This document shows, piece after piece, positions 1 through 64,000 of a stretch of 64,000 nucleotides of DNA; the stretch's first letter is position 1, and each line of letters starts with the position of its first letter. The position numbers and the translations under genes are program-made. The DNA comes from Oxalobacteraceae bacterium. GTDB lineage: Bacteria > Pseudomonadota > Gammaproteobacteria > Burkholderiales > Burkholderiaceae_D. The notes under the pieces were generated by a model. That model made no database searches. It worked only from the letters and a program-made list of their open reading frames with translations, and was not told the DNA's origin. The stretch is from positions 1 to 64,000 of the forward strand of contig JAJTGD010000002.1 of assembly GCA_021299035.1 (NCBI GenBank). Reading direction: 5' to 3'.

Positions 1-45
1 CTTTTAATCCGTTGGTCGCAGGTTCAAGTCCTGCACGACCTACCA
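1..45 (+). tRNA. tRNA-Lys (TTT), 3' part only
   Basis: The window opens inside the anticodon loop (CTTTTAATC) of a lysine tRNA. The variable loop, the T arm (GCAGGTTCAAGTCCTGC), the 3' acceptor strand CGACCT, discriminator A42 and an encoded CCA at 43-45 follow in order. The sequence is close to E. coli tRNA-Lys. The 5' half lies outside the window. Confidence 0.93.
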
Positions 46-48
46 AAT

Positions 49-92
49 AAAACAAAGGGTTAGATGAAAGTTCATCTAACCCTTTTGTTTTT
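49..92 (+). terminator. Rho-independent terminator of tRNA-Lys
   Basis: Positions 49-68 pair with 71-91 around a two-base loop, giving a stem of about 20 bp with one extra A in the right arm. The descending arm ends in TTTTGTTTTT. It begins four bases after the tRNA CCA end and is almost certainly its terminator. Confidence 0.85.
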
Positions 93-156
93 CAAGCTGC
101 CATGTAACCACTATGCAAGCAATTCGAACACGCATGGTGGTTGGCAAGTTAGCGAA

Positions 157-745
157 CTATCTCTCGAGCGGTTGCGACACAAATGGCGGGTACTCCTCCG
201 CTCTTATCGACCCACAATACCCGGCGCGAACCCTGATCAAACTCGGCTCCTGCATTCTGCTCATCATCCCTACTTGCCTAACCACATTCTCTGAGAGGTA
301 GGCTGGCATTTCACCTAGCGTGAGCTTGCCATCATTATTGATATCTGCATCACCTTGCATCCCACGCATTAGGTAGTAGCTGAATATGCCATGTTTAAGC
401 TCAGGGATAGAACTCGAGATTTGATCGTGTTGACTGGCTATAAGAACTGTGAATTCGCCAAGAGACAGCCGATTCTCTGTACGAAGTGAAATCGCTTTTG
501 CACTAGCCAAAAGTGTTTCGCATGATCTGGCTTATTCACTATAACGAGCATCCATGAAGATCGTGACGGAGCGTGGCCTGGCAAAACCGAAGCGCGGCGT
601 TGATTTTTCTTACCGGAGTAGCGGTATATTCAACAAGGTCGCGATCTGCTTGTAGCGGCAAGATATACAGCCCCTGACCATATACGGCGGGTAGTCCATG
701 ATCACTGTAGTAAACATAAACATCTGTCGTTGATTTCACACGGCC
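157..745 (-). pseudogene. Decayed caspase-like (peptidase C14) gene remnant
   Basis: Two minus-strand pieces (539-739 and 157-510) align end to end with residues of about 180-356 of the intact exported caspase at 39669-40739. Shared blocks are TTDVYVYYSDHGLP (catalytic His kept), ADRD, HGIFSYYLMRGMQGDAD, and an EF-hand-like loop DINNDGKLTLGE. The region is dead as a caspase for three visible reasons. The pieces are joined by a frameshift near 590-640. The segment matching the active-site block FDSCYSG reads MDARYSE, so the catalytic Cys is Arg. An in-frame TAA (about 534-536) follows at once, where the intact gene has Gln. The N-terminal part, including the signal peptide, is missing. It is probably a relic of a duplicated or transferred copy. 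Confidence 0.8.
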
Positions 746-1134
746 ACAACTGCTTGATCTTGATGATCTGTTATTTAATTAAAATCAGTTATTAGTTTGC
801 AAAGCGCACAAGCCTGCGGCGCATTAATAGCAGGGTTGGTAGAGGGGTCGGGAGAGGGCAGCCGTTGTAACGTCAGTAGTTAAGTTACAGGTGGCGCACT
901 GCATCAAAAGCTAATGAGCCAAGATAAATCTTCGCAATTGCACCTGCCCCCAGTAATCCTGTTGGGCGGCACCGTTCCCTCTGAATGGCGACCCTAAAGT
1001 TGAATATAGAACGAGTAGCTCGCCAATTTGTTTTCACTGAATTAAATTATTTGACAGCAGATGCCATCGATCGCTATCTTACCGAACAGGGACAAAGAAA
1101 AAATCGCGTTTAAGCACCTACTGAGGAGTACATA
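746..1134. other. Non-coding stretch upstream of tmm
   Basis: I see no gene here. The part next to the pseudogene (about 770-810) is AT-rich. The only regulatory signal I can support is the sigma70-like promoter at 1051-1080. Confidence 0.5.
1051..1080 (+). promoter_or_regulatory. Candidate sigma70 promoter for tmm
   Basis: TTGACA (1051-1056), an 18-base spacer and TATCTT (1075-1080) lie 55-84 bases upstream of the tmm start codon. The -35 is perfect and the -10 matches 4 of 6. It is unproven and rests on the motif match and position alone. Confidence 0.4.
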
Positions 1135-2478
1135 ATGTCCAAACGAATAGCGGTTATCGGAGCCGGGCCCTCGGGCCTCGCCCAACTTAGAGCGTTTCAA
1201 TCGGCGAAGGCCAAGGGCGCCGACATCCCGGAAATCGTATGTTTTGAAAAGCAGGCCAATTGGGGCGGGCTTTGGAATTATTCGTGGCGGACAGGTCTGG
1301 ACGAACATGGTGAGCCCGTCCATAACTCTATGTATCGCTATCTTTGGTCCAATGGACCGAAAGAAGGGTTGGAATTCGCCGATTATTCATTCGAAGAACA
1401 CTTCGGTAAACAGATCGCGAGTTATCCGCCGCGCGCTGTGCTGTTCGATTACATTGAAGGGCGGGTAAAGAAAGCTGGAGTCCGAGATTGGATTCGATTC
1501 TCGACTTCTATTCGTTTTGTTCGATATGACGAGAAATCCGGGACGTTTACGGTAACAGCACATGATCTAGTAAACGACCGGATGTATGAAGAGATTTTTG
1601 ATCACGTGATTGTCGCTTCTGGTCATTTTTCGACCCCGAACGTGCCGGAGTTTCCGGGCTTTTCGAATTTTGGTGGCCGAATCCTTCACGCCCATGATTT
1701 CCGCGATGCGCTCGAGTTCAAGGGCATGGATATCTTGATCATTGGAACGTCTTACTCTGCCGAAGATATTGGTTCTCAGTGCTGGAAATATGGTGCGAAA
1801 TCGATTACGGTTTCTCATCGTACTGGCCCGATGGGATATGGGTGGCCAGATAATTGGCAGGAAGTTCCTTTGCTAGAGCGCGTTGAAGGAACGACAGCCT
1901 TTTTCAAAGATGGCACTTCGAAACACGTCGATGCCATCATTTTATGTACTGGCTATAAGCACCACTTCCCCTTCTTGCCTGACGATCTGCGCCTCAAGAC
2001 TGCGAACCGCCTTGCTGCAGCAGACCTCTATAAAGGTGTGACATGGGTTCACAATACCAAACTGTTCTATCTCGGAATGCAGGATCAATGGTTCACCTTC
2101 AACATGTTCGATGCACAAGCATGGTGGGTGCGAGACGTTATTCTCGGCCGAATCGCGGTTCCAACTGATAAGGCTACGCTCATCAAGGATGTTACGGATC
2201 GCGTTGCGCGGGAAGATGCTGGCAAGGATGCACATGACGCCATTCATTATCAGGGCGACTATGTGAAAGAGCTAATTGCAGAAACCGACTATCCGTCGTT
2301 CGACGTCGATGGCGCTTGCGAGGCCTTCTTCCAGTGGAAAGGCCACAAGGTCGAGGGTATTATGACTTTCCGCGACAATGCTTACAAATCAGTTATCACT
2401 GGCACGATGGCGCCGATCCATCATACGCCGTGGAAGCACGCCCTCGAGGATACGATGGAAAGCTACCTGAATAACTAG
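1135..2478 (+). CDS. tmm: Trimethylamine monooxygenase (Tmm)
   Basis: This is a flavin-containing monooxygenase that oxidises trimethylamine to trimethylamine N-oxide with NADPH and O2 in the cytoplasm. The 447 residues match the usual length of bacterial Tmm. The FAD motif GAGPSG is at residues 9-14, the FMO identifying motif [11 protein letters not shown] at 179-189, and the NADPH motif GTSYSAED starts at 204. This places Tyr207 where the Tyr that gates NADP+ lies in Roseovarius Tmm. Whole stretches ([40 protein letters not shown]) are those of marine and methylotroph Tmm as I remember them. The SD GAGGAG is 6-7 bases before ATG. It stands alone upstream of a 650-bp gap, followed by a permease and the dmm genes. 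A general FMO is the only alternative, and the context argues against it. Confidence 0.93.
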
Positions 2479-2489
2479 TTCCAGCTGCA

Positions 2490-2577
2490 GAAAGTGTGAC
2501 ACTACAGCATTGGACTGGTGGGACATTGTTCGGTCGCCGCCGGAAAGATAGGTTGTATCGAGGGCAGTCACACTTTC
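2490..2577. repeat. 11-bp inverted repeat pair flanking 66 bp
   Basis: GAAAGTGTGAC at 2490-2500 is matched exactly by its complement GTCACACTTTC at 2567-2577. The left copy begins just after the tmm stop codon. It could be the ends of a tiny mobile-element derivative or a long-looped transcript hairpin. Neither is proven, and no target-site duplication is evident. Confidence 0.4.
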
Positions 2578-2977
2578 GCGAAGTTTTTGCGGTTGAAGCC
2601 GTGTTGCGATCGATTTGTTGAGTGTTCTGACACACATTAAATGCATTGCGGCGCAACATCGTCGATGGCCTATTCCCACCCGTTGAGGAGCTGCCAGCGT
2701 CTGGCTCTCCGTAAATCGTAATTTGTTTGCCGCTCGACCTCTGCTCTGTTTGGAGGCCTTCATTTCGTATTTGCGTCAAGTTTGCGGAAGTCTAAGGGGT
2801 CACGAACTTGGCGCGGACGAATAACAAGCGTCGAGCGCAGTGGTTGTCATAATAAAAATGACACCGGTTGGTGCCTATTGCCGATGGTGACCAGGGTCCG
2901 ACAAAAGAAGAAAGTTTCAGGCTCGCAAAAAATGCTTTGCTGAGCGCAAAGTTTGGTTCAAACTAAAGCTAACTTGG

Positions 2978-3008
2978 TTGTTATCTAAACATAATGATCC
3001 GATAACAA
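2978..3008. promoter_or_regulatory. 8-bp dyad TTGTTATC-N15-GATAACAA
   Basis: This perfect dyad lies 119-149 bases upstream of the permease start and upstream of the FNR-type box. Its spacing would fit a dimeric regulator. No cognate regulator can be named from the sequence. Confidence 0.3.
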
Positions 3009-3066
3009 GCTAGCGAAGCCGCTCATGTTTGCGCACCGCGATTGAGATGATTCGCTTTCTGCCAAG

Positions 3067-3080
3067 TTGATAATCATCAA
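3067..3080 (+). promoter_or_regulatory. Perfect FNR-type box before the permease
   Basis: TTGAT-AATC-ATCAA at 3067-3080 is an exact match to the FNR consensus TTGAT-N4-ATCAA. Its centre is 53 bases upstream of the permease ATG. Possible -10 elements (CATAAT at 3095-3100, or TAATAG just after) would put the site about 33-42 bases upstream of the start point, the usual place for FNR activation. The window encodes an FNR with an ESISR recognition helix at 61034-61795. Confidence 0.65.
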
Positions 3081-3126
3081 TTACGGATACAGCCCATAAT
3101 AACTAATAGCAAATAAAAAGAGAGGT

Positions 3127-4896
3127 ATGCCAATGTCAGCTGAAAATGTGCCTGGAGAGTTGCATCGTTCACTTGATTGGAAAGGCGCTTTCTGGGTCGC
3201 CGCAGGTGTTCCTCCGCTTGTTTTGTTTTCTATCGGTGGGATTGCTGGTGTCGCCGGTAAAGCAGCCTTCGTTGTCTGGATGGTCTCGATGACGATGGGC
3301 TTTTTACAGTCCTTCACATATGCCGAAATTGCAGGGATGTTCGGTAGTAAATCCGGCGGCGCTTCTGTGTATGGTGCGACGGCATGGTTACGCTACTCAA
3401 AACTCGTGGCGCCACTATCTGTCTGGTGCAACTGGTTCGCATGGAGCCCGGTACTATCCCTCGGCTGTGCGATTGCAGCCGGCTATATTCTAAACGCCCT
3501 GTATCCAATTCCTGCTGGGGATTCACAAGCGGTCATTGACTGGGTCGCTGCCAACGCTTCAACATTAACAACAGCGGATCCACGCGTGGTTGAATGGCTC
3601 GCCGCAAATTCTGGTGCCTCGGCGGAGGATGGGATTAGAGCGCTGCTTACGCTTGACGGTGTGGCCGCCTTGACCCCGGCTATTCGCACTTGGGAAGCAG
3701 TTTCTATTGCGATCCCAGGTCTAGGTCTGCTTCACTTCAATGCTACCTTCTTGATTGGCGCAGTTTTGATGCTGGTGATTTTTGCGATCCAACATCGCGG
3801 CATTGCCTCCACCGCATCGGCTCAGAAGGTACTTGGCATCGTTGTTCTGGTCCCCCTATTATTAGTTGGCCTTGTACCATTGCTAACTGGTTCGATTGAT
3901 GGCGCTAACGTGACTGGTATTGTCCCGCCAGCTATCGCCGGCGCTGTCGGTGAAGGCGTTTGGAACAATGGTGGTTGGACATTGTTTCTAGGCGCTCTCT
4001 ATATCGCCGCTTGGTCGACTTATGGCTTTGAAACCGCGGTTTGTTATACCCGCGAATTGAAAGATCCGAAGAGAGACACGTTTAGAGCGATATTCTTCTC
4101 AGGCTTACTGTGTGCGGTATTTTTCTTCCTTGTCCCTTACGCATTCCAAGGCGTGTTGGGTCATTCAGGCATGCTTGCGCCAGGAATCGCAGATGGCACC
4201 GGGATTGCAGAAGTACTCGGAGGCATGGTCGGCCACAGTAAAACGGTTATTCAAATCTTTGTCATTCTGATGATTCTGGCGCTGTTCTCGGCAATCATGA
4301 CTGCTATGGCCGGATCATCACGCACCCTGTACCAGGGCTCACGCGATGGCTGGCTACCAAAGTATCTTAGTCATGTGAACGAAAATGGGGCGCCGACTAA
4401 AGCGATGTGGACGGATTTCGCATTCAATCTGTTCTTGCTGGCTCTTGCGTCAGATGCAAGCGGATATTTCTATGTTCTAGCTATCTCAAACGTGGGTTAT
4501 ATCCTGTTTAACTTCCTGAACCTGAACGCCGGTTGGATCCATCGGATTGACTCGGGTCACATTGAGCGTCCTTGGAAGGCCCCTACATTTCTCATAGGCG
4601 TAAATACTGTGTTGGCTTTCGTTAACGCACTGCTACTGGGAGCCGGAGCCAAGGTTTGGGGCTACTCAAGCGCACTATGGGTTGGACTGATCTTTGCCGC
4701 TCTTATCATTCCAGTGTTTCTTTATCGGCACTACATTCAGGATGGTGGCAAGTTTCCTCCGGAGGCACTTGAGGATCTTGGATTATCGAATGGTGATCTA
4801 GGCGAGAAACGGGCTGGCATGCTGCCCTACCTGGCTCTGATATTAGGAGCAGTCATTGTGCTGTGGGCGAATTGGTACTTTGTACTGCCAGTCTGA
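3127..4896 (+). CDS. APC-superfamily permease, candidate methylated-amine or TMAO carrier
   Basis: This is a 589-residue integral membrane protein of the amino acid/polyamine/organocation superfamily with about 12 hydrophobic segments. The first helices carry the typical unwound-helix pattern (residues of about 25-50) and the GGASVYGATAW block. Hydrophilic residues at about 127-195 form an insertion between early helices that most APC permeases lack, which explains the extra length. The gene sits between tmm and dmmDABC and has its own FNR-type site and downstream terminator. I infer uptake of TMA, TMAO, DMA or a related amine from this context. The substrate cannot be read from the sequence. 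Start ATG 3127 has the SD GAGAGG; the Met two codons later is an alternative. Confidence 0.8.
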   Translation: MPMSAENVPGELHRSLDWKGAFWVAAGVPPLVLFSIGGIAGVAGKAAFVVWMVSMTMGFLQSFTYAEIAGMFGSKSGGASVYGATAWLRYSKLVAPLSVWCNWFAWSPVLSLGCAIAAGYILNALYPIPAGDSQAVIDWVAANASTLTTADPRVVEWLAANSGASAEDGIRALLTLDGVAALTPAIRTWEAVSIAIPGLGLLHFNATFLIGAVLMLVIFAIQHRGIASTASAQKVLGIVVLVPLLLVGLVPLLTGSIDGANVTGIVPPAIAGAVGEGVWNNGGWTLFLGALYIAAWSTYGFETAVCYTRELKDPKRDTFRAIFFSGLLCAVFFFLVPYAFQGVLGHSGMLAPGIADGTGIAEVLGGMVGHSKTVIQIFVILMILALFSAIMTAMAGSSRTLYQGSRDGWLPKYLSHVNENGAPTKAMWTDFAFNLFLLALASDASGYFYVLAISNVGYILFNFLNLNAGWIHRIDSGHIERPWKAPTFLIGVNTVLAFVNALLLGAGAKVWGYSSALWVGLIFAALIIPVFLYRHYIQDGGKFPPEALEDLGLSNGDLGEKRAGMLPYLALILGAVIVLWANWYFVLPV

Positions 4897-4923
4897 GCCG
4901 GCGAATTGTACAAATAAGGAAAG

Positions 4924-4946
4924 GCAGCCTTTGGCTGCTTTTTTTT
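4924..4946 (+). terminator. Rho-independent terminator after the permease
   Basis: GCAGCC-TTT-GGCTGC (4924-4938) followed by eight T residues (4939-4946) lies 28 bases after the permease stop. It separates the permease transcript from the dmm operon. Confidence 0.9.
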
Positions 4947-5068
4947 GAAAGTGTTTGAAGCGATTTATCCCTGCAATAAATTTTTTTGAAAATTTGAATG
5001 TGCAGGTTGGGCTTCATTCTTAATGATTTCCAGCAGTGCATAGTTTTTTATTCAACGGGAGAAGACAG

Positions 5069-6205
5069 ATGACAAATTCTTGGAGATTTTCCGCCCTCGC
5101 AGATCGTCACCGCGCCCTCGGTTCGAAACTTGAAGATTGGAGCGGCATGGGCACTGCCTGGAGTTACGATGCTGATCCAGACGCGGAGTACATGGCGATT
5201 CGAACCAAGGCTGGACTGATGGATGTTTCTGGCCTGAAGAAGGTTCACATTACAGGGCCCGCCGCCAGTCATCTGATCGATCGCGCTACCACACGTGATG
5301 TTGAAAAATTGATGCCAGGGAGGGCAGTGTATGCCTCCATGCTGAATGATGCGGGTAAATTTGTTGATGACTGTGTGATTTATCGCACCGGCCCCAATGC
5401 TTTCATGGTCGTGCATGGCTCCGGGCAAGGCCATGAGCAACTAACCATGGCTGCAACTGGCCGTGACGTATCGGTGCGCTTCGATGATAACCTTCATAAC
5501 CTTTCGCTACAGGGTCCGCTAGCCGTAGACTTCCTCGAAAAACACGTCGAACGCATCCGTTCTTTACCGTACTACAGCCATACGCATGCTTCGCTTTTCG
5601 GTAAACCAGCGATGATCTCCCGCACAGGTTATACCGGCGAGCGCGGCTACGAATTATTTGTGCGGGGTCAAGATGCTCCGATGGTTTGGGATCGTATTCT
5701 CGACGAAGGAAAGGCCATGGGAATTATTCCATGCCGCTTCACTACACTCGATATGTTGCGGACCGAGAGTTATCTCTTGTTCTACCCCTACGATAATTCA
5801 GAAATGTATCCTTTCGAGAATGAAAGTCCAGGCGACACGCTGTGGGAACTCGGCCTAGATTTCACTGTATCAGCCGGCAAAGTTGGTTTCCGGGGCGCAG
5901 AGGAGCATTATCGTCTGAAGGGTAAAGAGCGCTTTAAAATCTGGGGCCTAAAGTTCGAGGGCACCAATGTGCCAGGAAATGGCGCGCCGGTTTTCAAAAA
6001 TGGGGAAAAGGTTGGGCTTGTCACTCAAGCGATGTACTCGCCATTAAATAAACACAACATCGGGATTGCACGTCTTCCGGTGGATTGTGCCAACAATGGC
6101 ACGAAACTCGTCGTCAGATGCGGAACGCACGGAGAAATCCAAGCTACCACCTCCCCCATGCCTTTCTATGATGTCGATAAAAAGCGCCGCACTGCAAAGG
6201 ACTAA
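5069..6205 (+). CDS. dmmD: GcvT-family protein of the dimethylamine cluster (DmmD)
   Basis: This 378-residue protein has the aminomethyltransferase/GcvT fold that binds tetrahydrofolate. Family features include GLMDVSGLKKVHITGP near the start, RTGYTGERGYE in the middle and the glycine-cleavage C-terminal barrel. It heads a four-gene set in the order dmmD-dmmA-dmmB-dmmC, as in Ruegeria pomeroyi. There dmmABC suffices for dimethylamine monooxygenase activity and dmmD is also needed for growth on methylated amines. A likely role is capturing released formaldehyde on THF, which is inference. I chose ATG 5069 because GGGAGAAGAC lies just upstream; the in-frame Met at 5036 has no SD. A DMSP demethylase (DmdA) is a relative but fits the context less well. 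Confidence 0.82.
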   Translation: MTNSWRFSALADRHRALGSKLEDWSGMGTAWSYDADPDAEYMAIRTKAGLMDVSGLKKVHITGPAASHLIDRATTRDVEKLMPGRAVYASMLNDAGKFVDDCVIYRTGPNAFMVVHGSGQGHEQLTMAATGRDVSVRFDDNLHNLSLQGPLAVDFLEKHVERIRSLPYYSHTHASLFGKPAMISRTGYTGERGYELFVRGQDAPMVWDRILDEGKAMGIIPCRFTTLDMLRTESYLLFYPYDNSEMYPFENESPGDTLWELGLDFTVSAGKVGFRGAEEHYRLKGKERFKIWGLKFEGTNVPGNGAPVFKNGEKVGLVTQAMYSPLNKHNIGIARLPVDCANNGTKLVVRCGTHGEIQATTSPMPFYDVDKKRRTAKD

Positions 6206-6267
6206 GCCTCAATGTGTGCAGTCTGACGTCCATCGATCGTGTGCACTGTCAAAGGTAACTTAGGATC

Positions 6268-6888
6268 ATGACAAAAACACACTTTGAGCCTTCCATCCGC
6301 AGTCGCCCCGTGTATGGCGAATTGAAGCCTAAGCCCGGCTCGGGGTACTTGTTTGTTGCGGATGGTGAAGGCGCTAAAGCCATTCTTGAACTGTTTGATA
6401 AAGCCGGGGCAAGTGCAAAGAGCCTTTTGGCAAAATCACACATCATTTATATGCCAGGCCCGAATGGTGAGGATTTGGGCACGAACCTTGAGGCACTTGG
6501 AGCGGCGCAATATCATCGGAGTCCGAATTTCGCCTGTGCGCAACCACGTCTCAAGAAAGTGCTGTCAGATGCCCACATGGGTCTACAAATTTACCTTGCC
6601 GGCACTGAGGGTCTAATCGGTCAGGCTCAGCGCGATGTAATGGAGGCCGGGCTGCCACATGATGCGGTTCAGACCGAGCATCGCGGATCAACCGTGCGCA
6701 GAGTACAGTGCGTCCATTGCAAAGGCATCACGGAAGATGTCCGCACCGACCCCTTTAAATGTAGCCATTGTGGCCTTTTCCTTTTCGTCCGTGATCATTA
6801 CTCACGGAGAATAGCCGCATTCCAAGGTGTTAACATCGACGCCGAGGATCCGGGCCAAGTACCTGACGTGGTGGAGCGGTTTAAATGA
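6268..6888 (+). CDS. dmmA: Dimethylamine monooxygenase subunit DmmA
   Basis: This is a 206-residue cytoplasmic protein with no signal peptide or membrane segment. Residues of about 148-170 form a zinc ribbon (CVHC ... CSHC), and the N-terminal two thirds resemble a flavin or reductase-type alpha/beta fold without a motif I can name. It matches the DmmA family in size and place and overlaps dmmB by four bases (ATGA), so the two are translationally coupled. In the known system DmmA, DmmB and DmmC together convert dimethylamine to methylamine plus formaldehyde. The exact role of DmmA is not evident from the sequence. Confidence 0.8.
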   Translation: MTKTHFEPSIRSRPVYGELKPKPGSGYLFVADGEGAKAILELFDKAGASAKSLLAKSHIIYMPGPNGEDLGTNLEALGAAQYHRSPNFACAQPRLKKVLSDAHMGLQIYLAGTEGLIGQAQRDVMEAGLPHDAVQTEHRGSTVRRVQCVHCKGITEDVRTDPFKCSHCGLFLFVRDHYSRRIAAFQGVNIDAEDPGQVPDVVERFK

Positions 6889-7850
6889 GAGCCAAATCCC
6901 CGAGACTGTCTGTCACTGTCGCTGAGGTGGTGGAAGTCAACTCACTCATAAAACGGTTCCGTTTTGTTCGCACCGATGGTCAGGCAATGCCACCTTTTTC
7001 AGGCGGCGCTCATATCGTCGTCGACATGGATGATCACGGTACCCGGCGGATCAACCCCTACTCCTTGATGAGCAATCCAGCAGATTTATCCGGCTACTCG
7101 ATCTCCGTACGTCGAGACGATACTGGACGTGGTGGGTCGCTTTTCTTGCATCAACAGGTCCGGCAGGGTATGCAGATGCAAATCAGCTACCCGGTTAATT
7201 TATTCTCACTTGATCAGCGTGCAAAAAAGCATCTGATGATCGCAGGCGGTATTGGTATTACGCCCTTCATCTCACAGATGGCTCAGCTCATGTCATTAGG
7301 TGGGCGTTTTGAATTGCATTACTCAGTCCGTAATCGTGAGGTTGGCGCTTATGTAGATGAGCTGAAGTCTCTTTACGGCGAGCGCATCCATGTCTATTTT
7401 GATGATGACGGAGACAAGATTCAGCTTGATAGCTTACTGGCGAGCCAGTTTTTTGGGACGCATCTCTACGTTTGCGGCCCGAAAGGAATGATTTCATGGG
7501 TACGTTCAACTGCTGAAATGGCTGGGTGGCCTGCCGGCAGTATTCATTCGGAAGAGTTTCTCGCGCCACCTGTAGGTGAACCGTTTACCGTAGAACTTCT
7601 ACGTTCAAAAAAGACGATTACCGTTGGAGCTAGCCAATCGCTGCTTGAAGCAATGGAAGCAGCAGATGTCGAAGCACCCTACCTTTGCCGAGGTGGTGCA
7701 TGCGGGCAGTGCGAAACCGACGTAGTTCGTCTCGATGGTCAACTAGAACATAATGACCATTGGCTAACCGATGAGCAAAAGGCCTCCAACCAGCTGATCA
7801 TGCCTTGCGTCTCTCGTTTCAGAGGCAAAGACCTCGTTCTAGACCGATAG
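6885..7850 (+). CDS. dmmB: Dimethylamine monooxygenase reductase subunit DmmB
   Basis: This is a 321-residue phthalate-dioxygenase-reductase type protein. The N-terminal flavin barrel carries NPYSLMS (residues 62-68). The NAD(P)H domain has GGIGITPF and the VCGPKGM block. The C-terminal [2Fe-2S] ferredoxin has CRGGACGQC and a fourth Cys near the end (MPCVS). It passes electrons from NAD(P)H through flavin and the cluster to the haem-type oxygenase subunit next door. The start overlaps dmmA by four bases, and dmmC begins three bases after the stop, so this is a tight operon. VanB-type demethylase reductases share the fold. Confidence 0.88.
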   Translation: MRAKSPRLSVTVAEVVEVNSLIKRFRFVRTDGQAMPPFSGGAHIVVDMDDHGTRRINPYSLMSNPADLSGYSISVRRDDTGRGGSLFLHQQVRQGMQMQISYPVNLFSLDQRAKKHLMIAGGIGITPFISQMAQLMSLGGRFELHYSVRNREVGAYVDELKSLYGERIHVYFDDDGDKIQLDSLLASQFFGTHLYVCGPKGMISWVRSTAEMAGWPAGSIHSEEFLAPPVGEPFTVELLRSKKTITVGASQSLLEAMEAADVEAPYLCRGGACGQCETDVVRLDGQLEHNDHWLTDEQKASNQLIMPCVSRFRGKDLVLDR

Positions 7851-7853
7851 GAG

Positions 7854-8900
7854 ATGACTGTGGAAACGGCGTTCAATGAAGAAACCTTCCGTAACGATTT
7901 CAGCTTCAAAAACTCAGCGAAGGCTATAAGGCGCTTCCCTTTCCCGTTTTCTGAAGATGGCTACATGTACACAGTGAATATGGAACCACATGTACCTGGT
8001 CCCAAAGGAACTGTTTTCGAACCTATGTTCGATGTAGATGAGCATTACCTGTCTGAGATGCATGACCGCGCTTTGGTGCTAAATGAGGACCCTCTTCGCT
8101 GTCAGTCGTTACCCCATATGACGCTGGCTGGCTGGGACCTGCTCGAATTGATTATGGAATCAAAGGCGCGGGATTATCCGGAGTGGTTCGAACTTCACAA
8201 AGACGGACAGGCATGGCATTGGATCAACAGGCCCTTGGGTATCGATCAGAAATTCACATTTCTTGATGAAAGTACGCTCCCTTACGGTCCGATGGAATAT
8301 ATTACGCGCCAGTCGCAAGGGGATTTCACGCTGCAAGACCAGCGGGATGAGAATCTCTGGATGGACGCCGGTATGGTCACGACACAGGCCGATTGGAGCC
8401 TTGATTTTGATATCGGCATGGGATTCCATGAATGGCATGCGCCAGTACCAAGGGCACATGAGATGGGTGTCTTTGATCGAGCACTAAAATTTTTGCTCAA
8501 ATTACAGCATGGCGCGCCAGTTCGTCGATTCAACTGGACCCTCACAGTTGATCCACTGCTTGATACGAGCCCTGAAAATTATCCCAAGTGGGGGCCGATG
8601 CGCGCAGACATTCGGCCGGAAAATGTTGGCGAGCGTATGCATTTGCGCGTTGAGTTACAAACACTGTATCGTCTGCCGCGTTCAAATGGAATTGCGTTTG
8701 CAATCCGTTGCTATCTGATCCGTTTCGATGATCTGGTCACTATTCCAAAATGGGGGCGTCGCTTGCACCGAGTGTTGCGCGACATACCTGATGATTTGGC
8801 AACCTATAAAGGTTTTTTACGTAACCGAAACAGTCTCGTTCAATGGCTTTCACAGTATGACGATGGCCTGCCAACATCCGCCGGGTGGATGCCTGACTGA
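7854..8900 (+). CDS. dmmC: Dimethylamine monooxygenase catalytic subunit DmmC (HODM alpha-like, DUF3445)
   Basis: This 348-residue protein is of the haem-dependent oxidative N-demethylase (HODM) alpha family, formerly DUF3445. Diagnostic blocks are FPFSEDGYMYTV near residue 30, the HEWHAPVP segment at about residue 190, and LYRLPRSNGIAFAIRCYL in the last third, where this family has LxRLPxTxAxxFxIxTY. The family binds haem and oxidatively demethylates dimethylamine. The annotated ATG directly abuts AGGAG. The GTG two codons later (7860) has better SD spacing and may be the real start. It is the last gene of the dmm operon; about 550 bp of non-coding sequence follow. Confidence 0.85.
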   Translation: MTVETAFNEETFRNDFSFKNSAKAIRRFPFPFSEDGYMYTVNMEPHVPGPKGTVFEPMFDVDEHYLSEMHDRALVLNEDPLRCQSLPHMTLAGWDLLELIMESKARDYPEWFELHKDGQAWHWINRPLGIDQKFTFLDESTLPYGPMEYITRQSQGDFTLQDQRDENLWMDAGMVTTQADWSLDFDIGMGFHEWHAPVPRAHEMGVFDRALKFLLKLQHGAPVRRFNWTLTVDPLLDTSPENYPKWGPMRADIRPENVGERMHLRVELQTLYRLPRSNGIAFAIRCYLIRFDDLVTIPKWGRRLHRVLRDIPDDLATYKGFLRNRNSLVQWLSQYDDGLPTSAGWMPD

Positions 8901-9457
8901 ATGAACTAACATGCCATAAAAAGACGGCCGATGAACAACGCCCAAAAAATCTGATAGGCACTTGTAGTTCCTGCAGCCACCCCGGTTAGAACAATACAAT
9001 ATGGCCAGCGCCTAGGCCGAAAAGCTGGTCGCGACGCTCATATTTGATTTCACCTATGCCCGTATTGGGTAATTCGACCACCATCCGGTGAGCCAAGTCA
9101 CTAAGCGGTTGCCGTGGAATCGAATATTCGATACTCACCAGCCGAAGATATTTAACAGGTCATAGCGGTGTTTACCGGATGGTTACGGCCAAACGGCGTT
9201 TTTACTATCCGAGGGCGATACTTTCTTTGCGTCTGTTCTAACTGGCATCGAAGCGTTGCCGATACTGTCGGCGCCAAACCATAGCAAGGTAGTCTGCGTT
9301 CAGATCAGCCAAAATCACATAAGTGCCAAGTAAATACCAATAATTTGAAAAGCGCCGGACGACAATACATAAGACTTGCGGTAATAGAAAACCAAATATA
9401 TTCTCTGGATTAAGCATCTTTTCTGCTCATGTGATATTTCTTTGGAGTTGGTGCAGT
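8901..9457. other. Non-coding gap between dmmC and tdm
   Basis: I see no intact gene. A short plus-strand reading at about 9237-9281 (NWHR then GAKP before a stop) recalls the tail of IS-type integrase cores, but the match is too short to call. The final 100 bases before tdm are AT-rich and probably hold the tdm promoter. Confidence 0.45.
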
Positions 9458-11736
9458 ATGCTCGACAGCATTTACCCTGCCGTCCCTGTTGGACCACCGC
9501 CATCGAGCCGAATCGTGACCCCGGCCTCGATATCGATTCATTCGGGCGTCGAGCACTTTGAAGTAAAAGGTGCTGGAGCTATTTTGATTCCACTCACGAC
9601 CGGAGATAACATCACCCTTCGAAATGTCGAGGGTGGTCAATCGACAGAGCTAGTGGCCGTTGATTCAGAGGGACGAATCGACACAGGTATGATCGGCCTG
9701 CCCTCCAACAGCATGGCGGAGGGTTTAAAGGCCTTGCTGTCTGGTGAAGCGGCGACCGGTAGTGGTCTAGGCGGGCTGCGTCTTGGGCTTGAACGTCGCG
9801 GGATCAATCTTGCCAAGGCAAAATCGGTCACACTATTCGGCGAACATACGCTTGCGGGCACGGAGGAGACTTTCGTAGCCCAGCGCGACGGCGTACTGGT
9901 GGTTGCAGCCCCTGGCGGCCCAATGGCACCCGACCAGCAGGATACAGCAACGCCCATTCGGGTTACGGTCCAACGAGCAACGGTCAGGACTGTTGCTCAC
10001 TTTCCGCTCCCCGATCCCCTCGCAGAGCCCATTCTGGATCTGAGAGTCAATTCTGCTACGGCTGAATCCTATTTTGTGAAGGCCGGCGACTTTATTCAGA
10101 TCATTGACGTCGATGGTCGACAATGTACTGATTTTCAATGCTTCGCAGCGCGCAAACTTGATAGAGGACTCGAGCATCCGCTTGACGTGACGACATCACG
10201 CACCTTGATGGGCCATGCCTACTCGATGCCGGGTCTACATTCAAAATATTTTGATCAAGAGATGGTGCCGCTTGTTGAGGTCGTGCAGGATACAGTCGGA
10301 CGTCATGACGCTTTTGCTATGGCCTGCACCGCCAAATATTACGACGATATCGGCTATCCGGGTCACATCAATTGTTCTGAAAATTTCAATAAAGCCCTGG
10401 CCAAACATGGCATTGCATCTCGCCGAGGTTGGATGGCCGTAAACCTGTTCTTTAACACCGGTATTGACGCGCATGGTGTGCTCTACTCCGATGAACCATG
10501 GTCTCGTCCCGGCGACTATGTGCTGTTCCGCGCACTTACCGATATCGTCTGCGTGAACTCTGCGTGTCCTGACGATACCTCACCGGCTAATGGCTGGTAT
10601 TTGAGTGATATCCACGTTCGCGTCTATGAAGGTGCAGAAAAATTCCAACGTGCGATTGCCCGGCGGATCACGCCTAATTCGGAGCCGAAAATGACCAAGG
10701 ACACCGCATTCCACGAACGTACTTCAACGCTTACCCGTCATGTCGTCGAATATAAAGGGTATTGGTTACCTCACGTCTATTCCTCGAACGGCGCCATAGA
10801 AGAATACTGGGCATGTCGCGAAAAGGCTGTTGTAATGGATCTCTCGCCTTTACGGAAGTTTGAAGTTACCGGTCCCGATGCCGAGATCTTGATGAATCAT
10901 GTTTTGACCCGTGATGTCACCAAATTATCTATCGGGCAAGTAGTTTATTCGGCCATGTGTTACCCGCATGGTGGAATGATTGACGATGGAACACTCTTTC
11001 GCTTGGGGCGCGACAACTTCCGTTGGGTCGGTGGCGACGATTACGGTGGTATCTGGATCCGTGAACAAGCCGAAAAGGCCGGTATGAAAGTGATGGTCCG
11101 CTCATCCACCGACCAACTCCACAATCTAGCCGTGCAAGGTCCGAATAGTCGGGTGCGCCTGTCGTTGTATCTCGGACTGGCTATACGGGAGAATTAGGCT
11201 TTGAAATCTTTTGCCATCCGAAGGATAGCCTAGCGGTTTATGATGCCGTTTGGTCGAACGGTCAAGATCTAGGTCTCAGGCCAATGGGTCTAGCCGCACT
11301 TGATATGGTTCGCATAGAAGCAGGTCTTATTTTCGCAGGCTACGATTTCAGCGACGAGACAGATCCCTTTGAGGCTGGCATTGGTTTCACAGTGCCGCTG
11401 AAATCGAAAATGGCCGACTTCATAGGACGAGACGCCCTCATCCGTCGCAAAGAGCACCCCTCCCGTAAACTGGTCGGCTTGCACATCGAAGCCAATGTGG
11501 ACGTGGGACATGGCGATTGTGTGTATGCAGATCGGGCAAAGATTGGCGTTGTCACCTCTTCTGTGCGCTCCCCAATTCTGGGTAAGAACATCGCACTTGC
11601 GCGCGTTGACCTTGCCCATTCAGAAATCGACTCCCATCTAGAGATCGGAAAACTCGACGGACAACAAAAGCGCCTGCCTGCCAAGGTCGTTCCGTTGTCG
11701 CATTACGATCCTAAAAAAACGCGTCCCCAGTCTTAA
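9458..11736 (+). pseudogene. tdm: Trimethylamine N-oxide demethylase (Tdm), broken by internal deletion and frameshift
   Basis: Tdm converts TMAO to dimethylamine and formaldehyde. It is a fusion of an N-terminal zinc domain (DUF1989) and a C-terminal THF-binding GcvT domain. Both are here in two frames: 9458-11197 (579 residues), then 11149-11736. Cys290, Cys306 and Cys370 keep the 16- and 64-residue spacing that I recall for the zinc cysteines of Methylocella Tdm. The GcvT part runs normally to NLAVQGPNSR, then jumps to GAPVVVSRTGYTGE in another frame. Family members have about 35-40 residues between these blocks, so about 110 bp is missing and the frame is lost. A 579-residue product would retain the demethylase domain but lose most of the THF domain. 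The start is ATG 9458 after TTGGAG. Confidence 0.87.
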
Positions 11737-11873
11737 GCAGTTCATGGTTAGGACACACAGGTTTGTACTCATCGCCTGCAAAATATCCGTGGCTTGCGCA
11801 ATAGTCATGCGGCAATCCTTCCTCAGATTAGCGGAGGTCTGAAGTAGAATTTTCTCAACCGAAAGAGTTCTAC

Positions 11874-13511
11874 ATGAAGAAGTCGAGATTTACGGATATC
11901 CCGCCGATGACCAACCAACACGCCGCCCATCCAACCGTCAGGGAGGCCTTCATCCGAGTGATGAGAGACTTTGGCATTGATACGGTATTTGGGAATCCCG
12001 GCTCAACGGAATTACCCATGTTTCGCGAATTCCCCCAAGACATGCGCTATGTGTTGGGTCTTCAAGAATCCGTGGTTGTCGGTATGGCCGATGGCTACGC
12101 GCAAGCGACGGGTAAGGCAGCGTTGGTCAACCTTCATTCGGCGGTGGGTGTCGGCCACGCGATGGGCAATATCTTCACTGCATTTAAAAACCAGACGCCG
12201 CTCATTATTACAGCGGGCCAGCAATCGCGATCGATTCTCCCGTTCGACCCCTACTTATTCTCGTCGCAGTCAACCGACTTACCCAAGCCCTATGTGAAGT
12301 GGGCGTGTGAACCAGCTCGCGCAGCAGATGTTCCGCTTGCTTTGGCACGCGCTTATTACATGGCAATGCAAGCGCCGCGGGGCCCGGTTTTTTTGTCGAT
12401 ACCTGCTGATGACTGGGATAAGGAAACCGACTGGGTAAGGACGCGATCAGTGAGCCAGTCAATCGGGCCCGATCCCTCATTGCTTGCAAAGCTTTCTGAC
12501 GATTTAAACAAAGCAAGAAGACCTGCCATCGTGACGGGTGCAGGAGTAGCGCGCGACGGTGCAGTTTCACGATTAATCAAACTAGCAGAACTGCACCAAG
12601 CGGCGGTGTATGCCGCGCCCATGAGTGCCCGATGCGGCTTCCCGGAACGTCATCACTTGTTCATGGGCTTTCTACCCGCGATGCGCGAGAAAATCGTCTC
12701 GCTACTGAATGGGCACGATTTGATTTTGGTATTGGGTGCACCCGCATTCACGTACCACATTGATGGTGCGGGCCCGCATGTTCCACCCGAGGCCGCATGC
12801 TGGCAAATTGTGGATGATGCAAATACAGCCGCGTGGACGCCTACTGGAAACTCAATCATCTCTAGTATTGACCTTGCGCTCGATGCACTGGTACCTACCA
12901 GTACGCCATCGACTCACAGGACATCACTGGCAAGTCGCGCTACGCCAGCTGAACCTGCACCAAGCTCGCCGATGAGCGCTAGCTTCGTACTGCAGCAATT
13001 GGATCAAGCGCGTGGTGAATACGATGTTGTGGTCGAAGAGGCGCCCGGTACTCGCGCCACCATGCAGCAGTACCTGCCGATGGATGGCGAGGATCGCTTT
13101 TATACGATGGCGAGTGGTGGATTGGGCTGGGGTATGCCAGCGGCAATTGGCATTGCACTGGGTCGACAAAAGCTAGGCTTACCGGGAAGAGTGATCGGGC
13201 TGATTGGTGATGGCTCAAGTTTGTACTCGATACAAGCGCTGTACAGCGCGGCAGAACTTGAGCTACCGATCACTTTTATCATTATGAATAATCGGCGGTA
13301 CGCAGCGTTACAGGAATTTGCACCGGTGTTTAAATATAAAGCCAATGAAAAACCCGTTGGTACCGATCTACCCGGAATCGATTTCGTTCGTCTCGCCGAG
13401 GCACAGGTGGTAAAAGCCTCGCGCGTTGAAGACCCGCAGCAGCTGCAATCAGCCTTGCAAGCCGCACTGCAAGTTGAGGGGCCTTGCCTGTTGGAAGTGG
13501 TTATCGCCTGA
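11874..13511 (+). CDS. mdlC: Benzoylformate decarboxylase
   Basis: This thiamine-diphosphate enzyme decarboxylates benzoylformate to benzaldehyde in mandelate breakdown. The 545 residues compare with about 528 in Pseudomonas putida MdlC. All four catalytic residues of that enzyme have counterparts: Ser44 in GNPGSTE, Glu65 in LQE, His88 in NLHSA (each offset by 18), and the His of FTYHIDG near residue 295. The C-terminal ThDP/Mg site is IGDGSSLYS ... MNN. The extra N-terminal residues may mean that translation starts at ATG 11907. ATG 11874 has a weak GAAAGAG upstream. The mandelate dehydrogenase and racemase genes (mdlB, mdlA) are not in the window. Other ThDP decarboxylases share the fold, but the kept residues support this call. 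Confidence 0.88.
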   Translation: MKKSRFTDIPPMTNQHAAHPTVREAFIRVMRDFGIDTVFGNPGSTELPMFREFPQDMRYVLGLQESVVVGMADGYAQATGKAALVNLHSAVGVGHAMGNIFTAFKNQTPLIITAGQQSRSILPFDPYLFSSQSTDLPKPYVKWACEPARAADVPLALARAYYMAMQAPRGPVFLSIPADDWDKETDWVRTRSVSQSIGPDPSLLAKLSDDLNKARRPAIVTGAGVARDGAVSRLIKLAELHQAAVYAAPMSARCGFPERHHLFMGFLPAMREKIVSLLNGHDLILVLGAPAFTYHIDGAGPHVPPEAACWQIVDDANTAAWTPTGNSIISSIDLALDALVPTSTPSTHRTSLASRATPAEPAPSSPMSASFVLQQLDQARGEYDVVVEEAPGTRATMQQYLPMDGEDRFYTMASGGLGWGMPAAIGIALGRQKLGLPGRVIGLIGDGSSLYSIQALYSAAELELPITFIIMNNRRYAALQEFAPVFKYKANEKPVGTDLPGIDFVRLAEAQVVKASRVEDPQQLQSALQAALQVEGPCLLEVVIA

Positions 13512-13616
13512 ATCCATCGTCCCCATGTCCCCAACAATGGGGACAGACATCTGCCCGCAACCCCAACAAAATTCTCCATGGGTCACTTTGGCTCGACAAA
13601 AACTCAGGAGAACATC

Positions 13617-15140
13617 ATGCACAAGAAAAGCTTCTCAAGAGCTGCGGCCAGTCTTTTCGCAGCGATGCTCTTGGTTGCACCATCTGCTTATGCAAAGCAA
13701 GCGGCAATCGACCTTGATAATCTGACAGCAGCCAAAGCTGCCGCAGATTTTTGCGCTGGCAAAGTCACGAGTGAGGCAATGGTCACCGCAGCGTTGAGCC
13801 GAGCCAAGGCGCTTTCCGAACTCAATGCATTTATCACGCTCGATGACAACGGCGCGCTCGCTGCCGCTAAGCAAGCTGATGCAGCAAGAAAAAGTGGTGC
13901 AGGCTGCAGACCTCTGGAGGGTGTGCCGATCGTCATTAAAGACAATATTGAAGTCGCTGGTCTGCCGAATACGGCCGGGACGAAGGCACTGTTGAAGTAT
14001 GTTCCGAAGAAAGATGCCCCGATTGTGGCCAAGCTTCGCGCAGCGGGTGCCATCATTATCGGCAAGACCAATATGCATGAATTGGCATTCGGCGTGTCGG
14101 GCTTTAATCCAAGCTTCTCAAGGAGCTCTGCGGCTGGCGTGCGAAACGCTTACGACAGCACAAAGATTGCGGGTGGCTCTTCTTCTGGAACTGCTGCTGC
14201 GGTCTCCGCGCGAATTGCTCCTGCAGGTCTCGGTACCGATACGGGTGGCTCAGTGCGTGTTCCTTGTGCATTGAATGGCTGTTCATCGCTACGACCCACC
14301 GTTGGTCGGTACTCGCAAGCCGGGATTGCGCCGATATCTCGTACGCGTGACACCGCAGGCCCTATGGCCGCCAGCATGAGGGACGTCGAACTTCTCGACC
14401 GCGTCATTACCGGCGACTCTGCCACCCGCGCAGCCGATTTGAAAAAACTTCGTGTCGGCGTATTTGCGCCTACGCTTGCTAATCTGGATGCGGATACCAA
14501 AGCCGCATTTGAAATGGCTTTGCAAAAAATGAAGCAGGCTGGGGTCACCATCGTCGACGTCGACATTCCCGGGCTGTTAGAGCTAAATGGGCAAATCGGC
14601 TTCCCGGTTGCGCTTTATGAAGGTTACGACGATATGGTGGCCTATCTGAACAAGAGTGGCTCAGGTATCACGATTACTGATATTGCCAAGGAAATCACCA
14701 GCCCTGATGTTAAAGGCACCTATGACGGTCTGGTCATCCCACGTAAACTTCCTGGACCAGACAACACCCTCGTAGATGCGAAGCCTGCCTATGATGCAGC
14801 CATGAGTAACAGCCGGCCTGCACTCATCAAGCTGTACCAATCGACCTTTAGCACTAACAAAATTGATGCGCTGGTTTTCCCGACAGTGACTAAAGTTGCG
14901 ATGGACGCCGTACCCGAATCAAGCAGCCTGGGTAATTTCTTAGCCTATATTCAAAACACGGATCCGGGCAGCAATGCAGGTATCCCGGGTTTGCAGGTTC
15001 CTATTGCACTCGGTGCCTCAAGCAATCTACCTGTGGGAATTGAATTGGACGGTCCAGCTGGTAGCGATCGAAAATTGATCAGCATTGGGCTGGCGTTGGA
15101 GAACTTGTTTGGGCGCTTGCCACCACCCGCCAAACGTTAA
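13617..15140 (+). CDS. mdlY: Exported amidase-signature enzyme, mandelamide hydrolase-like
   Basis: This 507-residue amidase-signature hydrolase would release ammonia from an aryl amide such as mandelamide. The Ser-cisSer-Lys triad is visible as Lys108 (VIKDN), Ser188 (GGSSSG) and Ser212 (TGGSVR). The 80- and 24-residue spacing is what I recall for P. putida MdlY (Lys100, Ser180, Ser204). Unlike most such enzymes it begins with a clear signal peptide (KKS, a hydrophobic run, then APSAYA), so it probably acts in the periplasm. It follows the benzoylformate decarboxylase gene by 105 bp, which supports the mandelamide reading. Indoleacetamide or other amides cannot be excluded. Start ATG 13617 has SD AGGAG. 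Confidence 0.75.
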   Translation: MHKKSFSRAAASLFAAMLLVAPSAYAKQAAIDLDNLTAAKAAADFCAGKVTSEAMVTAALSRAKALSELNAFITLDDNGALAAAKQADAARKSGAGCRPLEGVPIVIKDNIEVAGLPNTAGTKALLKYVPKKDAPIVAKLRAAGAIIIGKTNMHELAFGVSGFNPSFSRSSAAGVRNAYDSTKIAGGSSSGTAAAVSARIAPAGLGTDTGGSVRVPCALNGCSSLRPTVGRYSQAGIAPISRTRDTAGPMAASMRDVELLDRVITGDSATRAADLKKLRVGVFAPTLANLDADTKAAFEMALQKMKQAGVTIVDVDIPGLLELNGQIGFPVALYEGYDDMVAYLNKSGSGITITDIAKEITSPDVKGTYDGLVIPRKLPGPDNTLVDAKPAYDAAMSNSRPALIKLYQSTFSTNKIDALVFPTVTKVAMDAVPESSSLGNFLAYIQNTDPGSNAGIPGLQVPIALGASSNLPVGIELDGPAGSDRKLISIGLALENLFGRLPPPAKR

Positions 15141-15144
15141 ATAG

Positions 15145-15882
15145 TTAATGGGCTTTACCGAGCGCGGCGGCCATGCCGCTGCGCCGGTTCAGACCTAGCT
15201 TGGCAAAAATTCGTTTTAAATAAGTCCGTACAGTCGAAAGCTCAACAGCGAGACGTATCGCGATCTCTTTATCGGTAAGACCCTCAATCACCAATTGCGC
15301 AACTGCTCTTTCACGCGCCGACAGCGATGAGGGATACGTTGAATCCAGCTGGGCAGAGGCAATGGCATCCGAGTTATGCCGCAGCGCCTTGGTAAATGCT
15401 GGCTCGATCAAATTCAAGAGATCCAGCGTGTGACGATCAAAGTTTGCCCTGCCTCGCCGACGCCAAATTCGTAAATCGCCAATATTGCGGCTATCGACAT
15501 AGCTATAGACATTCACACCCCAATGCAGCCCATCCCGCGCTAAAAAGTCATTGAAAAACTCGGTTTGCATCAGCTCTCGCTGTGGCATGACCTGCGTCAC
15601 CAAGGTGGGCACTCTGCGCCGCTGCAAATGAAAGGTGATGGGATCGTGAAATTGATAATAGGCGTCGTAAGCACCAAGATTCGTTGGGTCCATATTGATG
15701 GAGACACCTTCAGTAAACTTGGCCTCTGAATCATCCCACACGAAGGAAGCGAAAAAATCTGCCTGCAGGATCTCCATCAAACAATAGCCCAACTGCTCAC
15801 GCACATCAGCTGCAGACAGACCCTCGGCCAATAAGCCGAATGCCTTGGAAAGGAGCCTAGTCTCGCGTGCGCTTAGGTACAT
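15145..15882 (-). CDS. LuxR-type transcriptional regulator
   Basis: This 245-residue protein has a C-terminal GerE/LuxR helix-turn-helix (LSARERAVAQLVIEGLTDKE ... STVRTYLKRIFAKLGLNRR, residues of about 182-240). The N-terminal sensor half has no motif I can name; it may be a GAF or autoinducer-like domain. The gene converges with the amidase and diverges from the MFS carrier, so it plausibly controls the aromatic-amide genes. ATG 15882 starts the conserved part; the frame is open further upstream, but that would run into the divergent promoter region. The signal it senses is unknown. Confidence 0.8.
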   Translation of the reverse strand: MYLSARETRLLSKAFGLLAEGLSAADVREQLGYCLMEILQADFFASFVWDDSEAKFTEGVSINMDPTNLGAYDAYYQFHDPITFHLQRRRVPTLVTQVMPQRELMQTEFFNDFLARDGLHWGVNVYSYVDSRNIGDLRIWRRRGRANFDRHTLDLLNLIEPAFTKALRHNSDAIASAQLDSTYPSSLSARERAVAQLVIEGLTDKEIAIRLAVELSTVRTYLKRIFAKLGLNRRSGMAAALGKAH

Positions 15883-15981
15883 GAAAATTAGTCTAATGCG
15901 CCATGGCGACGATTGCAAAAGTTTATATATTAATAACAAGCATTCAAAGAACGAACCCATCACTTCGGGCACAATCCGGTT

Positions 15982-17274
15982 ATGTCCCAACCAAACAGCT
16001 ACAACCGTATCGCTCTTGCCGCGTGCTTCGGCACCTTTATCGAGTGGTATGACTTTCTGACCTTTGCCACGCTCGCGGTTCACTTCGCCGCGCTGTTCTT
16101 TCCGGCAGATGATCCAGTCGCAGGTCTGCTCTATAGCCTGGCCGCCTTTGGTATTGGCATGGTGGTGAACCCACTCGGCGCTGCAGTGTTTGGCTCGTTC
16201 GGCGATCGCTACGGTCGCCGTACAGTGTTCATTGCAACCATCGGCATCATGGGCCTCGCGACGTTTTTGGTCGGCCTATTGCCTACCTTCGCGGACTGGG
16301 GCTGGTGGGCTACTGGTTTGCTGCTTCTGCTTCGAGTGATACAAGGCTTGGCAATGGGCGGAGAGATTGGCGGCGCTAATGTCCACCTCGCTGAGCATGC
16401 ACCGCGCGACAAGCGTGGCGCTGCGACCAGTGTGCTGCAGTGGATGGGGGGCTTGGGTATTTTGGCCTCCACAGCGTAACTGATCATGCTGCAAACCTGG
16501 CTCAGCCCTGAAGAATTTACGAGCTGGGGTTGGCGTGTGCCATTTTTATTTTCGGCCATATTGCTACTGCTGAGCTTCAAAGCCAGATTAGCTTTGCTTG
16601 AATCACCCGTCTTCAGTGAATTAAAAGACACGGGCAACACCAGCCCCACCCCGCTGAGAGATTGCCTGCAAGATCCACCAACATTCAAGCGCATGTTGCT
16701 ACTGTTCTTTGGTGTATCGGCGGGCGGCAGCGTTTTGTTTTTCAGTTCGCAGGTGTATTTGGCGGTCTACCTGAAAACCGTCGTGCATATGGATGCAGTC
16801 ACCGTGGGTTGGCTTAGTGCAGCGAGCACGGTATGTCTATTCCCGCTCAAGTTTTTTCCGGGTGCTTTATCAGACCGATGGGGCAGACGACCGGTCGTTC
16901 TCTTTGGGCTTGCGCTGGGCGTTGTGTCGATTTTGCCGCTCTATACGGCCCTACCCTTTTTCGCCGATCAGTTGGCGCTGGTATTTCTACTACAGCTGAT
17001 TCTGGTGAGTGCGGTGGTATTCGTCACCGGGCCGCAAACTGCTTTGCTGTCAGAGTTGTTTAATGCGCGTACACGGTACACCGCCGTGGGCTCACCGCAC
17101 AGTCTCTCGGCGGGCTGGATCGGCGGCTTGTCGCCTTATATGGTGAACCTCATCGCCAGCAAATCAGGCCTCGCTTTGGTCGGCTTGATGTACCCGAACG
17201 CACTACTTCTGATGGCTTTGCTGGTTTGCTATTTCAAGTTACCGGAAACGCGCAGGAGCGATCTCAATAGGTAG
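15982..17274 (+). pseudogene. MFS transporter (MHS family) with in-frame ochre stop
   Basis: The frame codes for a typical metabolite:H+ symporter of about 430 residues: FGTFIEWYDFLTF in helix 1, the loop motif FGDRYGRRTVF, and FLFSAILLLLSF after GWRVP. A TAA at 16477-16479 interrupts the frame after GILASTA, and the same frame continues with LIMLQTWLSPEEF. There is no frameshift, so a single nonsense change, or a sequencing error, explains the break. The stop lies after about the fifth helix, and the product should be non-functional unless read through. The place suggests uptake of an aromatic acid such as mandelate or benzoylformate. This is inference. Confidence 0.8.
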
Positions 17275-17373
17275 TCGCTATTTTCCCAAAGCCTCGGCAT
17301 AGAAAATTCTGGATCCCACGACTTACTCGCTCCAAAGCCGATTGAAACAAACAACGCCGCCGCATCAAGATCG

Positions 17374-17775
17374 CTAAATGTGTTTTGCCCGTATGGTTGG
17401 ACATGCGCGGCGCATGTGTAGTGCTTGGGCGGCTTTTTCTTGTTCGATGTTATGCCGAATTTTATCCATGTCCAGCATGGAAATTTGCTGCATCAGATAA
17501 CTGACCTTCTCTGTGTCATGGAAACCCTTTTCGAGATAGAGAATGATACGCTGCCTGAAGATTACTAAGGCGCTCTCATCTTCCAAACCGAATGTTCGCG
17601 CCAGTGCAGGTTCCTGCTTGACATTGCAATACGCCAGTACCGCAGAGGGAATCAGGCTGGCCAGAATTTGATCTTGCGTAATCTCGGTGTCGCTCAAGAC
17701 AAAGCGCAAGATCAGCGTCTCGCTGGTATCGACAATCGCTTCAAAGTTAGTTGAGTTGACTTCGGAAGAACTCAT
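17374..17775 (-). CDS. Thioredoxin-fold-like protein without CxxC
   Basis: This is a 133-residue soluble protein. The pattern ILRFVLSDTEI ... AYCNVKQEPALARTFGLEDESALVIFRQ follows the beta-alpha-beta layout of thioredoxins (VDFWAxWC ... VNVDExPxLAxxFGIxxxPTLxxF). The CGPC motif and the cis-proline are absent, so redox activity is unlikely. A basic C-terminal tail follows a predicted helix. It is a lone gene on the minus strand. I cannot assign a function. Confidence 0.5.
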   Translation of the reverse strand: MSSSEVNSTNFEAIVDTSETLILRFVLSDTEITQDQILASLIPSAVLAYCNVKQEPALARTFGLEDESALVIFRQRIILYLEKGFHDTEKVSYLMQQISMLDMDKIRHNIEQEKAAQALHMRRACPTIRAKHI

Positions 17776-17897
17776 GAAATTCGAAATGAATTAGCGTAGG
17801 GTGGTGCTGAATAAGCCAACGCCGGACAGAGGGACGCCTGCTCATTCAACGCGATCGCTGAACCCGATAACTGAATCCGATCACTGAGCCTAATCAC

Positions 17898-18140
17898 TTA
17901 GCGGTTTCTATCGCGTCGCTGATCTATTTCAATCGGAATTGCGCGCTTCGCTCGGACTGACGATTGAAAGATTGCAGCGCCTACGCCAACACAAACAATC
18001 AGGCACAGAAAAACTGCAGGGGACTCGAGCAATGTATGGGTATGGTCGTAGGAAGCACCGTGTGCCATTGCAAACCCAGACCCCAAAACCCCGCACAGAG
18101 CGACCATAACTTTTTTATAATTCAACGCGAATCCCCTCAA
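17898..18140 (-). CDS. Small exported or membrane protein, unknown
   Basis: These 80 residues have an N-terminal signal-like segment (KKVMVALCGVLGSGFAMAHG), one further hydrophobic helix (SPAVFLCLIVCVGVGAAIF) and a basic tail. HGASYDHTH after the signal gives a small His-rich patch that could bind metal. No family is recognised. The gene is isolated, with 120-200 bp of empty sequence on both sides. Confidence 0.5.
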   Translation of the reverse strand: MRGFALNYKKVMVALCGVLGSGFAMAHGASYDHTHTLLESPAVFLCLIVCVGVGAAIFQSSVRAKRAIPIEIDQRRDRNR

Positions 18141-18342
18141 TAAACGTGTTGCGAATCCCGCTACCCACTTGCTACGCCAGCGAGGACGCTGAATACCAAG
18201 AAGACATCGGTCAAAAAGATAATGTCAGGACGTTAAGCACAGCATGAAATGACCTGCAAATTCGAATTTACTTCTGACGCCAAGACAAGGCAAGCAGTTT
18301 TATCTTCTTGCTTTTTCGTCAGCGATTAGCAACCAGCGCTCG

Positions 18343-18825
18343 CTAATCAGCGTTTGGCGCACGCAGTTGCAGACTCAAGCGGCGTGCGATCAAACTGGTC
18401 TCTTGCCAGCCGAGGTGCTGGTAGTAATCAAGAGCCGGTTGATTGTCCAAGTCTGCCAATAATTGTGCGCGCGTGGCGCCATGCTCGCTGGCCCACGCCA
18501 GCACGGCCTGCAGCACCTGACGGCCAACCCCGCGCCTGCGCCAGGCCTGATGCACCACCATGTCCTCGATCCATGCCGAGTGCGCACCTTCTGCCGTTGA
18601 AAACACTAACTGCGCCGAGCACATGGCGATCGCTTCTCCTTGCGCCGAACGAGCCACCATGATGCAGGCATTCGGGCTGGCCAACACCCCTGCCAAACCG
18701 CGTATTTGGCGCTCAGTGTCAGGCTTGAAATCCTGCTCAATGCTAAACAGTGCAGCGAGTAACCCGACCAATGCCGGAATATCGGCGCTGCTGGCCTGCT
18801 CGATCACTACGCCGCCGTCACTCAC
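18343..18825 (-). CDS. GNAT-family N-acetyltransferase
   Basis: This 160-residue protein has the GNAT acetyl-CoA site WRRRGVGRQVLQAVLAWA (residues of about 95-112), preceded by the beta-strand block AWIEDMVVHQ and followed by DYYQHLGWQE. The substrate is unknown. The gene starts inside the last codons of the XRE-cupin regulator (four-base ATGA overlap), so the two are co-translated. Such pairs are common beside amine catabolism genes, and an amine or amino acid substrate is a reasonable guess. Confidence 0.82.
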   Translation of the reverse strand: MSDGGVVIEQASSADIPALVGLLAALFSIEQDFKPDTERQIRGLAGVLASPNACIMVARSAQGEAIAMCSAQLVFSTAEGAHSAWIEDMVVHQAWRRRGVGRQVLQAVLAWASEHGATRAQLLADLDNQPALDYYQHLGWQETSLIARRLSLQLRAPNAD

Positions 18826-19466
18826 TCGCGCCCCCTGCCATAGATGATGATTGCCAAAAACAGGGTCGGCGTCTCGCTCAGCACCTCGGGGCCATGTGGT
18901 ACGTCGCCCCGAAACGTGAGCGTATCGCCGGGACCCATCTCGTAGGTCTCATTGCCGTGGCGGTAGGTCATGCGTCCCTGCAGCATGTAAATCAGCTCCG
19001 TGCCCGGGTGCTGAAAGGTCGGAAACACCTCGGAGGCATCATCGAGGCTGATCAGAAAAGGCTCGAACAGTTTTTCCGGGCCTTGGTCGTAGGCCAGCAA
19101 GCGGTAGGTGTGGCCGGAGCGGGTGCCGCGCCGCACCACCTCCATACCCTCACCGGCGCGCACTAGCTGCGCGTTACCCTCGATCACATCCACATCGCGA
19201 AACAGGGCCGAGAGCGAAATCCCGAGTGAGCGCGCCAATCTGTGCAAGGTATCCAGGCTGGTAGCGCACTGCCCGTTCTCAATCTTGGACAGCATCCCGC
19301 GAGAAATGCCCGCCAGCGTCGATACCTCGGCAATCGTCAGCCCGTGGGCCAGCCGCTTCTCGCGCAGCGCGGCGCCGAGGTAGCGCGCTATCGCCAAACC
19401 CTCGCCACCAACCGCCTCTTCATTGGCGGCGGGCGCCGCCGGGGGTGCTGAACGCCTATTGACCAT
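18822..19466 (-). CDS. XRE-family regulator with C-terminal cupin, likely controller of the mgd operon
   Basis: These 214 residues carry a helix-turn-helix at about 25-80 (TIAEVSTLAGISRGMLSKIE, then SLDTLHRLARSLGISLSALF) and a cupin barrel at about 135-210 (HPGTELIYMLQGRMTYR, GDTLTFRGDVPHGPE). Proteins of this build, such as PuuR, sense a small amine or amino acid through the cupin and usually repress. The gene is divergent from mgdA. A promoter with a dyad at its predicted start point lies between them, so I infer that it controls the N-methylglutamate genes. Confidence 0.85.
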   Translation of the reverse strand: MVNRRSAPPAAPAANEEAVGGEGLAIARYLGAALREKRLAHGLTIAEVSTLAGISRGMLSKIENGQCATSLDTLHRLARSLGISLSALFRDVDVIEGNAQLVRAGEGMEVVRRGTRSGHTYRLLAYDQGPEKLFEPFLISLDDASEVFPTFQHPGTELIYMLQGRMTYRHGNETYEMGPGDTLTFRGDVPHGPEVLSETPTLFLAIIIYGRGRE

Positions 19467-19485
19467 GATTTCCCAATTTATGCAG

Positions 19486-19514
19486 TTGACCCACCGGAAA
19501 AAGTGAGCTATAAG
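19486..19514 (+). promoter_or_regulatory. Candidate sigma70 promoter of the mgd operon
   Basis: TTGACC (19486-19491), exactly 17 bases, then TATAAG (19509-19514). Transcription would begin near 19521, about 70 bases before mgdA and at the edge of the dyad at 19521-19539. Confidence 0.5.
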
Positions 19515-19520
19515 AATAAT

Positions 19521-19539
19521 TGTTTATTGTGAAGAAACA
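19521..19539. promoter_or_regulatory. Candidate operator, dyad TGTTTnTTnnnAAnAAACA
   Basis: This 19-base imperfect palindrome sits on the predicted mgd start point, 55 bases from the XRE-cupin start codon. A bound protein would block the promoter. The size and AT-rich outer half-sites suit a dimeric XRE-type repressor. Binding by the neighbouring regulator is inference. Confidence 0.45.
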
Positions 19540-19589
19540 AAGCCCCGCTGTCAAAGTGGAGCGCAACTAACCCAAAAGATACTTTCTTT

Positions 19590-20831
19590 ATGCCCTTGCG
19601 ACTGCTTAGATTTGGCCTCAGCCGCTCGCACCCCGAGCCGAGGATGTTCTCCACGCCCACCGACCTTCAGTCGGAGTACGACGTGGTCATTATCGGTGCC
19701 GGCGGGCACGGACTCGCCGCTGCCTACTATCTGGCGCGCGACCACGGCATCAAGCGTGTCGCAGTGCTGGAAAAAGGCTATATCGGTGGCGGTAACACCG
19801 GGCGCAACACCACCATCATCCGCTCTAACTACCTGACGCCCGAGGGCGTGAAGTTTTACGACGCCTCGGTACAACTGTGGCAGGACCTGGCGGAAGACTT
19901 CGATCTGAACCTGTTTTATTCGACTCGCGGCCACTTCACCCTGGCGCACACGGACTCAGCGGTACGCACCATGCGCTGGCGCGCCGAGGTAAATAAACAC
20001 TACGGCGTGGAATCCGAGTTGGTCGGGCCGGATTTCATCAAGCGTGCCTGCCCGTCGATCGACATCACCTGCGGTGGCCATGCGCCGATACTCGGTGCGC
20101 TCTATCACGCGCCCGGCGCGATCGCGCGGCACGATGCAGTGGCCTGGGGCTATGGCCGCGGCGCCTGCAATCGCGGTGTTGAAATTCACCAGCAGACCGC
20201 GGTAACTGGCATTGACGTGGTGGGTGGCAAAGTGGTCGGCGTCCAAACAACGCGCGGCCCCATCAAGACCAGCAAGGTGCTATGTGCGGTGGCCGGTTTT
20301 ACGCCGCGTGTGACTGATATGGTCGGCATCCGCACCCCGCTCTACATTCACCCATTGCAAGCCATGGTGAGCGAGCCGATGAAGCCGTGGCTGGATCAGA
20401 TTTTTGTCTCGGGCAGCTTGCATATTTATATCAGCCAGAGCGCGCGCGGCGAATTGGTGATGGGCGCTTCACTCGACCCCTATGAGGTGCATTCAACGCG
20501 CTCGACGCTCGACTTCACCGAAACCTTGTCGGCACATATGCTCGACATGTTCCCCTTCCTGTCGCATGTGAAAGTGAACCGTCAATGGTCAGGCATGGCC
20601 GACATGACCCCTGACTTCGCGCCACTGATGGGCAAAACCGAGGTTGAAGGTTTTTATCTGGATGCTGGCTGGGGCACTTGGGGCTTCAAAGCTACCCCAG
20701 TGTGCGGCAAGACCATGGCATGGACGGTTGCCAACGATAAGCCGCATGAATTGATCACCGGATTTTCTTTGGATCGCTTCCGCAATTATTCGCTGACCGG
20801 CGAAAAAGGCGCAGCGAGCGTGGGGCACTGA
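19590..20831 (+). CDS. mgdA: N-methylglutamate dehydrogenase subunit A (sarcosine oxidase beta-like)
   Basis: This 413-residue FAD protein of the DAO/SoxB family has VVIIGAGGHGLAAAYYLAR at residues of about 30-50, GGGNTGRNTTIIRSNY with the flavin-attachment region, and GWGTWGFKATPVCGK near the C-terminus. With MgdB, C and D it oxidises N-methylglutamate to glutamate and passes the methyl carbon to tetrahydrofolate. The gmaS and mgsABC genes downstream separate this from ordinary sarcosine oxidase. Start ATG 19590 has a poor SD, but the leader LRLLRFGLSR resembles the SoxB N-terminus; ATG 19644 is the alternative. Confidence 0.9.
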   Translation: MPLRLLRFGLSRSHPEPRMFSTPTDLQSEYDVVIIGAGGHGLAAAYYLARDHGIKRVAVLEKGYIGGGNTGRNTTIIRSNYLTPEGVKFYDASVQLWQDLAEDFDLNLFYSTRGHFTLAHTDSAVRTMRWRAEVNKHYGVESELVGPDFIKRACPSIDITCGGHAPILGALYHAPGAIARHDAVAWGYGRGACNRGVEIHQQTAVTGIDVVGGKVVGVQTTRGPIKTSKVLCAVAGFTPRVTDMVGIRTPLYIHPLQAMVSEPMKPWLDQIFVSGSLHIYISQSARGELVMGASLDPYEVHSTRSTLDFTETLSAHMLDMFPFLSHVKVNRQWSGMADMTPDFAPLMGKTEVEGFYLDAGWGTWGFKATPVCGKTMAWTVANDKPHELITGFSLDRFRNYSLTGEKGAASVGH

Positions 20832-20832
20832 T

Positions 20833-21090
20833 ATGAAACTAATGCCCTGCCCTGTCAACGGTCCGCGCGCGATCGCCGAGTTTATTTATTGGGGCGAGGT
20901 GCGCGTCAGCCCCGACCAAAATACCTGCACTGATGATGAATGGGCTGATTACGTGTTCAATCGCAATGGAGCGCCCGGCATAAAGCGCGAGTGGTGGTGC
21001 CACACCCCATCGAATACCTGGTTTATCGCCGAGCGGGATACTGCCGCCGACCGCGTGTTGCGAACCTGGTTACCGGGAGCTGAGCCATGA
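20833..21090 (+). CDS. mgdB: N-methylglutamate dehydrogenase subunit B (sarcosine oxidase delta-like)
   Basis: This 85-residue SoxD-family subunit has CPVNGPR at residues 6-12, then GEVRVSPD, DEWADYVFNRNG and EWWCHTPSNTWFIAERDT. Classical SoxD binds zinc through CPxC and a C-terminal HxxxC. Here the second Cys of the first pair is Asn, and the position of the last Cys is also Asn. The zinc site is therefore probably missing, which I believe is common in this subfamily. It starts one base after mgdA and overlaps mgdC by four bases (ATGA). Confidence 0.88.
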   Translation: MKLMPCPVNGPRAIAEFIYWGEVRVSPDQNTCTDDEWADYVFNRNGAPGIKREWWCHTPSNTWFIAERDTAADRVLRTWLPGAEP

Positions 21091-23984
21091 GCCGCTTGCC
21101 CGTCATGCCAGATGAGTGGATCAACCGCTCGCAAACTGTAAAGATTCGCTTCGAGGGCCGTGAGTATGTCGCCTTCGAGGGTGATGCTATCAGCAGCGCG
21201 CTATGGGCCGCGGGTACCCGCACACTTGGTCGCAGTTTCAAGTACCACCGGCCGCGCGGCATTTTGTCGATGGCGAATCATGATGTCAACGTCATGGTGC
21301 AGGACGGACAACGCCTGAATGTACGCGGCGATGTCATACCGGTGCGCGCAGGTATGGATCTATCTGCAGTAAATACGTGGGGTGGCGTACAGAGTGATCG
21401 CGTACGCTTCCTGGATAAGCTTTCAGCGTTTTTACCGGTTGGCTTCTACTACAAGGCGTTTCACAACAAGCGCTTGTTCCCGCTGTGGGAGCGCATGTTC
21501 CGCAATATCACCGGCCTCGGTCGCCTGGATCTGAATACGCCGCATATCAGAACTGCGAAGCGCTATGACTTCTGCGATGTGCTCATCATTGGTGCCGGAC
21601 CCTCTGGTCTGAGTGCGGCATTAGCCGCTGCTGACGCCGGCGCTAGCGTAGTGCTGGTGGATGAAAATGCACACGCTGGTGGATCGGGCATGTACCAACT
21701 TGGCGCAGACAACACACGGCGCGATCAGACCCATGCATTGCTACAAAGGGCGCGCCAGCATGCGCAGATTCGAATTCTCGAGTCGACCACCGCATCGGGC
21801 TGGTATGCCGATCAGTGGATACCACTAACCGATGCCGACAAGATGGTGAAGCTGCGCGCCAAAGCCACTATCGTCGCCGGCGGTGCCTACGAGCAGCCGA
21901 CCGTATTCCGTAACAATGACTTGCCGGGTGTAATGCTTGGCTCGGCCATGCAGCGCCTGATTTACCGCTACGCGGTTCAGCCAGCGCGACGCGTGGTGAT
22001 TACTGCAGCGAATGAAGATGGCTACCGGCTGGCGCTGGATCTGTTGGCAGCTGGTGTACAAGTGCTGGCAATTGCCGACTTGCGTGACAACGTACCTGCC
22101 TCGGCTACGGTCAATGCAGTACGCGAGCGCGGCGTTGAGTGTCTGCTGGGTAGCGGCGTGTATGAAGCACACGCGGATAGTCACGGTGAACTTGGCGCCG
22201 TCACGATATGCCGTTTACGCAACGGGGTTGCGGACACCGCGACTGCGCTTCGTTTTGATTGCGATGGCGTAGCGATGAGTACCGGCTGGGCACCTGCCGC
22301 CAACTTGCTGTACCAGAGCGGCGCCAAGATGCGCTTCGATGAACGTACACAGCAATTCGTACCCGCCAACCTGCCCGAAGGCGTGTATGCCTGCGGACGT
22401 GTGAATGGTGTTTATGGTTTTGACGCGCGGATCGCCGATGGCGCACGCGCAGGTACTTCAGCCGCCTCATTCGCACTGGGTGTACCGCTGACCATACCGG
22501 CAGTACCAAATGACGATAGTGTGCCAAGTTATCCGTGGCCTGTGGTCGAGCATGCACAAGCTAAAAACTTCGTCGACTTTGATGAAGATTTGCAGCTGAA
22601 AGATTTTGCGAATGCGGTGCAGGAAGGTTACGACAACATCGAGCTGCTGAAGCGCTACTCGACCGTTGGCATGGGCCCGAGTCAGGGCAAGCATTCGAAC
22701 ATGACTGCGCTGCGCATTCTGGCGCGCCTGCTTGGCAAGTCACCTGAGCAAGTGGGCACCACCACCGCGCGACCGTTTTTCCATCCAGTGCCGATGTCGC
22801 ATCTGGCTGGTCGCGGTTTCCATCCACAAAGACATAGCCCATTGCATGGCCGTCACGCAGGCTGGGGTGCGGTGTTCATGCCGGCTGGCGTGTGGGAACG
22901 ACCGGAGTATTACGCGCAACAGGGTAAATCACGCACTGACTGCATTCATGACGAAGTGCGTCGTGTGCGCAGCAAGGTCGCGCTGATTGATGTGGGTACG
23001 CTCGGCAAAATCGAGGTGCGTGGGCCGCAAGCTGCCGAGTTCTTGAACCGTGTATACACCGCGCGCATTGATCTGCTGAAGGTCGGTGGTACTCGCTACG
23101 CGATCATGTGCGATGAATCGGGCGTCGTAACTGACGAAGGCGTGATCGCCCATATCGAACAAAATGTTTACTACTTCACCACCACCACCTCGGGTGCTGC
23201 CAACGTATACCGCGAAATGTCGCGTCTGAATGCGGAGTGGGGTCTGCAATGCGGCATCATCAATCTCACCGGATCTTATGCTTCAGTCAACTTGGCCGGC
23301 CCGGATTCACGTGCGGTGCTTGGTCCGCTGTGTGATGTTGATCTGTCGTCAGCGGCGTTCCCTTACCTCGCGGTACGCCAAGGAATCATCGCTGGTATCC
23401 CTGCACGCATCATGCGAGTCGGTTTCGTCGGTGAGTGGGGCTATGAAATTCATGTACCCGCCGAGTACGGCGCAACGCTGTGGGATGTACTGATGGAAGC
23501 CGGTAAGCCCTATGGCATTGGCCCGTTTGGGGTTGAGGCACAGCGTTTGCTGCGACTGGAAAAGGGTCACCTGATCGTCAGTCAGGATACCGATGGTCTG
23601 ACACATCCGTTTGAAGTCTCGATGGAGTGGGCGGTGAAGATGGATAAGCCCTTCTTCATCGGTCAGCGCTCACTGAAAATCGTGCGCGAGCTGCCGCTCA
23701 AACGAAAGCTGGCGGGCTTTCAACTACCCGCAACGCATACCGGCGCAGTGCCGAGCGAGTGTCATCTGATTATTCAAAACGGCGAGATCGTCGGTCGTGT
23801 CACCAGCTGCTACTGGAGTCCGAACCTCGGCCATCACATTGGTCTGGCGTTCTTGCCACCGCAGATGTGCGATGTCGGCACACGCTTCCAGATTCGCCTC
23901 AGCGACGGCAGTATGGTGAGCGCCGAGGTCTGCGCAACACCGTTCTTTGATCCCGAGAACCTGCGCCAGAAGGAGACCGCATGA
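21087..23984 (+). CDS. mgdC: N-methylglutamate dehydrogenase subunit C (sarcosine oxidase alpha-like)
   Basis: This is the 965-residue large subunit, the usual length for SoxA. Residues of about 10-60 hold the ferredoxin-like N-terminal domain (FEGREYVAFEGDAISSALWA). Residues of about 165-480 hold the pyridine-nucleotide/flavin domain ([19 protein letters not shown]). Residues of about 590-960 hold a GcvT domain that takes the methyl-derived carbon onto THF (FVGEWGYEIHVPAEYG). It is coupled by four-base overlaps to both mgdB and mgdD. The role in N-methylglutamate oxidation is assigned from the operon. Confidence 0.9.
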   Translation: MSRLPVMPDEWINRSQTVKIRFEGREYVAFEGDAISSALWAAGTRTLGRSFKYHRPRGILSMANHDVNVMVQDGQRLNVRGDVIPVRAGMDLSAVNTWGGVQSDRVRFLDKLSAFLPVGFYYKAFHNKRLFPLWERMFRNITGLGRLDLNTPHIRTAKRYDFCDVLIIGAGPSGLSAALAAADAGASVVLVDENAHAGGSGMYQLGADNTRRDQTHALLQRARQHAQIRILESTTASGWYADQWIPLTDADKMVKLRAKATIVAGGAYEQPTVFRNNDLPGVMLGSAMQRLIYRYAVQPARRVVITAANEDGYRLALDLLAAGVQVLAIADLRDNVPASATVNAVRERGVECLLGSGVYEAHADSHGELGAVTICRLRNGVADTATALRFDCDGVAMSTGWAPAANLLYQSGAKMRFDERTQQFVPANLPEGVYACGRVNGVYGFDARIADGARAGTSAASFALGVPLTIPAVPNDDSVPSYPWPVVEHAQAKNFVDFDEDLQLKDFANAVQEGYDNIELLKRYSTVGMGPSQGKHSNMTALRILARLLGKSPEQVGTTTARPFFHPVPMSHLAGRGFHPQRHSPLHGRHAGWGAVFMPAGVWERPEYYAQQGKSRTDCIHDEVRRVRSKVALIDVGTLGKIEVRGPQAAEFLNRVYTARIDLLKVGGTRYAIMCDESGVVTDEGVIAHIEQNVYYFTTTTSGAANVYREMSRLNAEWGLQCGIINLTGSYASVNLAGPDSRAVLGPLCDVDLSSAAFPYLAVRQGIIAGIPARIMRVGFVGEWGYEIHVPAEYGATLWDVLMEAGKPYGIGPFGVEAQRLLRLEKGHLIVSQDTDGLTHPFEVSMEWAVKMDKPFFIGQRSLKIVRELPLKRKLAGFQLPATHTGAVPSECHLIIQNGEIVGRVTSCYWSPNLGHHIGLAFLPPQMCDVGTRFQIRLSDGSMVSAEVCATPFFDPENLRQKETA

Positions 23985-24640
23985 GCACCCCGGCCCGCGT
24001 CAGCCCCCTCGCCGATGTGCAGTCTGCACACGCCGCGCGCTGGACCGAGATAGAACATATGCGTGTAGTCGCCGCGTTCTCCAATGAACAAGCGAATGCA
24101 CTGAATGCGGTCGCACTGGGCGACCTCAGCCATCGCCCACGTACTGGCGTGAAGGGCCCGGGTGCTGCTGCCGCACTGAATGCAGCGGGCATCAGCACAC
24201 CGACTCAGCCAAACCGCTGGTGTCGTAGCGAAGGGGCATTCATCGCGCGCCTCGGCCTGACCGAGTACCTGATCGAAGCAGATCAGTCGAATACTGCAGT
24301 GTCGCGCGTATTGGCACTGCCAAATGCGCCCGATGTCTATCCGGTACCGCACTACGATGCTGCGCTGATCGTCATGGGTCCGAAGGCGATCGATCTGTTC
24401 CGCCAAACCTGCTCGGTCGATATGGCGACACTCGATCCGAATGATGGTGCGCTCGTACTCACCTCGGTGGTGGGCGTTGGCGCCACCGTCGCTGCGCTGC
24501 AGACACCGGCAGGTATTGCCTACCAAGTTTGGCTGGACGGCACCTACGCTAGCTATATGTGGGAAACGCTGTGCGAAATCGCGCATGACATGGGAGGTGG
24601 TCCGATCGGATTTGATGCGTTGTCACGAGTCGGGCTCTGA
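23981..24640 (+). CDS. mgdD: N-methylglutamate dehydrogenase subunit D (sarcosine oxidase gamma-like)
   Basis: This 219-residue protein is of the SoxG family, itself a shortened GcvT-like fold: [17 protein letters not shown] at about residues 46-62, [20 protein letters not shown], and [19 protein letters not shown] near the end. It completes the four-subunit MgdABCD enzyme. It begins within the mgdC stop (ATGA) and ends 52 bases before gmaS. Confidence 0.88.
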
Positions 24641-24692
24641 GCAACCAGCAATAAAGAGGTCCACGTACAAGGGCCACACGAAAGGGGAGATG

Positions 24693-26021
24693 ATGAAACC
24701 AACAGAGGCGAAGAAATATCTAAAAGAACACGGCGTCAAATATATATTGGCGCAGTTCGTCGATGTGCATGGCGCTGCTAAGGCGAAGTCGGTGCCGGTG
24801 GAGCACTATGACACCGTGATCACTGATGGCGCTGGCTTCGCCGGTTTCGCGTTAGCGGGTATGGGCATGAAACCCAACGCGGATGGCGACTTCATGGCGG
24901 TGGGTGACCCGAGTACGCTGAGTGTGGTGCCGTGGCAGCCGGGCTATGCACGCATGGCCTCTGATGGTCATGTGCATGGCGAACCCTGGCCTCATTGCTC
25001 GCGCGTTGTACTGAAGTCGCAGCTGGAGCGCATGGAAGCCAAGGGATGGATTTTTTACACCGGGATGGAACCCGAGTTTTCGCTTCTGAGAAAAGTCGAA
25101 GGTCGCCTGGTACCGAGTGAAGCCTCCGACACACTAGCCAAGCCCTGCTACGACTACAAAGGCTTGTCGCGCTCACGCGCGTTTCTGGAGCGATTGGCAG
25201 AGTCGCTGCGCGCAGTGGGTATCGATGTTTATCAGATCGATCATGAAGATGCCAATGGCCAGTTCGAGATTAACTACACCTACACCGATGCACTAACCTC
25301 TTGCGATCATTACACCTTCTTCAAAATGGGCGCGGCTGAGATCGCGGCCGAGATGGGACTGATTTGCTCGTTCATGCCTAAGCCCTTCAGTAATCGTCCG
25401 GGTAATGGCTTGCACATGCACATGAGCATCGGCAACGGCAAGAAAAACCTGTTTGAAGATAAATCCGACAAGCGTGGGCTCGATCTCTCTACCCTCGCCT
25501 ATCACTTTGCGGGTGGTTTGCTGGCGCATGCCTCGGCACTGGCAGCGGTGTGCTGCCCGACGGTAAACAGCTACAAGCGTTTGGTCGTGGGTCGCTCACT
25601 GACGGGTGCTACTTGGGCACCGGCCTATATCTGCTACGGCAACAACAACCGCTCCGGCATGATCCGTGGGCCGGGTGGTCGTCTTGAATTGCGTCTGCCG
25701 GATGGTTCTGCCAACCCGTATCTCGCCACCGCTGCAGTGATCGCGGCGGGCCTGGATGGTATCGAACGCAAACTGGATCCGGGTGAGCCGGTGGTCGACA
25801 GCCTGTACGAGATGAGCCCGGCACAACTACGTAAGCAAGGCATACGACTGCTGCCACAGAACTTGAACGAAGCGCTCGATGCTCTCGAGAAGGACGAAGT
25901 TATCAAGGGCGCGCTCGGACCGCTGGCAAATGACTTCCTTGAGCTAAAACGCATGGAATGGGTGGAGTACATGCGTCATGTGTCGGACTGGGAAGTGGAT
26001 CAGTACCTCCAGTTCTTCTGA
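24693..26021 (+). CDS. gmaS: gamma-Glutamylmethylamide synthetase
   Basis: This 442-residue glutamine-synthetase-family ligase makes gamma-glutamylmethylamide from methylamine, glutamate and ATP, the entry step of the N-methylglutamate pathway. Family motifs are [12 protein letters not shown] near residue 120 (metal-binding Glu), the [10 protein letters not shown] block, NGLHMHMS (catalytic His) and the NNRSGMIR block near residue 320. The length fits GmaS (about 440-445). The mgd genes before it and mgsABC after it decide between GmaS and GlnA. The frame is open upstream, but AAAGGGGAG points to ATG 24690 or 24693; I favour 24693 for SD spacing. Confidence 0.92.
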
Positions 26022-26043
26022 ACTGGGCCAAGGAGAAAACATC

Positions 26044-26952
26044 ATGTGTGGAATCGTGGGACTGCTGGTGAAGAAACCAGCACTCAGAGAACAACTCGGC
26101 AAATTGATGGTGCCTATGCTGATCGGCATGACCGATCGCGGCCCGGACTCTGCCGGCTTGGCCGTATTTGCCGATCCGCTGAAAGGCACGGCGCGCAAGC
26201 TCAGTTTGTATTCGGGTATGACCGAGGCCGGTGCCGACTTCGATTGGCATGGCTTGACGCACGGAATGAAAGAGCATCTCGGTGTGCCATCGAAAATCGA
26301 TATCAAGCATAACCATGCTGTGCTGACTTTCGAGGTATCGCCCGACATCGTCAAGAAATGGCTGCACGAGCATTACCCGCTGCTGCATATTCTCTCGACG
26401 GGTCAGACCATTGATCTGTACAAGGATATCGGCACGCCGTCGATGGTGGCGAGCCGCTACGACTTCGCTTCACTCACCGGTTCGCATCTAGTCGGCCATA
26501 CCCGTATGGCGACCGAGTCGGCAGTGACACCAGATCGTGCGCACCCCTTCACTGCGGGGGAAGACTTCTGCTTGGTACACAACGGCTCACTGTCGAACCC
26601 GTATGGATTGCGTCGCAAGCTAGAGCCGCACGGCATCCACTTCGATACTGACAACGACACCGAAGCGGCTTGTCGTTTTCTGGAGTGGCGTTTGCGGGAA
26701 GGCGATGATCTCGAGGCTGCACTACACGCCGGCTTCGAAGAGCTGGATGGTTTCTTTACCTTCTTGATGGGTACCCCTGACAAGCTGGCACTGATTCGCG
26801 ATCCGTTCGCTTGCAAACCAGCAGTCGTCGCTGAGACCGATGACTATGTCGCTATCGCTAGTGAGTTCCGCTCGTTGGCGCATCTGCCTGATGTAAAAAA
26901 CGCCAAAGTATTCGAGCCAGCGCCGGAGGAGATGTACGTATGGAACGCGTAA
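26044..26952 (+). CDS. mgsA: N-methylglutamate synthase subunit A (class II glutamine amidotransferase)
   Basis: This 302-residue Ntn-type amidotransferase starts MCGIVGLL, so Cys2 becomes the nucleophile. Further catalytic-site blocks are VGHTRMAT, VHNGSLSN and DNDTEAA. In N-methylglutamate synthase this subunit attacks gamma-glutamylmethylamide and passes methylamine to the synthase subunits, as GltB does with glutamine. The SD AAGGAG is 6-7 bases before ATG. It overlaps mgsB by 13 bases. Confidence 0.9.
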   Translation: MCGIVGLLVKKPALREQLGKLMVPMLIGMTDRGPDSAGLAVFADPLKGTARKLSLYSGMTEAGADFDWHGLTHGMKEHLGVPSKIDIKHNHAVLTFEVSPDIVKKWLHEHYPLLHILSTGQTIDLYKDIGTPSMVASRYDFASLTGSHLVGHTRMATESAVTPDRAHPFTAGEDFCLVHNGSLSNPYGLRRKLEPHGIHFDTDNDTEAACRFLEWRLREGDDLEAALHAGFEELDGFFTFLMGTPDKLALIRDPFACKPAVVAETDDYVAIASEFRSLAHLPDVKNAKVFEPAPEEMYVWNA

Positions 26953-27629
26953 GCTTCGACCTCGCCAGTACACCACTGCGCGAGGTGAATCAATTTCTGC
27001 ATAAGCAATTGCAAGCCGATGACCAACGTCATTTCGAGGTGCTAAACCCGGATGGCGCGCACAGCATCGCAGTCGGGCTTGATCAACCCGTCACGGTTGA
27101 GATTCATGGCCATGCGGGCTACTACGCTGCCGGCATGAACAAGAAAGCGACTGTCATCGTGCACGGCAGTGCCGGTACCGGCGTCGCTGAAAACATGATG
27201 AGCGGTCGTGTGCATGTGAAAGGTTTTGCCTCGAATGGTGCCGGTGCTACTTCGCATGGCGGTCTGCTGGTGATTGATGGCGACGCAGGTCTGCGCTGCG
27301 GTATCTCGCTCAAAGGCGGCGACATCGTAGTCGGTGGTTCTGTCGGCAGCTTCTCTGGCTTCATGGCGCAAGCTGGTCGCATGGTGATTTGCGGTAACGC
27401 CGGTGATGCACTCGGTGACTCGCTGTACGAAGCGGTGATCTATCTACGCGGCGAAGCCAAATCGCTCGGTGCCGATGCACGCTTTGAACCAATGACCGAC
27501 GAGGACCGCGCGGTGGTAGCTGAGTTATTGCGCGAAGCGGGCTTGCAACATGACCCGGCCTCGTTCAAGCGAGTTGCCTCTGCGCGCAGCCTCTATCACT
27601 GGAACGCCGACGCTAATCAGGAATATTAA
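26940..27629 (+). CDS. mgsB: N-methylglutamate synthase subunit B (glutamate synthase GXGXG domain)
   Basis: This 229-residue right-handed beta-helix protein corresponds to glutamate synthase domain 3. The repeated glycine pattern (HGSAGTGVAENM, GDAGLRCGISLKGG, GGSVGSFSGFMAQ, GNAGDALGDS) spans residues of about 60-170. The domain is structural and organises the tunnel between the amidotransferase and synthase parts. The start lies within mgsA in another frame, which suggests translational coupling. Confidence 0.88.
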   Translation: MERVSFDLASTPLREVNQFLHKQLQADDQRHFEVLNPDGAHSIAVGLDQPVTVEIHGHAGYYAAGMNKKATVIVHGSAGTGVAENMMSGRVHVKGFASNGAGATSHGGLLVIDGDAGLRCGISLKGGDIVVGGSVGSFSGFMAQAGRMVICGNAGDALGDSLYEAVIYLRGEAKSLGADARFEPMTDEDRAVVAELLREAGLQHDPASFKRVASARSLYHWNADANQEY

Positions 27630-27654
27630 GCCGCACGCCGGCAGGAAGAACATC

Positions 27655-29010
27655 ATGGATATGAAACCCGTTCAATTCAAGCGTCGCTCAACCGAGGAAT
27701 CGGCTGGCTTCGACCGCAGCGTGATCGACTACATCCAAAACGCTGCAGCGCATGGCTTGTATGAAATCCGTGGCCTAGGTGCCAAGCGCCGCGTGCCGCA
27801 TTTTGATGATCTGCTGTTCTTAGCGGGTTCGCTGTCGCGCTATCCACTGGAAGGCTATCGCGAAAAATGTTCTACCAAAACCATCCTTGGTACTCGCTTT
27901 GCGAAGAAACCCGTCGAGCTTGATATTCCCATCACTATCGCTGGCATGAGCTTCGGCGCATTGTCGGCGAATGTGAAAGAAGCTCTGGGTCGCGCCGCGA
28001 CCGAGATGGGCACTAGCACCACGACCGGTGACGGTGGCATGACGCAAGAAGAGCGCGGCTCTTCCAAAACGCTGGTGTACCAGTGCCTGCCCTCACGCTA
28101 CGGCTTCAACCCGGATGATTTGCGCAAGGCAGATGCGATTGAAGTCGTGATCGGCCAAGGCGCTAAACCTGGCGGTGGCGGGATGCTGCTCGGGCAGAAA
28201 GTAAATCCGCGCGTGGCAAGTATGCGCACCCTGCCGCAAGGTGTCGATCAGCGTTCAGCGTGTCGTCACCCCGACTGGACAGGCCCTGATGATCTGGCGA
28301 TCAAGATTCTTGAGCTACGCGAGATGACCGACTGGGAAAAACCAGTGTATGTGAAAGTCGGCGCTACCCGTACCTTCCATGACGTGAAGCTGGCAGTACA
28401 TTCAGGCGCTGACGTGGTGGTGGTGGATGGTATGCAAGGCGGCACCGCTGCTACCCAAACCTGCTTCATCGAGCACGTCGGCATCCCGACGCTGGCCGCG
28501 GTGCGGCAAGCGGTCGAGGCGCTGGAAGATCTGAATATGAAAGGCACGGTGCAACTGATTGTTTCCGGTGGCATCCGCACCGGCGCCGATGTTGCCAAGG
28601 CACTGGCGATGGGCGCAGACGCTGTCGCGATTGGTCAGGGTGTGCTGTTTGCGCTCGGCTGTAACTCGGAAACCTATGTGCGTGATGGTCAGCACCATTC
28701 GGCGCTGGATGCCTATGACGCAATCGGCACCGCGCCCGGCTATTGCCATCATTGCCATACCGGCAAGTGCCCGGTGGGCGTGACCACCCAAGACGCGGAA
28801 CTCGAGCAGCGACTGGAACCCGCCGTCGGTGCCAAGCGCGTGCGTAACTACCTCAAGACCCTGAACATGGAGCTGACTACCATCGCGCGCGCCTGCGGCA
28901 AGCAGAACGTGCACCACCTGGAGCGTGAAGATCTGGTTGCGCTCACCCTTGAGGCGGCTGCGATGGCGGGGATCCCGCTGGCTGGAACCAACTGGGTGCC
29001 GGGCCGATAA
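27655..29010 (+). CDS. mgsC: N-methylglutamate synthase subunit C (glutamate synthase FMN domain)
   Basis: This 451-residue FMN-binding subunit is homologous to the central part of GltB. It has the barrel signatures ITIAGMSFGALS, IGQGAKPGGGGMLLGQKV and VVDGMQGGTAATQ. A Cys cluster, CHHCHTGKC at about residues 363-371, is the Fe-S cluster site. It joins methylamine to 2-oxoglutarate reductively, giving N-methylglutamate. Start ATG 27655 has SD AGGAAG; the Met at 27661 is possible. It is the last pathway enzyme in the operon. A 173-bp gap to the membrane genes has no obvious terminator, so they may be co-transcribed. Confidence 0.9.
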   Translation: MDMKPVQFKRRSTEESAGFDRSVIDYIQNAAAHGLYEIRGLGAKRRVPHFDDLLFLAGSLSRYPLEGYREKCSTKTILGTRFAKKPVELDIPITIAGMSFGALSANVKEALGRAATEMGTSTTTGDGGMTQEERGSSKTLVYQCLPSRYGFNPDDLRKADAIEVVIGQGAKPGGGGMLLGQKVNPRVASMRTLPQGVDQRSACRHPDWTGPDDLAIKILELREMTDWEKPVYVKVGATRTFHDVKLAVHSGADVVVVDGMQGGTAATQTCFIEHVGIPTLAAVRQAVEALEDLNMKGTVQLIVSGGIRTGADVAKALAMGADAVAIGQGVLFALGCNSETYVRDGQHHSALDAYDAIGTAPGYCHHCHTGKCPVGVTTQDAELEQRLEPAVGAKRVRNYLKTLNMELTTIARACGKQNVHHLEREDLVALTLEAAAMAGIPLAGTNWVPGR

Positions 29011-29183
29011 ATCGTTTCCCAACACGAGTCGGCTGGTCTATTATTTCCCTAGATAAACATTTACCGGACTGACCACAGTCCACGAAAGGAGGTTGGCAGC
29101 GTCATCGGCAAATGCCTCGTAGAAGGCTGGCCGCGTTCTATGCATGCCTGAAAAAACCTAAGAACCATCTGGAGGAGAAGCAG

Positions 29184-29546
29184 ATGAATCAACGCAATCA
29201 ATCGTCACTCGACCCCGAGATGCAGCAGAGGGCCGAGGCCATGTACTCCCGCGACAAGTGGAGCGCACTGCTCATACTCGCCGTGTTGTGGGCCAGTCTT
29301 ATTTATACCTATATCGCGGTACCGCACGGCTTTCTCAGCTCACCGATTGGCGTGGTGCTGCTGATTGCCGGCGTATTGCTGCTGGTGTTCAACACCAGCT
29401 CAGTATTCGCGATGCTGGCGCATTACCGAGAAGACCGTGATCACATCTACGGTCAAGACCTTCGCAACCTCGACCTGAACCGCCAACGCCTGCGCGAGCT
29501 TGCGCTGCGCCCGGCGCATGTCGACACTGATCCGGGAGCGCCATGA
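29184..29546 (+). CDS. Small two-helix membrane protein before the amine permease
   Basis: These 120 residues have a hydrophilic N-terminus, two hydrophobic helices (residues of about 28-47 and 53-76) and a charged C-terminal tail rich in Arg (DLNRQRLRELALRP). There is no signal peptide and no family I recognise. The SD GGAGGAGAAG precedes ATG. It overlaps the next gene by four bases, and the run 29184-32449 reads like one transcription unit centred on the permease at 30091. I infer an accessory subunit of that transporter. Confidence 0.7.
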   Translation: MNQRNQSSLDPEMQQRAEAMYSRDKWSALLILAVLWASLIYTYIAVPHGFLSSPIGVVLLIAGVLLLVFNTSSVFAMLAHYREDRDHIYGQDLRNLDLNRQRLRELALRPAHVDTDPGAP

Positions 29547-29935
29547 TGAATAAGCCCTATGAACCGCCGGTGCAAAGTGGTGCCGGCCAAATGTTCGACA
29601 GCTTGGTGGTGCTAGTACTGGTGTATGCCAGTCTGCTGGCTCCGCTGCTGTTCAAAGCAGCTGCCGAACCACCGAAGGCCGAAGACAAAGCGGCACCGAC
29701 TTGGGAATCGCTGAACCAAACCCCGGCCATGGTCGAGCAGTGGGAGAAGTTAGGGGTCAACGTTGAAGCTGCGGCGCCAATGATCACCAATCGCTTTGAC
29801 TACACCATCGAACCGATCAGCTTGCTGCTCACCATTGCGGTGATCGTCGGCTACTTTGTGTTCATGCTGCGTGTCTCCGAAAAAGAGTATCGCGAAGTGA
29901 TTCGCGAGCGCTTTGACGAATCAGAAGGAGGTTGA
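29543..29935 (+). CDS. Small two-helix membrane protein, second in the permease module
   Basis: These 130 residues have helix 1 at about 20-40 (SLVVLVLVYASLLAPLLF), a loop of about 50 residues that may lie in the periplasm (KAAAEPPKAEDKAAPTWESL), helix 2 at about 93-112 and a charged tail (EKEYREVIRERFDESEGG). No family is recognised. Two start codons in a row (29543 and 29546) overlap the preceding stop. Coupling to its neighbours suggests a partner in a membrane complex. Confidence 0.7.
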   Translation: MMNKPYEPPVQSGAGQMFDSLVVLVLVYASLLAPLLFKAAAEPPKAEDKAAPTWESLNQTPAMVEQWEKLGVNVEAAAPMITNRFDYTIEPISLLLTIAVIVGYFVFMLRVSEKEYREVIRERFDESEGG

Positions 29936-29936
29936 G

Positions 29937-30080
29937 ATGAATTTCTGGACAGCTTTAGAGTATGCAGCGTGGATCATCTCAATCGTGCTGTTTGGATGGA
30001 TGCTGGCTGATGCGCGCTTTACTAGCTCGCAATACGGCGAAGACTTCCTGACAAGCTCGCGCGAAGGCGAAGAAGAATAA
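29937..30080 (+). CDS. 47-residue single-helix membrane peptide
   Basis: The product starts MNFWTALEYAAWIISIVLFG, giving one transmembrane helix, then an acidic tail ending EGEEE. AGAAGGAGG lies 3-5 bases before ATG 29937, and the gene starts one base after the previous stop codon and ends 10 bases before the permease. The SD, spacing and helix support a real gene despite its size. It resembles the tiny helper subunits of other secondary transporters in kind, not in sequence. Confidence 0.65.
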   Translation: MNFWTALEYAAWIISIVLFGWMLADARFTSSQYGEDFLTSSREGEEE

Positions 30081-30090
30081 GGAGACGAGC

Positions 30091-31485
30091 ATGACAGCGC
30101 AAAGTATCGCGGCCTCGGCGCCGCAAAAAAATTCGCTACTGAAGGTGCTCGGGCCTATCCATGTATGGGCACTCGGTGTCGGCATCGTGTTGGTGGGCGA
30201 GTACATGGGATGGAACTTCTCGGTCGGTAAAGGCGGTGCCTACGGCTCGCTGATTGCCTGCTGGATCATCGGCCTGCTCTACACCTGCGTCGCGATGATC
30301 GATTCGGAAGTTACCTCCACCGTGGCAGCGGCAGGCGGGCAGTACACCCAAGCCAAGCATATTGTCGGACCGCTGATGGCATTCAACGTGGGGCTGTATC
30401 TGGTGATGGCCTACACCATGCTGGAGGCATCCGACGCGATTGTGGTGGGTGATCTGATCAAGACCATCGCGCTGCAGTATGGCGCCGAGGTTGATACCAA
30501 GCCTTTCGTGGTGCTCACCATTGCCGTGCTGGCTTGGCTCAACTATCGCGGTGTGTTCATGACACTTACCGTGAATTTCGTGATCACCGCATTTGCCTTT
30601 ATCGCGATCATTGTGCTGTTCTTCGCGGTCGAGGGTGTTGGCACCGGTGGCTCGATTCTGCGTCATCGCGAGATGCTGACCGATCTACCCTATGGCTGGA
30701 TCGGGGTGCTGGCGGCGTTGCAATTCGGGATGTGGTACTACCTCGGCATTGAAGGCACCTGTCAGGCCGCCGAAGAAGTGCGCTCACCGGGTCGCTCGAT
30801 ACCACTCGGCACCATGGGTGGCATGATCACCTTGCTGATTGCCGCTACCCTCACCTGGTACATCTGCGCCGGACTGATGCCTTGGGAATACCTTGGACAA
30901 GCCATCACGCCGATGTATGACGCAGCTCGCCTGACCGGCATTCTCGAGCTGGAGGTGATTCTGTTCGTCGGCACCATCTTCGCGGCAGTAGCCTCGGCGA
31001 ATGGCTGTATCAACGATGCGTCGCGAGCCTGGTTCTCAATGTCACGTGATCGTTACATGCCGCAGTGGTTCGGTGCGGTGCATCCACGTTATCGCACACC
31101 CTATCGAGCTATCTTGTTCCTGATTCCGATTGCGGTGTCGTTTGCCTTTACCGGATTGCTCGACCAGGTGATCACCTTCTCGATCTTGTCCGGCCTGCTG
31201 GGCTACACCTTCATGTCGTTCAACGTGGTCCGCTTCCGTCGCATGTGGCCGCTGGGTACGATCAACCGCGGTTATGTCCATCCGTTCCACCCCATCCCCT
31301 GCATTCTGCTTGGGCTGTTGTGCGCGGCGACGTATTTCGCGACCTACCTCGGCTATGGCGCCTCGCTGCTGTCGATCATGGCGTTCTACATCCTGATCTC
31401 GATTTGGTTCGTGGTGCGGCGCTATCAGTTCGTGCGACGCGGTGACCAGTTCACCATGCCGTGGCCGCGACCCAAAGGCTACTAA
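30091..31485 (+). CDS. APC-family permease (ethanolamine permease-like), candidate methylamine transporter
   Basis: This 464-residue carrier with about 12 helices is closest to the ethanolamine permease (Eat) group of the APC superfamily. Blocks are VLVGEYMGWNFSVGKGGAYG at residues of about 34-52, AAGGQYTQAKHIVGP, and WYYLGIEGTCQAAEEVRSPG near residue 215. SD AAGGAG precedes ATG. It follows gmaS-mgsABC and three small membrane proteins, so uptake of methylamine (or ethanolamine) is the likely role. Most NMG clusters use Amt-type channels, and the substrate here is inferred. Confidence 0.82.
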   Translation: MTAQSIAASAPQKNSLLKVLGPIHVWALGVGIVLVGEYMGWNFSVGKGGAYGSLIACWIIGLLYTCVAMIDSEVTSTVAAAGGQYTQAKHIVGPLMAFNVGLYLVMAYTMLEASDAIVVGDLIKTIALQYGAEVDTKPFVVLTIAVLAWLNYRGVFMTLTVNFVITAFAFIAIIVLFFAVEGVGTGGSILRHREMLTDLPYGWIGVLAALQFGMWYYLGIEGTCQAAEEVRSPGRSIPLGTMGGMITLLIAATLTWYICAGLMPWEYLGQAITPMYDAARLTGILELEVILFVGTIFAAVASANGCINDASRAWFSMSRDRYMPQWFGAVHPRYRTPYRAILFLIPIAVSFAFTGLLDQVITFSILSGLLGYTFMSFNVVRFRRMWPLGTINRGYVHPFHPIPCILLGLLCAATYFATYLGYGASLLSIMAFYILISIWFVVRRYQFVRRGDQFTMPWPRPKGY

Positions 31486-31495
31486 GGAGATCGGC

Positions 31496-32182
31496 TTGGG
31501 CGGAGAACTCACCGGCGGCGGCATCGCCGCCGGTGTCTTTTTTCTGATCGCTTGCTTGCTGTGGCAGCGGCGTGCGCAGCGTGGCTTTGCCGCGCGGCGG
31601 GCAGCGATTTTCGATGACTGTCGCGCACTCTTCGAGCAGTCCGGTCAGATTGATCCGGGTAGCGACTATCCACTACTTCAAGGCAAGTACAGCAACGCGA
31701 AAGTGCTGCTGCAACCGCTGCTGGACCACGTGGGCTACCGCAAAGTGCCATCGCTTTGGCTGGTGCTGACTGTCGATTCGCCCATGACGCTGGGCGGCAG
31801 TTTGGATGTGCTGTTCCGACCGGCAAATATAGAATTCTTTTCGCAGATAGAGCAACTCGCGCAGCGTATTCACCTTGGTGATGAATGGCCGTCTCACCAC
31901 ATGGCACGTGTCAGTCCAGCCGGGTGGCAAGCACCACTTTCGGCGATACACACGGCACTTGGTGATGCGATCGCCAGTCCTGACCTCAAAGAAATCGTGG
32001 TCACACCCCGTGGCGTTCGATTGGTAGTACGCGTGTGTGGCGTTGAGCGCGGTCACTATCTGGTGCTGCGCACGATGCTCACTGAAGTCGAACGAATTCC
32101 AAGTGAGTGGCTGGCTTACTGGCTTGATACCTTGCTGGCGGTTGCCGCAGCGGTGCGGGCGGATGTCGGAGAGACCGCGTAG
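31496..32182 (+). CDS. Membrane-anchored protein of unknown function in the permease module
   Basis: These 228 residues have one N-terminal helix (GGGIAAGVFFLIACLLW) followed by a basic stretch and a soluble domain of about 190 residues. I recognise no family. TTG 31496 is chosen as start because AAGGAG lies just upstream, overlapping the permease stop. An in-frame GTG at 31442 would lie inside the permease gene. The soluble part has a regular strand/helix pattern (SLWLVLTVDSP, LKEIVVTPRGVRLVVRV) and would face the cytoplasm. It is immediately followed by the next gene. Confidence 0.65.
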   Translation: MGGELTGGGIAAGVFFLIACLLWQRRAQRGFAARRAAIFDDCRALFEQSGQIDPGSDYPLLQGKYSNAKVLLQPLLDHVGYRKVPSLWLVLTVDSPMTLGGSLDVLFRPANIEFFSQIEQLAQRIHLGDEWPSHHMARVSPAGWQAPLSAIHTALGDAIASPDLKEIVVTPRGVRLVVRVCGVERGHYLVLRTMLTEVERIPSEWLAYWLDTLLAVAAAVRADVGETA

Positions 32183-32449
32183 ATGTTCTCGCGTCCCTTG
32201 CACCCGCTACTGGTACTCGTCGTTGCTATCCTGCTGCCGGGTATGGGTCAGGTGCTCAACGGTATGCTAGTGCGCGCCTGGATCATGATTTTTTTCGCGC
32301 TGAGTCTGGGCGTTGTCACTTATCACCTCACCACGCCAGCGCACTCCTTCATCGGCAGACATGCCGGCGGCTTCTTTATCTACGCGATCATGGTGATGGA
32401 TGCCTACTTGTGGGCACGCTATCGCTACGCGCGCTGGAAACAAGCCTGA
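32183..32449 (+). CDS. Small membrane protein closing the permease module
   Basis: These 88 residues have three hydrophobic segments (PLLVLVVAILLPGMGQVLNG, IMIFFALSLGVVTYHL, GFFIYAIMVMDAYLWARY). The LLPGMGQVLNG start of helix 1 recalls the first helix of TM2-type proteins (PGxGxxxxG). ATG directly follows the stop of the preceding gene. The function is unknown. Confidence 0.65.
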   Translation: MFSRPLHPLLVLVVAILLPGMGQVLNGMLVRAWIMIFFALSLGVVTYHLTTPAHSFIGRHAGGFFIYAIMVMDAYLWARYRYARWKQA

Positions 32450-32511
32450 GCCCCTTGCAAGACCTGGCGAGCACCATGCCGCACCATGTGTTTCGAAAGA
32501 TGCAGTGATTC

Positions 32512-33246
32512 ATGAAAAACGTCGCAAAACCAATCGCAATTATTCGTCAGTCGGCCGCTGATGGCCCCGCTTACTTCGCTACTTTTCTACAGCAGCTTGG
32601 CTTAGCTTATCGAGAAATTCGAACTGATCTCGGAGAGTCTGTCCCGGAGCATGCGGATCATTTTTCAGGTATTGCGTTGATGGGTGGGCCCATGAGTGTG
32701 AATGATCCCTTGCCTTGGATCCCCGCCTCGCTGGCACTCATTCGTGATGCGATTTCGAGAGATATTCCACTCATTGGTCATTGCTTGGGCGGGCAACTCA
32801 TCAGCAAAGCGCTCGGCGGTGAGATCACGCGCAACCCAAACGGCAAAGAAATCGGATGGCATCGTATCGAGGTCACCGATCCTACCCTCGGTCGACAATG
32901 GCTGGGTACCGATGATGGTTGGGTTGGCTTCCACTGGCACGGTGAGACCTTCACCCTGCCCCCTGGTGCCCAGTGGCTGGCACGCAGCGAGGCGTGTACA
33001 AATCAGGCTTACGCGTTTGGTCCGCATATCGGGATGCAGTTTCACATCGAGATGGATGAAGCCACTATCTCGCACTGGTGCGAAGAAGGCGAGCCCGAGG
33101 TCAGTGCAGCGAGAAGCAAGCCCGATGTTCACCCGCATGTCATGACAACGCAGCAAATTGCGAAGGCAACGTCCGAGTATCTACCTGCTATGCGGGTGGT
33201 CGCCGATCATCTATATCGGCGCTGGGTACACAATCTGCGCGGTTAG
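32512..33246 (+). CDS. Class I glutamine amidotransferase-like protein
   Basis: This 244-residue protein has the GATase1 triad: a nucleophilic Cys in GHCLGGQLISKALGG (residues 92-106) and His/Glu in MQFHIEMD near residue 180. It is of the stand-alone GMP-synthase-like type, hydrolysing gamma-glutamyl amides or peptides. Placed at the end of the N-methylglutamate block, it could recycle gamma-glutamylmethylamide or a related compound. This is inference. It is separated from the membrane genes by 62 bases. Confidence 0.8.
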   Translation: MKNVAKPIAIIRQSAADGPAYFATFLQQLGLAYREIRTDLGESVPEHADHFSGIALMGGPMSVNDPLPWIPASLALIRDAISRDIPLIGHCLGGQLISKALGGEITRNPNGKEIGWHRIEVTDPTLGRQWLGTDDGWVGFHWHGETFTLPPGAQWLARSEACTNQAYAFGPHIGMQFHIEMDEATISHWCEEGEPEVSAARSKPDVHPHVMTTQQIAKATSEYLPAMRVVADHLYRRWVHNLRG

Positions 33247-33344
33247 AAGAACTTCAGGTAGCGGTTGTATTCTCAATCAACCCTAAACGGAATCATCCAA
33301 AATACCTGCGAATAGTTCGAGAAGACTATCGCGGCCGGTAGTAA

Positions 33345-34907
33345 CTACTTATAGGTCGCTACCATCACCACCTTGCCCACCATTGATTGATACAGCTCCT
33401 CGGCGCTTAACTCATTGCGCTGCTCTTCACTCGTAGCGCTGATATTCAGCATCTTCGGCAAACGATCCACATGAATAGCGAAGTTCACATCTTCCGGCAG
33501 GAAGCCCTGATCGTCGCCGATTTTCTTGATGTCGAGTTTGCCGACCGTGATGCCGACTACGTTACCGCGCATATCAAACACTGGACCTCCGGAATTACCT
33601 TTATTCACCTTGGCTGTGATCTGGAAAGTACTAGCATCGTCTCTCAGACCGGTACGTTTTGACACTACGCCATTGGTGAGTGATGGCGATCCCTCCCCCA
33701 GTAGATACCAAAGCGGATATCCCATCACCACGACATTTCTACCTACTTGCGGCTTGACGAAGCTTGAACTCGGAATCGCACGATCGGCAGGCAGGGGTTT
33801 GGCAAGTTCCAACACGGCGATGTCATCAGTACTCGATGTAAACACTAGGCGCGCTTTGATGACTTCACCCAGCCCGGTGCGGATAGCAAACTCTTTACCG
33901 CCCTCAACCACATGGCGGTTAGTGACCACCTTACGACCAGCGTCGACAATAAATCCGCTTCCGCCGATGATGGTCACGCCCGACGGAAATGGAAAACGCT
34001 GGACCGCAATATTCGACTCGACATCCGGTATCAAAGGTTTCACGACCGGAACAGCTGGCTTCGCTTTACCAGTCTCAGGCCTTTTCTGTGCGATGGTCTC
34101 TGACGATTTTTTGTCTGGCGCTGGCTTCGCCTCTGCAGGCGGCTTCTCTGGCAGAGGTGCTACGGGGTTCGCGTCCAGCCAGGCTTTCATGACTGCGCCG
34201 CGATAACTGTCGCCTTGGTCGTTATAGAGATGTAGCGCTTTACTTCGCGCAGCTCTGGCCGCCGATAGATCACCTGTTTTTTGGTGCAACTCACCTAAAA
34301 AATCATGTGCGCTAGCAGCTGCGGGTTTGCGAGCAATAAAAGTAGATAGACGTCGCTTTGCTTTCTCGACGTCGCCTGTCAGTGCGTAAAACCGGGCGCT
34401 GGCGAGTGCAATGACGTCTGAATCGGGCTGTTTTTTGCTGGCTTGTTCGATACTGCTAATCGCTTCCTCCATCTTGCCCGTGCGGGCCATGATGAGAGCA
34501 TGGATATAGAGCGGCTCGCCCGCTTCCTTATCGATACGATTAATGGAATCAGCGAAGCGCTTTGCTACCGCAAATTTTCCGAGCTTCAGCTCACATAGCG
34601 CGATACCGAGCTGTGCGTCGATGCTATCGAGCGAAAGTGAATCGGCCAGCTCGAAAAATGCCAAGGCCTTGGCCGGCTTGTCGATCGCCAGATAGATTTT
34701 TCCGGTCAGTAGATTGATCTTGGACTCGTCTTCATCCCTTGCAGTATAGTTTTTAAGAATGCCGACGGCCTCAGAATATCGGCCCGCGTCAACATACACA
34801 CTTGCTGTTTGCAAGTCGTTCGCACGAACGCCAAGAAGCCAAGCACTGAGAAAAAAAATCCCTATCGCTGATAGGGATCGCTGCCATATGGATATACCCA
34901 TACTCAC
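33345..34907 (-). CDS. TPR protein with C-terminal trypsin-like (S1C) protease domain
   Basis: These 520 residues have a signal peptide or anchor (residues of about 10-30), TPR-like repeats at about 32-230, a Pro/Lys/Ala-rich linker at 245-295 and a serine protease domain at about 300-480. The triad is His332 (TNRHVVEG), Asp362 (DDIAVLEL) and Ser439 (GNSGGP), all intact. There is no PDZ domain, unlike DegP/HtrA. It should act in the periplasm. It is the last gene of an operon read from 38268, overlapping the preceding gene by four bases (ATGA). The neighbours are lipoproteins and a second protease (caspase) on the other side of a DUF6502 gene. Confidence 0.85.
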   Translation of the reverse strand: MSMGISIWQRSLSAIGIFFLSAWLLGVRANDLQTASVYVDAGRYSEAVGILKNYTARDEDESKINLLTGKIYLAIDKPAKALAFFELADSLSLDSIDAQLGIALCELKLGKFAVAKRFADSINRIDKEAGEPLYIHALIMARTGKMEEAISSIEQASKKQPDSDVIALASARFYALTGDVEKAKRRLSTFIARKPAAASAHDFLGELHQKTGDLSAARAARSKALHLYNDQGDSYRGAVMKAWLDANPVAPLPEKPPAEAKPAPDKKSSETIAQKRPETGKAKPAVPVVKPLIPDVESNIAVQRFPFPSGVTIIGGSGFIVDAGRKVVTNRHVVEGGKEFAIRTGLGEVIKARLVFTSSTDDIAVLELAKPLPADRAIPSSSFVKPQVGRNVVVMGYPLWYLLGEGSPSLTNGVVSKRTGLRDDASTFQITAKVNKGNSGGPVFDMRGNVVGITVGKLDIKKIGDDQGFLPEDVNFAIHVDRLPKMLNISATSEEQRNELSAEELYQSMVGKVVMVATYK

Positions 34908-35377
34908 TCAACCCTGAATTGAATCTCTTTCTCGGCCAAACGGTTCTGACTATCTTTTATCCGAAGCAGGATGCGATGCTTACCGGAAGGGACGTTGATA
35001 TTAGCCAGCCTGAGTCCATTCGGTGTTTTTACTGCTTCTTTTAGCAAACGGTCAGTGATATCCATTTTCAGCGAGCCATATAGCGCCTGAAAACTCTTGA
35101 AATCAAGCGCTGCACCCTCCTGCGGCTTGAATATCACTTCCATCTTGAAGGGATTACGTACCACTTTGTCTGCGCCGTTTGCCTCAGGATCAATCAGCGT
35201 GATCTGCGGTGCGAGCGGATCAGCTGGCGCCGCAGCCGCATCAAGTACCGGCGGTGCTTTTTGCGAGCGAATCATTTCCTCTTTGGTCACTAGCTGTATC
35301 GCACTCGCCGGGAGTAAAACACTCATCGACGCAGCAACAACAAAGGATTTGATCAGGGTACTCATGGGTGACCTCAA
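34904..35377 (-). CDS. Exported protein of unknown function
   Basis: These 157 residues (152 if the Met four codons later is used) have a signal peptide (IKSFVVAASMSVLLPASA). Residues of about 55-155 look like a beta-rich domain (QITLIDPEANGADKVVRNPF, INVPSGKHRILLRIKDSQNR) similar to Ig-like modules. No family is recognised. It overlaps both neighbours by four bases and so is coupled to the LPP20-like gene and the protease gene. Confidence 0.7.
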   Translation of the reverse strand: MRSPMSTLIKSFVVAASMSVLLPASAIQLVTKEEMIRSQKAPPVLDAAAAPADPLAPQITLIDPEANGADKVVRNPFKMEVIFKPQEGAALDFKSFQALYGSLKMDITDRLLKEAVKTPNGLRLANINVPSGKHRILLRIKDSQNRLAEKEIQFRVE

Positions 35378-35988
35378 CGCTTACGCGCTGCCTCAATTTC
35401 TTGCTCAAGGTCTTGAAAGGCTTTGGACGCCCGTAGCTTGGTATCCAATACCTTACTCTTCTTGACCTGATCTGCTGCAACTTTATTCGCCTCGCCAATC
35501 GGCAATTTGAGCAGGACAAATGCCTTGTAGTTAGAACCCTCGGACATTAACTCGACCTTGTCTCTGACATAGCCGGCAACATTCTTGTCGATTGCAACAG
35601 TTTTTGTGGCGGAGCTGATCGCATCTTGCACGTCAAGATCAGCCGCAGTACCCGTCTGCTCAGCAAACTGTGTAATTTTGGTCGACACGACGCCACCGAG
35701 TCTGACGGCCAAATCTCGTCTCGCTACGCCCTCGGCAATATCGATTGCCAGTTGCATCCGCGGCGATACACCCTCACCCGTGGTGTAGATAGCATTTGCA
35801 TCTTGTGGCGGACTGATAATCCATGCAGGTGCTTTAGCGATCGATTTCTCGACATTCTTGACAGCAGCAGTCTGCTTCTCGGCTTCCTGCTTCTGAACAA
35901 ACTCTGGTGTACCTGGTTTCGGACTTGAGCAAGCAGACAGCAACATAGTACTGAGCGCCCCGATTAGCAAAAATATTTTTGTTTGCAT
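35374..35988 (-). CDS. LPP20-family lipoprotein
   Basis: This 204-residue lipoprotein has lipobox LLSAC (Cys20). It has the LPP20 pattern: AWIISPPQDANAIYTTGEGVSP, then a helix IAEGVARRDLAVRLGGVVST and a strand block YKAFVLLKLP. Helicobacter LPP20 is an outer-membrane lipoprotein; the function in other bacteria is unknown. It is the third gene in the 38268-33345 operon. Confidence 0.75.
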   Translation of the reverse strand: MQTKIFLLIGALSTMLLSACSSPKPGTPEFVQKQEAEKQTAAVKNVEKSIAKAPAWIISPPQDANAIYTTGEGVSPRMQLAIDIAEGVARRDLAVRLGGVVSTKITQFAEQTGTAADLDVQDAISSATKTVAIDKNVAGYVRDKVELMSEGSNYKAFVLLKLPIGEANKVAADQVKKSKVLDTKLRASKAFQDLEQEIEAARKR

Positions 35989-36000
35989 GACATCCTCCCT

Positions 36001-37383
36001 TTAAAGTTTTCTTACCTTTTCTTGAATCAACTTCAATTCATCTTGACTTAACAGCGACTCCAGCCCCAGTGAGGCGAGCACATTCAGGCCATTTTCAGCG
36101 CTGGCTTTTTGATAGTTTGCAATAGCGATAATGATACTCCGACGAATCGTATCTGCTGCCTCTTCTTCATCACCGGCAAACGCTTGCGCCATACCCAGTT
36201 GCAGCAATGTGAATGCGTTCGCCGGATCAAGCGCCAAACTCTTTTGATAGGCCGCGACTGCCAACGGGTATTTACCCTGCTGAGCATAGGCAATACCAAG
36301 CCCGGAAAAATACACTGGCTTGGGAATGTCGGCGCCGGCAGCTCGCAATAGCGGTGGCAACGACTCCACAGGTTTATCCGCTTTCAAATAGGCGCGGCCT
36401 AACAAAAACTGATGATCCGGCTCATTCGGCGCAATCTCAGTCAGCTTTTTTGCATAAACAACGGCGAGTCCACTCTGGCCGGTCGCGAGTTTGGCTTTAG
36501 CCATCTCTGCATAACCGACCGAGTTTTGCGGCGCTTTGCTGATCAGTATCTCGGCAAGGATCTCGCGATCTTTGTAATTCGGCCAGTCCGGGCCGCTCAA
36601 TTCTTTAACCAGCACATGCTCTGCCTCGACTACTGGCAGAGCTTCAATCTCGGATTTCAACTTTGCCAAGGGCGCGATCGCTGGTTTTTCGATGAACTGA
36701 TTATCAGTTTGCGTGAGCTGACTGACTGATTCTTCGTTAAATTTCAGACCAGGAATCGCATGCACTAAGCGACGTGCAAGATCGTGGGTAGTACGGGTCA
36801 CCTGTTCTTCGCGCAGATTGGAGCCAGCAGAGACGATGCTGCTAAGCGCTGATACGGGATTGAGAGGGACACCACCGTCACGTACTACAGCGATATGTTT
36901 GCCCTCCCAAATCGGCTTTTCTACTCCAACACGAAAAATCTTTAGCTGCGCACCGATTTTTACCTCTGAATAAACACCCCAAAAGCGGGAGCTCTTTTCC
37001 AGCACTTCACCCGCAACGACTGCATCACAGCCGGTAGCGGTACTGATTAACGCTGTGTTTTCCTTCACTGATAGTCTCTTATCAATGATCGCATCCACCT
37101 TCTGTATGGGAATCAAGCGCACCCCGGTCGGCGCCAGGTGCGAATGAATCGCTTTACGTACACTATCTGTTGGTGCGAGTGCCGGCTTTGCAGCAGTAAG
37201 AGGTAGCACTGCAATGCAGCGCGGTGGATCTTTCTTGATTGACTCACTCGATTGTGAAATAACGACGTCACCCAGATTATCAGCCAACGCCTCCTTCGCA
37301 GGGTCGCGCTCGACATAACGTGTTGCACAGCCTGATACTAATAGGCTGCCAAGCAGGAGCATACGGACGTTTCGCTTAATCAC
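36001..37383 (-). CDS. Lipoprotein with GNA1162-like domain and C-terminal TPRs
   Basis: This 460-residue lipoprotein has lipobox VSGC (Cys19). Residues of about 50-220 resemble the GNA1162/DUF799 group (CIAVLPLTAAKP, GVRLIPIQKVDAIIDKRL, GCDAVVAGEVLEKSSRFWGVYSE split over the domain). These domains are related to LpoB/TolB-N type modules. Residues of about 285-420 are TPR repeats (ALDPANAFTLLQLGMAQAFA). A role as an envelope scaffold is likely, and its partners are unknown. Confidence 0.7.
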   Translation of the reverse strand: MIKRNVRMLLLGSLLVSGCATRYVERDPAKEALADNLGDVVISQSSESIKKDPPRCIAVLPLTAAKPALAPTDSVRKAIHSHLAPTGVRLIPIQKVDAIIDKRLSVKENTALISTATGCDAVVAGEVLEKSSRFWGVYSEVKIGAQLKIFRVGVEKPIWEGKHIAVVRDGGVPLNPVSALSSIVSAGSNLREEQVTRTTHDLARRLVHAIPGLKFNEESVSQLTQTDNQFIEKPAIAPLAKLKSEIEALPVVEAEHVLVKELSGPDWPNYKDREILAEILISKAPQNSVGYAEMAKAKLATGQSGLAVVYAKKLTEIAPNEPDHQFLLGRAYLKADKPVESLPPLLRAAGADIPKPVYFSGLGIAYAQQGKYPLAVAAYQKSLALDPANAFTLLQLGMAQAFAGDEEEAADTIRRSIIIAIANYQKASAENGLNVLASLGLESLLSQDELKLIQEKVRKL

Positions 37384-37422
37384 AAGTGCAATAGAAAAGT
37401 GTATCGATATATATGTTTGAAT

Positions 37423-38268
37423 TTATTGCTTGGTCAATTGATAGCCCTTCTTGACTAACCGCCGCTCGGTGATTGGGATTTGCTGCAGCAAGGCCTTGAA
37501 GTCATCCAGGTTGTATTGGCTCATCCATCGTTGTGGCTTTTTAGTCGCCACTACGATCAAGTACTCATCATAAAATTTGCGTCTCCCGGTATAGCTGTCT
37601 GCCCAGCTGGCCACCAAGCTATAGGATTCTTTCAATGCTTTGCTGCGATTTTGGCGTAGCTGTACGGTCGATTGCGCCGGATCGTCTGTGTTGGGAATTA
37701 CTCGCACCACCGAATGGCTATCATGGGGTAGCCAATTGAATACCGCGAAATAGCCAGGCTGAGATAATTCAATGTCCAAATTAAAGCGGTCGCCTACACG
37801 AAACACCGTTTGCCCAAAATCTGCGCGCAGCTGAAAATTGGGATCGGGTTTTTCTTTTGGTATGACGATCTCAACCTCGACATCTGCGATACACGCTGAT
37901 GCACCCTCTCGCTCCTCAACCCTGGTATTTTCCTTGAGGGTTCGCCGGATCTCACCTTCAATTTGTGACCAGGTAATCTGGTTGAGATCGCAACCATAGT
38001 CCGATCGTTTGCCCGTCGCGCCCTGGCAGCTCAGCAATTCCTCTGATGAGATGAACTCGCCCATCACATTCGCCAGCGCCCGCGACCGGGCTTTAGCAAT
38101 CGCCAGCTCACAGGCATCCTTGCGCGCGGTTTCAGGCCCAAACAAATACTCGGCACGCGCAGCACTAATCTCGGCCGCGGCAGGACCGAACGCGCAAAGC
38201 CCCGCCATCGCTAATGCAAGCAGCAAATAGCTCCGGCTTGGAACAAACATTAATCGGTTTGACTTCAT
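37423..38268 (-). CDS. Exported DUF4384-domain protein
   Basis: These 281 residues have a signal peptide (SYLLLALAMAGLCAFGPAAA). The first half is helix-rich with four Cys, and residues of about 150-250 are the DUF4384 domain (FRVGDRFNLDIELSQPGYFA, FNWLPHDSHSVVRVIPN). DUF4384 is often fused to caspase-like or kinase domains in other bacteria. Here it is a separate gene in the same island as a caspase. It heads the operon running to 33345. A 17-base hairpin touches its SD (38281-38297). Confidence 0.75.
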   Translation of the reverse strand: MKSNRLMFVPSRSYLLLALAMAGLCAFGPAAAEISAARAEYLFGPETARKDACELAIAKARSRALANVMGEFISSEELLSCQGATGKRSDYGCDLNQITWSQIEGEIRRTLKENTRVEEREGASACIADVEVEIVIPKEKPDPNFQLRADFGQTVFRVGDRFNLDIELSQPGYFAVFNWLPHDSHSVVRVIPNTDDPAQSTVQLRQNRSKALKESYSLVASWADSYTGRRKFYDEYLIVVATKKPQRWMSQYNLDDFKALLQQIPITERRLVKKGYQLTKQ

Positions 38269-38280
38269 GGGGTAGTGGTC

Positions 38281-38297
38281 CTGGCGGACTCCGCCAG
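38281..38297 (-). promoter_or_regulatory. Leader hairpin abutting the DUF4384 SD
   Basis: On the minus strand, CTGGCGG-AGT-CCGCCAG forms a perfect 7-bp stem whose 3' end runs into AGGA, the only SD candidate, 10 bases before ATG. Folding could hide the SD and lower translation. This is a structural prediction only. Confidence 0.35.
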
Positions 38298-38309
38298 CTC
38301 GCTTTTGCT

Positions 38310-38330
38310 ATTTACTGATAACCAGTAAAT
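38310..38330. promoter_or_regulatory. Candidate operator ATTTACTG-N5-CAGTAAAT
   Basis: A perfect 8-bp dyad with a 5-base spacer lies in the 154-bp region between the divergent DUF4384 operon and the DUF6502 gene. It is well placed to control both. The cognate regulator is unknown. Confidence 0.45.
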
Positions 38331-38422
38331 CCATATTATGTGGGAAATTTTTCCACGTCAACGGTATTTCCGGTGTATGCTCGAAAAAAGTGTAAATACC
38401 TTTAACAAGCTGAGCGTGCATC

Positions 38423-39256
38423 TTGACGAACCCTGTCCTGCCTGCCGTTGAACACCTGCTTTACCCCTTGGCCAGATTACTGCTCGACCGCGGCATTGGC
38501 TTCGGGGCGCTGTCCGAAGTTGCCAAATTCGTCATGATCAAAGAGGCTGAGCGCCAGCTGCACGATACCCAAGGTGGCTCAGTCACCGATAGTCGTATTA
38601 GTATCGCCACCGGGATCCACCGCAAAGAAGTTAAACGGCTGCGCGCATTAGAGTCTCATGACACCGATTATTTCGGTGCCAGCCTTACCGCCCAAGTGGT
38701 CGCCAAATGGATAGGTGACCCTAAACTGCGTACCCGCCAAGGCCCTAAGCCCCTGCCCAAAAAGAAAAAAACTACGCGTGGCTTCGACTTTGAAGACCTG
38801 GTCCGCTCAATCAGCACCGATGTCCGCCCCAAAGCCGTGCTGGACGATATGCTGCTGCGCGGCCTGGCATCGATAGATGAGGACGGCTTAGTCGAGCTGC
38901 ATCCGGATAATCTTGCCCTTAACCAGGGGCAGGAAGAGACCCTTCGCTACCTGAGCATGAATATTCACGATCATTTATCGACTGCAATCGGTAATTTGAT
39001 TACACCAGAAAAAAAATCACTGGAGCGCTGCGTGCATTATCATGGGCTAAGCCATGCGGCGGTCGCGCAACTGCGAAAGATTTCAGAAAAACAAGCCATG
39101 CAAGCATTACTTGCCGTGAACAAAGCTGCACAAGCACTGCTCGAGAAAGAGAACTCGCGTGGTGAACAACGAATGAACTTTGGAGTATATTTTTTCAATG
39201 AACAGATCGATGCCGATTCAACTAACCTGCATCACATGCCGCCGTGGCGCAGGTAG
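38423..39256 (+). CDS. DUF6502-family protein
   Basis: This 277-residue cytoplasmic protein has the N-terminal pattern of the family (LYPLARLLLDRGIGFGALSE). A winged-helix-like part follows (SVTDSRISIATGIHRKEVKR, residues of about 53-72), then a basic linker PKPLPKKKKTTR. The C-terminal half ends with a long helix (KQAMQALLAVNKAAQALLEK). The HTH-like part and the divergent position suggest a regulator of the envelope island, which is inference. The start is TTG 38423: an in-frame TGA lies four codons upstream and no ATG/GTG lies between. Confidence 0.72.
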   Translation: MTNPVLPAVEHLLYPLARLLLDRGIGFGALSEVAKFVMIKEAERQLHDTQGGSVTDSRISIATGIHRKEVKRLRALESHDTDYFGASLTAQVVAKWIGDPKLRTRQGPKPLPKKKKTTRGFDFEDLVRSISTDVRPKAVLDDMLLRGLASIDEDGLVELHPDNLALNQGQEETLRYLSMNIHDHLSTAIGNLITPEKKSLERCVHYHGLSHAAVAQLRKISEKQAMQALLAVNKAAQALLEKENSRGEQRMNFGVYFFNEQIDADSTNLHHMPPWRR

Positions 39257-39522
39257 ATACTGGCGGGGGTATGGGCGGCACTGGCACTCATCGAGAATCA
39301 GATCTGATTAATCCTGCCGCCGGCAGCAATCCCGATTGCACTAAAGCTAATAGCATTGGTATCGTCGAAGTGAAGAACAAGACTACAGAGAAAATTTTGC
39401 GTAGAGACTACGCATGCCGCGGTCAAATGCTGGAGTCAAGTAGCTCCGAAATTATGGAGCTTTACTTACGCACTGGTGAAAAAATAATCGTGCTAGAGAA
39501 CAGCGCAGTGGTGGTGGAGTAG
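39244..39522 (+). CDS. Small Gly-rich N-terminus protein coupled to DUF6502, unknown
   Basis: These 92 residues start at GTG 39244 inside the end of the DUF6502 gene (13-base overlap, other frame), which implies coupled translation. After a Gly-rich stretch comes a compact beta-like domain with two Cys (NPDCTKANSIGIVEVKN, RDYACRGQM). There is no signal peptide. It converges with the entericidin-like gene 24 bases away. I do not recognise it. Confidence 0.55.
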   Translation: MAQVDTGGGMGGTGTHRESDLINPAAGSNPDCTKANSIGIVEVKNKTTEKILRRDYACRGQMLESSSSEIMELYLRTGEKIIVLENSAVVVE

Positions 39523-39546
39523 GTGGGCCGCTTCTGCTGACCAAGC

Positions 39547-39672
39547 TTACTTCTTTTTCAGCCACTCACCCGCTTTTTGGATATCAGTGCCTGCACCTGA
39601 GATAGCACCACCGATGGTGCCACAAGCAGTACAAGAAAAATGTATCGCAAAGATTATGAGAAGTTGTTTCAT
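39547..39672 (-). CDS. Entericidin-like small lipoprotein
   Basis: This 41-residue peptide has a signal segment with Cys17 in the lipobox position (SCTAC), followed by GTIGGAISGAGTDIQKAGEW and a Lys-rich end. The GAGxDIQKAG core is typical of the entericidin EcnA/EcnB family, membrane lipoproteins of the antidote/toxin type in E. coli. Its ATG overlaps the stop of the caspase gene (ATGA at 39672-39669), so it is translated after the caspase on one mRNA. A cell-lytic role next to a caspase is an attractive but unproven idea. Confidence 0.78.
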   Translation of the reverse strand: MKQLLIIFAIHFSCTACGTIGGAISGAGTDIQKAGEWLKKK

Positions 39673-40739
39673 CGCTTCACCAAAGCTCTGTTCTCATCAC
39701 CCAGTAACTGGGGCTCCTGTTCGCGGTTTCTGAGCGCGGCTTGGCGCGCGACATTTTCAACCAGATAGCGCTGCATTTCACCAAAGGTGATTTCACCGTT
39801 GCGATCGAGGTCTGCCACACCTTCCAACCCTTTCATCAGGTAATAGCTGAATAATCCGTGGCCTAACTCTGGGCTGGACCATGAGATTTGCTGTGCAGCG
39901 GAAGCACTCATCACAGAAAACTCGGGCGGGTAGCTGGACACCGACGATCGCAAACTGAGTGGTCGCGCATCAGGTAACAGCGCTTCGCCGGTGCGTGTCT
40001 GACCACTGTAACAACTATCAAAAAACAGCGTCGCAGATTTTGGTTGTGTCGCCGATATCATCGTGACCAGCTCTTGCTGGCTGATACCTGTTTTATCGAT
40101 GAAGTCGCGGTCTGCGTTATGAGGCAACAGATACAGGGTTTTGCCATCATCGGAAGGCAAACCATGCCCGCTGTAAAAGACATAGACATCAGTGGTGCCA
40201 CGATTCACGTTTCGACGTAACCATTGGCGAAATGCGCGGGTTATTTCAGTGGTGTCGGCACCAGTATCGGTCAGCAAACGTATTCGATTGGGTGCCACAC
40301 CAAGAATATGGCGTGCGTATTCCGAAAATTTTCTAGCGTCGGTGTTTGCAAATCGTGCGGCGGGTAAATACTTGTAGGACTGTATGCCGATGACGATAGC
40401 AACGGCATCGCGTACGGGAGACGGCTTAACGCCACGTAGGCTAAGTGCTGAAGACGCATTAGCTTGCCCACGACCCGATGAAGCCGATGCTGAACGAGGT
40501 AAATTAGACGCTTCTGAATCCGCCGTCGTGGCAGCGCCCTCGTTGAGTAATGCACGATTACGCTCGTTGCCACGGGCTACTGCCTCTGCCTCTGACTCTG
40601 CCTCAACCGATGGTCGACCCGATGGATCATTACTGCTGGCGGCGAGCCCAGACCCCGGCTCTTGCGCCAGCACGCACCCGGCGCAAAGCGCTAAGCCACA
40701 CAGACCAATGCTAACCAGATTGCGGGGGAAATCGTTCAT
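39669..40739 (-). CDS. Exported caspase-like protease (peptidase C14) with EF-hand loop
   Basis: These 356 residues from ATG 40739 have a signal peptide (LVSIGLCGLALCAGCVLA), a low-complexity Ala/Ser/Glu-rich region at about 27-105 and a caspase domain at about 108-340. The dyad is His192 (FYSGHG) and Cys243 (FFDSCYSG), both intact. Residues 310-321 (DLDRNGEITFGE) form a canonical 12-residue EF-hand loop, with D, D, N and E at positions 1, 3, 5 and 12, so calcium control is possible. The Met 13 codons upstream lacks a signal-like start. It follows the LpoB-like gene by 32 bases and is coupled to the entericidin-like peptide. A dead paralogue lies at 157-745. Confidence 0.88.
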   Translation of the reverse strand: MNDFPRNLVSIGLCGLALCAGCVLAQEPGSGLAASSNDPSGRPSVEAESEAEAVARGNERNRALLNEGAATTADSEASNLPRSASASSGRGQANASSALSLRGVKPSPVRDAVAIVIGIQSYKYLPAARFANTDARKFSEYARHILGVAPNRIRLLTDTGADTTEITRAFRQWLRRNVNRGTTDVYVFYSGHGLPSDDGKTLYLLPHNADRDFIDKTGISQQELVTMISATQPKSATLFFDSCYSGQTRTGEALLPDARPLSLRSSVSSYPPEFSVMSASAAQQISWSSPELGHGLFSYYLMKGLEGVADLDRNGEITFGEMQRYLVENVARQAALRNREQEPQLLGDENRALVKR

Positions 40740-40771
40740 GAACAAGTTATCGTGAAATCTGGGTCCTAAGC

Positions 40772-41383
40772 TCACCAAGCAAAGTTTTTATTCGATCCAC
40801 GTTTATCAATCGGTACCAGTGAATCGAACAAGATAATCCCAGAGCTGAGGTCGGTTACACGCAGGCGGAATTCATACTCCAGCTGCTGTTTGGACCGGTC
40901 TGCACTGATATTTGTAGTTTGCGATATTTCACCAATCATGGACAGATCAGGCTTGACCACCTTGCCTTTGCCGCCGGTCTCTTGATCGTACATATCGGAT
41001 TTCTCAAGCTGCCGATACTCTTTGACGTTACTGTCCGCCAGACTGCCCCCCACCGACGAGAACGCAAACTTGCCGGTTTTGGTCATGTAGCTCACCATGC
41101 GCTGGGTAAGTCGCTTGGTATCGACCTCCTGCACTGTCTCGTTACGTACATTCCCGATTTGCACTAGCCAACGGCCTTCTTTCTTTGCTAGCCAAGGCGA
41201 CATCATGAATTCATCGAGTGCACTTTTTGCCGCGTAATCAAAATCGACGGTACTCAGGCCAAAGGTATTAATTTCCTTTTTGCTGGCCATCGGGTTGGTC
41301 GTACTGACTTTGCCGGAGGCGCAGGCCACCAGTAGCACCGGCATACACGCGACCAGAATCATTTTTACAAATTTTTTCATCAT
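40772..41383 (-). CDS. LpoB-like lipoprotein
   Basis: This 203-residue lipoprotein has lipobox LLVAC. The globular part (FDYAAKSALDEFMMSPWLAK, RWLVQIGNVRNETVQEVDT, FAFSSVGGSL, ending NKNFAW) matches the LpoB/COG3417 family, outer-membrane lipoproteins that in enterobacteria activate PBP1b. The GW-type C-terminus of the wider family is recognisable. I chose ATG 41383 for the GGAG nine bases upstream; the Met five codons earlier is also possible. Here it belongs with COG3014 and caspase genes, and a role in peptidoglycan synthesis is not certain. Confidence 0.78.
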   Translation of the reverse strand: MMKKFVKMILVACMPVLLVACASGKVSTTNPMASKKEINTFGLSTVDFDYAAKSALDEFMMSPWLAKKEGRWLVQIGNVRNETVQEVDTKRLTQRMVSYMTKTGKFAFSSVGGSLADSNVKEYRQLEKSDMYDQETGGKGKVVKPDLSMIGEISQTTNISADRSKQQLEYEFRLRVTDLSSGIILFDSLVPIDKRGSNKNFAW

Positions 41384-41436
41384 ATGCTTTGGCTCCATTA
41401 CTTAGGTGATCCAGCAGCTGAGAATAACACTTCCGT

Positions 41437-42873
41437 TTATAGCTTTACCAAGCTGACCGCCAGACCCATCTGACTCGCCGCCCCCTTAACCAATATAAGG
41501 TAATTACCTGGCTCATCAAGGCTTAAGGTATCGACCGGCTGCCGGTTCGCTGTCTCGATCTTTAACAGCCCGGAGGCTGGTCTGTCGACCACGGCGATTT
41601 GTATGGTGTTCGGCAGGTTACGCCAGGCTCGCGTATCTGCCTTAGTGAACGCCGCCTGCGTTGCCGCAGTCCCGATCTTCATGAATGCCGCAACCAGCGG
41701 GTCTAGTTTCTGCTTGGCAACTTGCCGATCAATCTCGGCATTCGCCGCGTACTGTGCTGCGGTTTTGATAATCGTCGAGATCACCGCTTTGGAAACAATA
41801 CCGGGATAGGCCTTTTCAAACTCAAGGCCCACCAAGCGATTGATATCGGTTAGCACGGCCGTCCTTTCAACCTCCTCACCGACGAGCAAGTACGAGTAAG
41901 CCGCATATCCCTCTCTGAATTCGGGCAACGCAATCCCGCTGTAAAGCACTTTGTCTGATACCAGATACATCGGCAAATCAATTCGGTATTCATTGAAGCC
42001 CGGGCCATTGCCGTCTTCGTAAACCACAATCACCTTATTCTCGAGCTTGCCATTGGTCTGATCGATACTGGCACGTAGCTTGCGCACAAAATCTCGCCCC
42101 TCGTCGGATGCAGCGCTTTGCGCGGCGCTCGACAATAAAGGCTGAATCAGATCCATGTCGTTATCGAGCGGATCGGCGGAGGTCGCACGAAACAGCGCCG
42201 ACATGATATCGCCGGCAGCATTTTGGATTTCCGCCATACTGACGCCGGGCCTGACCTTCGCTACACCCCGTCCAAGCTGACTCTCGATTTTCTCTACGCT
42301 AGCGGCGGCGTTGATTTTTTGATTCTGCGAGAAACCTTCTCGCATAGATCCCTGCGTGGCGCGCGCAAATGCGCCGAGTTGTACGACCGCATTCGTTTGT
42401 CGCTCCTGCAGACGCTTGAACGACACGCGTGCGTTTTCGTTTTTTAGCATCAGCTGGTTGAGTGCACGGTAGTAGTCGACAAAACCACCCTCGTGAACCT
42501 TTCCCTGATAGGGGCCAAAAGCACTACTAGTCGCCGTGGTCGCAAGCAAGGCGACTACTTCTTGCGGTGTATCGACGGTATCTTCTTTCCAGGGCATGAG
42601 CTGGTGCGCATGCGCAAAGGCTTCATTACTCAGCTGCCAGTAGCCAGCATCATGAAATGCCTTGGCCGCCTCGAGCGTCGTATGAAGATTGTTGCGGTCG
42701 TAGCGTGGCTTACTATCAGGCGCGAGAAATAAATTTGCGGCACCCTGAAAATCTGATCGCGCCCGGAACTGCATCAGATCAGGACCCTTCTTGGGCGCGG
42801 TGCCGCAGCCCGAAAGCACGATCATGCTAAGCAGGCAGAGCGTTATTGAGAATCTGCTGAACGGACGATTCAT
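41437..42873 (-). CDS. COG3014-family lipoprotein
   Basis: This 478-residue lipoprotein has lipobox LSGC (Cys23). The N-terminal third is TPR-like (TLEAAKAFHDAGYWQLSNEA). The blocks VHEGGFVDYYRALNQLM and VIVVYEDGNGPGFNEYRIDL are what I associate with COG3014, a family of unknown function usually next to an LpoB-like gene, as here. It heads the operon that continues with LpoB-like, caspase and entericidin-like genes. Confidence 0.78.
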   Translation of the reverse strand: MNRPFSRFSITLCLLSMIVLSGCGTAPKKGPDLMQFRARSDFQGAANLFLAPDSKPRYDRNNLHTTLEAAKAFHDAGYWQLSNEAFAHAHQLMPWKEDTVDTPQEVVALLATTATSSAFGPYQGKVHEGGFVDYYRALNQLMLKNENARVSFKRLQERQTNAVVQLGAFARATQGSMREGFSQNQKINAAASVEKIESQLGRGVAKVRPGVSMAEIQNAAGDIMSALFRATSADPLDNDMDLIQPLLSSAAQSAASDEGRDFVRKLRASIDQTNGKLENKVIVVYEDGNGPGFNEYRIDLPMYLVSDKVLYSGIALPEFREGYAAYSYLLVGEEVERTAVLTDINRLVGLEFEKAYPGIVSKAVISTIIKTAAQYAANAEIDRQVAKQKLDPLVAAFMKIGTAATQAAFTKADTRAWRNLPNTIQIAVVDRPASGLLKIETANRQPVDTLSLDEPGNYLILVKGAASQMGLAVSLVKL

Positions 42874-42933
42874 TCTCTACCTCCTCCACTGGCAATCACG
42901 ATGGCTGCCAACAATCTCTGACATTATTAGTTT

Positions 42934-44244
42934 TCAGGCAGTCTCAAGGGCGACTTTCATGGCGTCGGTCGCCATCGCCTCCAGCCAAGACAGATCCAGG
43001 TCTTGGTGCGCCTCGCAGATAAACCAAGGCTCGCGCGAATCTGGCTCGAGCATGATGCCGCGATCAATCAGGTTCCAGGCAAACTCGCGATACAGTCGGC
43101 TATCGGTACGCCGCCAGTCACGGTAGCTGGTCGGAACCTTCTCGGTGAAATGCACGCCGAACATCGCTGGCGGTCCAGCGAACGCATGCGCAATCCCTGC
43201 AGCGGTGAATACCCGACCGAGTGCTGCTTGTATTTTTTCGCCGACCGAATCAATCGTAGCAAGTGCATTAGTGTGCGTGAGGATCGATAGCGTCGCATGC
43301 GCGCCAGAGAGCGCAATCAGGTTCGCGGTGTAGGTACCGCCATGAACCACACCGCCGCGATGCGACCCGACTTTATCCATGATATCCGCACGACCGCCAA
43401 ATCCAGCCACCGGGTAACCGTTACCCATCGCCTTGGCGTAGGTAGATAGATCAGCGTAGATGCCATACAACTGTTGTGCACCACCGGCCGCAACGCGAAA
43501 CCCGGTCTTGACTTCATCGATCAACAGCAAGGCGCCGTATTGCGTACATAGCTCGCGTAGTCGCGCCAGCCATTTCGGGGTAGCTGAGATGCTGCCGGCA
43601 TTGCCGATGATAGGTTCGAGAATGACACAGGCCAGTTGCTCGCCACGCGCTTTAAACAACTGCTCCAAGCCCTCGTCATCATTCATCTGAATCAGATCGA
43701 GCAATTCACGCGCACGCCGTGGAATACCGGCGCCGAAGGGAATCACTTCGGGCTGTGTGCCACTCGCCGGATCCCAGGCTTCAATATCGGACTTCCACAT
43801 CATCTCGTCGTACAGGCCATGGAATGCACCCTCGACGATGGCAACACGATCACGTCCGGTGAAGCCACGCGCAGTGCGAACTGCCCCCATCACTGCCTCG
43901 GTGCCGGAGTTCGCAAATCGCATCTTTTGAATATTCGGGCACAGTGCCTTGACCTGTTGCACGACCTCGGTATCAAGTTCGGTAGCAAACCCCGACAAGG
44001 TACCGCGCTGCGTGATTTGCTCGACGACAGCGGCATCAACACGTTCATCGCGGTAGCCAAGAATGATGGGGCCATAGCCCAACCGGAAGTCGACGTATTG
44101 CTTGCCATCGCAATCCGTTAGCCGACAACCTTTTGCGCTGCTGACGAAGACGGTTTTATCGTCCCCCCAGTAGCGGTAGTTCTCAGCGACGCCTTGCGGC
44201 ATATGCTGATGGGCCTCGCGCATTAATTCGGGTTGACGACGCAT
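42934..44244 (-). CDS. Class III aminotransferase, glutamate-1-semialdehyde aminomutase-like
   Basis: This 436-residue PLP enzyme has FANSGTEAVMGAVRTARGFT (cofactor-binding block, residues of about 113-132), LIDEVKTGFR with the PLP Asp, and the Schiff-base Lys in STYAKAMGNGYP. The sequence is closest to the HemL-like group but is in an operon with a beta-hydroxyacid dehydrogenase and a methyltransferase, so haem synthesis is unlikely. Start ATG 44244 is one base after the upstream stop; the longer open frame upstream is overlap with that gene. Confidence 0.82.
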   Translation of the reverse strand: MRRQPELMREAHQHMPQGVAENYRYWGDDKTVFVSSAKGCRLTDCDGKQYVDFRLGYGPIILGYRDERVDAAVVEQITQRGTLSGFATELDTEVVQQVKALCPNIQKMRFANSGTEAVMGAVRTARGFTGRDRVAIVEGAFHGLYDEMMWKSDIEAWDPASGTQPEVIPFGAGIPRRARELLDLIQMNDDEGLEQLFKARGEQLACVILEPIIGNAGSISATPKWLARLRELCTQYGALLLIDEVKTGFRVAAGGAQQLYGIYADLSTYAKAMGNGYPVAGFGGRADIMDKVGSHRGGVVHGGTYTANLIALSGAHATLSILTHTNALATIDSVGEKIQAALGRVFTAAGIAHAFAGPPAMFGVHFTEKVPTSYRDWRRTDSRLYREFAWNLIDRGIMLEPDSREPWFICEAHQDLDLSWLEAMATDAMKVALETA

Positions 44245-44245
44245 C

Positions 44246-45172
44246 TCAGGCAGCCTTCTCGTCCCCGCCCGTCTGTCCGTGCGGAGGGCGCAAGTAAAGC
44301 CCCACCTGCTGCTCGAGCAGGCGCACCACATGAAGCTCGGCGGCATCGTCGCCATAAACCTGACGCGCACGCTCGAACACTGCTTGGGCATGGCGCCCCA
44401 TCGTTAGCGTATAGCCCTGCTGCTCAGCAATCTGATTCACTAGTGATAGATCTTTGCAGCACAGTGCCAGTGAAAAGCTGGGGTCGTAGTGGCCTTCGAA
44501 AATCGAAGGAATGTCATGCTCGACCACCCAGCTATTACCTGCACTATGCATCAGCGCTTCGCGAACCACGTCTAGACGTACGCCCGCTTTGGCACCTAAC
44601 ATCAAGGCCTCGCCGATCGCCGCTGCATTTACGAACCACATTAGATTGGTCATCAGCTTGATGGTGGCCCCATTGCCATGAGGGCCAACATGCAATACAC
44701 GGTTGCCGAGTACATCAAGTACTTCACGCCAACGCGCAAATGCGTCTTCGTTGGCGCCTACGAAGATAGAGAGCTGACCCGAAGCCGCACCATCGATAGC
44801 GTTGGTGACCGGTGCTTCGAGATAATCCACACCACGCTCTGTTGCGATAGCAGCGATTTCACGCGCAAGATCGACGGAACTGGTGGAGGTGTCAATCAGT
44901 ACACTGCCCGCTCGCATGGCTTGCAATACACCATGCTCCCCCAGCAAGGCCCCGCTCACCTGGGGTGGCCCTGGCAGCGACAACAGCACAATATCGGCCT
45001 GCGCCGCGGCTTCAACTGGATCATCGCACCACTGCGCGCCCAAGGTCGCTAGCTCATCGGGAAGTCCAGGCCGCGCATCATGCACCGACACCGCGTAGCC
45101 ATGCCGCGCAAGGTTGACTGCCATCGGCCGACCCATGTTGCCGATACCAATGAACAGAAGCGGGCGTGTCAT
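44246..45172 (-). CDS. Beta-hydroxyacid dehydrogenase (3-hydroxyisobutyrate dehydrogenase-like)
   Basis: This 308-residue NAD(P)-dependent enzyme has the Rossmann motif FIGIGNMGRPMAVNLARHG at the start, the substrate-site block TSSVDLAREIA and the catalytic Lys in GNGATIKLMTNLMWF (residues of about 167-181). It oxidises a 3-hydroxy acid or reduces a semialdehyde. The partner aminotransferase suggests that the semialdehyde or keto product is transaminated. Four-base overlap with the methyltransferase gene. The substrate cannot be told. Confidence 0.85.
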   Translation of the reverse strand: MTRPLLFIGIGNMGRPMAVNLARHGYAVSVHDARPGLPDELATLGAQWCDDPVEAAAQADIVLLSLPGPPQVSGALLGEHGVLQAMRAGSVLIDTSTSSVDLAREIAAIATERGVDYLEAPVTNAIDGAASGQLSIFVGANEDAFARWREVLDVLGNRVLHVGPHGNGATIKLMTNLMWFVNAAAIGEALMLGAKAGVRLDVVREALMHSAGNSWVVEHDIPSIFEGHYDPSFSLALCCKDLSLVNQIAEQQGYTLTMGRHAQAVFERARQVYGDDAAELHVVRLLEQQVGLYLRPPHGQTGGDEKAA

Positions 45173-45882
45173 ATTTTGTGAAATTCGAAGAAATGTGAAC
45201 CGATGCCATTCTGACGATCAAACTGGAAACCATTATCTGCTAGTAACGCCAGCGCGTCGTCTAGCGGATACACACGGTAACGAATGGTCTGCGCCATCAG
45301 TGTCTCGCCGTGATCGGTGAGGTAATAGTGTTTGGTAAACCCATGATCAGCCGGTTCGATTTTTTGGGAATAGACGTAGCCGTTTTTTATCGGCCGCTGG
45401 TAGTCATGGTGCGGACCTTGTATGCCAAGTAATAAGCGACCGCCCGAATGCACATGACCTGCTACGCGCTCGATGCCGCTGCAGTTATCTTCATGCTCGG
45501 ATAAATGACTGACCATGAACGGCTCGTTCTCGCCATCGACCACGAAGTACCATACACCGCCATACGAAAATGCCAAATCGTAGGTGGCTTGCAAATCAAA
45601 CTGAGTCACGTTGTGCCGCTGCAGCGAGACATTCGGATAAGGCTGCAAACGCTCGGATGCAATACTGAGCATCGCAGAGGTCAGATCAATGCCGGTAACT
45701 TTCTGAATCTTGGGGTGACGCGTCACGAGTTCTTGCAGAATTAATCCGGTGCCGCAACCTAGTTCCAGTACGTTGTCGAACTCGCCATGGTGAACAATGT
45801 TGTCTACGATTTTCTGGTAATCGTAGTAGCCGGACGTCATGATTAAATCGTAGTACGCCGACATATTGGTGTAATCGCCCAT
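45169..45882 (-). CDS. Class I SAM-dependent methyltransferase
   Basis: This 237-residue protein has the SAM motif VLELGCGTGLILQELV (residues of about 38-53), motif II-like VTGIDLTSAML and a YDLAFSYGGVWYF block. It is the first gene of the three-gene operon running to 42934. The substrate is unknown. Its place next to a dehydrogenase and an aminotransferase suggests small-molecule rather than RNA or protein methylation. Confidence 0.8.
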   Translation of the reverse strand: MGDYTNMSAYYDLIMTSGYYDYQKIVDNIVHHGEFDNVLELGCGTGLILQELVTRHPKIQKVTGIDLTSAMLSIASERLQPYPNVSLQRHNVTQFDLQATYDLAFSYGGVWYFVVDGENEPFMVSHLSEHEDNCSGIERVAGHVHSGGRLLLGIQGPHHDYQRPIKNGYVYSQKIEPADHGFTKHYYLTDHGETLMAQTIRYRVYPLDDALALLADNGFQFDRQNGIGSHFFEFHKI

Positions 45883-46046
45883 GCCCTCTTCGACCTCATC
45901 TCCCGCTCCGGTCTGCGCGCCGGGCTGGGTTATATATTTATTAATTTATTGTTGAATTATGATGCAGGCGTGCAGTGTTGAACGTTTCAGCGATCTGGTC
46001 AACAGCAGAATCGATCAACCACTGCTTGTCTTTACACGCAACGCTG

Positions 46047-46628
46047 CTAGCGGCCTACCGCGGTAAGTTCCAAACGCGCACGTTCCAACTCAGCCAGCAT
46101 GATGGCTTGCAGCGTTGGGTTTTGTACGCCGGTCGCCGCGGCAAACTTCTCTACCCAACCAAAGAAATCAGAACGCTGCTTCTCATCCCACGGTGAAGGC
46201 GGGGTGGGCGTCGCGAGATTTCGCACGCTAGCCACCAATTGCGCAAGCTTCAGCAATTTGGCGCGGCGTGACATATAGGGCGCAACCGTTAATCGCAAAG
46301 CCTTGCGCGTTCCGCGTGAGAGTCTAGGGTTATCCGTCACTTCAGCCACGATGCAGCCTACTTCGCTGCCAAACACCGAGGCAATATCGGTTTCTGTGAC
46401 AGCACCGAACTGCAGCATGTCATGCAGCATGGCAGCTGCCAGCAAGAATGGATCGGACTCTCCCGCCTCCTGCAACATCTGCACCACGTCGGATGGGTTG
46501 AGGATGCAGTGCATGCCCGCCTCCGGCGCGATCGGACGCTCGGCACCGTTGCGGCCACGGAACGCGATCGCCTTTTCCAACACGGACGTGCCGCTAGCCG
46601 CTGGTTTAACTGTCTTCGCAGAGTTCAT
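46047..46628 (-). CDS. HD-domain protein, ppGpp-hydrolase-like
   Basis: This 193-residue protein has the HD fold of RelA/SpoT-type and MESH1-type hydrolases. His of MHCILNPSDVV and the HD pair in AAAMLHDMLQF are present, with EVTDN after them. The segment AKLLKLAQLVASVRNL aligns with the family's KLAD block but has Gln in place of the last metal-binding Asp, so hydrolase activity is doubtful. It is a single gene, divergent from the TAXI gene. Confidence 0.7.
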   Translation of the reverse strand: MNSAKTVKPAASGTSVLEKAIAFRGRNGAERPIAPEAGMHCILNPSDVVQMLQEAGESDPFLLAAAMLHDMLQFGAVTETDIASVFGSEVGCIVAEVTDNPRLSRGTRKALRLTVAPYMSRRAKLLKLAQLVASVRNLATPTPPSPWDEKQRSDFFGWVEKFAAATGVQNPTLQAIMLAELERARLELTAVGR

Positions 46629-46698
46629 TGTCTGATCATAGCTGGTCTATCATGCCGGGGTCGATATCTGTCCGTCACAACCGTAACACTACGCCCCC

Positions 46699-48081
46699 AT
46701 GCAAACCCCGCGCCCCGACACTGTCAAGCGTTACCTCAAGCAGCCGCTGGTTCGCCTCAGTACCATTTCTTGGCGCGATCTGATCATGGTATTGCTACCG
46801 ATACTCGCATTGACCATGGTGCTGGGGTGGCTGACGGTCAAGCTGATCCGCCCGGCGCCACCGGATCGGGTGGTGCTGTTGGCAGGCCCGGTAGACGGTA
46901 GCTTTCACACGACGGCGCAGCGCTACGCAAAAATAATCGGTGCGCATGGCATTCGGGTCGAGGTACGGGAAACCGATGGTTCCGTCGAAAATCTTCAGCG
47001 CTTGCTAGACGCAAAACAAACCGTCGATGTCGGCTTCGTCCAGACCGGTTTAGCCGATGACGACCAAGCCCCAGGTCTGCAGTCGTTAGGAACGATCTAT
47101 GTGCAGCCGATCATGGTGTTCTATTACGGCACCCAGCGTATCGAGCGACTGACGCAGCTAAAGGGTAAGCGCATTGCGATTGGCCCCGATGGTAGCGGTA
47201 CCGCCGTGATCGCCAACAAGATGCTGGCCGAAAATGGGATGGACAAGAAGAGCGCCAAATTCCTCGAATTGGATAGCGACGACGCGATAGCAGCGCTGTT
47301 AGCGCGCAGGATTGATGCAGTGTTTGTCACCGGCGAGCAGCTCAGGGGTAAAAAAGTACGCGAGCTGGTTCGAAAGCCTGGCATTCAAATGATGAGCTTT
47401 CGCCAAGCCGATGGCTATCAGCGACGCTTGCCGTTTCTGTCTCGACTGGTGGCGCCCGAAGGTAGTTTCGATTTAGGTCGTAACCTGCCGCCGCAAGACA
47501 TCGATTTGTTCGGTACACCGGTGGAATTGATCGCGCGTGAGGGACTACATCCGGCGATCTCCGATCTGCTGATTGCCGCAGCACGCGAGGTCCATGGCAA
47601 GGCCGGTATGTATCGCAAGGCGGGCGAGTTTCCGGCACCAATCGAGCACGACATTCCTATCAGCGAGGAGGCGCGACGCTACTACACCTCGGGTGCGCCT
47701 TTCCTCTACAAAAGGCTACCGTTTTGGCTGGCAAGTCTGGTCGATCGAATCGCGCTAGTCTTACTGCCGCTACTGATCGTCGTGGTCCCGGCAACGCGTA
47801 TGGTGGCGCCGCTCTACCAGTGGCGTATGCGGTCGCGAATTTACCGCTGGTACGGCGCGCTGATGACGCTGGAACGCGCCATGCTGGCGAATCCGGATGA
47901 GGATGAGCGCAAGCGTTTGTTCAAACAGCTGGAGGAAATCGAAGACTCAGTCAACCGGCTGATCCTGCCACTAGCCTTCGCCGACCAGCAGTACGTACTG
48001 CGCGAGCACATCGCGATGGTGAGAGCGCGTGTCAACGCCCAGTCGGACGCACCGGCGCCCCAACCCTCCGGGATTGCCTGA
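46699..48081 (+). CDS. TAXI-family TRAP solute-binding protein, membrane anchored
   Basis: This 460-residue protein has an N-terminal helix (IMVLLPILALTMVLGWLTV), a TAXI/NMT1-like binding domain at about 55-300 (VVLLAGPVDGSFHTTAQRYA, DVGFVQTGL) and a C-terminal helix (IALVLLPLLIVVVPA) followed by a helical cytoplasmic tail. This two-anchor build is common in orphan TAXI proteins of proteobacteria. No TRAP membrane subunits are near, so the transported compound and partner are unknown. Confidence 0.82.
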   Translation: MQTPRPDTVKRYLKQPLVRLSTISWRDLIMVLLPILALTMVLGWLTVKLIRPAPPDRVVLLAGPVDGSFHTTAQRYAKIIGAHGIRVEVRETDGSVENLQRLLDAKQTVDVGFVQTGLADDDQAPGLQSLGTIYVQPIMVFYYGTQRIERLTQLKGKRIAIGPDGSGTAVIANKMLAENGMDKKSAKFLELDSDDAIAALLARRIDAVFVTGEQLRGKKVRELVRKPGIQMMSFRQADGYQRRLPFLSRLVAPEGSFDLGRNLPPQDIDLFGTPVELIAREGLHPAISDLLIAAAREVHGKAGMYRKAGEFPAPIEHDIPISEEARRYYTSGAPFLYKRLPFWLASLVDRIALVLLPLLIVVVPATRMVAPLYQWRMRSRIYRWYGALMTLERAMLANPDEDERKRLFKQLEEIEDSVNRLILPLAFADQQYVLREHIAMVRARVNAQSDAPAPQPSGIA

Positions 48082-48206
48082 TGTCTTGATCAGGCTGCGC
48101 GCAGTCCCTGGTGGGATTTTGGGACACTAGGTAACAAAGCTTTTTGGTGGCACAATTTGGCGCTTCTGCAACCCCACCTAATTCGCTCTACCCACCGGCG
48201 CCTCGC

Positions 48207-48728
48207 ATGAAGCAAGAAAACACTCCCGATCTACCCCACAATCCCGAAGAATCCGAGCAGCCCGGCAACCTGAAACACCGGCTTCATCAACACTTGAAGC
48301 ACGAGGTGTATTGCAAGCTAGGCGTGTCGACGATTCACGGGGTCGGAGTGTTCGCACTGCGCGACATACCCAAGGGTACGCTGCCCTTGAAGAGCATGGT
48401 CTCGCGTAAAGAGAAGAAATTCTCGCGCTCCGAACTGAAAGAGATTCCAAACAGCGTGCGCAAGCATTTAGCCGATTTTTGCCTAGTCGAGAGCGGGCGG
48501 GTATCCGTGCCGGAAATCGGCATGAACGCAGTAAATATCTCCGTCTATTTGAACCACTCGAAGACACCCAACCTGTTCTTCAACAAGGCTGAGGTGCTTG
48601 AGGCGCTAAGAGACATCGCGCGCGGCGAAGAGCTGAGCATCGATTACGATGTCAGCTTTGGAGAAGAGCACGTATTCGGCGACAAGGAGCTTGCCGCCGA
48701 TGACGAACCTGAGGGCGACCGCGCCTGA
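48207..48728 (+). CDS. SET-domain protein
   Basis: This 173-residue protein has the SET-fold blocks HGVGVFALRDIPKGTLP (residues of about 42-58), NISVYLNHSKTPNLFF (the NHS..PN SAM/knot motif) and GEELSIDYDV (catalytic Tyr). The domain transfers methyl groups from SAM to lysine in eukaryotes. Bacterial targets are mostly unknown. Start ATG 48207 is preferred over an upstream GTG, because the conserved part begins well after it. It stands alone, converging with the GNAT-like gene six bases away. Confidence 0.82.
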   Translation: MKQENTPDLPHNPEESEQPGNLKHRLHQHLKHEVYCKLGVSTIHGVGVFALRDIPKGTLPLKSMVSRKEKKFSRSELKEIPNSVRKHLADFCLVESGRVSVPEIGMNAVNISVYLNHSKTPNLFFNKAEVLEALRDIARGEELSIDYDVSFGEEHVFGDKELAADDEPEGDRA

Positions 48729-48734
48729 ACGACT

Positions 48735-49625
48735 TCAGGCGGCGCAGTCGCTCAGCGCTTCCTCGTTGCGGTAGATCCGGTTCAAGTCCTCAGGACGGAA
48801 GTCGATCTTCAGCGGCGATGTCGGGTCAGTCGCCAACGGATGTTGGGGATCGACCAGTGCCATCGCATAGATCGGCTCGTAGTCAGTCACGAATAAGGAC
48901 TTGTAGCCGTAGTCATCGACCGGGCCGAGGTTGTACCAGCGCAGACCATGCTTGGCAGCCCAGCGCGACGCCAGCAGACAGGCATAGTTGCCCGGTGACT
49001 TGTTCTTGAAGTCACGATTCCACTGGCAGAAGCTGCCGTAGAGCTGGTCGTACTTGGGCAGGACGATCGATACATCGGTCAGCACCAAGGTGCCATCCGG
49101 TGCATGCATCTGTAGCACCAGCACATCCAGATCCTGCACATAGTCGATGAATCCCTCGACCTCGCGGTCATCGATCCAGTACTTCTCGAAGTGATCCCCA
49201 CCCAGCTCGATCATGTCGTCGAAGCTCAGATTCTTGCCTGGGATGACCTGCTCCGAGTAAGTAAACTCCTTGTACTGCTTGTCGAACTCGCGGAATTTCC
49301 TTGCTCGGCGCTCGTCGTTCCAGAACGCTTCTGAGGCGGTGTCCACCATGCCGTACTTGTCGTTGATCTGCACACCAAACCGGCTGTCCGGCGGAATTGC
49401 ATAAACGACAAAAGGCCGTGGCGCTTTTGCGATCATTTCTTCATTGACCTCGATATACGGGCACAGCGCATCCCAGCGCGAGGTGTAATACAAGATCTCC
49501 TCGTGGTAGCTCTCGACGTACAGGTTGTCGGTGGTCCAGCTTTGGTGACCGACACGATGCACTTCAAGCGCCCGTTTAGATCGTTGGGTCTGGTACAGGT
49601 GAACCAGAGATCCATTCATCGTCAT
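48735..49625 (-). CDS. GNAT/FemX-like protein of unknown substrate
   Basis: This 296-residue soluble protein has a late segment SPGNYACLLASRWAAKHGLR followed by WYNLGPVDDYGYKSLF. It fits the acetyl-CoA or aminoacyl-transfer fold of GNAT and FemX/BioF2-like proteins (SPG ... A ... G ... D..G...YK). The N-terminal half has no motif I know. It overlaps the YkgJ-like gene upstream by four bases and must be co-translated with it. Confidence 0.6.
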   Translation of the reverse strand: MTMNGSLVHLYQTQRSKRALEVHRVGHQSWTTDNLYVESYHEEILYYTSRWDALCPYIEVNEEMIAKAPRPFVVYAIPPDSRFGVQINDKYGMVDTASEAFWNDERRARKFREFDKQYKEFTYSEQVIPGKNLSFDDMIELGGDHFEKYWIDDREVEGFIDYVQDLDVLVLQMHAPDGTLVLTDVSIVLPKYDQLYGSFCQWNRDFKNKSPGNYACLLASRWAAKHGLRWYNLGPVDDYGYKSLFVTDYEPIYAMALVDPQHPLATDPTSPLKIDFRPEDLNRIYRNEEALSDCAA

Positions 49626-50059
49626 CCTCCCTTCACATGACTTGGTACCGGCAGGCGTTTCAAGTCGAAGTAATCCACATCGACCTCGAAGTTACCTTTC
49701 AGAAAAGCCGAATCCGATTTTTCCAACCTGGCGATTTCTTGTTTGCAGCCGGCCAGGTGGCTCGACGCCTCACTCTGCTCATCCTTCAGCTGACGGATGT
49801 ATTCCGGCATTAGCGGGCAATCGGTGTCGTAATACATTTGTCGGGTTGCGGGGTCATAAGACAGCGGATACAGCTTGCAGCTGAACGGCTTGTCTTCTCC
49901 CAGAGTACACCCGGTGGGTCCAAGATTCGGGCATTCTGTCTCGATGCAGATACTGCCGAATTTTCGTTGTTCTTTCGCGGTCAGCGATATCTCGAGAGAG
50001 GGATAACCCTGCTCGATATAGCAGCATCGACGGCATTCTGCGCAATGATCAAACGGCAT
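49622..50059 (-). CDS. YkgJ-family cysteine-cluster protein
   Basis: This 145-residue protein has the Cys pattern of the zinc/iron-chelating YkgJ family: CAECRRCC near the start (residues 7-14), CPNLGPTGCTL, PFSCKLYPL and DCPLM. The cluster is thought to bind Fe or Zn. The C-terminal third is helical and charged. It is the first gene of a pair with the GNAT-like protein, suggesting that the two act together. Confidence 0.8.
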   Translation of the reverse strand: MPFDHCAECRRCCYIEQGYPSLEISLTAKEQRKFGSICIETECPNLGPTGCTLGEDKPFSCKLYPLSYDPATRQMYYDTDCPLMPEYIRQLKDEQSEASSHLAGCKQEIARLEKSDSAFLKGNFEVDVDYFDLKRLPVPSHVKGG

Positions 50060-50475
50060 GCGCTACCCTGTCGACTTTACATTTCATCAGCGGCATAGGC
50101 TGCTACCGGTTCGCGCCCAATCGATAAAAAACGATCACTGCACGCCGGGTCGAATAATGATTTTGCCCGTAAGATAAACAATCTTTGCGGAATTGTCACA
50201 AATTATTTTCAATCGACGCCCGCAATACCCGCCTAATCACTTTTTTAGTATCTCTAAATCGCGTTCAACATAAGGCATGCGTGCCCATTTGAGCGGCATG
50301 ATTTTCACTGGTGACAGCGAAATCAATGCGCAGTCAACGACTTATATAACCAGAAGATGTGTGCTCGCGATGCATGTGCAAACCGCTCTCCGGAGCGGAA
50401 ATGCACCGCAATCGGCCCATGCAAGCGGATTGATCCGCATGCAGGCGGAAGTCGAAACGCTACTTGAGCAGGGGT
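50060..50475. other. Non-coding gap with two tandem hairpins
   Basis: No gene is supported. The 5' part is AT-rich around 50160-50260. Two adjacent hairpins lie near the right end. The first is GTGCA/TGCAC (50376-50380, 50402-50406) enclosing CCGCTC-TCCG-GAGCGG (50383-50398). The second is GCGGAT-TG-ATCCGC (50425-50438), extended by GCA/TGC. They lie downstream of the gene ending at 50476 and could end its transcript or form a small structured RNA. There is no T-run. Confidence 0.45.
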
Positions 50476-50808
50476 TTACTCGACGCTGAACTCGAGTGTT
50501 TGGCGGGAGCAGTACAGCGTGTTGATGTAGTACATGTCAAAACGGGTACCGTTTTCGGCCGCTGCGCGCAACCGAATGCTGTGACGGCCGACGATATCGC
50601 CCTCCTCATCGCGTACCGCAAGCTTCAACCTACCCCGGAATGGGCGACCGCTTTTGTTCACCAGAATGCCGCCCACGTTGTAATCCACGCAGAACACGCG
50701 CTTGACCAAAATGTCCGGATTATTGGTCTCGATGGTTTCCATCGCCGCCCATAGCGGCAGCGGCGTAATCAAGCCCATCAGTAGCAGTAAACGGGTGAGA
50801 TGCTTCAT
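50476..50808 (-). CDS. Small exported protein, unknown
   Basis: These 110 residues have a signal peptide (LLLLMGLITPLPLWA) and a beta-rich mature part (VKRVFCVDYNVGGILVNKSG, RLKLAVRDEEGDIVGRHSIR). Two Cys could form a disulphide in the periplasm. No family is recognised. A lone gene. Confidence 0.65.
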   Translation of the reverse strand: MKHLTRLLLLMGLITPLPLWAAMETIETNNPDILVKRVFCVDYNVGGILVNKSGRPFRGRLKLAVRDEEGDIVGRHSIRLRAAAENGTRFDMYYINTLYCSRQTLEFSVE

Positions 50809-50900
50809 ACACCACCTGATTCAGTGACCGTCCGCGCATCACCAGAGAGCGATCTCGGGTTTGTGGGTCGATTGAATGTCATTGCGATTCCGAAGCCGAA

Positions 50901-52361
50901 TTAGGGGAAACGGACCCAGCCCTTGGTGGAGCTGCCCGGGTCGCTTGTTTTTGGTGCAGCGTGTGTCTCTGCGTGCACCGCCGATGATGCTGCGGGCTTC
51001 TCAGGCATGCCGGATGAGTGATGGCTAGTAATCAGCCACTGACCGTTTATTTTCTTGTAAGAGAATGAATAGCGAGCCTTCACCGAGCTACCGTCTGCGA
51101 AGCGGAATGTGTACAAGCCTGCATCGGTGGCGCTGTTGCAGTCCACATCAATCATACGATCGTCAATGTAGCCTTGCGGACGGCGCTGCAGGAAATGCAT
51201 GAAGTAGTCTTCCTTCTCTGCGATCGTAAAACGCGCGCGGTTGGACACCGTGGGCAATAGCACAGAGTCTGGCGCGTAATTGGCGACGACTTTTTTCGGG
51301 TCACCCGTACGCAAGGACGCATTCCAGCGGTCAAATAGCGCAGCGATCTCGGCTTTCAGTGGCAGGTTGCACTCGTCACCTGCATGCGCACTGGCGGCAT
51401 GTGCATCCTGCGATTTGGCGTCATGATGGGCATCGTGACCACCACTGTCCTTGGCCGCGTGCTTTGCATCGGGTGCCGCGTGCTTTGCATCGGGTGCCGC
51501 GTGTGATGAGTTGCCGTGCGCGTCAGCGGCCGGGTGATCGTCATGCGCAGCAGCATCTGCGTGCGCTGCTCGAGACGCCGGCGCCTCTGTTGTAGCTACT
51601 GGTGACTTGACACGTTGGCGCTGAGTCGGCTCGATAGGGGCAGGTGCGGACGGTGCTGCGTCGGCATGATGTGCATCATTCGCTTTCGCGCCATGTGCGT
51701 CCGGTTTGGCGGCAGCAGCGGGGGCTGCGTGAGTGTCAGCCTGACGCGCATCTGAACGCGCGCCATTAGCATCTTGTTTCGCGGCTACGGGTGCAGCGGC
51801 GTGTGAATCGCTATGCGCATCATGAGCGCCAGCCGATTGTTCGGCTGCGACAGCACTCGCGGCAGAGGTGCGATCGCGTGGACGTACCCGTGTGGTGGGT
51901 TCAATCGATGCAGGCACTGCTGGCGCGGCATCCGCGTGATGATCAGCGCTGGCGTTAGCATCACCGTGCCCTTTAGCCTGCGCCTTTGCTTCTGGCTTTG
52001 CTTCTGCCTTAGCTTTTTTGCGCTTTGCTTTGCGCACCACTGGCTTAGGTTCATCTTTGCTTGCAGCTGCATCGTGCGAGTCAGCAGTATGCGTATCTTT
52101 TGCAGGCGCGGCCTCCTTCGATGCCTCTTTGACTTCTTTGGCTTCTTTTGCAGCACCCTTTGCCGCCTCTTTAGCTTCGGCTGCATGCGCATCTTTTGGC
52201 GTAGCGGCATGCGCGTCCTTCGCCGGTGCAGCCTCTTTCGGCGACTCCTTCGCGGGCGCTGCGTGTGCATCCTTCGCGGCAGGTGCGGGGTCGCCCGCCG
52301 TCGCTCGAGCGCAAGCGAGCAATAGGGTCAACGCAATAAAACCGAGTTTTTGCTTGTACAT
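50901..52361 (-). CDS. Exported Ala/His/Asp/Lys-rich repeat protein with NTF2-like C-terminal domain
   Basis: These 486 residues have a signal peptide (residues 1-22), then about 320 residues of low-complexity repeats built from DAHAA, AKEA and PAK units with many His. A C-terminal domain of about 110 residues of the SnoaL/NTF2-like DUF4440 type follows (LFDRWNASLRTGDPKKVVAN, YAPDSVLLPTVSNRARF, YSFSYKKINGQWLITSHHSS). The repeat region is basic near the start and rich in His later, and could bind metal or a polyanion. NTF2-like domains of this kind occur in bacterial proteins of many functions. The function is unknown. Confidence 0.75.
   Translation of the reverse strand: MYKQKLGFIALTLLLACARATAGDPAPAAKDAHAAPAKESPKEAAPAKDAHAATPKDAHAAEAKEAAKGAAKEAKEVKEASKEAAPAKDTHTADSHDAAASKDEPKPVVRKAKRKKAKAEAKPEAKAQAKGHGDANASADHHADAAPAVPASIEPTTRVRPRDRTSAASAVAAEQSAGAHDAHSDSHAAAPVAAKQDANGARSDARQADTHAAPAAAAKPDAHGAKANDAHHADAAPSAPAPIEPTQRQRVKSPVATTEAPASRAAHADAAAHDDHPAADAHGNSSHAAPDAKHAAPDAKHAAKDSGGHDAHHDAKSQDAHAASAHAGDECNLPLKAEIAALFDRWNASLRTGDPKKVVANYAPDSVLLPTVSNRARFTIAEKEDYFMHFLQRRPQGYIDDRMIDVDCNSATDAGLYTFRFADGSSVKARYSFSYKKINGQWLITSHHSSGMPEKPAASSAVHAETHAAPKTSDPGSSTKGWVRFP
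51454..51495 (-). repeat. Tandem 21-bp repeat inside the Ala/His-rich gene
   Basis: Two exact 21-bp copies (51454-51474 and 51475-51495) encode DAKHAAP twice. They show that the low-complexity region grows by slippage. Confidence 0.75.
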
Positions 52362-52679
52362 GATGGCAGTCCTTCGTTGAACGCCTCCCGCATCGTCAGC
52401 GGGATTATCAAAAACCTATCGAACCAAGGCAGGTAGGTGTTACACCTGACCGGGTTTACAGATACATCCTCGTTGTCCATTATCGAACCGAGCGCGAATT
52501 TCTGGAGCCCGCGAGTGAAATAATCATCAGCGGCACTCATGATCCGGCAGTCTGGATCCGATTAATCTTCACGGACAGCCCGGTTTTTAACATTTCGCGG
52601 GCGATTTTGATATCGTGCTGCATGCCGCCGCCTATCCAGGGTCATGTGCGGCCAATGCCTCTAATAATAGGAGAACGTC
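52362..52679. other. Divergent intergenic region
   Basis: This region separates the Ala/His-rich gene (minus) from the carbonic-anhydrase-like gene (plus). A minus-strand open frame of 70 codons here has no domain and runs into the next gene, so I do not call it. Promoters for both genes must lie here, but I cannot pick one confidently. Confidence 0.4.
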
Positions 52680-53291
52680 ATGTCAGACAAGATGCTTCAA
52701 TCACTGGCGAATGAACTGCACGCCGCCGACTGCCCGTGCTGCGCACACCTGACCGGTGCACCTGGCACGACCTCGCGCCGTCAATTCCTAGCGACCGGCG
52801 CTGCCGTTGTGGCGGGTGGTCTGATCGGTTTAATGCCGGGTCGCGCCAGCGCAGCAGGCGGTAATTACGAAGCGATGTTGGTCAATTGTATCGACCCCCG
52901 TTTCACCACTCTGAGCTGGCAGTACATGGGCCTGCTCTCCGGCGTCGATCGCGAGAAGCTAGGTGACAACTACAGCCACTTTGTGATGGCCGGTGGCCCG
53001 ATCGGTGCTGTGCATCCGAAGTTCGCGCCTTGGCATAAAACCTACTGGGATAACCTCGAGATCAGCGTCGGCCTGCACCACATCAAGCGGGTCGTCGCAC
53101 TCACTCACCGCGATTGTGGCGCAGCCAAACTGGCGTTTGGTGCTGACAAGGTCGGTGATCGCGATACCGAGACCGTATCGCACGCAGAAGCGCTGATGGC
53201 GTTCCGCAAAGAGGTCAATACACGGCATCCGAAGCTGTCGGTGATTACCGGCATCATGGATCTGAAAGGCCGCGTCGATCTAGTCGGCTAA
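52680..53291 (+). CDS. Tat-exported beta-carbonic-anhydrase-like protein
   Basis: This 203-residue protein has a twin-arginine signal (SRRQFLATGAAVVAGG, residues 32-47) and a beta-carbonic-anhydrase-type core: CIDPR (zinc Cys with the Asp-Arg dyad) near residue 70 and HRDCG (zinc His and Cys) near residue 142. All ligands of the CxDxR and HxxC motifs are present. The N-terminus before the signal has CPCC. Export through Tat fits folding with zinc in the cytoplasm. The domain is small for the family, so activity on CO2 is uncertain. SD AGGAG precedes ATG. Confidence 0.75.
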   Translation: MSDKMLQSLANELHAADCPCCAHLTGAPGTTSRRQFLATGAAVVAGGLIGLMPGRASAAGGNYEAMLVNCIDPRFTTLSWQYMGLLSGVDREKLGDNYSHFVMAGGPIGAVHPKFAPWHKTYWDNLEISVGLHHIKRVVALTHRDCGAAKLAFGADKVGDRDTETVSHAEALMAFRKEVNTRHPKLSVITGIMDLKGRVDLVG

Positions 53292-53390
53292 GAGCCGCTC
53301 TCGTTAGGCCGCTTGCGGCGTTGGCAGCAACTTGCCATCGAACTAACGAGACAGGCTCTAAGTCTGCGACAGGGACGAAGTTCGTCCCTG
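53291..53390. terminator. Bidirectional hairpin terminators between convergent genes
   Basis: A long composite hairpin spans 53291-53359. AGAGCC (53291-53296) pairs with GGCTCT (53354-53359), and TCTCGTTAG (53299-53307) with CTAACGAGA (53343-53351). A second hairpin CAGGGACG-AAGTT-CGTCCCTG lies at 53370-53390. There is no strong T-run. The position between convergent genes supports a role in termination. Confidence 0.55.
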
Positions 53391-53397
53391 AACCTTG

Positions 53398-54285
53398 TTA
53401 CCGCTTCTCGACCAGCTTCACTAGGGTCAATAGCGTCTGGTTGATTGGCGTTGCGATGCCATGTGCACGGCCACGCCGAACAACGTAGCCATTCAGATAA
53501 TCAATCTCGTTGGGTTTGCCACGCGCGACATCTTGCGCTGTTGACGAGTATTGTCCTCCCATGGTCTGTGCGATGCGACGCGTGGCGGCATGGATGTCAC
53601 CGGGAACGGTGACGCCATCAGCTGAAGCGACCAATAGGCACTCGTCCACCACAGAAGCCATCAAGTCACTCACGCCCTCGACCTCAACCAGTGCCGCATA
53701 AGGCTTTTGGGCGACCGCCGACAACGCGTTGTAGGCGCAGTTGATGATCAGCTTCGCCCATTGCGCGCCACGCACATCATTTGCCCGCTCAACCGGCACA
53801 TCGGCATGCCCAAAAACAGCAGCGATCGATTCGCTGGCGGGCGAGTCGGCGATCACGAGCTCACCGCGACCGTAGTGTTTCAGGTGGCCAGGACCGGCCA
53901 TCTCGGTCGCCACATACACAACCGAGGGGATCACCCGCTGCGGCAATACTGACCGAATGATCTCGGCGTTCTCGACACCATTTTGCAGCGATAGCAGCAC
54001 CGAGTCTGGCCTCAGAAACGGCGCAATCTGCTGCGCGGTACTTTTACTATCGGTTGATTTCACACAGAACAGCACGACATCAGCACCCGCCACCGCACTG
54101 GCCTCGGTGCTAGCCTCCAGCGCTACGCTCTCGTCAAACGTTTGGGTCTCAAGACGTAAACCATGCTTGTGAACAGCGTCTACATGCAATGGCCGACCGA
54201 TCAAGGTCACCGGTTGCCCAGCACGAGCGAGCATGCCGCCGAAATAGCAACCGACTGCACCTGCTCCCACGACTGCAAAACGCAT
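53398..54285 (-). CDS. 2-Dehydropantoate 2-reductase-family protein (PanE/ApbA)
   Basis: This 295-residue NADP-dependent reductase has the Rossmann motif MRFAVVGAGAVGCYFGGMLARAG at the very start, the catalytic Lys region GAQWAKLIINCAYNALSAV (residues of about 170-188) and the C-terminal KPNEIDYLNGYVV block. The ketopantoate activity of PanE is one option, but paralogues next to aromatic-degradation genes are common and may reduce other 2-oxo acids. ATG 54285 follows a GGAGAAGG and is preferred to the Met eight codons upstream. Confidence 0.8.
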   Translation of the reverse strand: MRFAVVGAGAVGCYFGGMLARAGQPVTLIGRPLHVDAVHKHGLRLETQTFDESVALEASTEASAVAGADVVLFCVKSTDSKSTAQQIAPFLRPDSVLLSLQNGVENAEIIRSVLPQRVIPSVVYVATEMAGPGHLKHYGRGELVIADSPASESIAAVFGHADVPVERANDVRGAQWAKLIINCAYNALSAVAQKPYAALVEVEGVSDLMASVVDECLLVASADGVTVPGDIHAATRRIAQTMGGQYSSTAQDVARGKPNEIDYLNGYVVRRGRAHGIATPINQTLLTLVKLVEKR

Positions 54286-54337
54286 CACCTTCTCCAACAG
54301 AGTCTCCAATACCTGTCATTAATTTTTTGAGCAATGA

Positions 54338-54718
54338 CTATTCAGGCATCTCGCTGAATACTTGCTGCGCAATAGCGAATGCTGAATTGGCAGCGGGCAC
54401 GCCGCAGTAAATTGCTGTTTGCAGCAGGGCTTCCTTGACCTGATCAACCGACACCCCGTTATTTCGAGCAGCGCGCAGATGCAGCTTCAACTCTTCTTCT
54501 CGGTTCAGCGCTACCATCATGCAGATCGTCATCAAGCTGCGCGTCTGACGTGGCAAACCAGGACGTGTCCAGATCTCGCCCCAGGCATAGCGAGTAATCA
54601 GGTTCTGGAACTCGGCGTTGAAATCATTCATATTGGCCTGTGCGCGATCGACATGCTGATCACCCAGTACCGCGCGACGTACTGCCATCCCGTTTGCGTA
54701 TCGCTGTTCCTCGTCCAT
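54338..54718 (-). CDS. pcaC: 4-Carboxymuconolactone decarboxylase
   Basis: These 126 residues have the AhpD-like carboxymuconolactone decarboxylase fold: GEIWTRPGLPRQTRSLMTI, then LKLHLRAARNNGVSVDQVKE and LLQTAIYCGVPAANSAF with the active-site region. It decarboxylates 4-carboxymuconolactone to 3-oxoadipate enol-lactone. It is the last pca gene, just after pcaD. The open frame extends 10 codons upstream, but MDEEQRY at 54718 is the normal family start. Confidence 0.92.
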   Translation of the reverse strand: MDEEQRYANGMAVRRAVLGDQHVDRAQANMNDFNAEFQNLITRYAWGEIWTRPGLPRQTRSLMTICMMVALNREEELKLHLRAARNNGVSVDQVKEALLQTAIYCGVPAANSAFAIAQQVFSEMPE

Positions 54719-54728
54719 GCTATCCCGC

Positions 54729-55508
54729 TCAGTGAAGTAGAAAATCAAGAAGCTGCTGCGTAAAACTTTGCGCTACTTCCCAGTTGGAGAGATGCGCGGC
54801 ATTTAACTCAACATAGCGCGCACCCGTGATTGCCTTGGCGATAAACTCACCATGCTCGGGTGGTGTGGATGTATCGTGCCGCCCTGCAATCACCAGCGTC
54901 GGCCGTTTGATTCGGCCCAGCTCGGCGCGCTGATCCATGTCACGCACGGCAGCGCAATTGGCAACATAGCCCTCAACCGAGGTGGCCGCCAACATCGCCT
55001 TGACGCGCTCGACCTGCGTCGGTGCATGGCTTAAAAAGTCTTCGGTGAACCAACGCTGAAGTACCGCAGGGATAACCGATTGCATACCGTCCTGTCGGAC
55101 TTGCGTGATGCGCGCATTCCACATCTCTGGCACACCAATCGCCGCACTCGTATTGCACAGTACGAGCTTATCGATCCGATCTGATGCATGAATGCCGAGC
55201 CACATCCCGGTCATACCACCCATGGAGAGACCACAGAAATGTGCCCGCGTGATTTTCAAATGATTGAGCAGCGAAACAACATCGGTACCGAGTTGTGCAA
55301 TGGTGTACGGCCCTGGGGTGACCTCGGATTGACCATGGCCGCGCGTGTCGTAGCGCAGCACACGAAAATGCTCGAGCAGCGCTGGCATTTGCGGTGACCA
55401 CATATCCAGCGTTGTGCCCAGCGAGTTGGACAGCACTAGCACAGGAGCTTCGCTATCACCCTCAATCTGGTAATGCAGTGTGCCATTTCCCGTATCAACG
55501 ATGGGCAT
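54729..55508 (-). CDS. pcaD: 3-Oxoadipate enol-lactonase
   Basis: This 259-residue alpha/beta hydrolase has the nucleophile elbow GLSMGGM (Ser near residue 95), the oxyanion-hole part SNSLGTTLDMW and the late IAGRHDTSTPPEHGE block with the acid residue. It hydrolyses 3-oxoadipate enol-lactone to 3-oxoadipate. It lies between pcaB and pcaC in the usual order and is read in one direction with them. Confidence 0.92.
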   Translation of the reverse strand: MPIVDTGNGTLHYQIEGDSEAPVLVLSNSLGTTLDMWSPQMPALLEHFRVLRYDTRGHGQSEVTPGPYTIAQLGTDVVSLLNHLKITRAHFCGLSMGGMTGMWLGIHASDRIDKLVLCNTSAAIGVPEMWNARITQVRQDGMQSVIPAVLQRWFTEDFLSHAPTQVERVKAMLAATSVEGYVANCAAVRDMDQRAELGRIKRPTLVIAGRHDTSTPPEHGEFIAKAITGARYVELNAAHLSNWEVAQSFTQQLLDFLLH

Positions 55509-55549
55509 ATCTATTTCTCCGGTGCGTGTTTAATCGTCGCGAGCAGCAA

Positions 55550-56917
55550 TCAGCGCTGACGCTGCTGGTATGCCTCAAGCACGCGATCAACAAAAGCCCC
55601 CGCCTCGCCAACGTAGCTGAGTGGATCAAACAACTGCTCGAGCCGCTGCTTGGACAATGCACCAACGACCTGAGGTTCCGCTTGCAGCACCGTCAACAGA
55701 TCACTATTCTCTGCGTAAGCCTTGTGACATGCGGTCTCGATGATCTGGTGCGCTTGCGCTCGGCCTAAACTCGTTGCCAGCGCAAGCACCACGGATTCCG
55801 CCATCACCATGCCGCGACTGGCATCCATGTTTCGGCGCATGCGTTCGGTATCCACGTGCAAGCCATCGATTACGCCGCGCAAATGCGCCAGCGCTGCCGC
55901 ACTCAACGACACGATCTCGGGCAAAGTTTCCCATTCGGACTGCCAACCACCGAGCGCGCGCTCATGTTCATTGGGCATAGCAGACAGCAAGGTCGCCACC
56001 ATTGATGGCACCCGCGTAGAAGCCGACAACACGGCAGCGCTGCCCACAGGATTACGCTTGTGCGGCATGCTGGACGATGCTCCACGACCAGGCGCACCAG
56101 GCTCGGACAATTCAGCGACCTCGGTTTGACTCATCAAGGAAATGTCGCGCGCGATCTTGCCGAGCGTGCCGGTCAACATACCCAGTGTGGTGGCGCACTC
56201 AACGAAACGATCTCGGTGCGCATGCCAGGGTAAATGAGGTGTCGCTAAATCAAGCTCCTGTGCCATGGCTTGTGCGACTGATGATGCATGCTCGCCAAGA
56301 CTGGCAAGTGTGCCGCTCGCGCCGCCGAATTGCAGCACACACACCTGCTCGCGACACGCCGCCAATCGCTGCTGATGCCGCAGTAGCGCATCCAACCAGC
56401 CCGCCAGCTTCATGCCAAACGTGATCGGAAGCGCGTGCTGTAACCAGGTACGACCGATCATGGGCGTGTCGCGATAACACTGCGCCATCCCTGCAAGCGC
56501 GTCGACCAGGGTCGCCAGTTCATGCGTGATGACATTGATGGCGTCACGCAGTTGCAGCACCCTGCCGGTATCGATCACATCCTGACTGGTGGCGCCCCAG
56601 TGAACATAACGCGCGGCATCGGCGTCCAGTGCGGCGACGGCCGCGGTGAGCTGCTTGACCATCGGGATCGCGACATTACCGGCATCCTGCGCTGCAATCA
56701 CCAACGAAGGTAAATCGATTTGATCTGCCTTACAGCAGCGCACCCACGGATCTACCGCTGACACGGGTATCACGCCCTTAGCTGCTAAGGCACGCGCGAG
56801 CGCTGCTTCAACATCCAGCATGCGTTGCAGTGTCGAGCGCGCAGAAAAAATTTGCTGCATCGCCTCGGTCGAAGAAATTGCCGAGGTCAGCGTGGAGCCA
56901 GGTAGAGAATTTGCCAC
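55550..56917 (-). CDS. pcaB: 3-Carboxy-cis,cis-muconate cycloisomerase
   Basis: This 455-residue enzyme of the fumarase/aspartase superfamily has the signature GASSSMPHKRNP (residues of about 278-289), with THE-type His regions VHWGATSQD and RTWLQHALP. It converts 3-carboxymuconate to 4-carboxymuconolactone. It starts three bases after pcaG. Confidence 0.93.
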   Translation of the reverse strand: MANSLPGSTLTSAISSTEAMQQIFSARSTLQRMLDVEAALARALAAKGVIPVSAVDPWVRCCKADQIDLPSLVIAAQDAGNVAIPMVKQLTAAVAALDADAARYVHWGATSQDVIDTGRVLQLRDAINVITHELATLVDALAGMAQCYRDTPMIGRTWLQHALPITFGMKLAGWLDALLRHQQRLAACREQVCVLQFGGASGTLASLGEHASSVAQAMAQELDLATPHLPWHAHRDRFVECATTLGMLTGTLGKIARDISLMSQTEVAELSEPGAPGRGASSSMPHKRNPVGSAAVLSASTRVPSMVATLLSAMPNEHERALGGWQSEWETLPEIVSLSAAALAHLRGVIDGLHVDTERMRRNMDASRGMVMAESVVLALATSLGRAQAHQIIETACHKAYAENSDLLTVLQAEPQVVGALSKQRLEQLFDPLSYVGEAGAFVDRVLEAYQQRQR

Positions 56918-56920
56918 GAA

Positions 56921-57508
56921 TTAGATCTCGAAAAAAACGGTCTCGCTGCTTCCACCCAATGCGATCTGCCACAGGAAGCATCGTTCACGATGGGGATCAG
57001 GCTTGGCGATCAGGGTATCGCGCCGCGCCGCCGGCACTTGCTGTAGTACAAAGTCTTCATCGTGCGCGTCACCGGAAAAATAAATCCGCGTGACGACTTG
57101 CTTCAACAGTCCACGCGCGAAAACATTCACTAAAACATGCGGTGCCTGTAAACGACCATCAACACCAACAACGCGACCGGGCTTGATGGTAGAAAAATGA
57201 AACCGCCCATCTGCATCTGTCGCGCAACGTCCGAATCCCTGAAAACCCTTGGTGGGCGGTTGACCATCTTCGTGATGCGAATACAGCCCCTGCGCATCAG
57301 CTTGCCAGATCTCGATCAAGCCATCAGGTACCGCAACGCCATCGGTATCTATCAATTGCCCTTCGATCAGTATGTGTTCGCCGGGCGTATCCGGCGTGAC
57401 CAGATCGGCAGCGCTAAGCCAATCGAAACCGATATGCAGATAGGGACCAACGGTTTGGGAGGGTGTCAGTCCGCGTCGCATCTCAGCGCTCCATTGGGGT
57501 TGCATCAC
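56921..57508 (-). CDS. pcaG: Protocatechuate 3,4-dioxygenase alpha subunit
   Basis: These 195 residues have the intradiol dioxygenase alpha build: TPSQTVGPYLHIGFDWL near the start, GLIEIWQADAQGLYSHHEDG and PHVLVNVFARGLL. The alpha subunit contributes to the active site but lacks the iron ligands of PcaH. The 57508 start overlaps pcaH by 26 bases; ATG 57481, two bases after the pcaH stop, is an alternative. Confidence 0.93.
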   Translation of the reverse strand: MMQPQWSAEMRRGLTPSQTVGPYLHIGFDWLSAADLVTPDTPGEHILIEGQLIDTDGVAVPDGLIEIWQADAQGLYSHHEDGQPPTKGFQGFGRCATDADGRFHFSTIKPGRVVGVDGRLQAPHVLVNVFARGLLKQVVTRIYFSGDAHDEDFVLQQVPAARRDTLIAKPDPHRERCFLWQIALGGSSETVFFEI

Positions 57509-58184
57509 GACCTCGCAGCACGATATCGAAACGCAATCCGAGCGCGTATTCGGGCTCGGTCAGCGTCAGGTCAAATGTCGACACCATGCGATCGCGCGCG
57601 CCTTCAGGCACGCTGTTATAGATGGGATCCAAGGCCAGTAAAGGATCACCGGGAAAGTACATCTGCGTCACCAAGCGGGTGGCGAAAGCATTTCCAAACA
57701 ATGAGAAATGAATATGCGCGGGGCGCCACGCATTGGGATGATTACGCCAGGGATAAGCACCCGGGCGAATCGAAACGAATCGATAGAAACCATCGGCATC
57801 CGTCAACGTGCGTCCGGTACCGGTGAAATTCGGGTCGAGCGGCGCATCGTGCTGATCACGATGATGACGGTAACGGCCAGCGGCATTGGCCTGCCACACC
57901 TCGATCAAGCTGTCAGGGACGGGACGACCGTCCTCATCCATCACGCGCCCGCAAACAAGAATCCGCTCACCAATCGGCTCACCGGCATGCTGGCGAGTTA
58001 GATCTGCATCTGCGGCGCTGACCCGATCATGCCCAAACACGGGACCAGTGATTTCCGACAACGACTGCGGCAACAGGACCAAAGGCTGGCGCGGTGCGCG
58101 GGTATTGGTCGATACGTAGTCGGGGTAAAGGTAGGCCGAGTGGCTACCCGGAGGTGGTCGCCGGTAAGGCGTTGGGGCGGACAT
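57483..58184 (-). CDS. pcaH: Protocatechuate 3,4-dioxygenase beta subunit
   Basis: This 233-residue catalytic subunit holds non-haem Fe(III). The iron-binding regions are visible: SLIEVWQANAAGRYRHHRDQ (Tyr) and PGAYPWRNHPNAWRPAHIHF (Tyr, then the HIH pair). It splits protocatechuate between its two hydroxyls. ATG 58184 follows AAGGATCGCAGG and fits the family start; the open frame runs 41 codons further up. It is the first gene of the pcaHGBDC run and is divergent from pcaR. Confidence 0.94.
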   Translation of the reverse strand: MSAPTPYRRPPPGSHSAYLYPDYVSTNTRAPRQPLVLLPQSLSEITGPVFGHDRVSAADADLTRQHAGEPIGERILVCGRVMDEDGRPVPDSLIEVWQANAAGRYRHHRDQHDAPLDPNFTGTGRTLTDADGFYRFVSIRPGAYPWRNHPNAWRPAHIHFSLFGNAFATRLVTQMYFPGDPLLALDPIYNSVPEGARDRMVSTFDLTLTEPEYALGLRFDIVLRGRDATPMER

Positions 58185-58548
58185 CCTGCGATCCTTGTCT
58201 CGAGACAGTTTGTTATCGGTATGCGTGAATTGTCGCTGATGACGAGCGAATTGGGAAATATTGAAATGCCGGCGAGTTCTTGCCAGACCTGTCTTTCCCA
58301 CTGACATGACGAAATCAGCATGGAAAGGTCTGGCGCGGGTCTAGGGAGGGGTGGTTTGTCAGAACGACGCCACACAAATAGGCGAATTCCTTCGATTGGG
58401 AAATCGGACCACGCCCACTCGACGCAAAGAATTGCCAGAAAGCTATCGGGCTGCGTTACGGTTGAGCAATGCCATCGAATAGGTCTGGTTGGATGTAAAG
58501 ACCACCTGGCATACCGCCTCAACGCCAACTCACGTAAGCGACCTACCC
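58185..58548. promoter_or_regulatory. Divergent pcaH-pcaR control region
   Basis: This region separates the divergent pca operon and pcaR gene. I see one short dyad CGATT-GGGA-AATCG (58393-58406) that might be a regulator site. I cannot recognise an exact PcaR box or strong promoter here. Confidence 0.4.
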
Positions 58549-59451
58549 ATGCAGAATACTGTTAGCAACACCACCGAAGATCCTCGTAAACCGCCACAAA
58601 AGAAGACAATCCCTTCCGCAGAAGCCGACACGGCAGCCGATAAAACAACGGTAGCTCAAGAAAAGCCACTCACCATCGCTGAGCAAATCGACTTACTCAC
58701 CGATCCGAGTTTCATGACCTCTCTGGCGCGCGGCTTAGCGGTCATCAAAGCGTTCAGCGACCATCGGCGCGCGATGACGATTGCTCAACTCAGCCAGAAA
58801 ACCGGCATCCCTCGCGCTGCCGTGCGGCGCTGTCTGTACACACTCAAGCAGCTAGGCTACGCAGACTCCGAGGCGAATAACTTCTTTCTCAAGTCGGGCA
58901 TTCTGGCGCTGGGTTATGCCTTTTTATCCTCGACACCGCTGACGGTCGCAGCACAACCGTATTTGAACGAGTTAGGCCATCGCCTGAAAGAGTCATGTGT
59001 ACTCGCAGTACTGGAGCAAAACGAAGTGATGTATGTCGCGCGCTCACATTCCTCGCGCGTTCTCTCCTTGTCACTCCATACCGGCAGCAGATTACCCGCC
59101 TACTGTACCTCGCTGGGGCGCGTCTTGCTGGCGGGTCTGTCGGCGACCCAATTGGATCGCTATTTTTCTTCGGTCGTACTCGCACCGCACACCGAGCGCA
59201 CTATCGTCTCAGAACAAAAACTCCGCGATATCTTGTTTGAGGTGCGGCAGCGTGGTTTCGCTGTCGTCGAGGAGGAAATGGAGATCGGCCTGCGCTCAAT
59301 CGCGGTACCGGTACGCGGCGCTTCAGGTGCAACGGTCGCGGCCCTCAGTATCGGGGCACAGGTAGGGCGTATCTCGCGCGATGAGATCGAGGATTTGTTC
59401 CTACCTTCGCTACTCAATGCTTCCAACGAGATCTGCCTGCTGCTTCCCTAA
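58549..59451 (+). CDS. pcaR: IclR-family regulator of the protocatechuate/4-hydroxybenzoate genes (PcaR/PobR type)
   Basis: These 300 residues have a winged helix at about 55-110 (SLARGLAVIKAFSDHRRAMT, IAQLSQKTGIPRAAVRRCLY) and an IclR effector domain (LHTGSRLPAYCTSLGRVLLA, RGFAVVEEEMEIGLRSIAVP). The pattern is that of the PcaR/PobR/CatR branch of IclR proteins, usually activators with 3-oxoadipate or a related effector. It lies between pcaH (divergent) and pobA (downstream), so it likely controls both. Start ATG 58549 is the first Met with sense; an upstream Met is weaker. Confidence 0.88.
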   Translation: MQNTVSNTTEDPRKPPQKKTIPSAEADTAADKTTVAQEKPLTIAEQIDLLTDPSFMTSLARGLAVIKAFSDHRRAMTIAQLSQKTGIPRAAVRRCLYTLKQLGYADSEANNFFLKSGILALGYAFLSSTPLTVAAQPYLNELGHRLKESCVLAVLEQNEVMYVARSHSSRVLSLSLHTGSRLPAYCTSLGRVLLAGLSATQLDRYFSSVVLAPHTERTIVSEQKLRDILFEVRQRGFAVVEEEMEIGLRSIAVPVRGASGATVAALSIGAQVGRISRDEIEDLFLPSLLNASNEICLLLP

Positions 59452-60936
<1,485 letters not shown>

Positions 60937-61033
60937 CCCTAAGTATCGCCAAGTTTTATTCACCCGATGGTTTGCCCGGTGGAATTACTCGACAGGATGC
61001 GATAGAGTCGGGGCGCGTTTTCTGGCTGACACT

Positions 61034-61795
61034 ATGACATCAACCATCCCTTTCACGCCCGCCCCCCTCACCCTGAACGGTTTGCGGGAGAGTTGCTCGA
61101 CATGCAGCATGCACCAACTCTGCCTGCCGATGGGCTTGGGCGAGTCCGATCTGGAAAAACTCGATCAGATCATTGGACGTCGGCGTAAGGTGCGTAAAGA
61201 CACCCTGCTGTATCGCATGGATGATCCCTTCACCAACCTGTATGCCATCCGGCTCGGTCATTTCAAGACTTATCAGATCACACCATCGGGTGAGCAACAG
61301 GTGACTGGGTTTCAGATGGCGGGTGAATTACTCGGCATGGATGCGATCAGCACCGATCGTCATCACTGCGATGCGATGGCGCTGGAAGATAGCGAAGTGT
61401 GCGAAATCCCCTTCCTTCGCTTGGAGGAATTATTCAGCACAATTCCGACGCTACTACATCATTTCCACCGGATGATGAGCCGCGAAATTACGCGCGAGCA
61501 GAACGTGATGCTATTACTGGGCAATATGCGTGCAGAACAACGCTTCGCAGCTTTTCTGGTGAACCTTGCCTCGCGCTATGCCGCACGCGGCTATTCATCC
61601 ACCGAGTTTCAGTTGCGTATGTCGCGCGAGGAAATTGGTAATTATCTGGGGCTGACCATCGAGAGCATCAGCCGCTTGTTATCGCGTCTGAAGAAACAAG
61701 GACTACTGCGCGTCGAGAATCGCGAAATTGAATTACTGCAGCCAGAACGTCTGCGTGCCATCGCCGCTGGAACCGAACCCGGCGACCCAAGTTAA
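61034..61795 (+). CDS. fnr: FNR-type oxygen-sensing regulator
   Basis: This 253-residue CRP/FNR protein has the iron-sulphur ligands Cys21, Cys24, Cys30 and Cys112 (SCSTCSMHQLC and HHCDAM), as in E. coli FNR. The C-terminal helix-turn-helix is MSREEIGNYLGLTIESISRL. The ESISR recognition helix matches the type that reads TTGAT-N4-ATCAA. It should control anaerobic or microaerobic genes, including cbb3 oxidase. ATG 61034 is chosen; the open frame upstream overlaps pobA. The Burkholderiales homologue is often called Btr. Confidence 0.94.
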   Translation: MTSTIPFTPAPLTLNGLRESCSTCSMHQLCLPMGLGESDLEKLDQIIGRRRKVRKDTLLYRMDDPFTNLYAIRLGHFKTYQITPSGEQQVTGFQMAGELLGMDAISTDRHHCDAMALEDSEVCEIPFLRLEELFSTIPTLLHHFHRMMSREITREQNVMLLLGNMRAEQRFAAFLVNLASRYAARGYSSTEFQLRMSREEIGNYLGLTIESISRLLSRLKKQGLLRVENREIELLQPERLRAIAAGTEPGDPS

Positions 61796-61797
61796 AA

Positions 61798-61835
61798 CCG
61801 CAGCGCCACCACCAACAACGCTAGCGGCTTTTTTT
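61798..61835 (+). terminator. Rho-independent terminator of fnr
   Basis: CCGCAGCG (61798-61805) pairs with CGCTAGCGG (61819-61827), with one bulge, followed by C and seven T residues (61829-61835). It lies three bases after the fnr stop codon. Confidence 0.75.
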
Positions 61836-61847
61836 GAAACCTTTTAA

Positions 61848-61947
61848 GCCTTTAACAAAGCGCCGCTAGCTAGGCGGGGGCGTCGAAGGCAGTACTCGAC
61901 GTACGGCGAGGCGCCGCCAACAACGCTAGCGGCGTTTTGTTAAAGGC
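61848..61947. repeat. Long imperfect inverted repeat and direct repeat after fnr
   Basis: Positions 61848-61870 and 61925-61947 are complementary at 22 of 23 bases around a 54-base middle. The 17-base sequence CCAACAACGCTAGCGGC at 61917-61933 also occurs at 61812-61828 inside the fnr terminator. The structure sits at the end of the minus-strand cbb3-assembly genes and may terminate them. The shared 17-mer suggests duplication of a terminator unit. Confidence 0.6.
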
Positions 61948-61950
61948 GCC

Positions 61951-62187
61951 TCAGAATGGAGGGTGCGGATGCTCTGTCCTGACGAGATACATGCTGATCA
62001 TGCTGGCAATGGCACAGATGGTCCAGAAAAAGAAAAAACCGATCGTGTAGGTAGCAATTAGCGGCAGCTCAACGTGACCACCCACCAGCATCAAATCCGC
62101 TGGATCAAATACCGAGAAGAACAAGCCCTCCGCCAAAATGGCAGATAAAAACGACGGCCAAAGCACGGTCATTGCAAGTTTCAGCAT
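61951..62187 (-). CDS. Small membrane protein downstream of fixH
   Basis: These 78 residues have two hydrophobic segments (LAMTVLWPSFLSAILAEGLF and YTIGFFFFWTICAIASMIS) and a short polar end. Similar small membrane proteins follow fixH in Burkholderiales as I recall. A role in cbb3 oxidase assembly is a guess from place only. It is read with fixH and ccoG. Confidence 0.65.
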   Translation of the reverse strand: MLKLAMTVLWPSFLSAILAEGLFFSVFDPADLMLVGGHVELPLIATYTIGFFFFWTICAIASMISMYLVRTEHPHPPF

Positions 62188-62246
62188 TGCTTCGTCTCCT
62201 TCTTCCCCACGCCAATCAAGTTGGCTTTCTATTTAACCGGGGTTGG

Positions 62247-62780
62247 TCAACCACCCTGCGCTGACTGATTCAGCGCTTGGATATCGATTGTCTTCTGCTC
62301 TGGCCAAGACCAGCTGCCATTTAACCGCCACTGCCGTCCTGCGTCTTCCAGTTGCACCTGCCAACGCGCACGCTCCAGCAGTGGCAATGACGCACTGAAG
62401 CTACCGGAAGGGCTTAATGGCAGCGAGAAACGAAGATCCTTACTTGGCACCGTAGGATGAACAAACATCAGTTGAATCGCCCCCACCGCAGGCGCACCAA
62501 CAAGCTGCCCGGACAGCACGCCGCCTGCTGCGTCGTAACGTACCCTTGCAGATAGCCCGAGCGCGGCAGCGGCTTGATCGCGGCGCAAGTCCTGATTGAT
62601 CGCTTTGCCCTGCTTGTAATAGTCGTCGACGACCAAGGCATCGGCACCTGAAAAAGAAATCCACATCGTAATGAAGCCCGCCACCAGCACAGCGAATGGA
62701 CCCGCCATTAATAACCAGGGCCAACGGTGACGGTACCAGGGCAGCACTACTTCATTCGCGGTCGGTTCTTTACGCATCAA
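62247..62780 (-). CDS. fixH: FixH-family cbb3 oxidase assembly protein
   Basis: These 177 residues have one N-terminal helix (WLLMAGPFAVLVAGFITMW) after a basic start, then a periplasmic domain with VVDDYYKQGKAINQDLRRDQ typical of FixH/CcoH-type proteins. FixH works with FixG and FixI in copper supply and assembly of cytochrome cbb3 oxidase. It starts eight bases after the ccoG stop. Confidence 0.88.
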   Translation of the reverse strand: MMRKEPTANEVVLPWYRHRWPWLLMAGPFAVLVAGFITMWISFSGADALVVDDYYKQGKAINQDLRRDQAAAALGLSARVRYDAAGGVLSGQLVGAPAVGAIQLMFVHPTVPSKDLRFSLPLSPSGSFSASLPLLERARWQVQLEDAGRQWRLNGSWSWPEQKTIDIQALNQSAQGG

Positions 62781-62788
62781 TAGTGTCC

Positions 62789-64000
62789 TTAGCGCGGCAC
62801 AAAAAATACTGCTTTCTCTTTGACTTCAATTGCAGGGTTATCAATCGTGGTCAGCGTGAAGTAAATTTTATTAGAGCCCTTTTCACCCTGACCCTCATAC
62901 GTTCGAACTGACACCGGTACCGCACGTGACTCGGTACTTGAGAGTGCGACCTCATTGCCACCCTGAATATGGATGCTCGGTATTCCTTCAACCGTCAGTT
63001 TGTAGCGGTGCGGCGCCTCATCGGTATTCATAATTTGCAGGCGGTAGACATTCTCGATCATGCCGTCCTCCACTTCACGCCCGAGCGAGCCACGGTCGCG
63101 AATAACATCCATCTTGAGCGGTGTTCGGGTCAGCAGTGTGCCGAAGAAGACCACCACAATCATCAGCAGAATAACGCTGTAGATCAGCACTCTTGGCCGG
63201 AACGCATGACGCAGAATTTGTGCGGACGTCCAGCGAAACTTCATCGCATGATCAGTCCAGAAGCGTACCAAACCTCGTGGCGCGCCAATCTTGTCCATCA
63301 CCATATTGCACGCATCGACACAGGCGCCACAGCTGATACATTCGTACTGCAGTCCGTTGCGGATATCGATACCGGTCGGGCAAACTTGCACACACATTGA
63401 GCAATCGATGCAGGCGCCTAATGACTGGTTCGCTGCAGTATCCGATTTACTGCGCGCGCCGCGCGGCTCGCCGCGCTCTTGGTCGTAAGTGATGATCAAC
63501 GAGTCTTTATCAAACATCGCGCTCTGAAAACGAGCATAGGGACACATGTACTTGCAGACCTGCTCGCGCATCCAGCCTGCATTGCCGTAGGTCGCAAAAC
63601 TGTAGAACAAGACCCAGAACCATTCCCAAGGACCGAGCGATAGCGTGACAATCTCTTGCGAGAGAACACCAATCGGCGTGAAGTAGCCGACGAAGGTATA
63701 GCCGGTCATGAGCGCAAAAGAAATCCACACCACATGCTTGGTGGTTTTACGGGCAAACTTCATGGCGGACATCGGCTGCCGGTCGAGCCGCATACGAGTA
63801 CTACGATCACCCTCGATCTTGCGCTCGAACCACATGAAGATTTCTGTGTACACCGTTTGCGGACAGGCGAAGCCGCACCAGACCCGACCAAAAATTGCTG
63901 TGAAGAGAAACAGCGAGTAAGCACAGATAATCAGCAGTGCAGCCAGATAGATGAAGTCTTGCGGCCAAAGTACGATGCCAAAGATATAGAATTTTCGAGC
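62789..64000 (-). CDS. ccoG: Cytochrome c oxidase accessory protein CcoG (partial, N-terminus outside)
   Basis: About 403 residues are visible, and the frame is open to the right edge (codons for ARKFYIFGIVLWPQDFIYLA at the edge). It has several helices with the VWCGFACPQTV motif, a ferredoxin part with two [4Fe-4S] sites (CIDCSMCVQVCPTGID and CISCGACVDACN) and a C-terminal Ig-like domain of the FixG type. CcoG reduces Cu(II) for cbb3 oxidase assembly and gives its name to the RdxA/FixG family. The start codon lies beyond the window. Confidence 0.93.
   Translation of the reverse strand, partial: ARKFYIFGIVLWPQDFIYLAALLIICAYSLFLFTAIFGRVWCGFACPQTVYTEIFMWFERKIEGDRSTRMRLDRQPMSAMKFARKTTKHVVWISFALMTGYTFVGYFTPIGVLSQEIVTLSLGPWEWFWVLFYSFATYGNAGWMREQVCKYMCPYARFQSAMFDKDSLIITYDQERGEPRGARSKSDTAANQSLGACIDCSMCVQVCPTGIDIRNGLQYECISCGACVDACNMVMDKIGAPRGLVRFWTDHAMKFRWTSAQILRHAFRPRVLIYSVILLMIVVVFFGTLLTRTPLKMDVIRDRGSLGREVEDGMIENVYRLQIMNTDEAPHRYKLTVEGIPSIHIQGGNEVALSSTESRAVPVSVRTYEGQGEKGSNKIYFTLTTIDNPAIEVKEKAVFFVPR

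Follow-up and report, generated by a model that had tools for sequence, protein, structure and literature searches.

The TMAO demethylase gene (tdm) of this Oxalobacteraceae bacterium is missing exactly 100 bp and changes frame inside its GcvT part, within a stretch of 64,000 nucleotides that was analysed as a whole (the window). On balance, we read this as a recent loss-of-function deletion, perhaps strain-limited, lying in a methylamine island of probable horizontal origin. Most likely the gene has undergone an ordinary loss mutation and does not represent a new kind of enzyme. The deletion is rather likely to be real, at least in part of the population, and may be confined to some of its cells. 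Because the break is so young, strain variation or assembly error is as important here as the physiological meaning.

The deletion and the reading frame of tdm

The gene is described below as two parts that meet at the deletion point:

11151..11152, + strand: deletion point, where L025, L026 and L027 have 100 bp that the window lacks, with 2-bp microhomology (blast)
9458..11197, + strand: 5′ part of tdm, a truncated frame of 579 amino acids (Pfam/NCBIfam search, translation, alignment)
11152..11736, + strand: 3′ part of tdm, 194 sense codons and a stop in another frame (Pfam, translation, selection counts)

Blast comparison with the sister species (L025, the record of C4_MAG_00025, presumably identical with contig G016:C54) and with L026 and L027, two MAG records labelled Rhizobiales and Hyphomicrobiales, showed that exactly 100 bp of all three relatives are skipped at 11151|11152. 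The flanks of the junction have CG in common, which makes its placement ambiguous by 2 bp, and the loss amounts to 33 codons plus one base of the GcvT part. A sequence-only reading of this DNA had put a loss of about 110 bp at 11148-11160; the location holds, and the size has to be corrected to 100 bp. When a 301-bp query from the sister was searched against the window's own assembly, bases 1-95 and 196-301 matched, both on the window contig, while bases 96-195 matched nowhere, so that the missing 100 bp were not found elsewhere in that assembly. A second complete tdm elsewhere in the genome, which the same reading had named as the finding that would overturn it, did not turn up in a search of the own assembly, which is 94.9% complete, a copy in the missing part being possible. 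The frame is disrupted here while the orthologue of a close relative is intact, which is one of the marks of a pseudogene or loss-of-function allele.

Translation from the ATG at 9458 ends at a TAG at 11195-11197, which bears out the frame change in the GcvT part and the 579-residue product proposed earlier. This product comprises an N-terminal region, the DUF1989 zinc domain (residues 197-364, Pfam), the first part of the GcvT portion and a final stretch of about 14 out-of-frame residues. The GCV_T match covers residues 419-568, corresponding to profile positions 2-152 of 255, and GCV_T_C is absent (both by Pfam); a complete C-terminal GcvT domain with its barrel is thus lacking. The 3′ part encodes the remaining GCV_T and the GCV_T_C barrel (Pfam), in a frame that runs uninterrupted from 11152 to a TAA at 11734-11736. 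Against the NCBIfam model of TMAO demethylase (NF053776), the 579-residue product scores 793 bits, under the cut-off of 1100 for membership of the family, and the 3′ piece alone 336 bits. A separate 150-aa GcvT tail produced by a translation restart at 11284 was also considered; it is possible on paper and found no support.

The zinc part had been described as intact on account of Cys290, Cys306 and Cys370, and these positions stand. Together with H303, D225 and D373, they are identical in 20 of 20 aligned Tdm sequences (the window's counted), and all six are found as well in structure 9q59, which matches the window protein with 805 bits over residues 6-568. The structures 9q59, 9q5l and 9q5a bear the name TMAO demethylase. 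In our reading, which uses an offset of 27, the six residues would correspond to C263, C279, C343, H276, D198 and D346 of the Methylocella enzyme; this correspondence leaves A344, proposed as an additional ligand in the available text of PMC12560246, unmatched. An AlphaFold model of the 579-residue protein, built from a 20-row alignment, reached a mean pLDDT of 48.5, with residues 180-465, including the zinc domain, below 50, a quality too low for the model to argue for or against activity.

The methylamine island and its origin

The gene lies among other genes for the use of methylated amines:

1135..2478, + strand: tmm, trimethylamine monooxygenase, open frame (NF058570, 827 bits, cut-off 675)
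3127..4896, + strand: TMAO permease, open frame (NF053774, 820 bits, cut-off 690)
5036..6205, + strand: dmmD-like GcvT protein, open frame (families below cut-off; assigned by its position beside the DmmA-family gene and by PMC5520151, as far as its available text goes)
6268..6888, + strand: DmmA-family dimethylamine monooxygenase subunit, open frame (NF041259, 113 bits, cut-off 60)
6885..7850, + strand: ferredoxin/flavin reductase, putative second subunit of dimethylamine monooxygenase (gene order; reductase families below cut-off)
7854..8900, + strand: putative third subunit of dimethylamine monooxygenase (gene order only; no family match)
19590..29010, + strand: N-methylglutamate pathway genes, open frames (no indel relative to the sister), which we take individually to be mgd, gmaS and mgs

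The dmmDABC-like operon thus spans 5036-8900. The view that the pathway genes other than tdm are intact is upheld by open frames of ordinary length throughout and by the lack of any indel relative to the sister from 18296 to 33269. The large mgdC/soxA-like gene occurs in three copies in the own assembly, one in the window (21087-23984) and one each on G000:C45 (L003) and G000:C29 (L004); the window copy shares 88-89% identity with the latter two, which are about 94% identical between themselves. Three copies at these identities therefore indicate either paralogous clusters or contigs of foreign origin in the bin.

The nearest tdm relatives from outside the genus are labelled alphaproteobacterial (L026, 87%; L027, 83%), and because of this a horizontal acquisition of the methylamine island appears probable. 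The host is placed among the betaproteobacteria on the strength of the Oxalobacteraceae label of L025 and of its sharing a genus with G016. A plasmid search for the island, run in 'near' mode only, gave one match (71%), on a Paracoccus plasmid and confined to part of tdm. The island (1-11736) is also closer to the sister than are the stretches compared on its right-hand side (82.8-95%), and the change comes just after the tdm stop. Identity to the sister is 97.4% over 1 to 11151, and then 91.4% over 18296-20794, 94.95% over 20676-33269, 82.8% over 33337-40330, 92.1% over 49453-61833 and 91.7% over 61911-64000. Values of dS lie between 0.014 and 0.123 for the genes from tmm through tdm, and reach 0.293 in the gene after tdm, 0.253 in the comparable part of the gene at 19590 and 0.653 in an XRE-like gene. 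Since identity is higher and dS lower in the island than beyond it, the island was probably exchanged between the two species, or received from a common donor, after their split.

Two further regions stand out in the comparison with the sister. The stretch 13515-18295, which holds an amidase gene, a LuxR-type gene and a broken MFS gene, is nearly absent from L025, where it has one 58-bp match and the alignment resumes at 18296. Around 61811-61951 lies a dispersed repeat of about 70-80 bp, similar sequences of which are listed on at least seven contigs of the sister genome G016 in addition to the syntenic contig, and at a single place in G014.

Selection and the age of the break

Between the window and the sister, the codons before the break differ by 17 silent and 5 replacement changes, and the 194 codons after it by 15 silent and 3 replacement changes. 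L026 served as outgroup to assign them to branches, and only assignable changes were counted (6 ambiguous changes before the break and 3 after it were left out). The window branch carries 3 silent changes and 1 replacement before the break and 7 silent changes and 1 replacement after it; on the sister branch the counts are 8 and 4 before, and 5 and 2 after. Under neutrality, one replacement or fewer among the eight changes in the 3′ piece has a probability of p = 0.00036 by a simple binomial based on site counts and without transition bias. The silent-to-replacement ratio does not differ between the parts (Fisher p 0.71, from few changes). The relaxed selection after the break that marks a pseudogene is thus not seen, the window branch standing at 7 silent to 1 replacement, and the 3′ piece still looks to be under purifying selection. 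Because these codons still look selected, the break is either very recent or an assembly error; in other words, nearly all of the divergence on the window branch predates the break, or the break is not natural.

A real allele or an assembly error

The indels of the window were surveyed wherever it could be aligned to the sister, that is, with L025 (about 16 kb; 1-13514, 13788-13845 and 18296-20794) and with L132 and L133 (about 34 kb; 20676-33269, 33337-40330, 49453-61833 and 61911-64000), which leaves 13515-18295, except for 58 bp, and 40331-49452 outside the comparison. Across these aligned stretches, no other frame-breaking indel was found well within a gene: the other indels are intergenic or, in genes, multiples of three, barring three cases near gene ends. 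One is a 4-bp difference near the end of the gene at 7854-8900, where the window is gapless against L026. Another comprises three missing stretches, of 10, 1 and 42 bp, within the final 30 bases of the ORF at 38423-39256. The last, a 12-bp plus a 5-bp difference, lies close to the predicted start of the ORF at 60851, a start that was probably placed too far upstream. Within the stretch not compared with the sister, the MFS transporter gene at 15982-17274 has an in-frame TAA at 16477-16479 where its genus relatives L124, L125 and L126 have glutamine; this stop by substitution makes it a second disrupted gene less than 5.5 kb from tdm, which speaks against a real tdm allele.

A chimera of two strains joined at the deletion was first suggested by blast identities of 97.4% to the left and 93.1% to the right of 11151. 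It was ruled out, since finer windows placed the drop in identity near 11740, after the tdm stop and not at the junction, and the divergence of the 3′ part is ordinary for the island: 68 of the 212 585-bp windows of 1-11151 have at least as many mismatches.

It is possible, though we lean away from it, that the assembler made an error or picked a minority variant out of the metagenome and that tdm is normally whole in this organism. The genome is a draft of 80 contigs, the round figure of the loss, exactly 100 bp, is slightly suspicious, and the selected-gene evolution of the 3′ piece fits an artefact as well as it fits a young mutation. Moreover, among the best 80 of at least 523 confirmed tdm candidates, the gene is full length in 76 loci, where the frame stays open for 740 codons or more counted from the match start; the rest are three loci cut by contig ends and one (L033) with a frameshift. 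Against an error speak the aligned stretches, free of other frame-breaking indels well within genes, and the divergence, which is steady across the junction and carries no mark of a strain chimera. An assembler would also be unlikely to invent a junction with 2-bp homology unless reads carried it.

Predicted consequences of the deletion

Under the deletion reading, a betaproteobacterial lineage would have gained the island (tmm, TMAO permease, dmmDABC and tdm), probably by horizontal transfer, and a very recent deletion at a 2-bp microhomology would then have cost the GcvT part of tdm 33 codons and one base and put the gene out of frame. The 579-residue product would be inactive, and because of this TMA would be oxidised to TMAO and the pathway would halt there, dimethylamine and methylamine use still being possible. 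The Ruegeria pomeroyi tdm deletion described in the available text of PMC13390433 does not grow on TMA or TMAO and grows on the downstream methylamines, and its transcription of mgdA with TMAO is sharply down. By analogy, the window strain should halt at TMAO and keep growth on dimethylamine and methylamine, and the downstream genes would perhaps be uninduced on TMA.

The earlier reading had left two options, a remnant that might still yield dimethylamine and formaldehyde, or a lost step. The first is now disfavoured: in PMC12560246, as far as its available text goes, neither the N-terminal nor the GcvT part of Methylocella Tdm was active when purified by itself, and formaldehyde from the isolated N-terminal part stayed at the level of the no-enzyme control. 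The lost step is the better option, the authors of that study holding that the full-length protein is needed. It is accordingly very improbable that the 579-residue remnant remains able to demethylate TMAO with release of free formaldehyde, which DmmD or other C1 enzymes would handle, and we give hardly any credence to the narrower form of this idea, a working, slimmed TMAO demethylase whose formaldehyde is handled in trans by the adjacent DmmD. If this were true, a complete GcvT domain would be dispensable for catalysis in the cell. The remnant does retain the Cys triad, H303, D225 and D373, and full-length Tdm keeps its activity when its more labile unit is heat-denatured (PMC12560246). Against activity stand the inactive isolated N-terminal part, a product that stops inside GCV_T at about profile position 152 of 255, and a silent-to-replacement ratio that does not differ between the two parts (Fisher p 0.71), though it comes from too few changes to say much. 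The capture of formaldehyde by the THF domain, which had been taken as established, is less so than stated; the same source describes THF use by Tdm as probably vestigial and unnecessary for demethylation, with THF slightly lowering formaldehyde release.

A selected loss, in which Tmm makes TMAO as an end product (for instance, an osmolyte) or is retained because it serves a different substrate, also seems far-fetched. It would fit the open, conserved frames of tmm and the permease, both above their family cut-offs, and an own assembly in which MTTB is absent and the bisC/TMAO-reductase family has three matches, all below cut-off (best 202 bits against 1017.55). The break is, however, too young to show a pattern, and only two of the 21 genus genomes (own genome counted) have Tmm above cut-off, the own genome and G016, in the latter of which tdm is intact. 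Tdm is above the NF053776 cut-off in one of the 21, G016. A wider search took in 56 genomes, the own among them, and three of these matched the tdm query over most of its length: the own genome, G016 (99%) and G032 (57%). Further matches in the list reach at most 89 bits and cover single domains or parts of them.

If the deletion is real, it is a natural loss of tdm in a betaproteobacterial lineage that keeps tmm and the dimethylamine and methylamine steps, and in which TMA would end up as TMAO and not be consumed. Mostly it is a caution, as annotation would record this draft genome as unable to demethylate TMAO although the gene is present in the sister and the break seen here is either very young or unreal.

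Comparison with known TMAO demethylases

The closest comparison is with the sister, which is collinear with the window from 1 to 13514, except for small indels and the 100 bp. Its Tdm has 99% protein identity to the window's over residues 1-565 and is full length (1202.9 bits against the NF053776 cut-off of 1100, in G016), whereas the window copy is truncated. The tdm of Rhodobacter sp. CACIA14H1 (L033) is, like that of the window, frame-broken in the GcvT part; its break lies around 11740-11840 of L033, and its pieces abut or overlap in different frames with no comparable loss of coding sequence, unlike those of the window. With the TMAO demethylase of Methylocella silvestris (NF053776) the window product shares the DUF1989 zinc domain, the three cysteines and the start of GcvT, but its GCV_T is incomplete and the GCV_T_C barrel is missing. 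The inactive N-terminal construct of the Methylocella enzyme comprises residues 1-376, according to the available text of PMC12560246, and the remnant in the window retains an additional stretch of GcvT beyond it.
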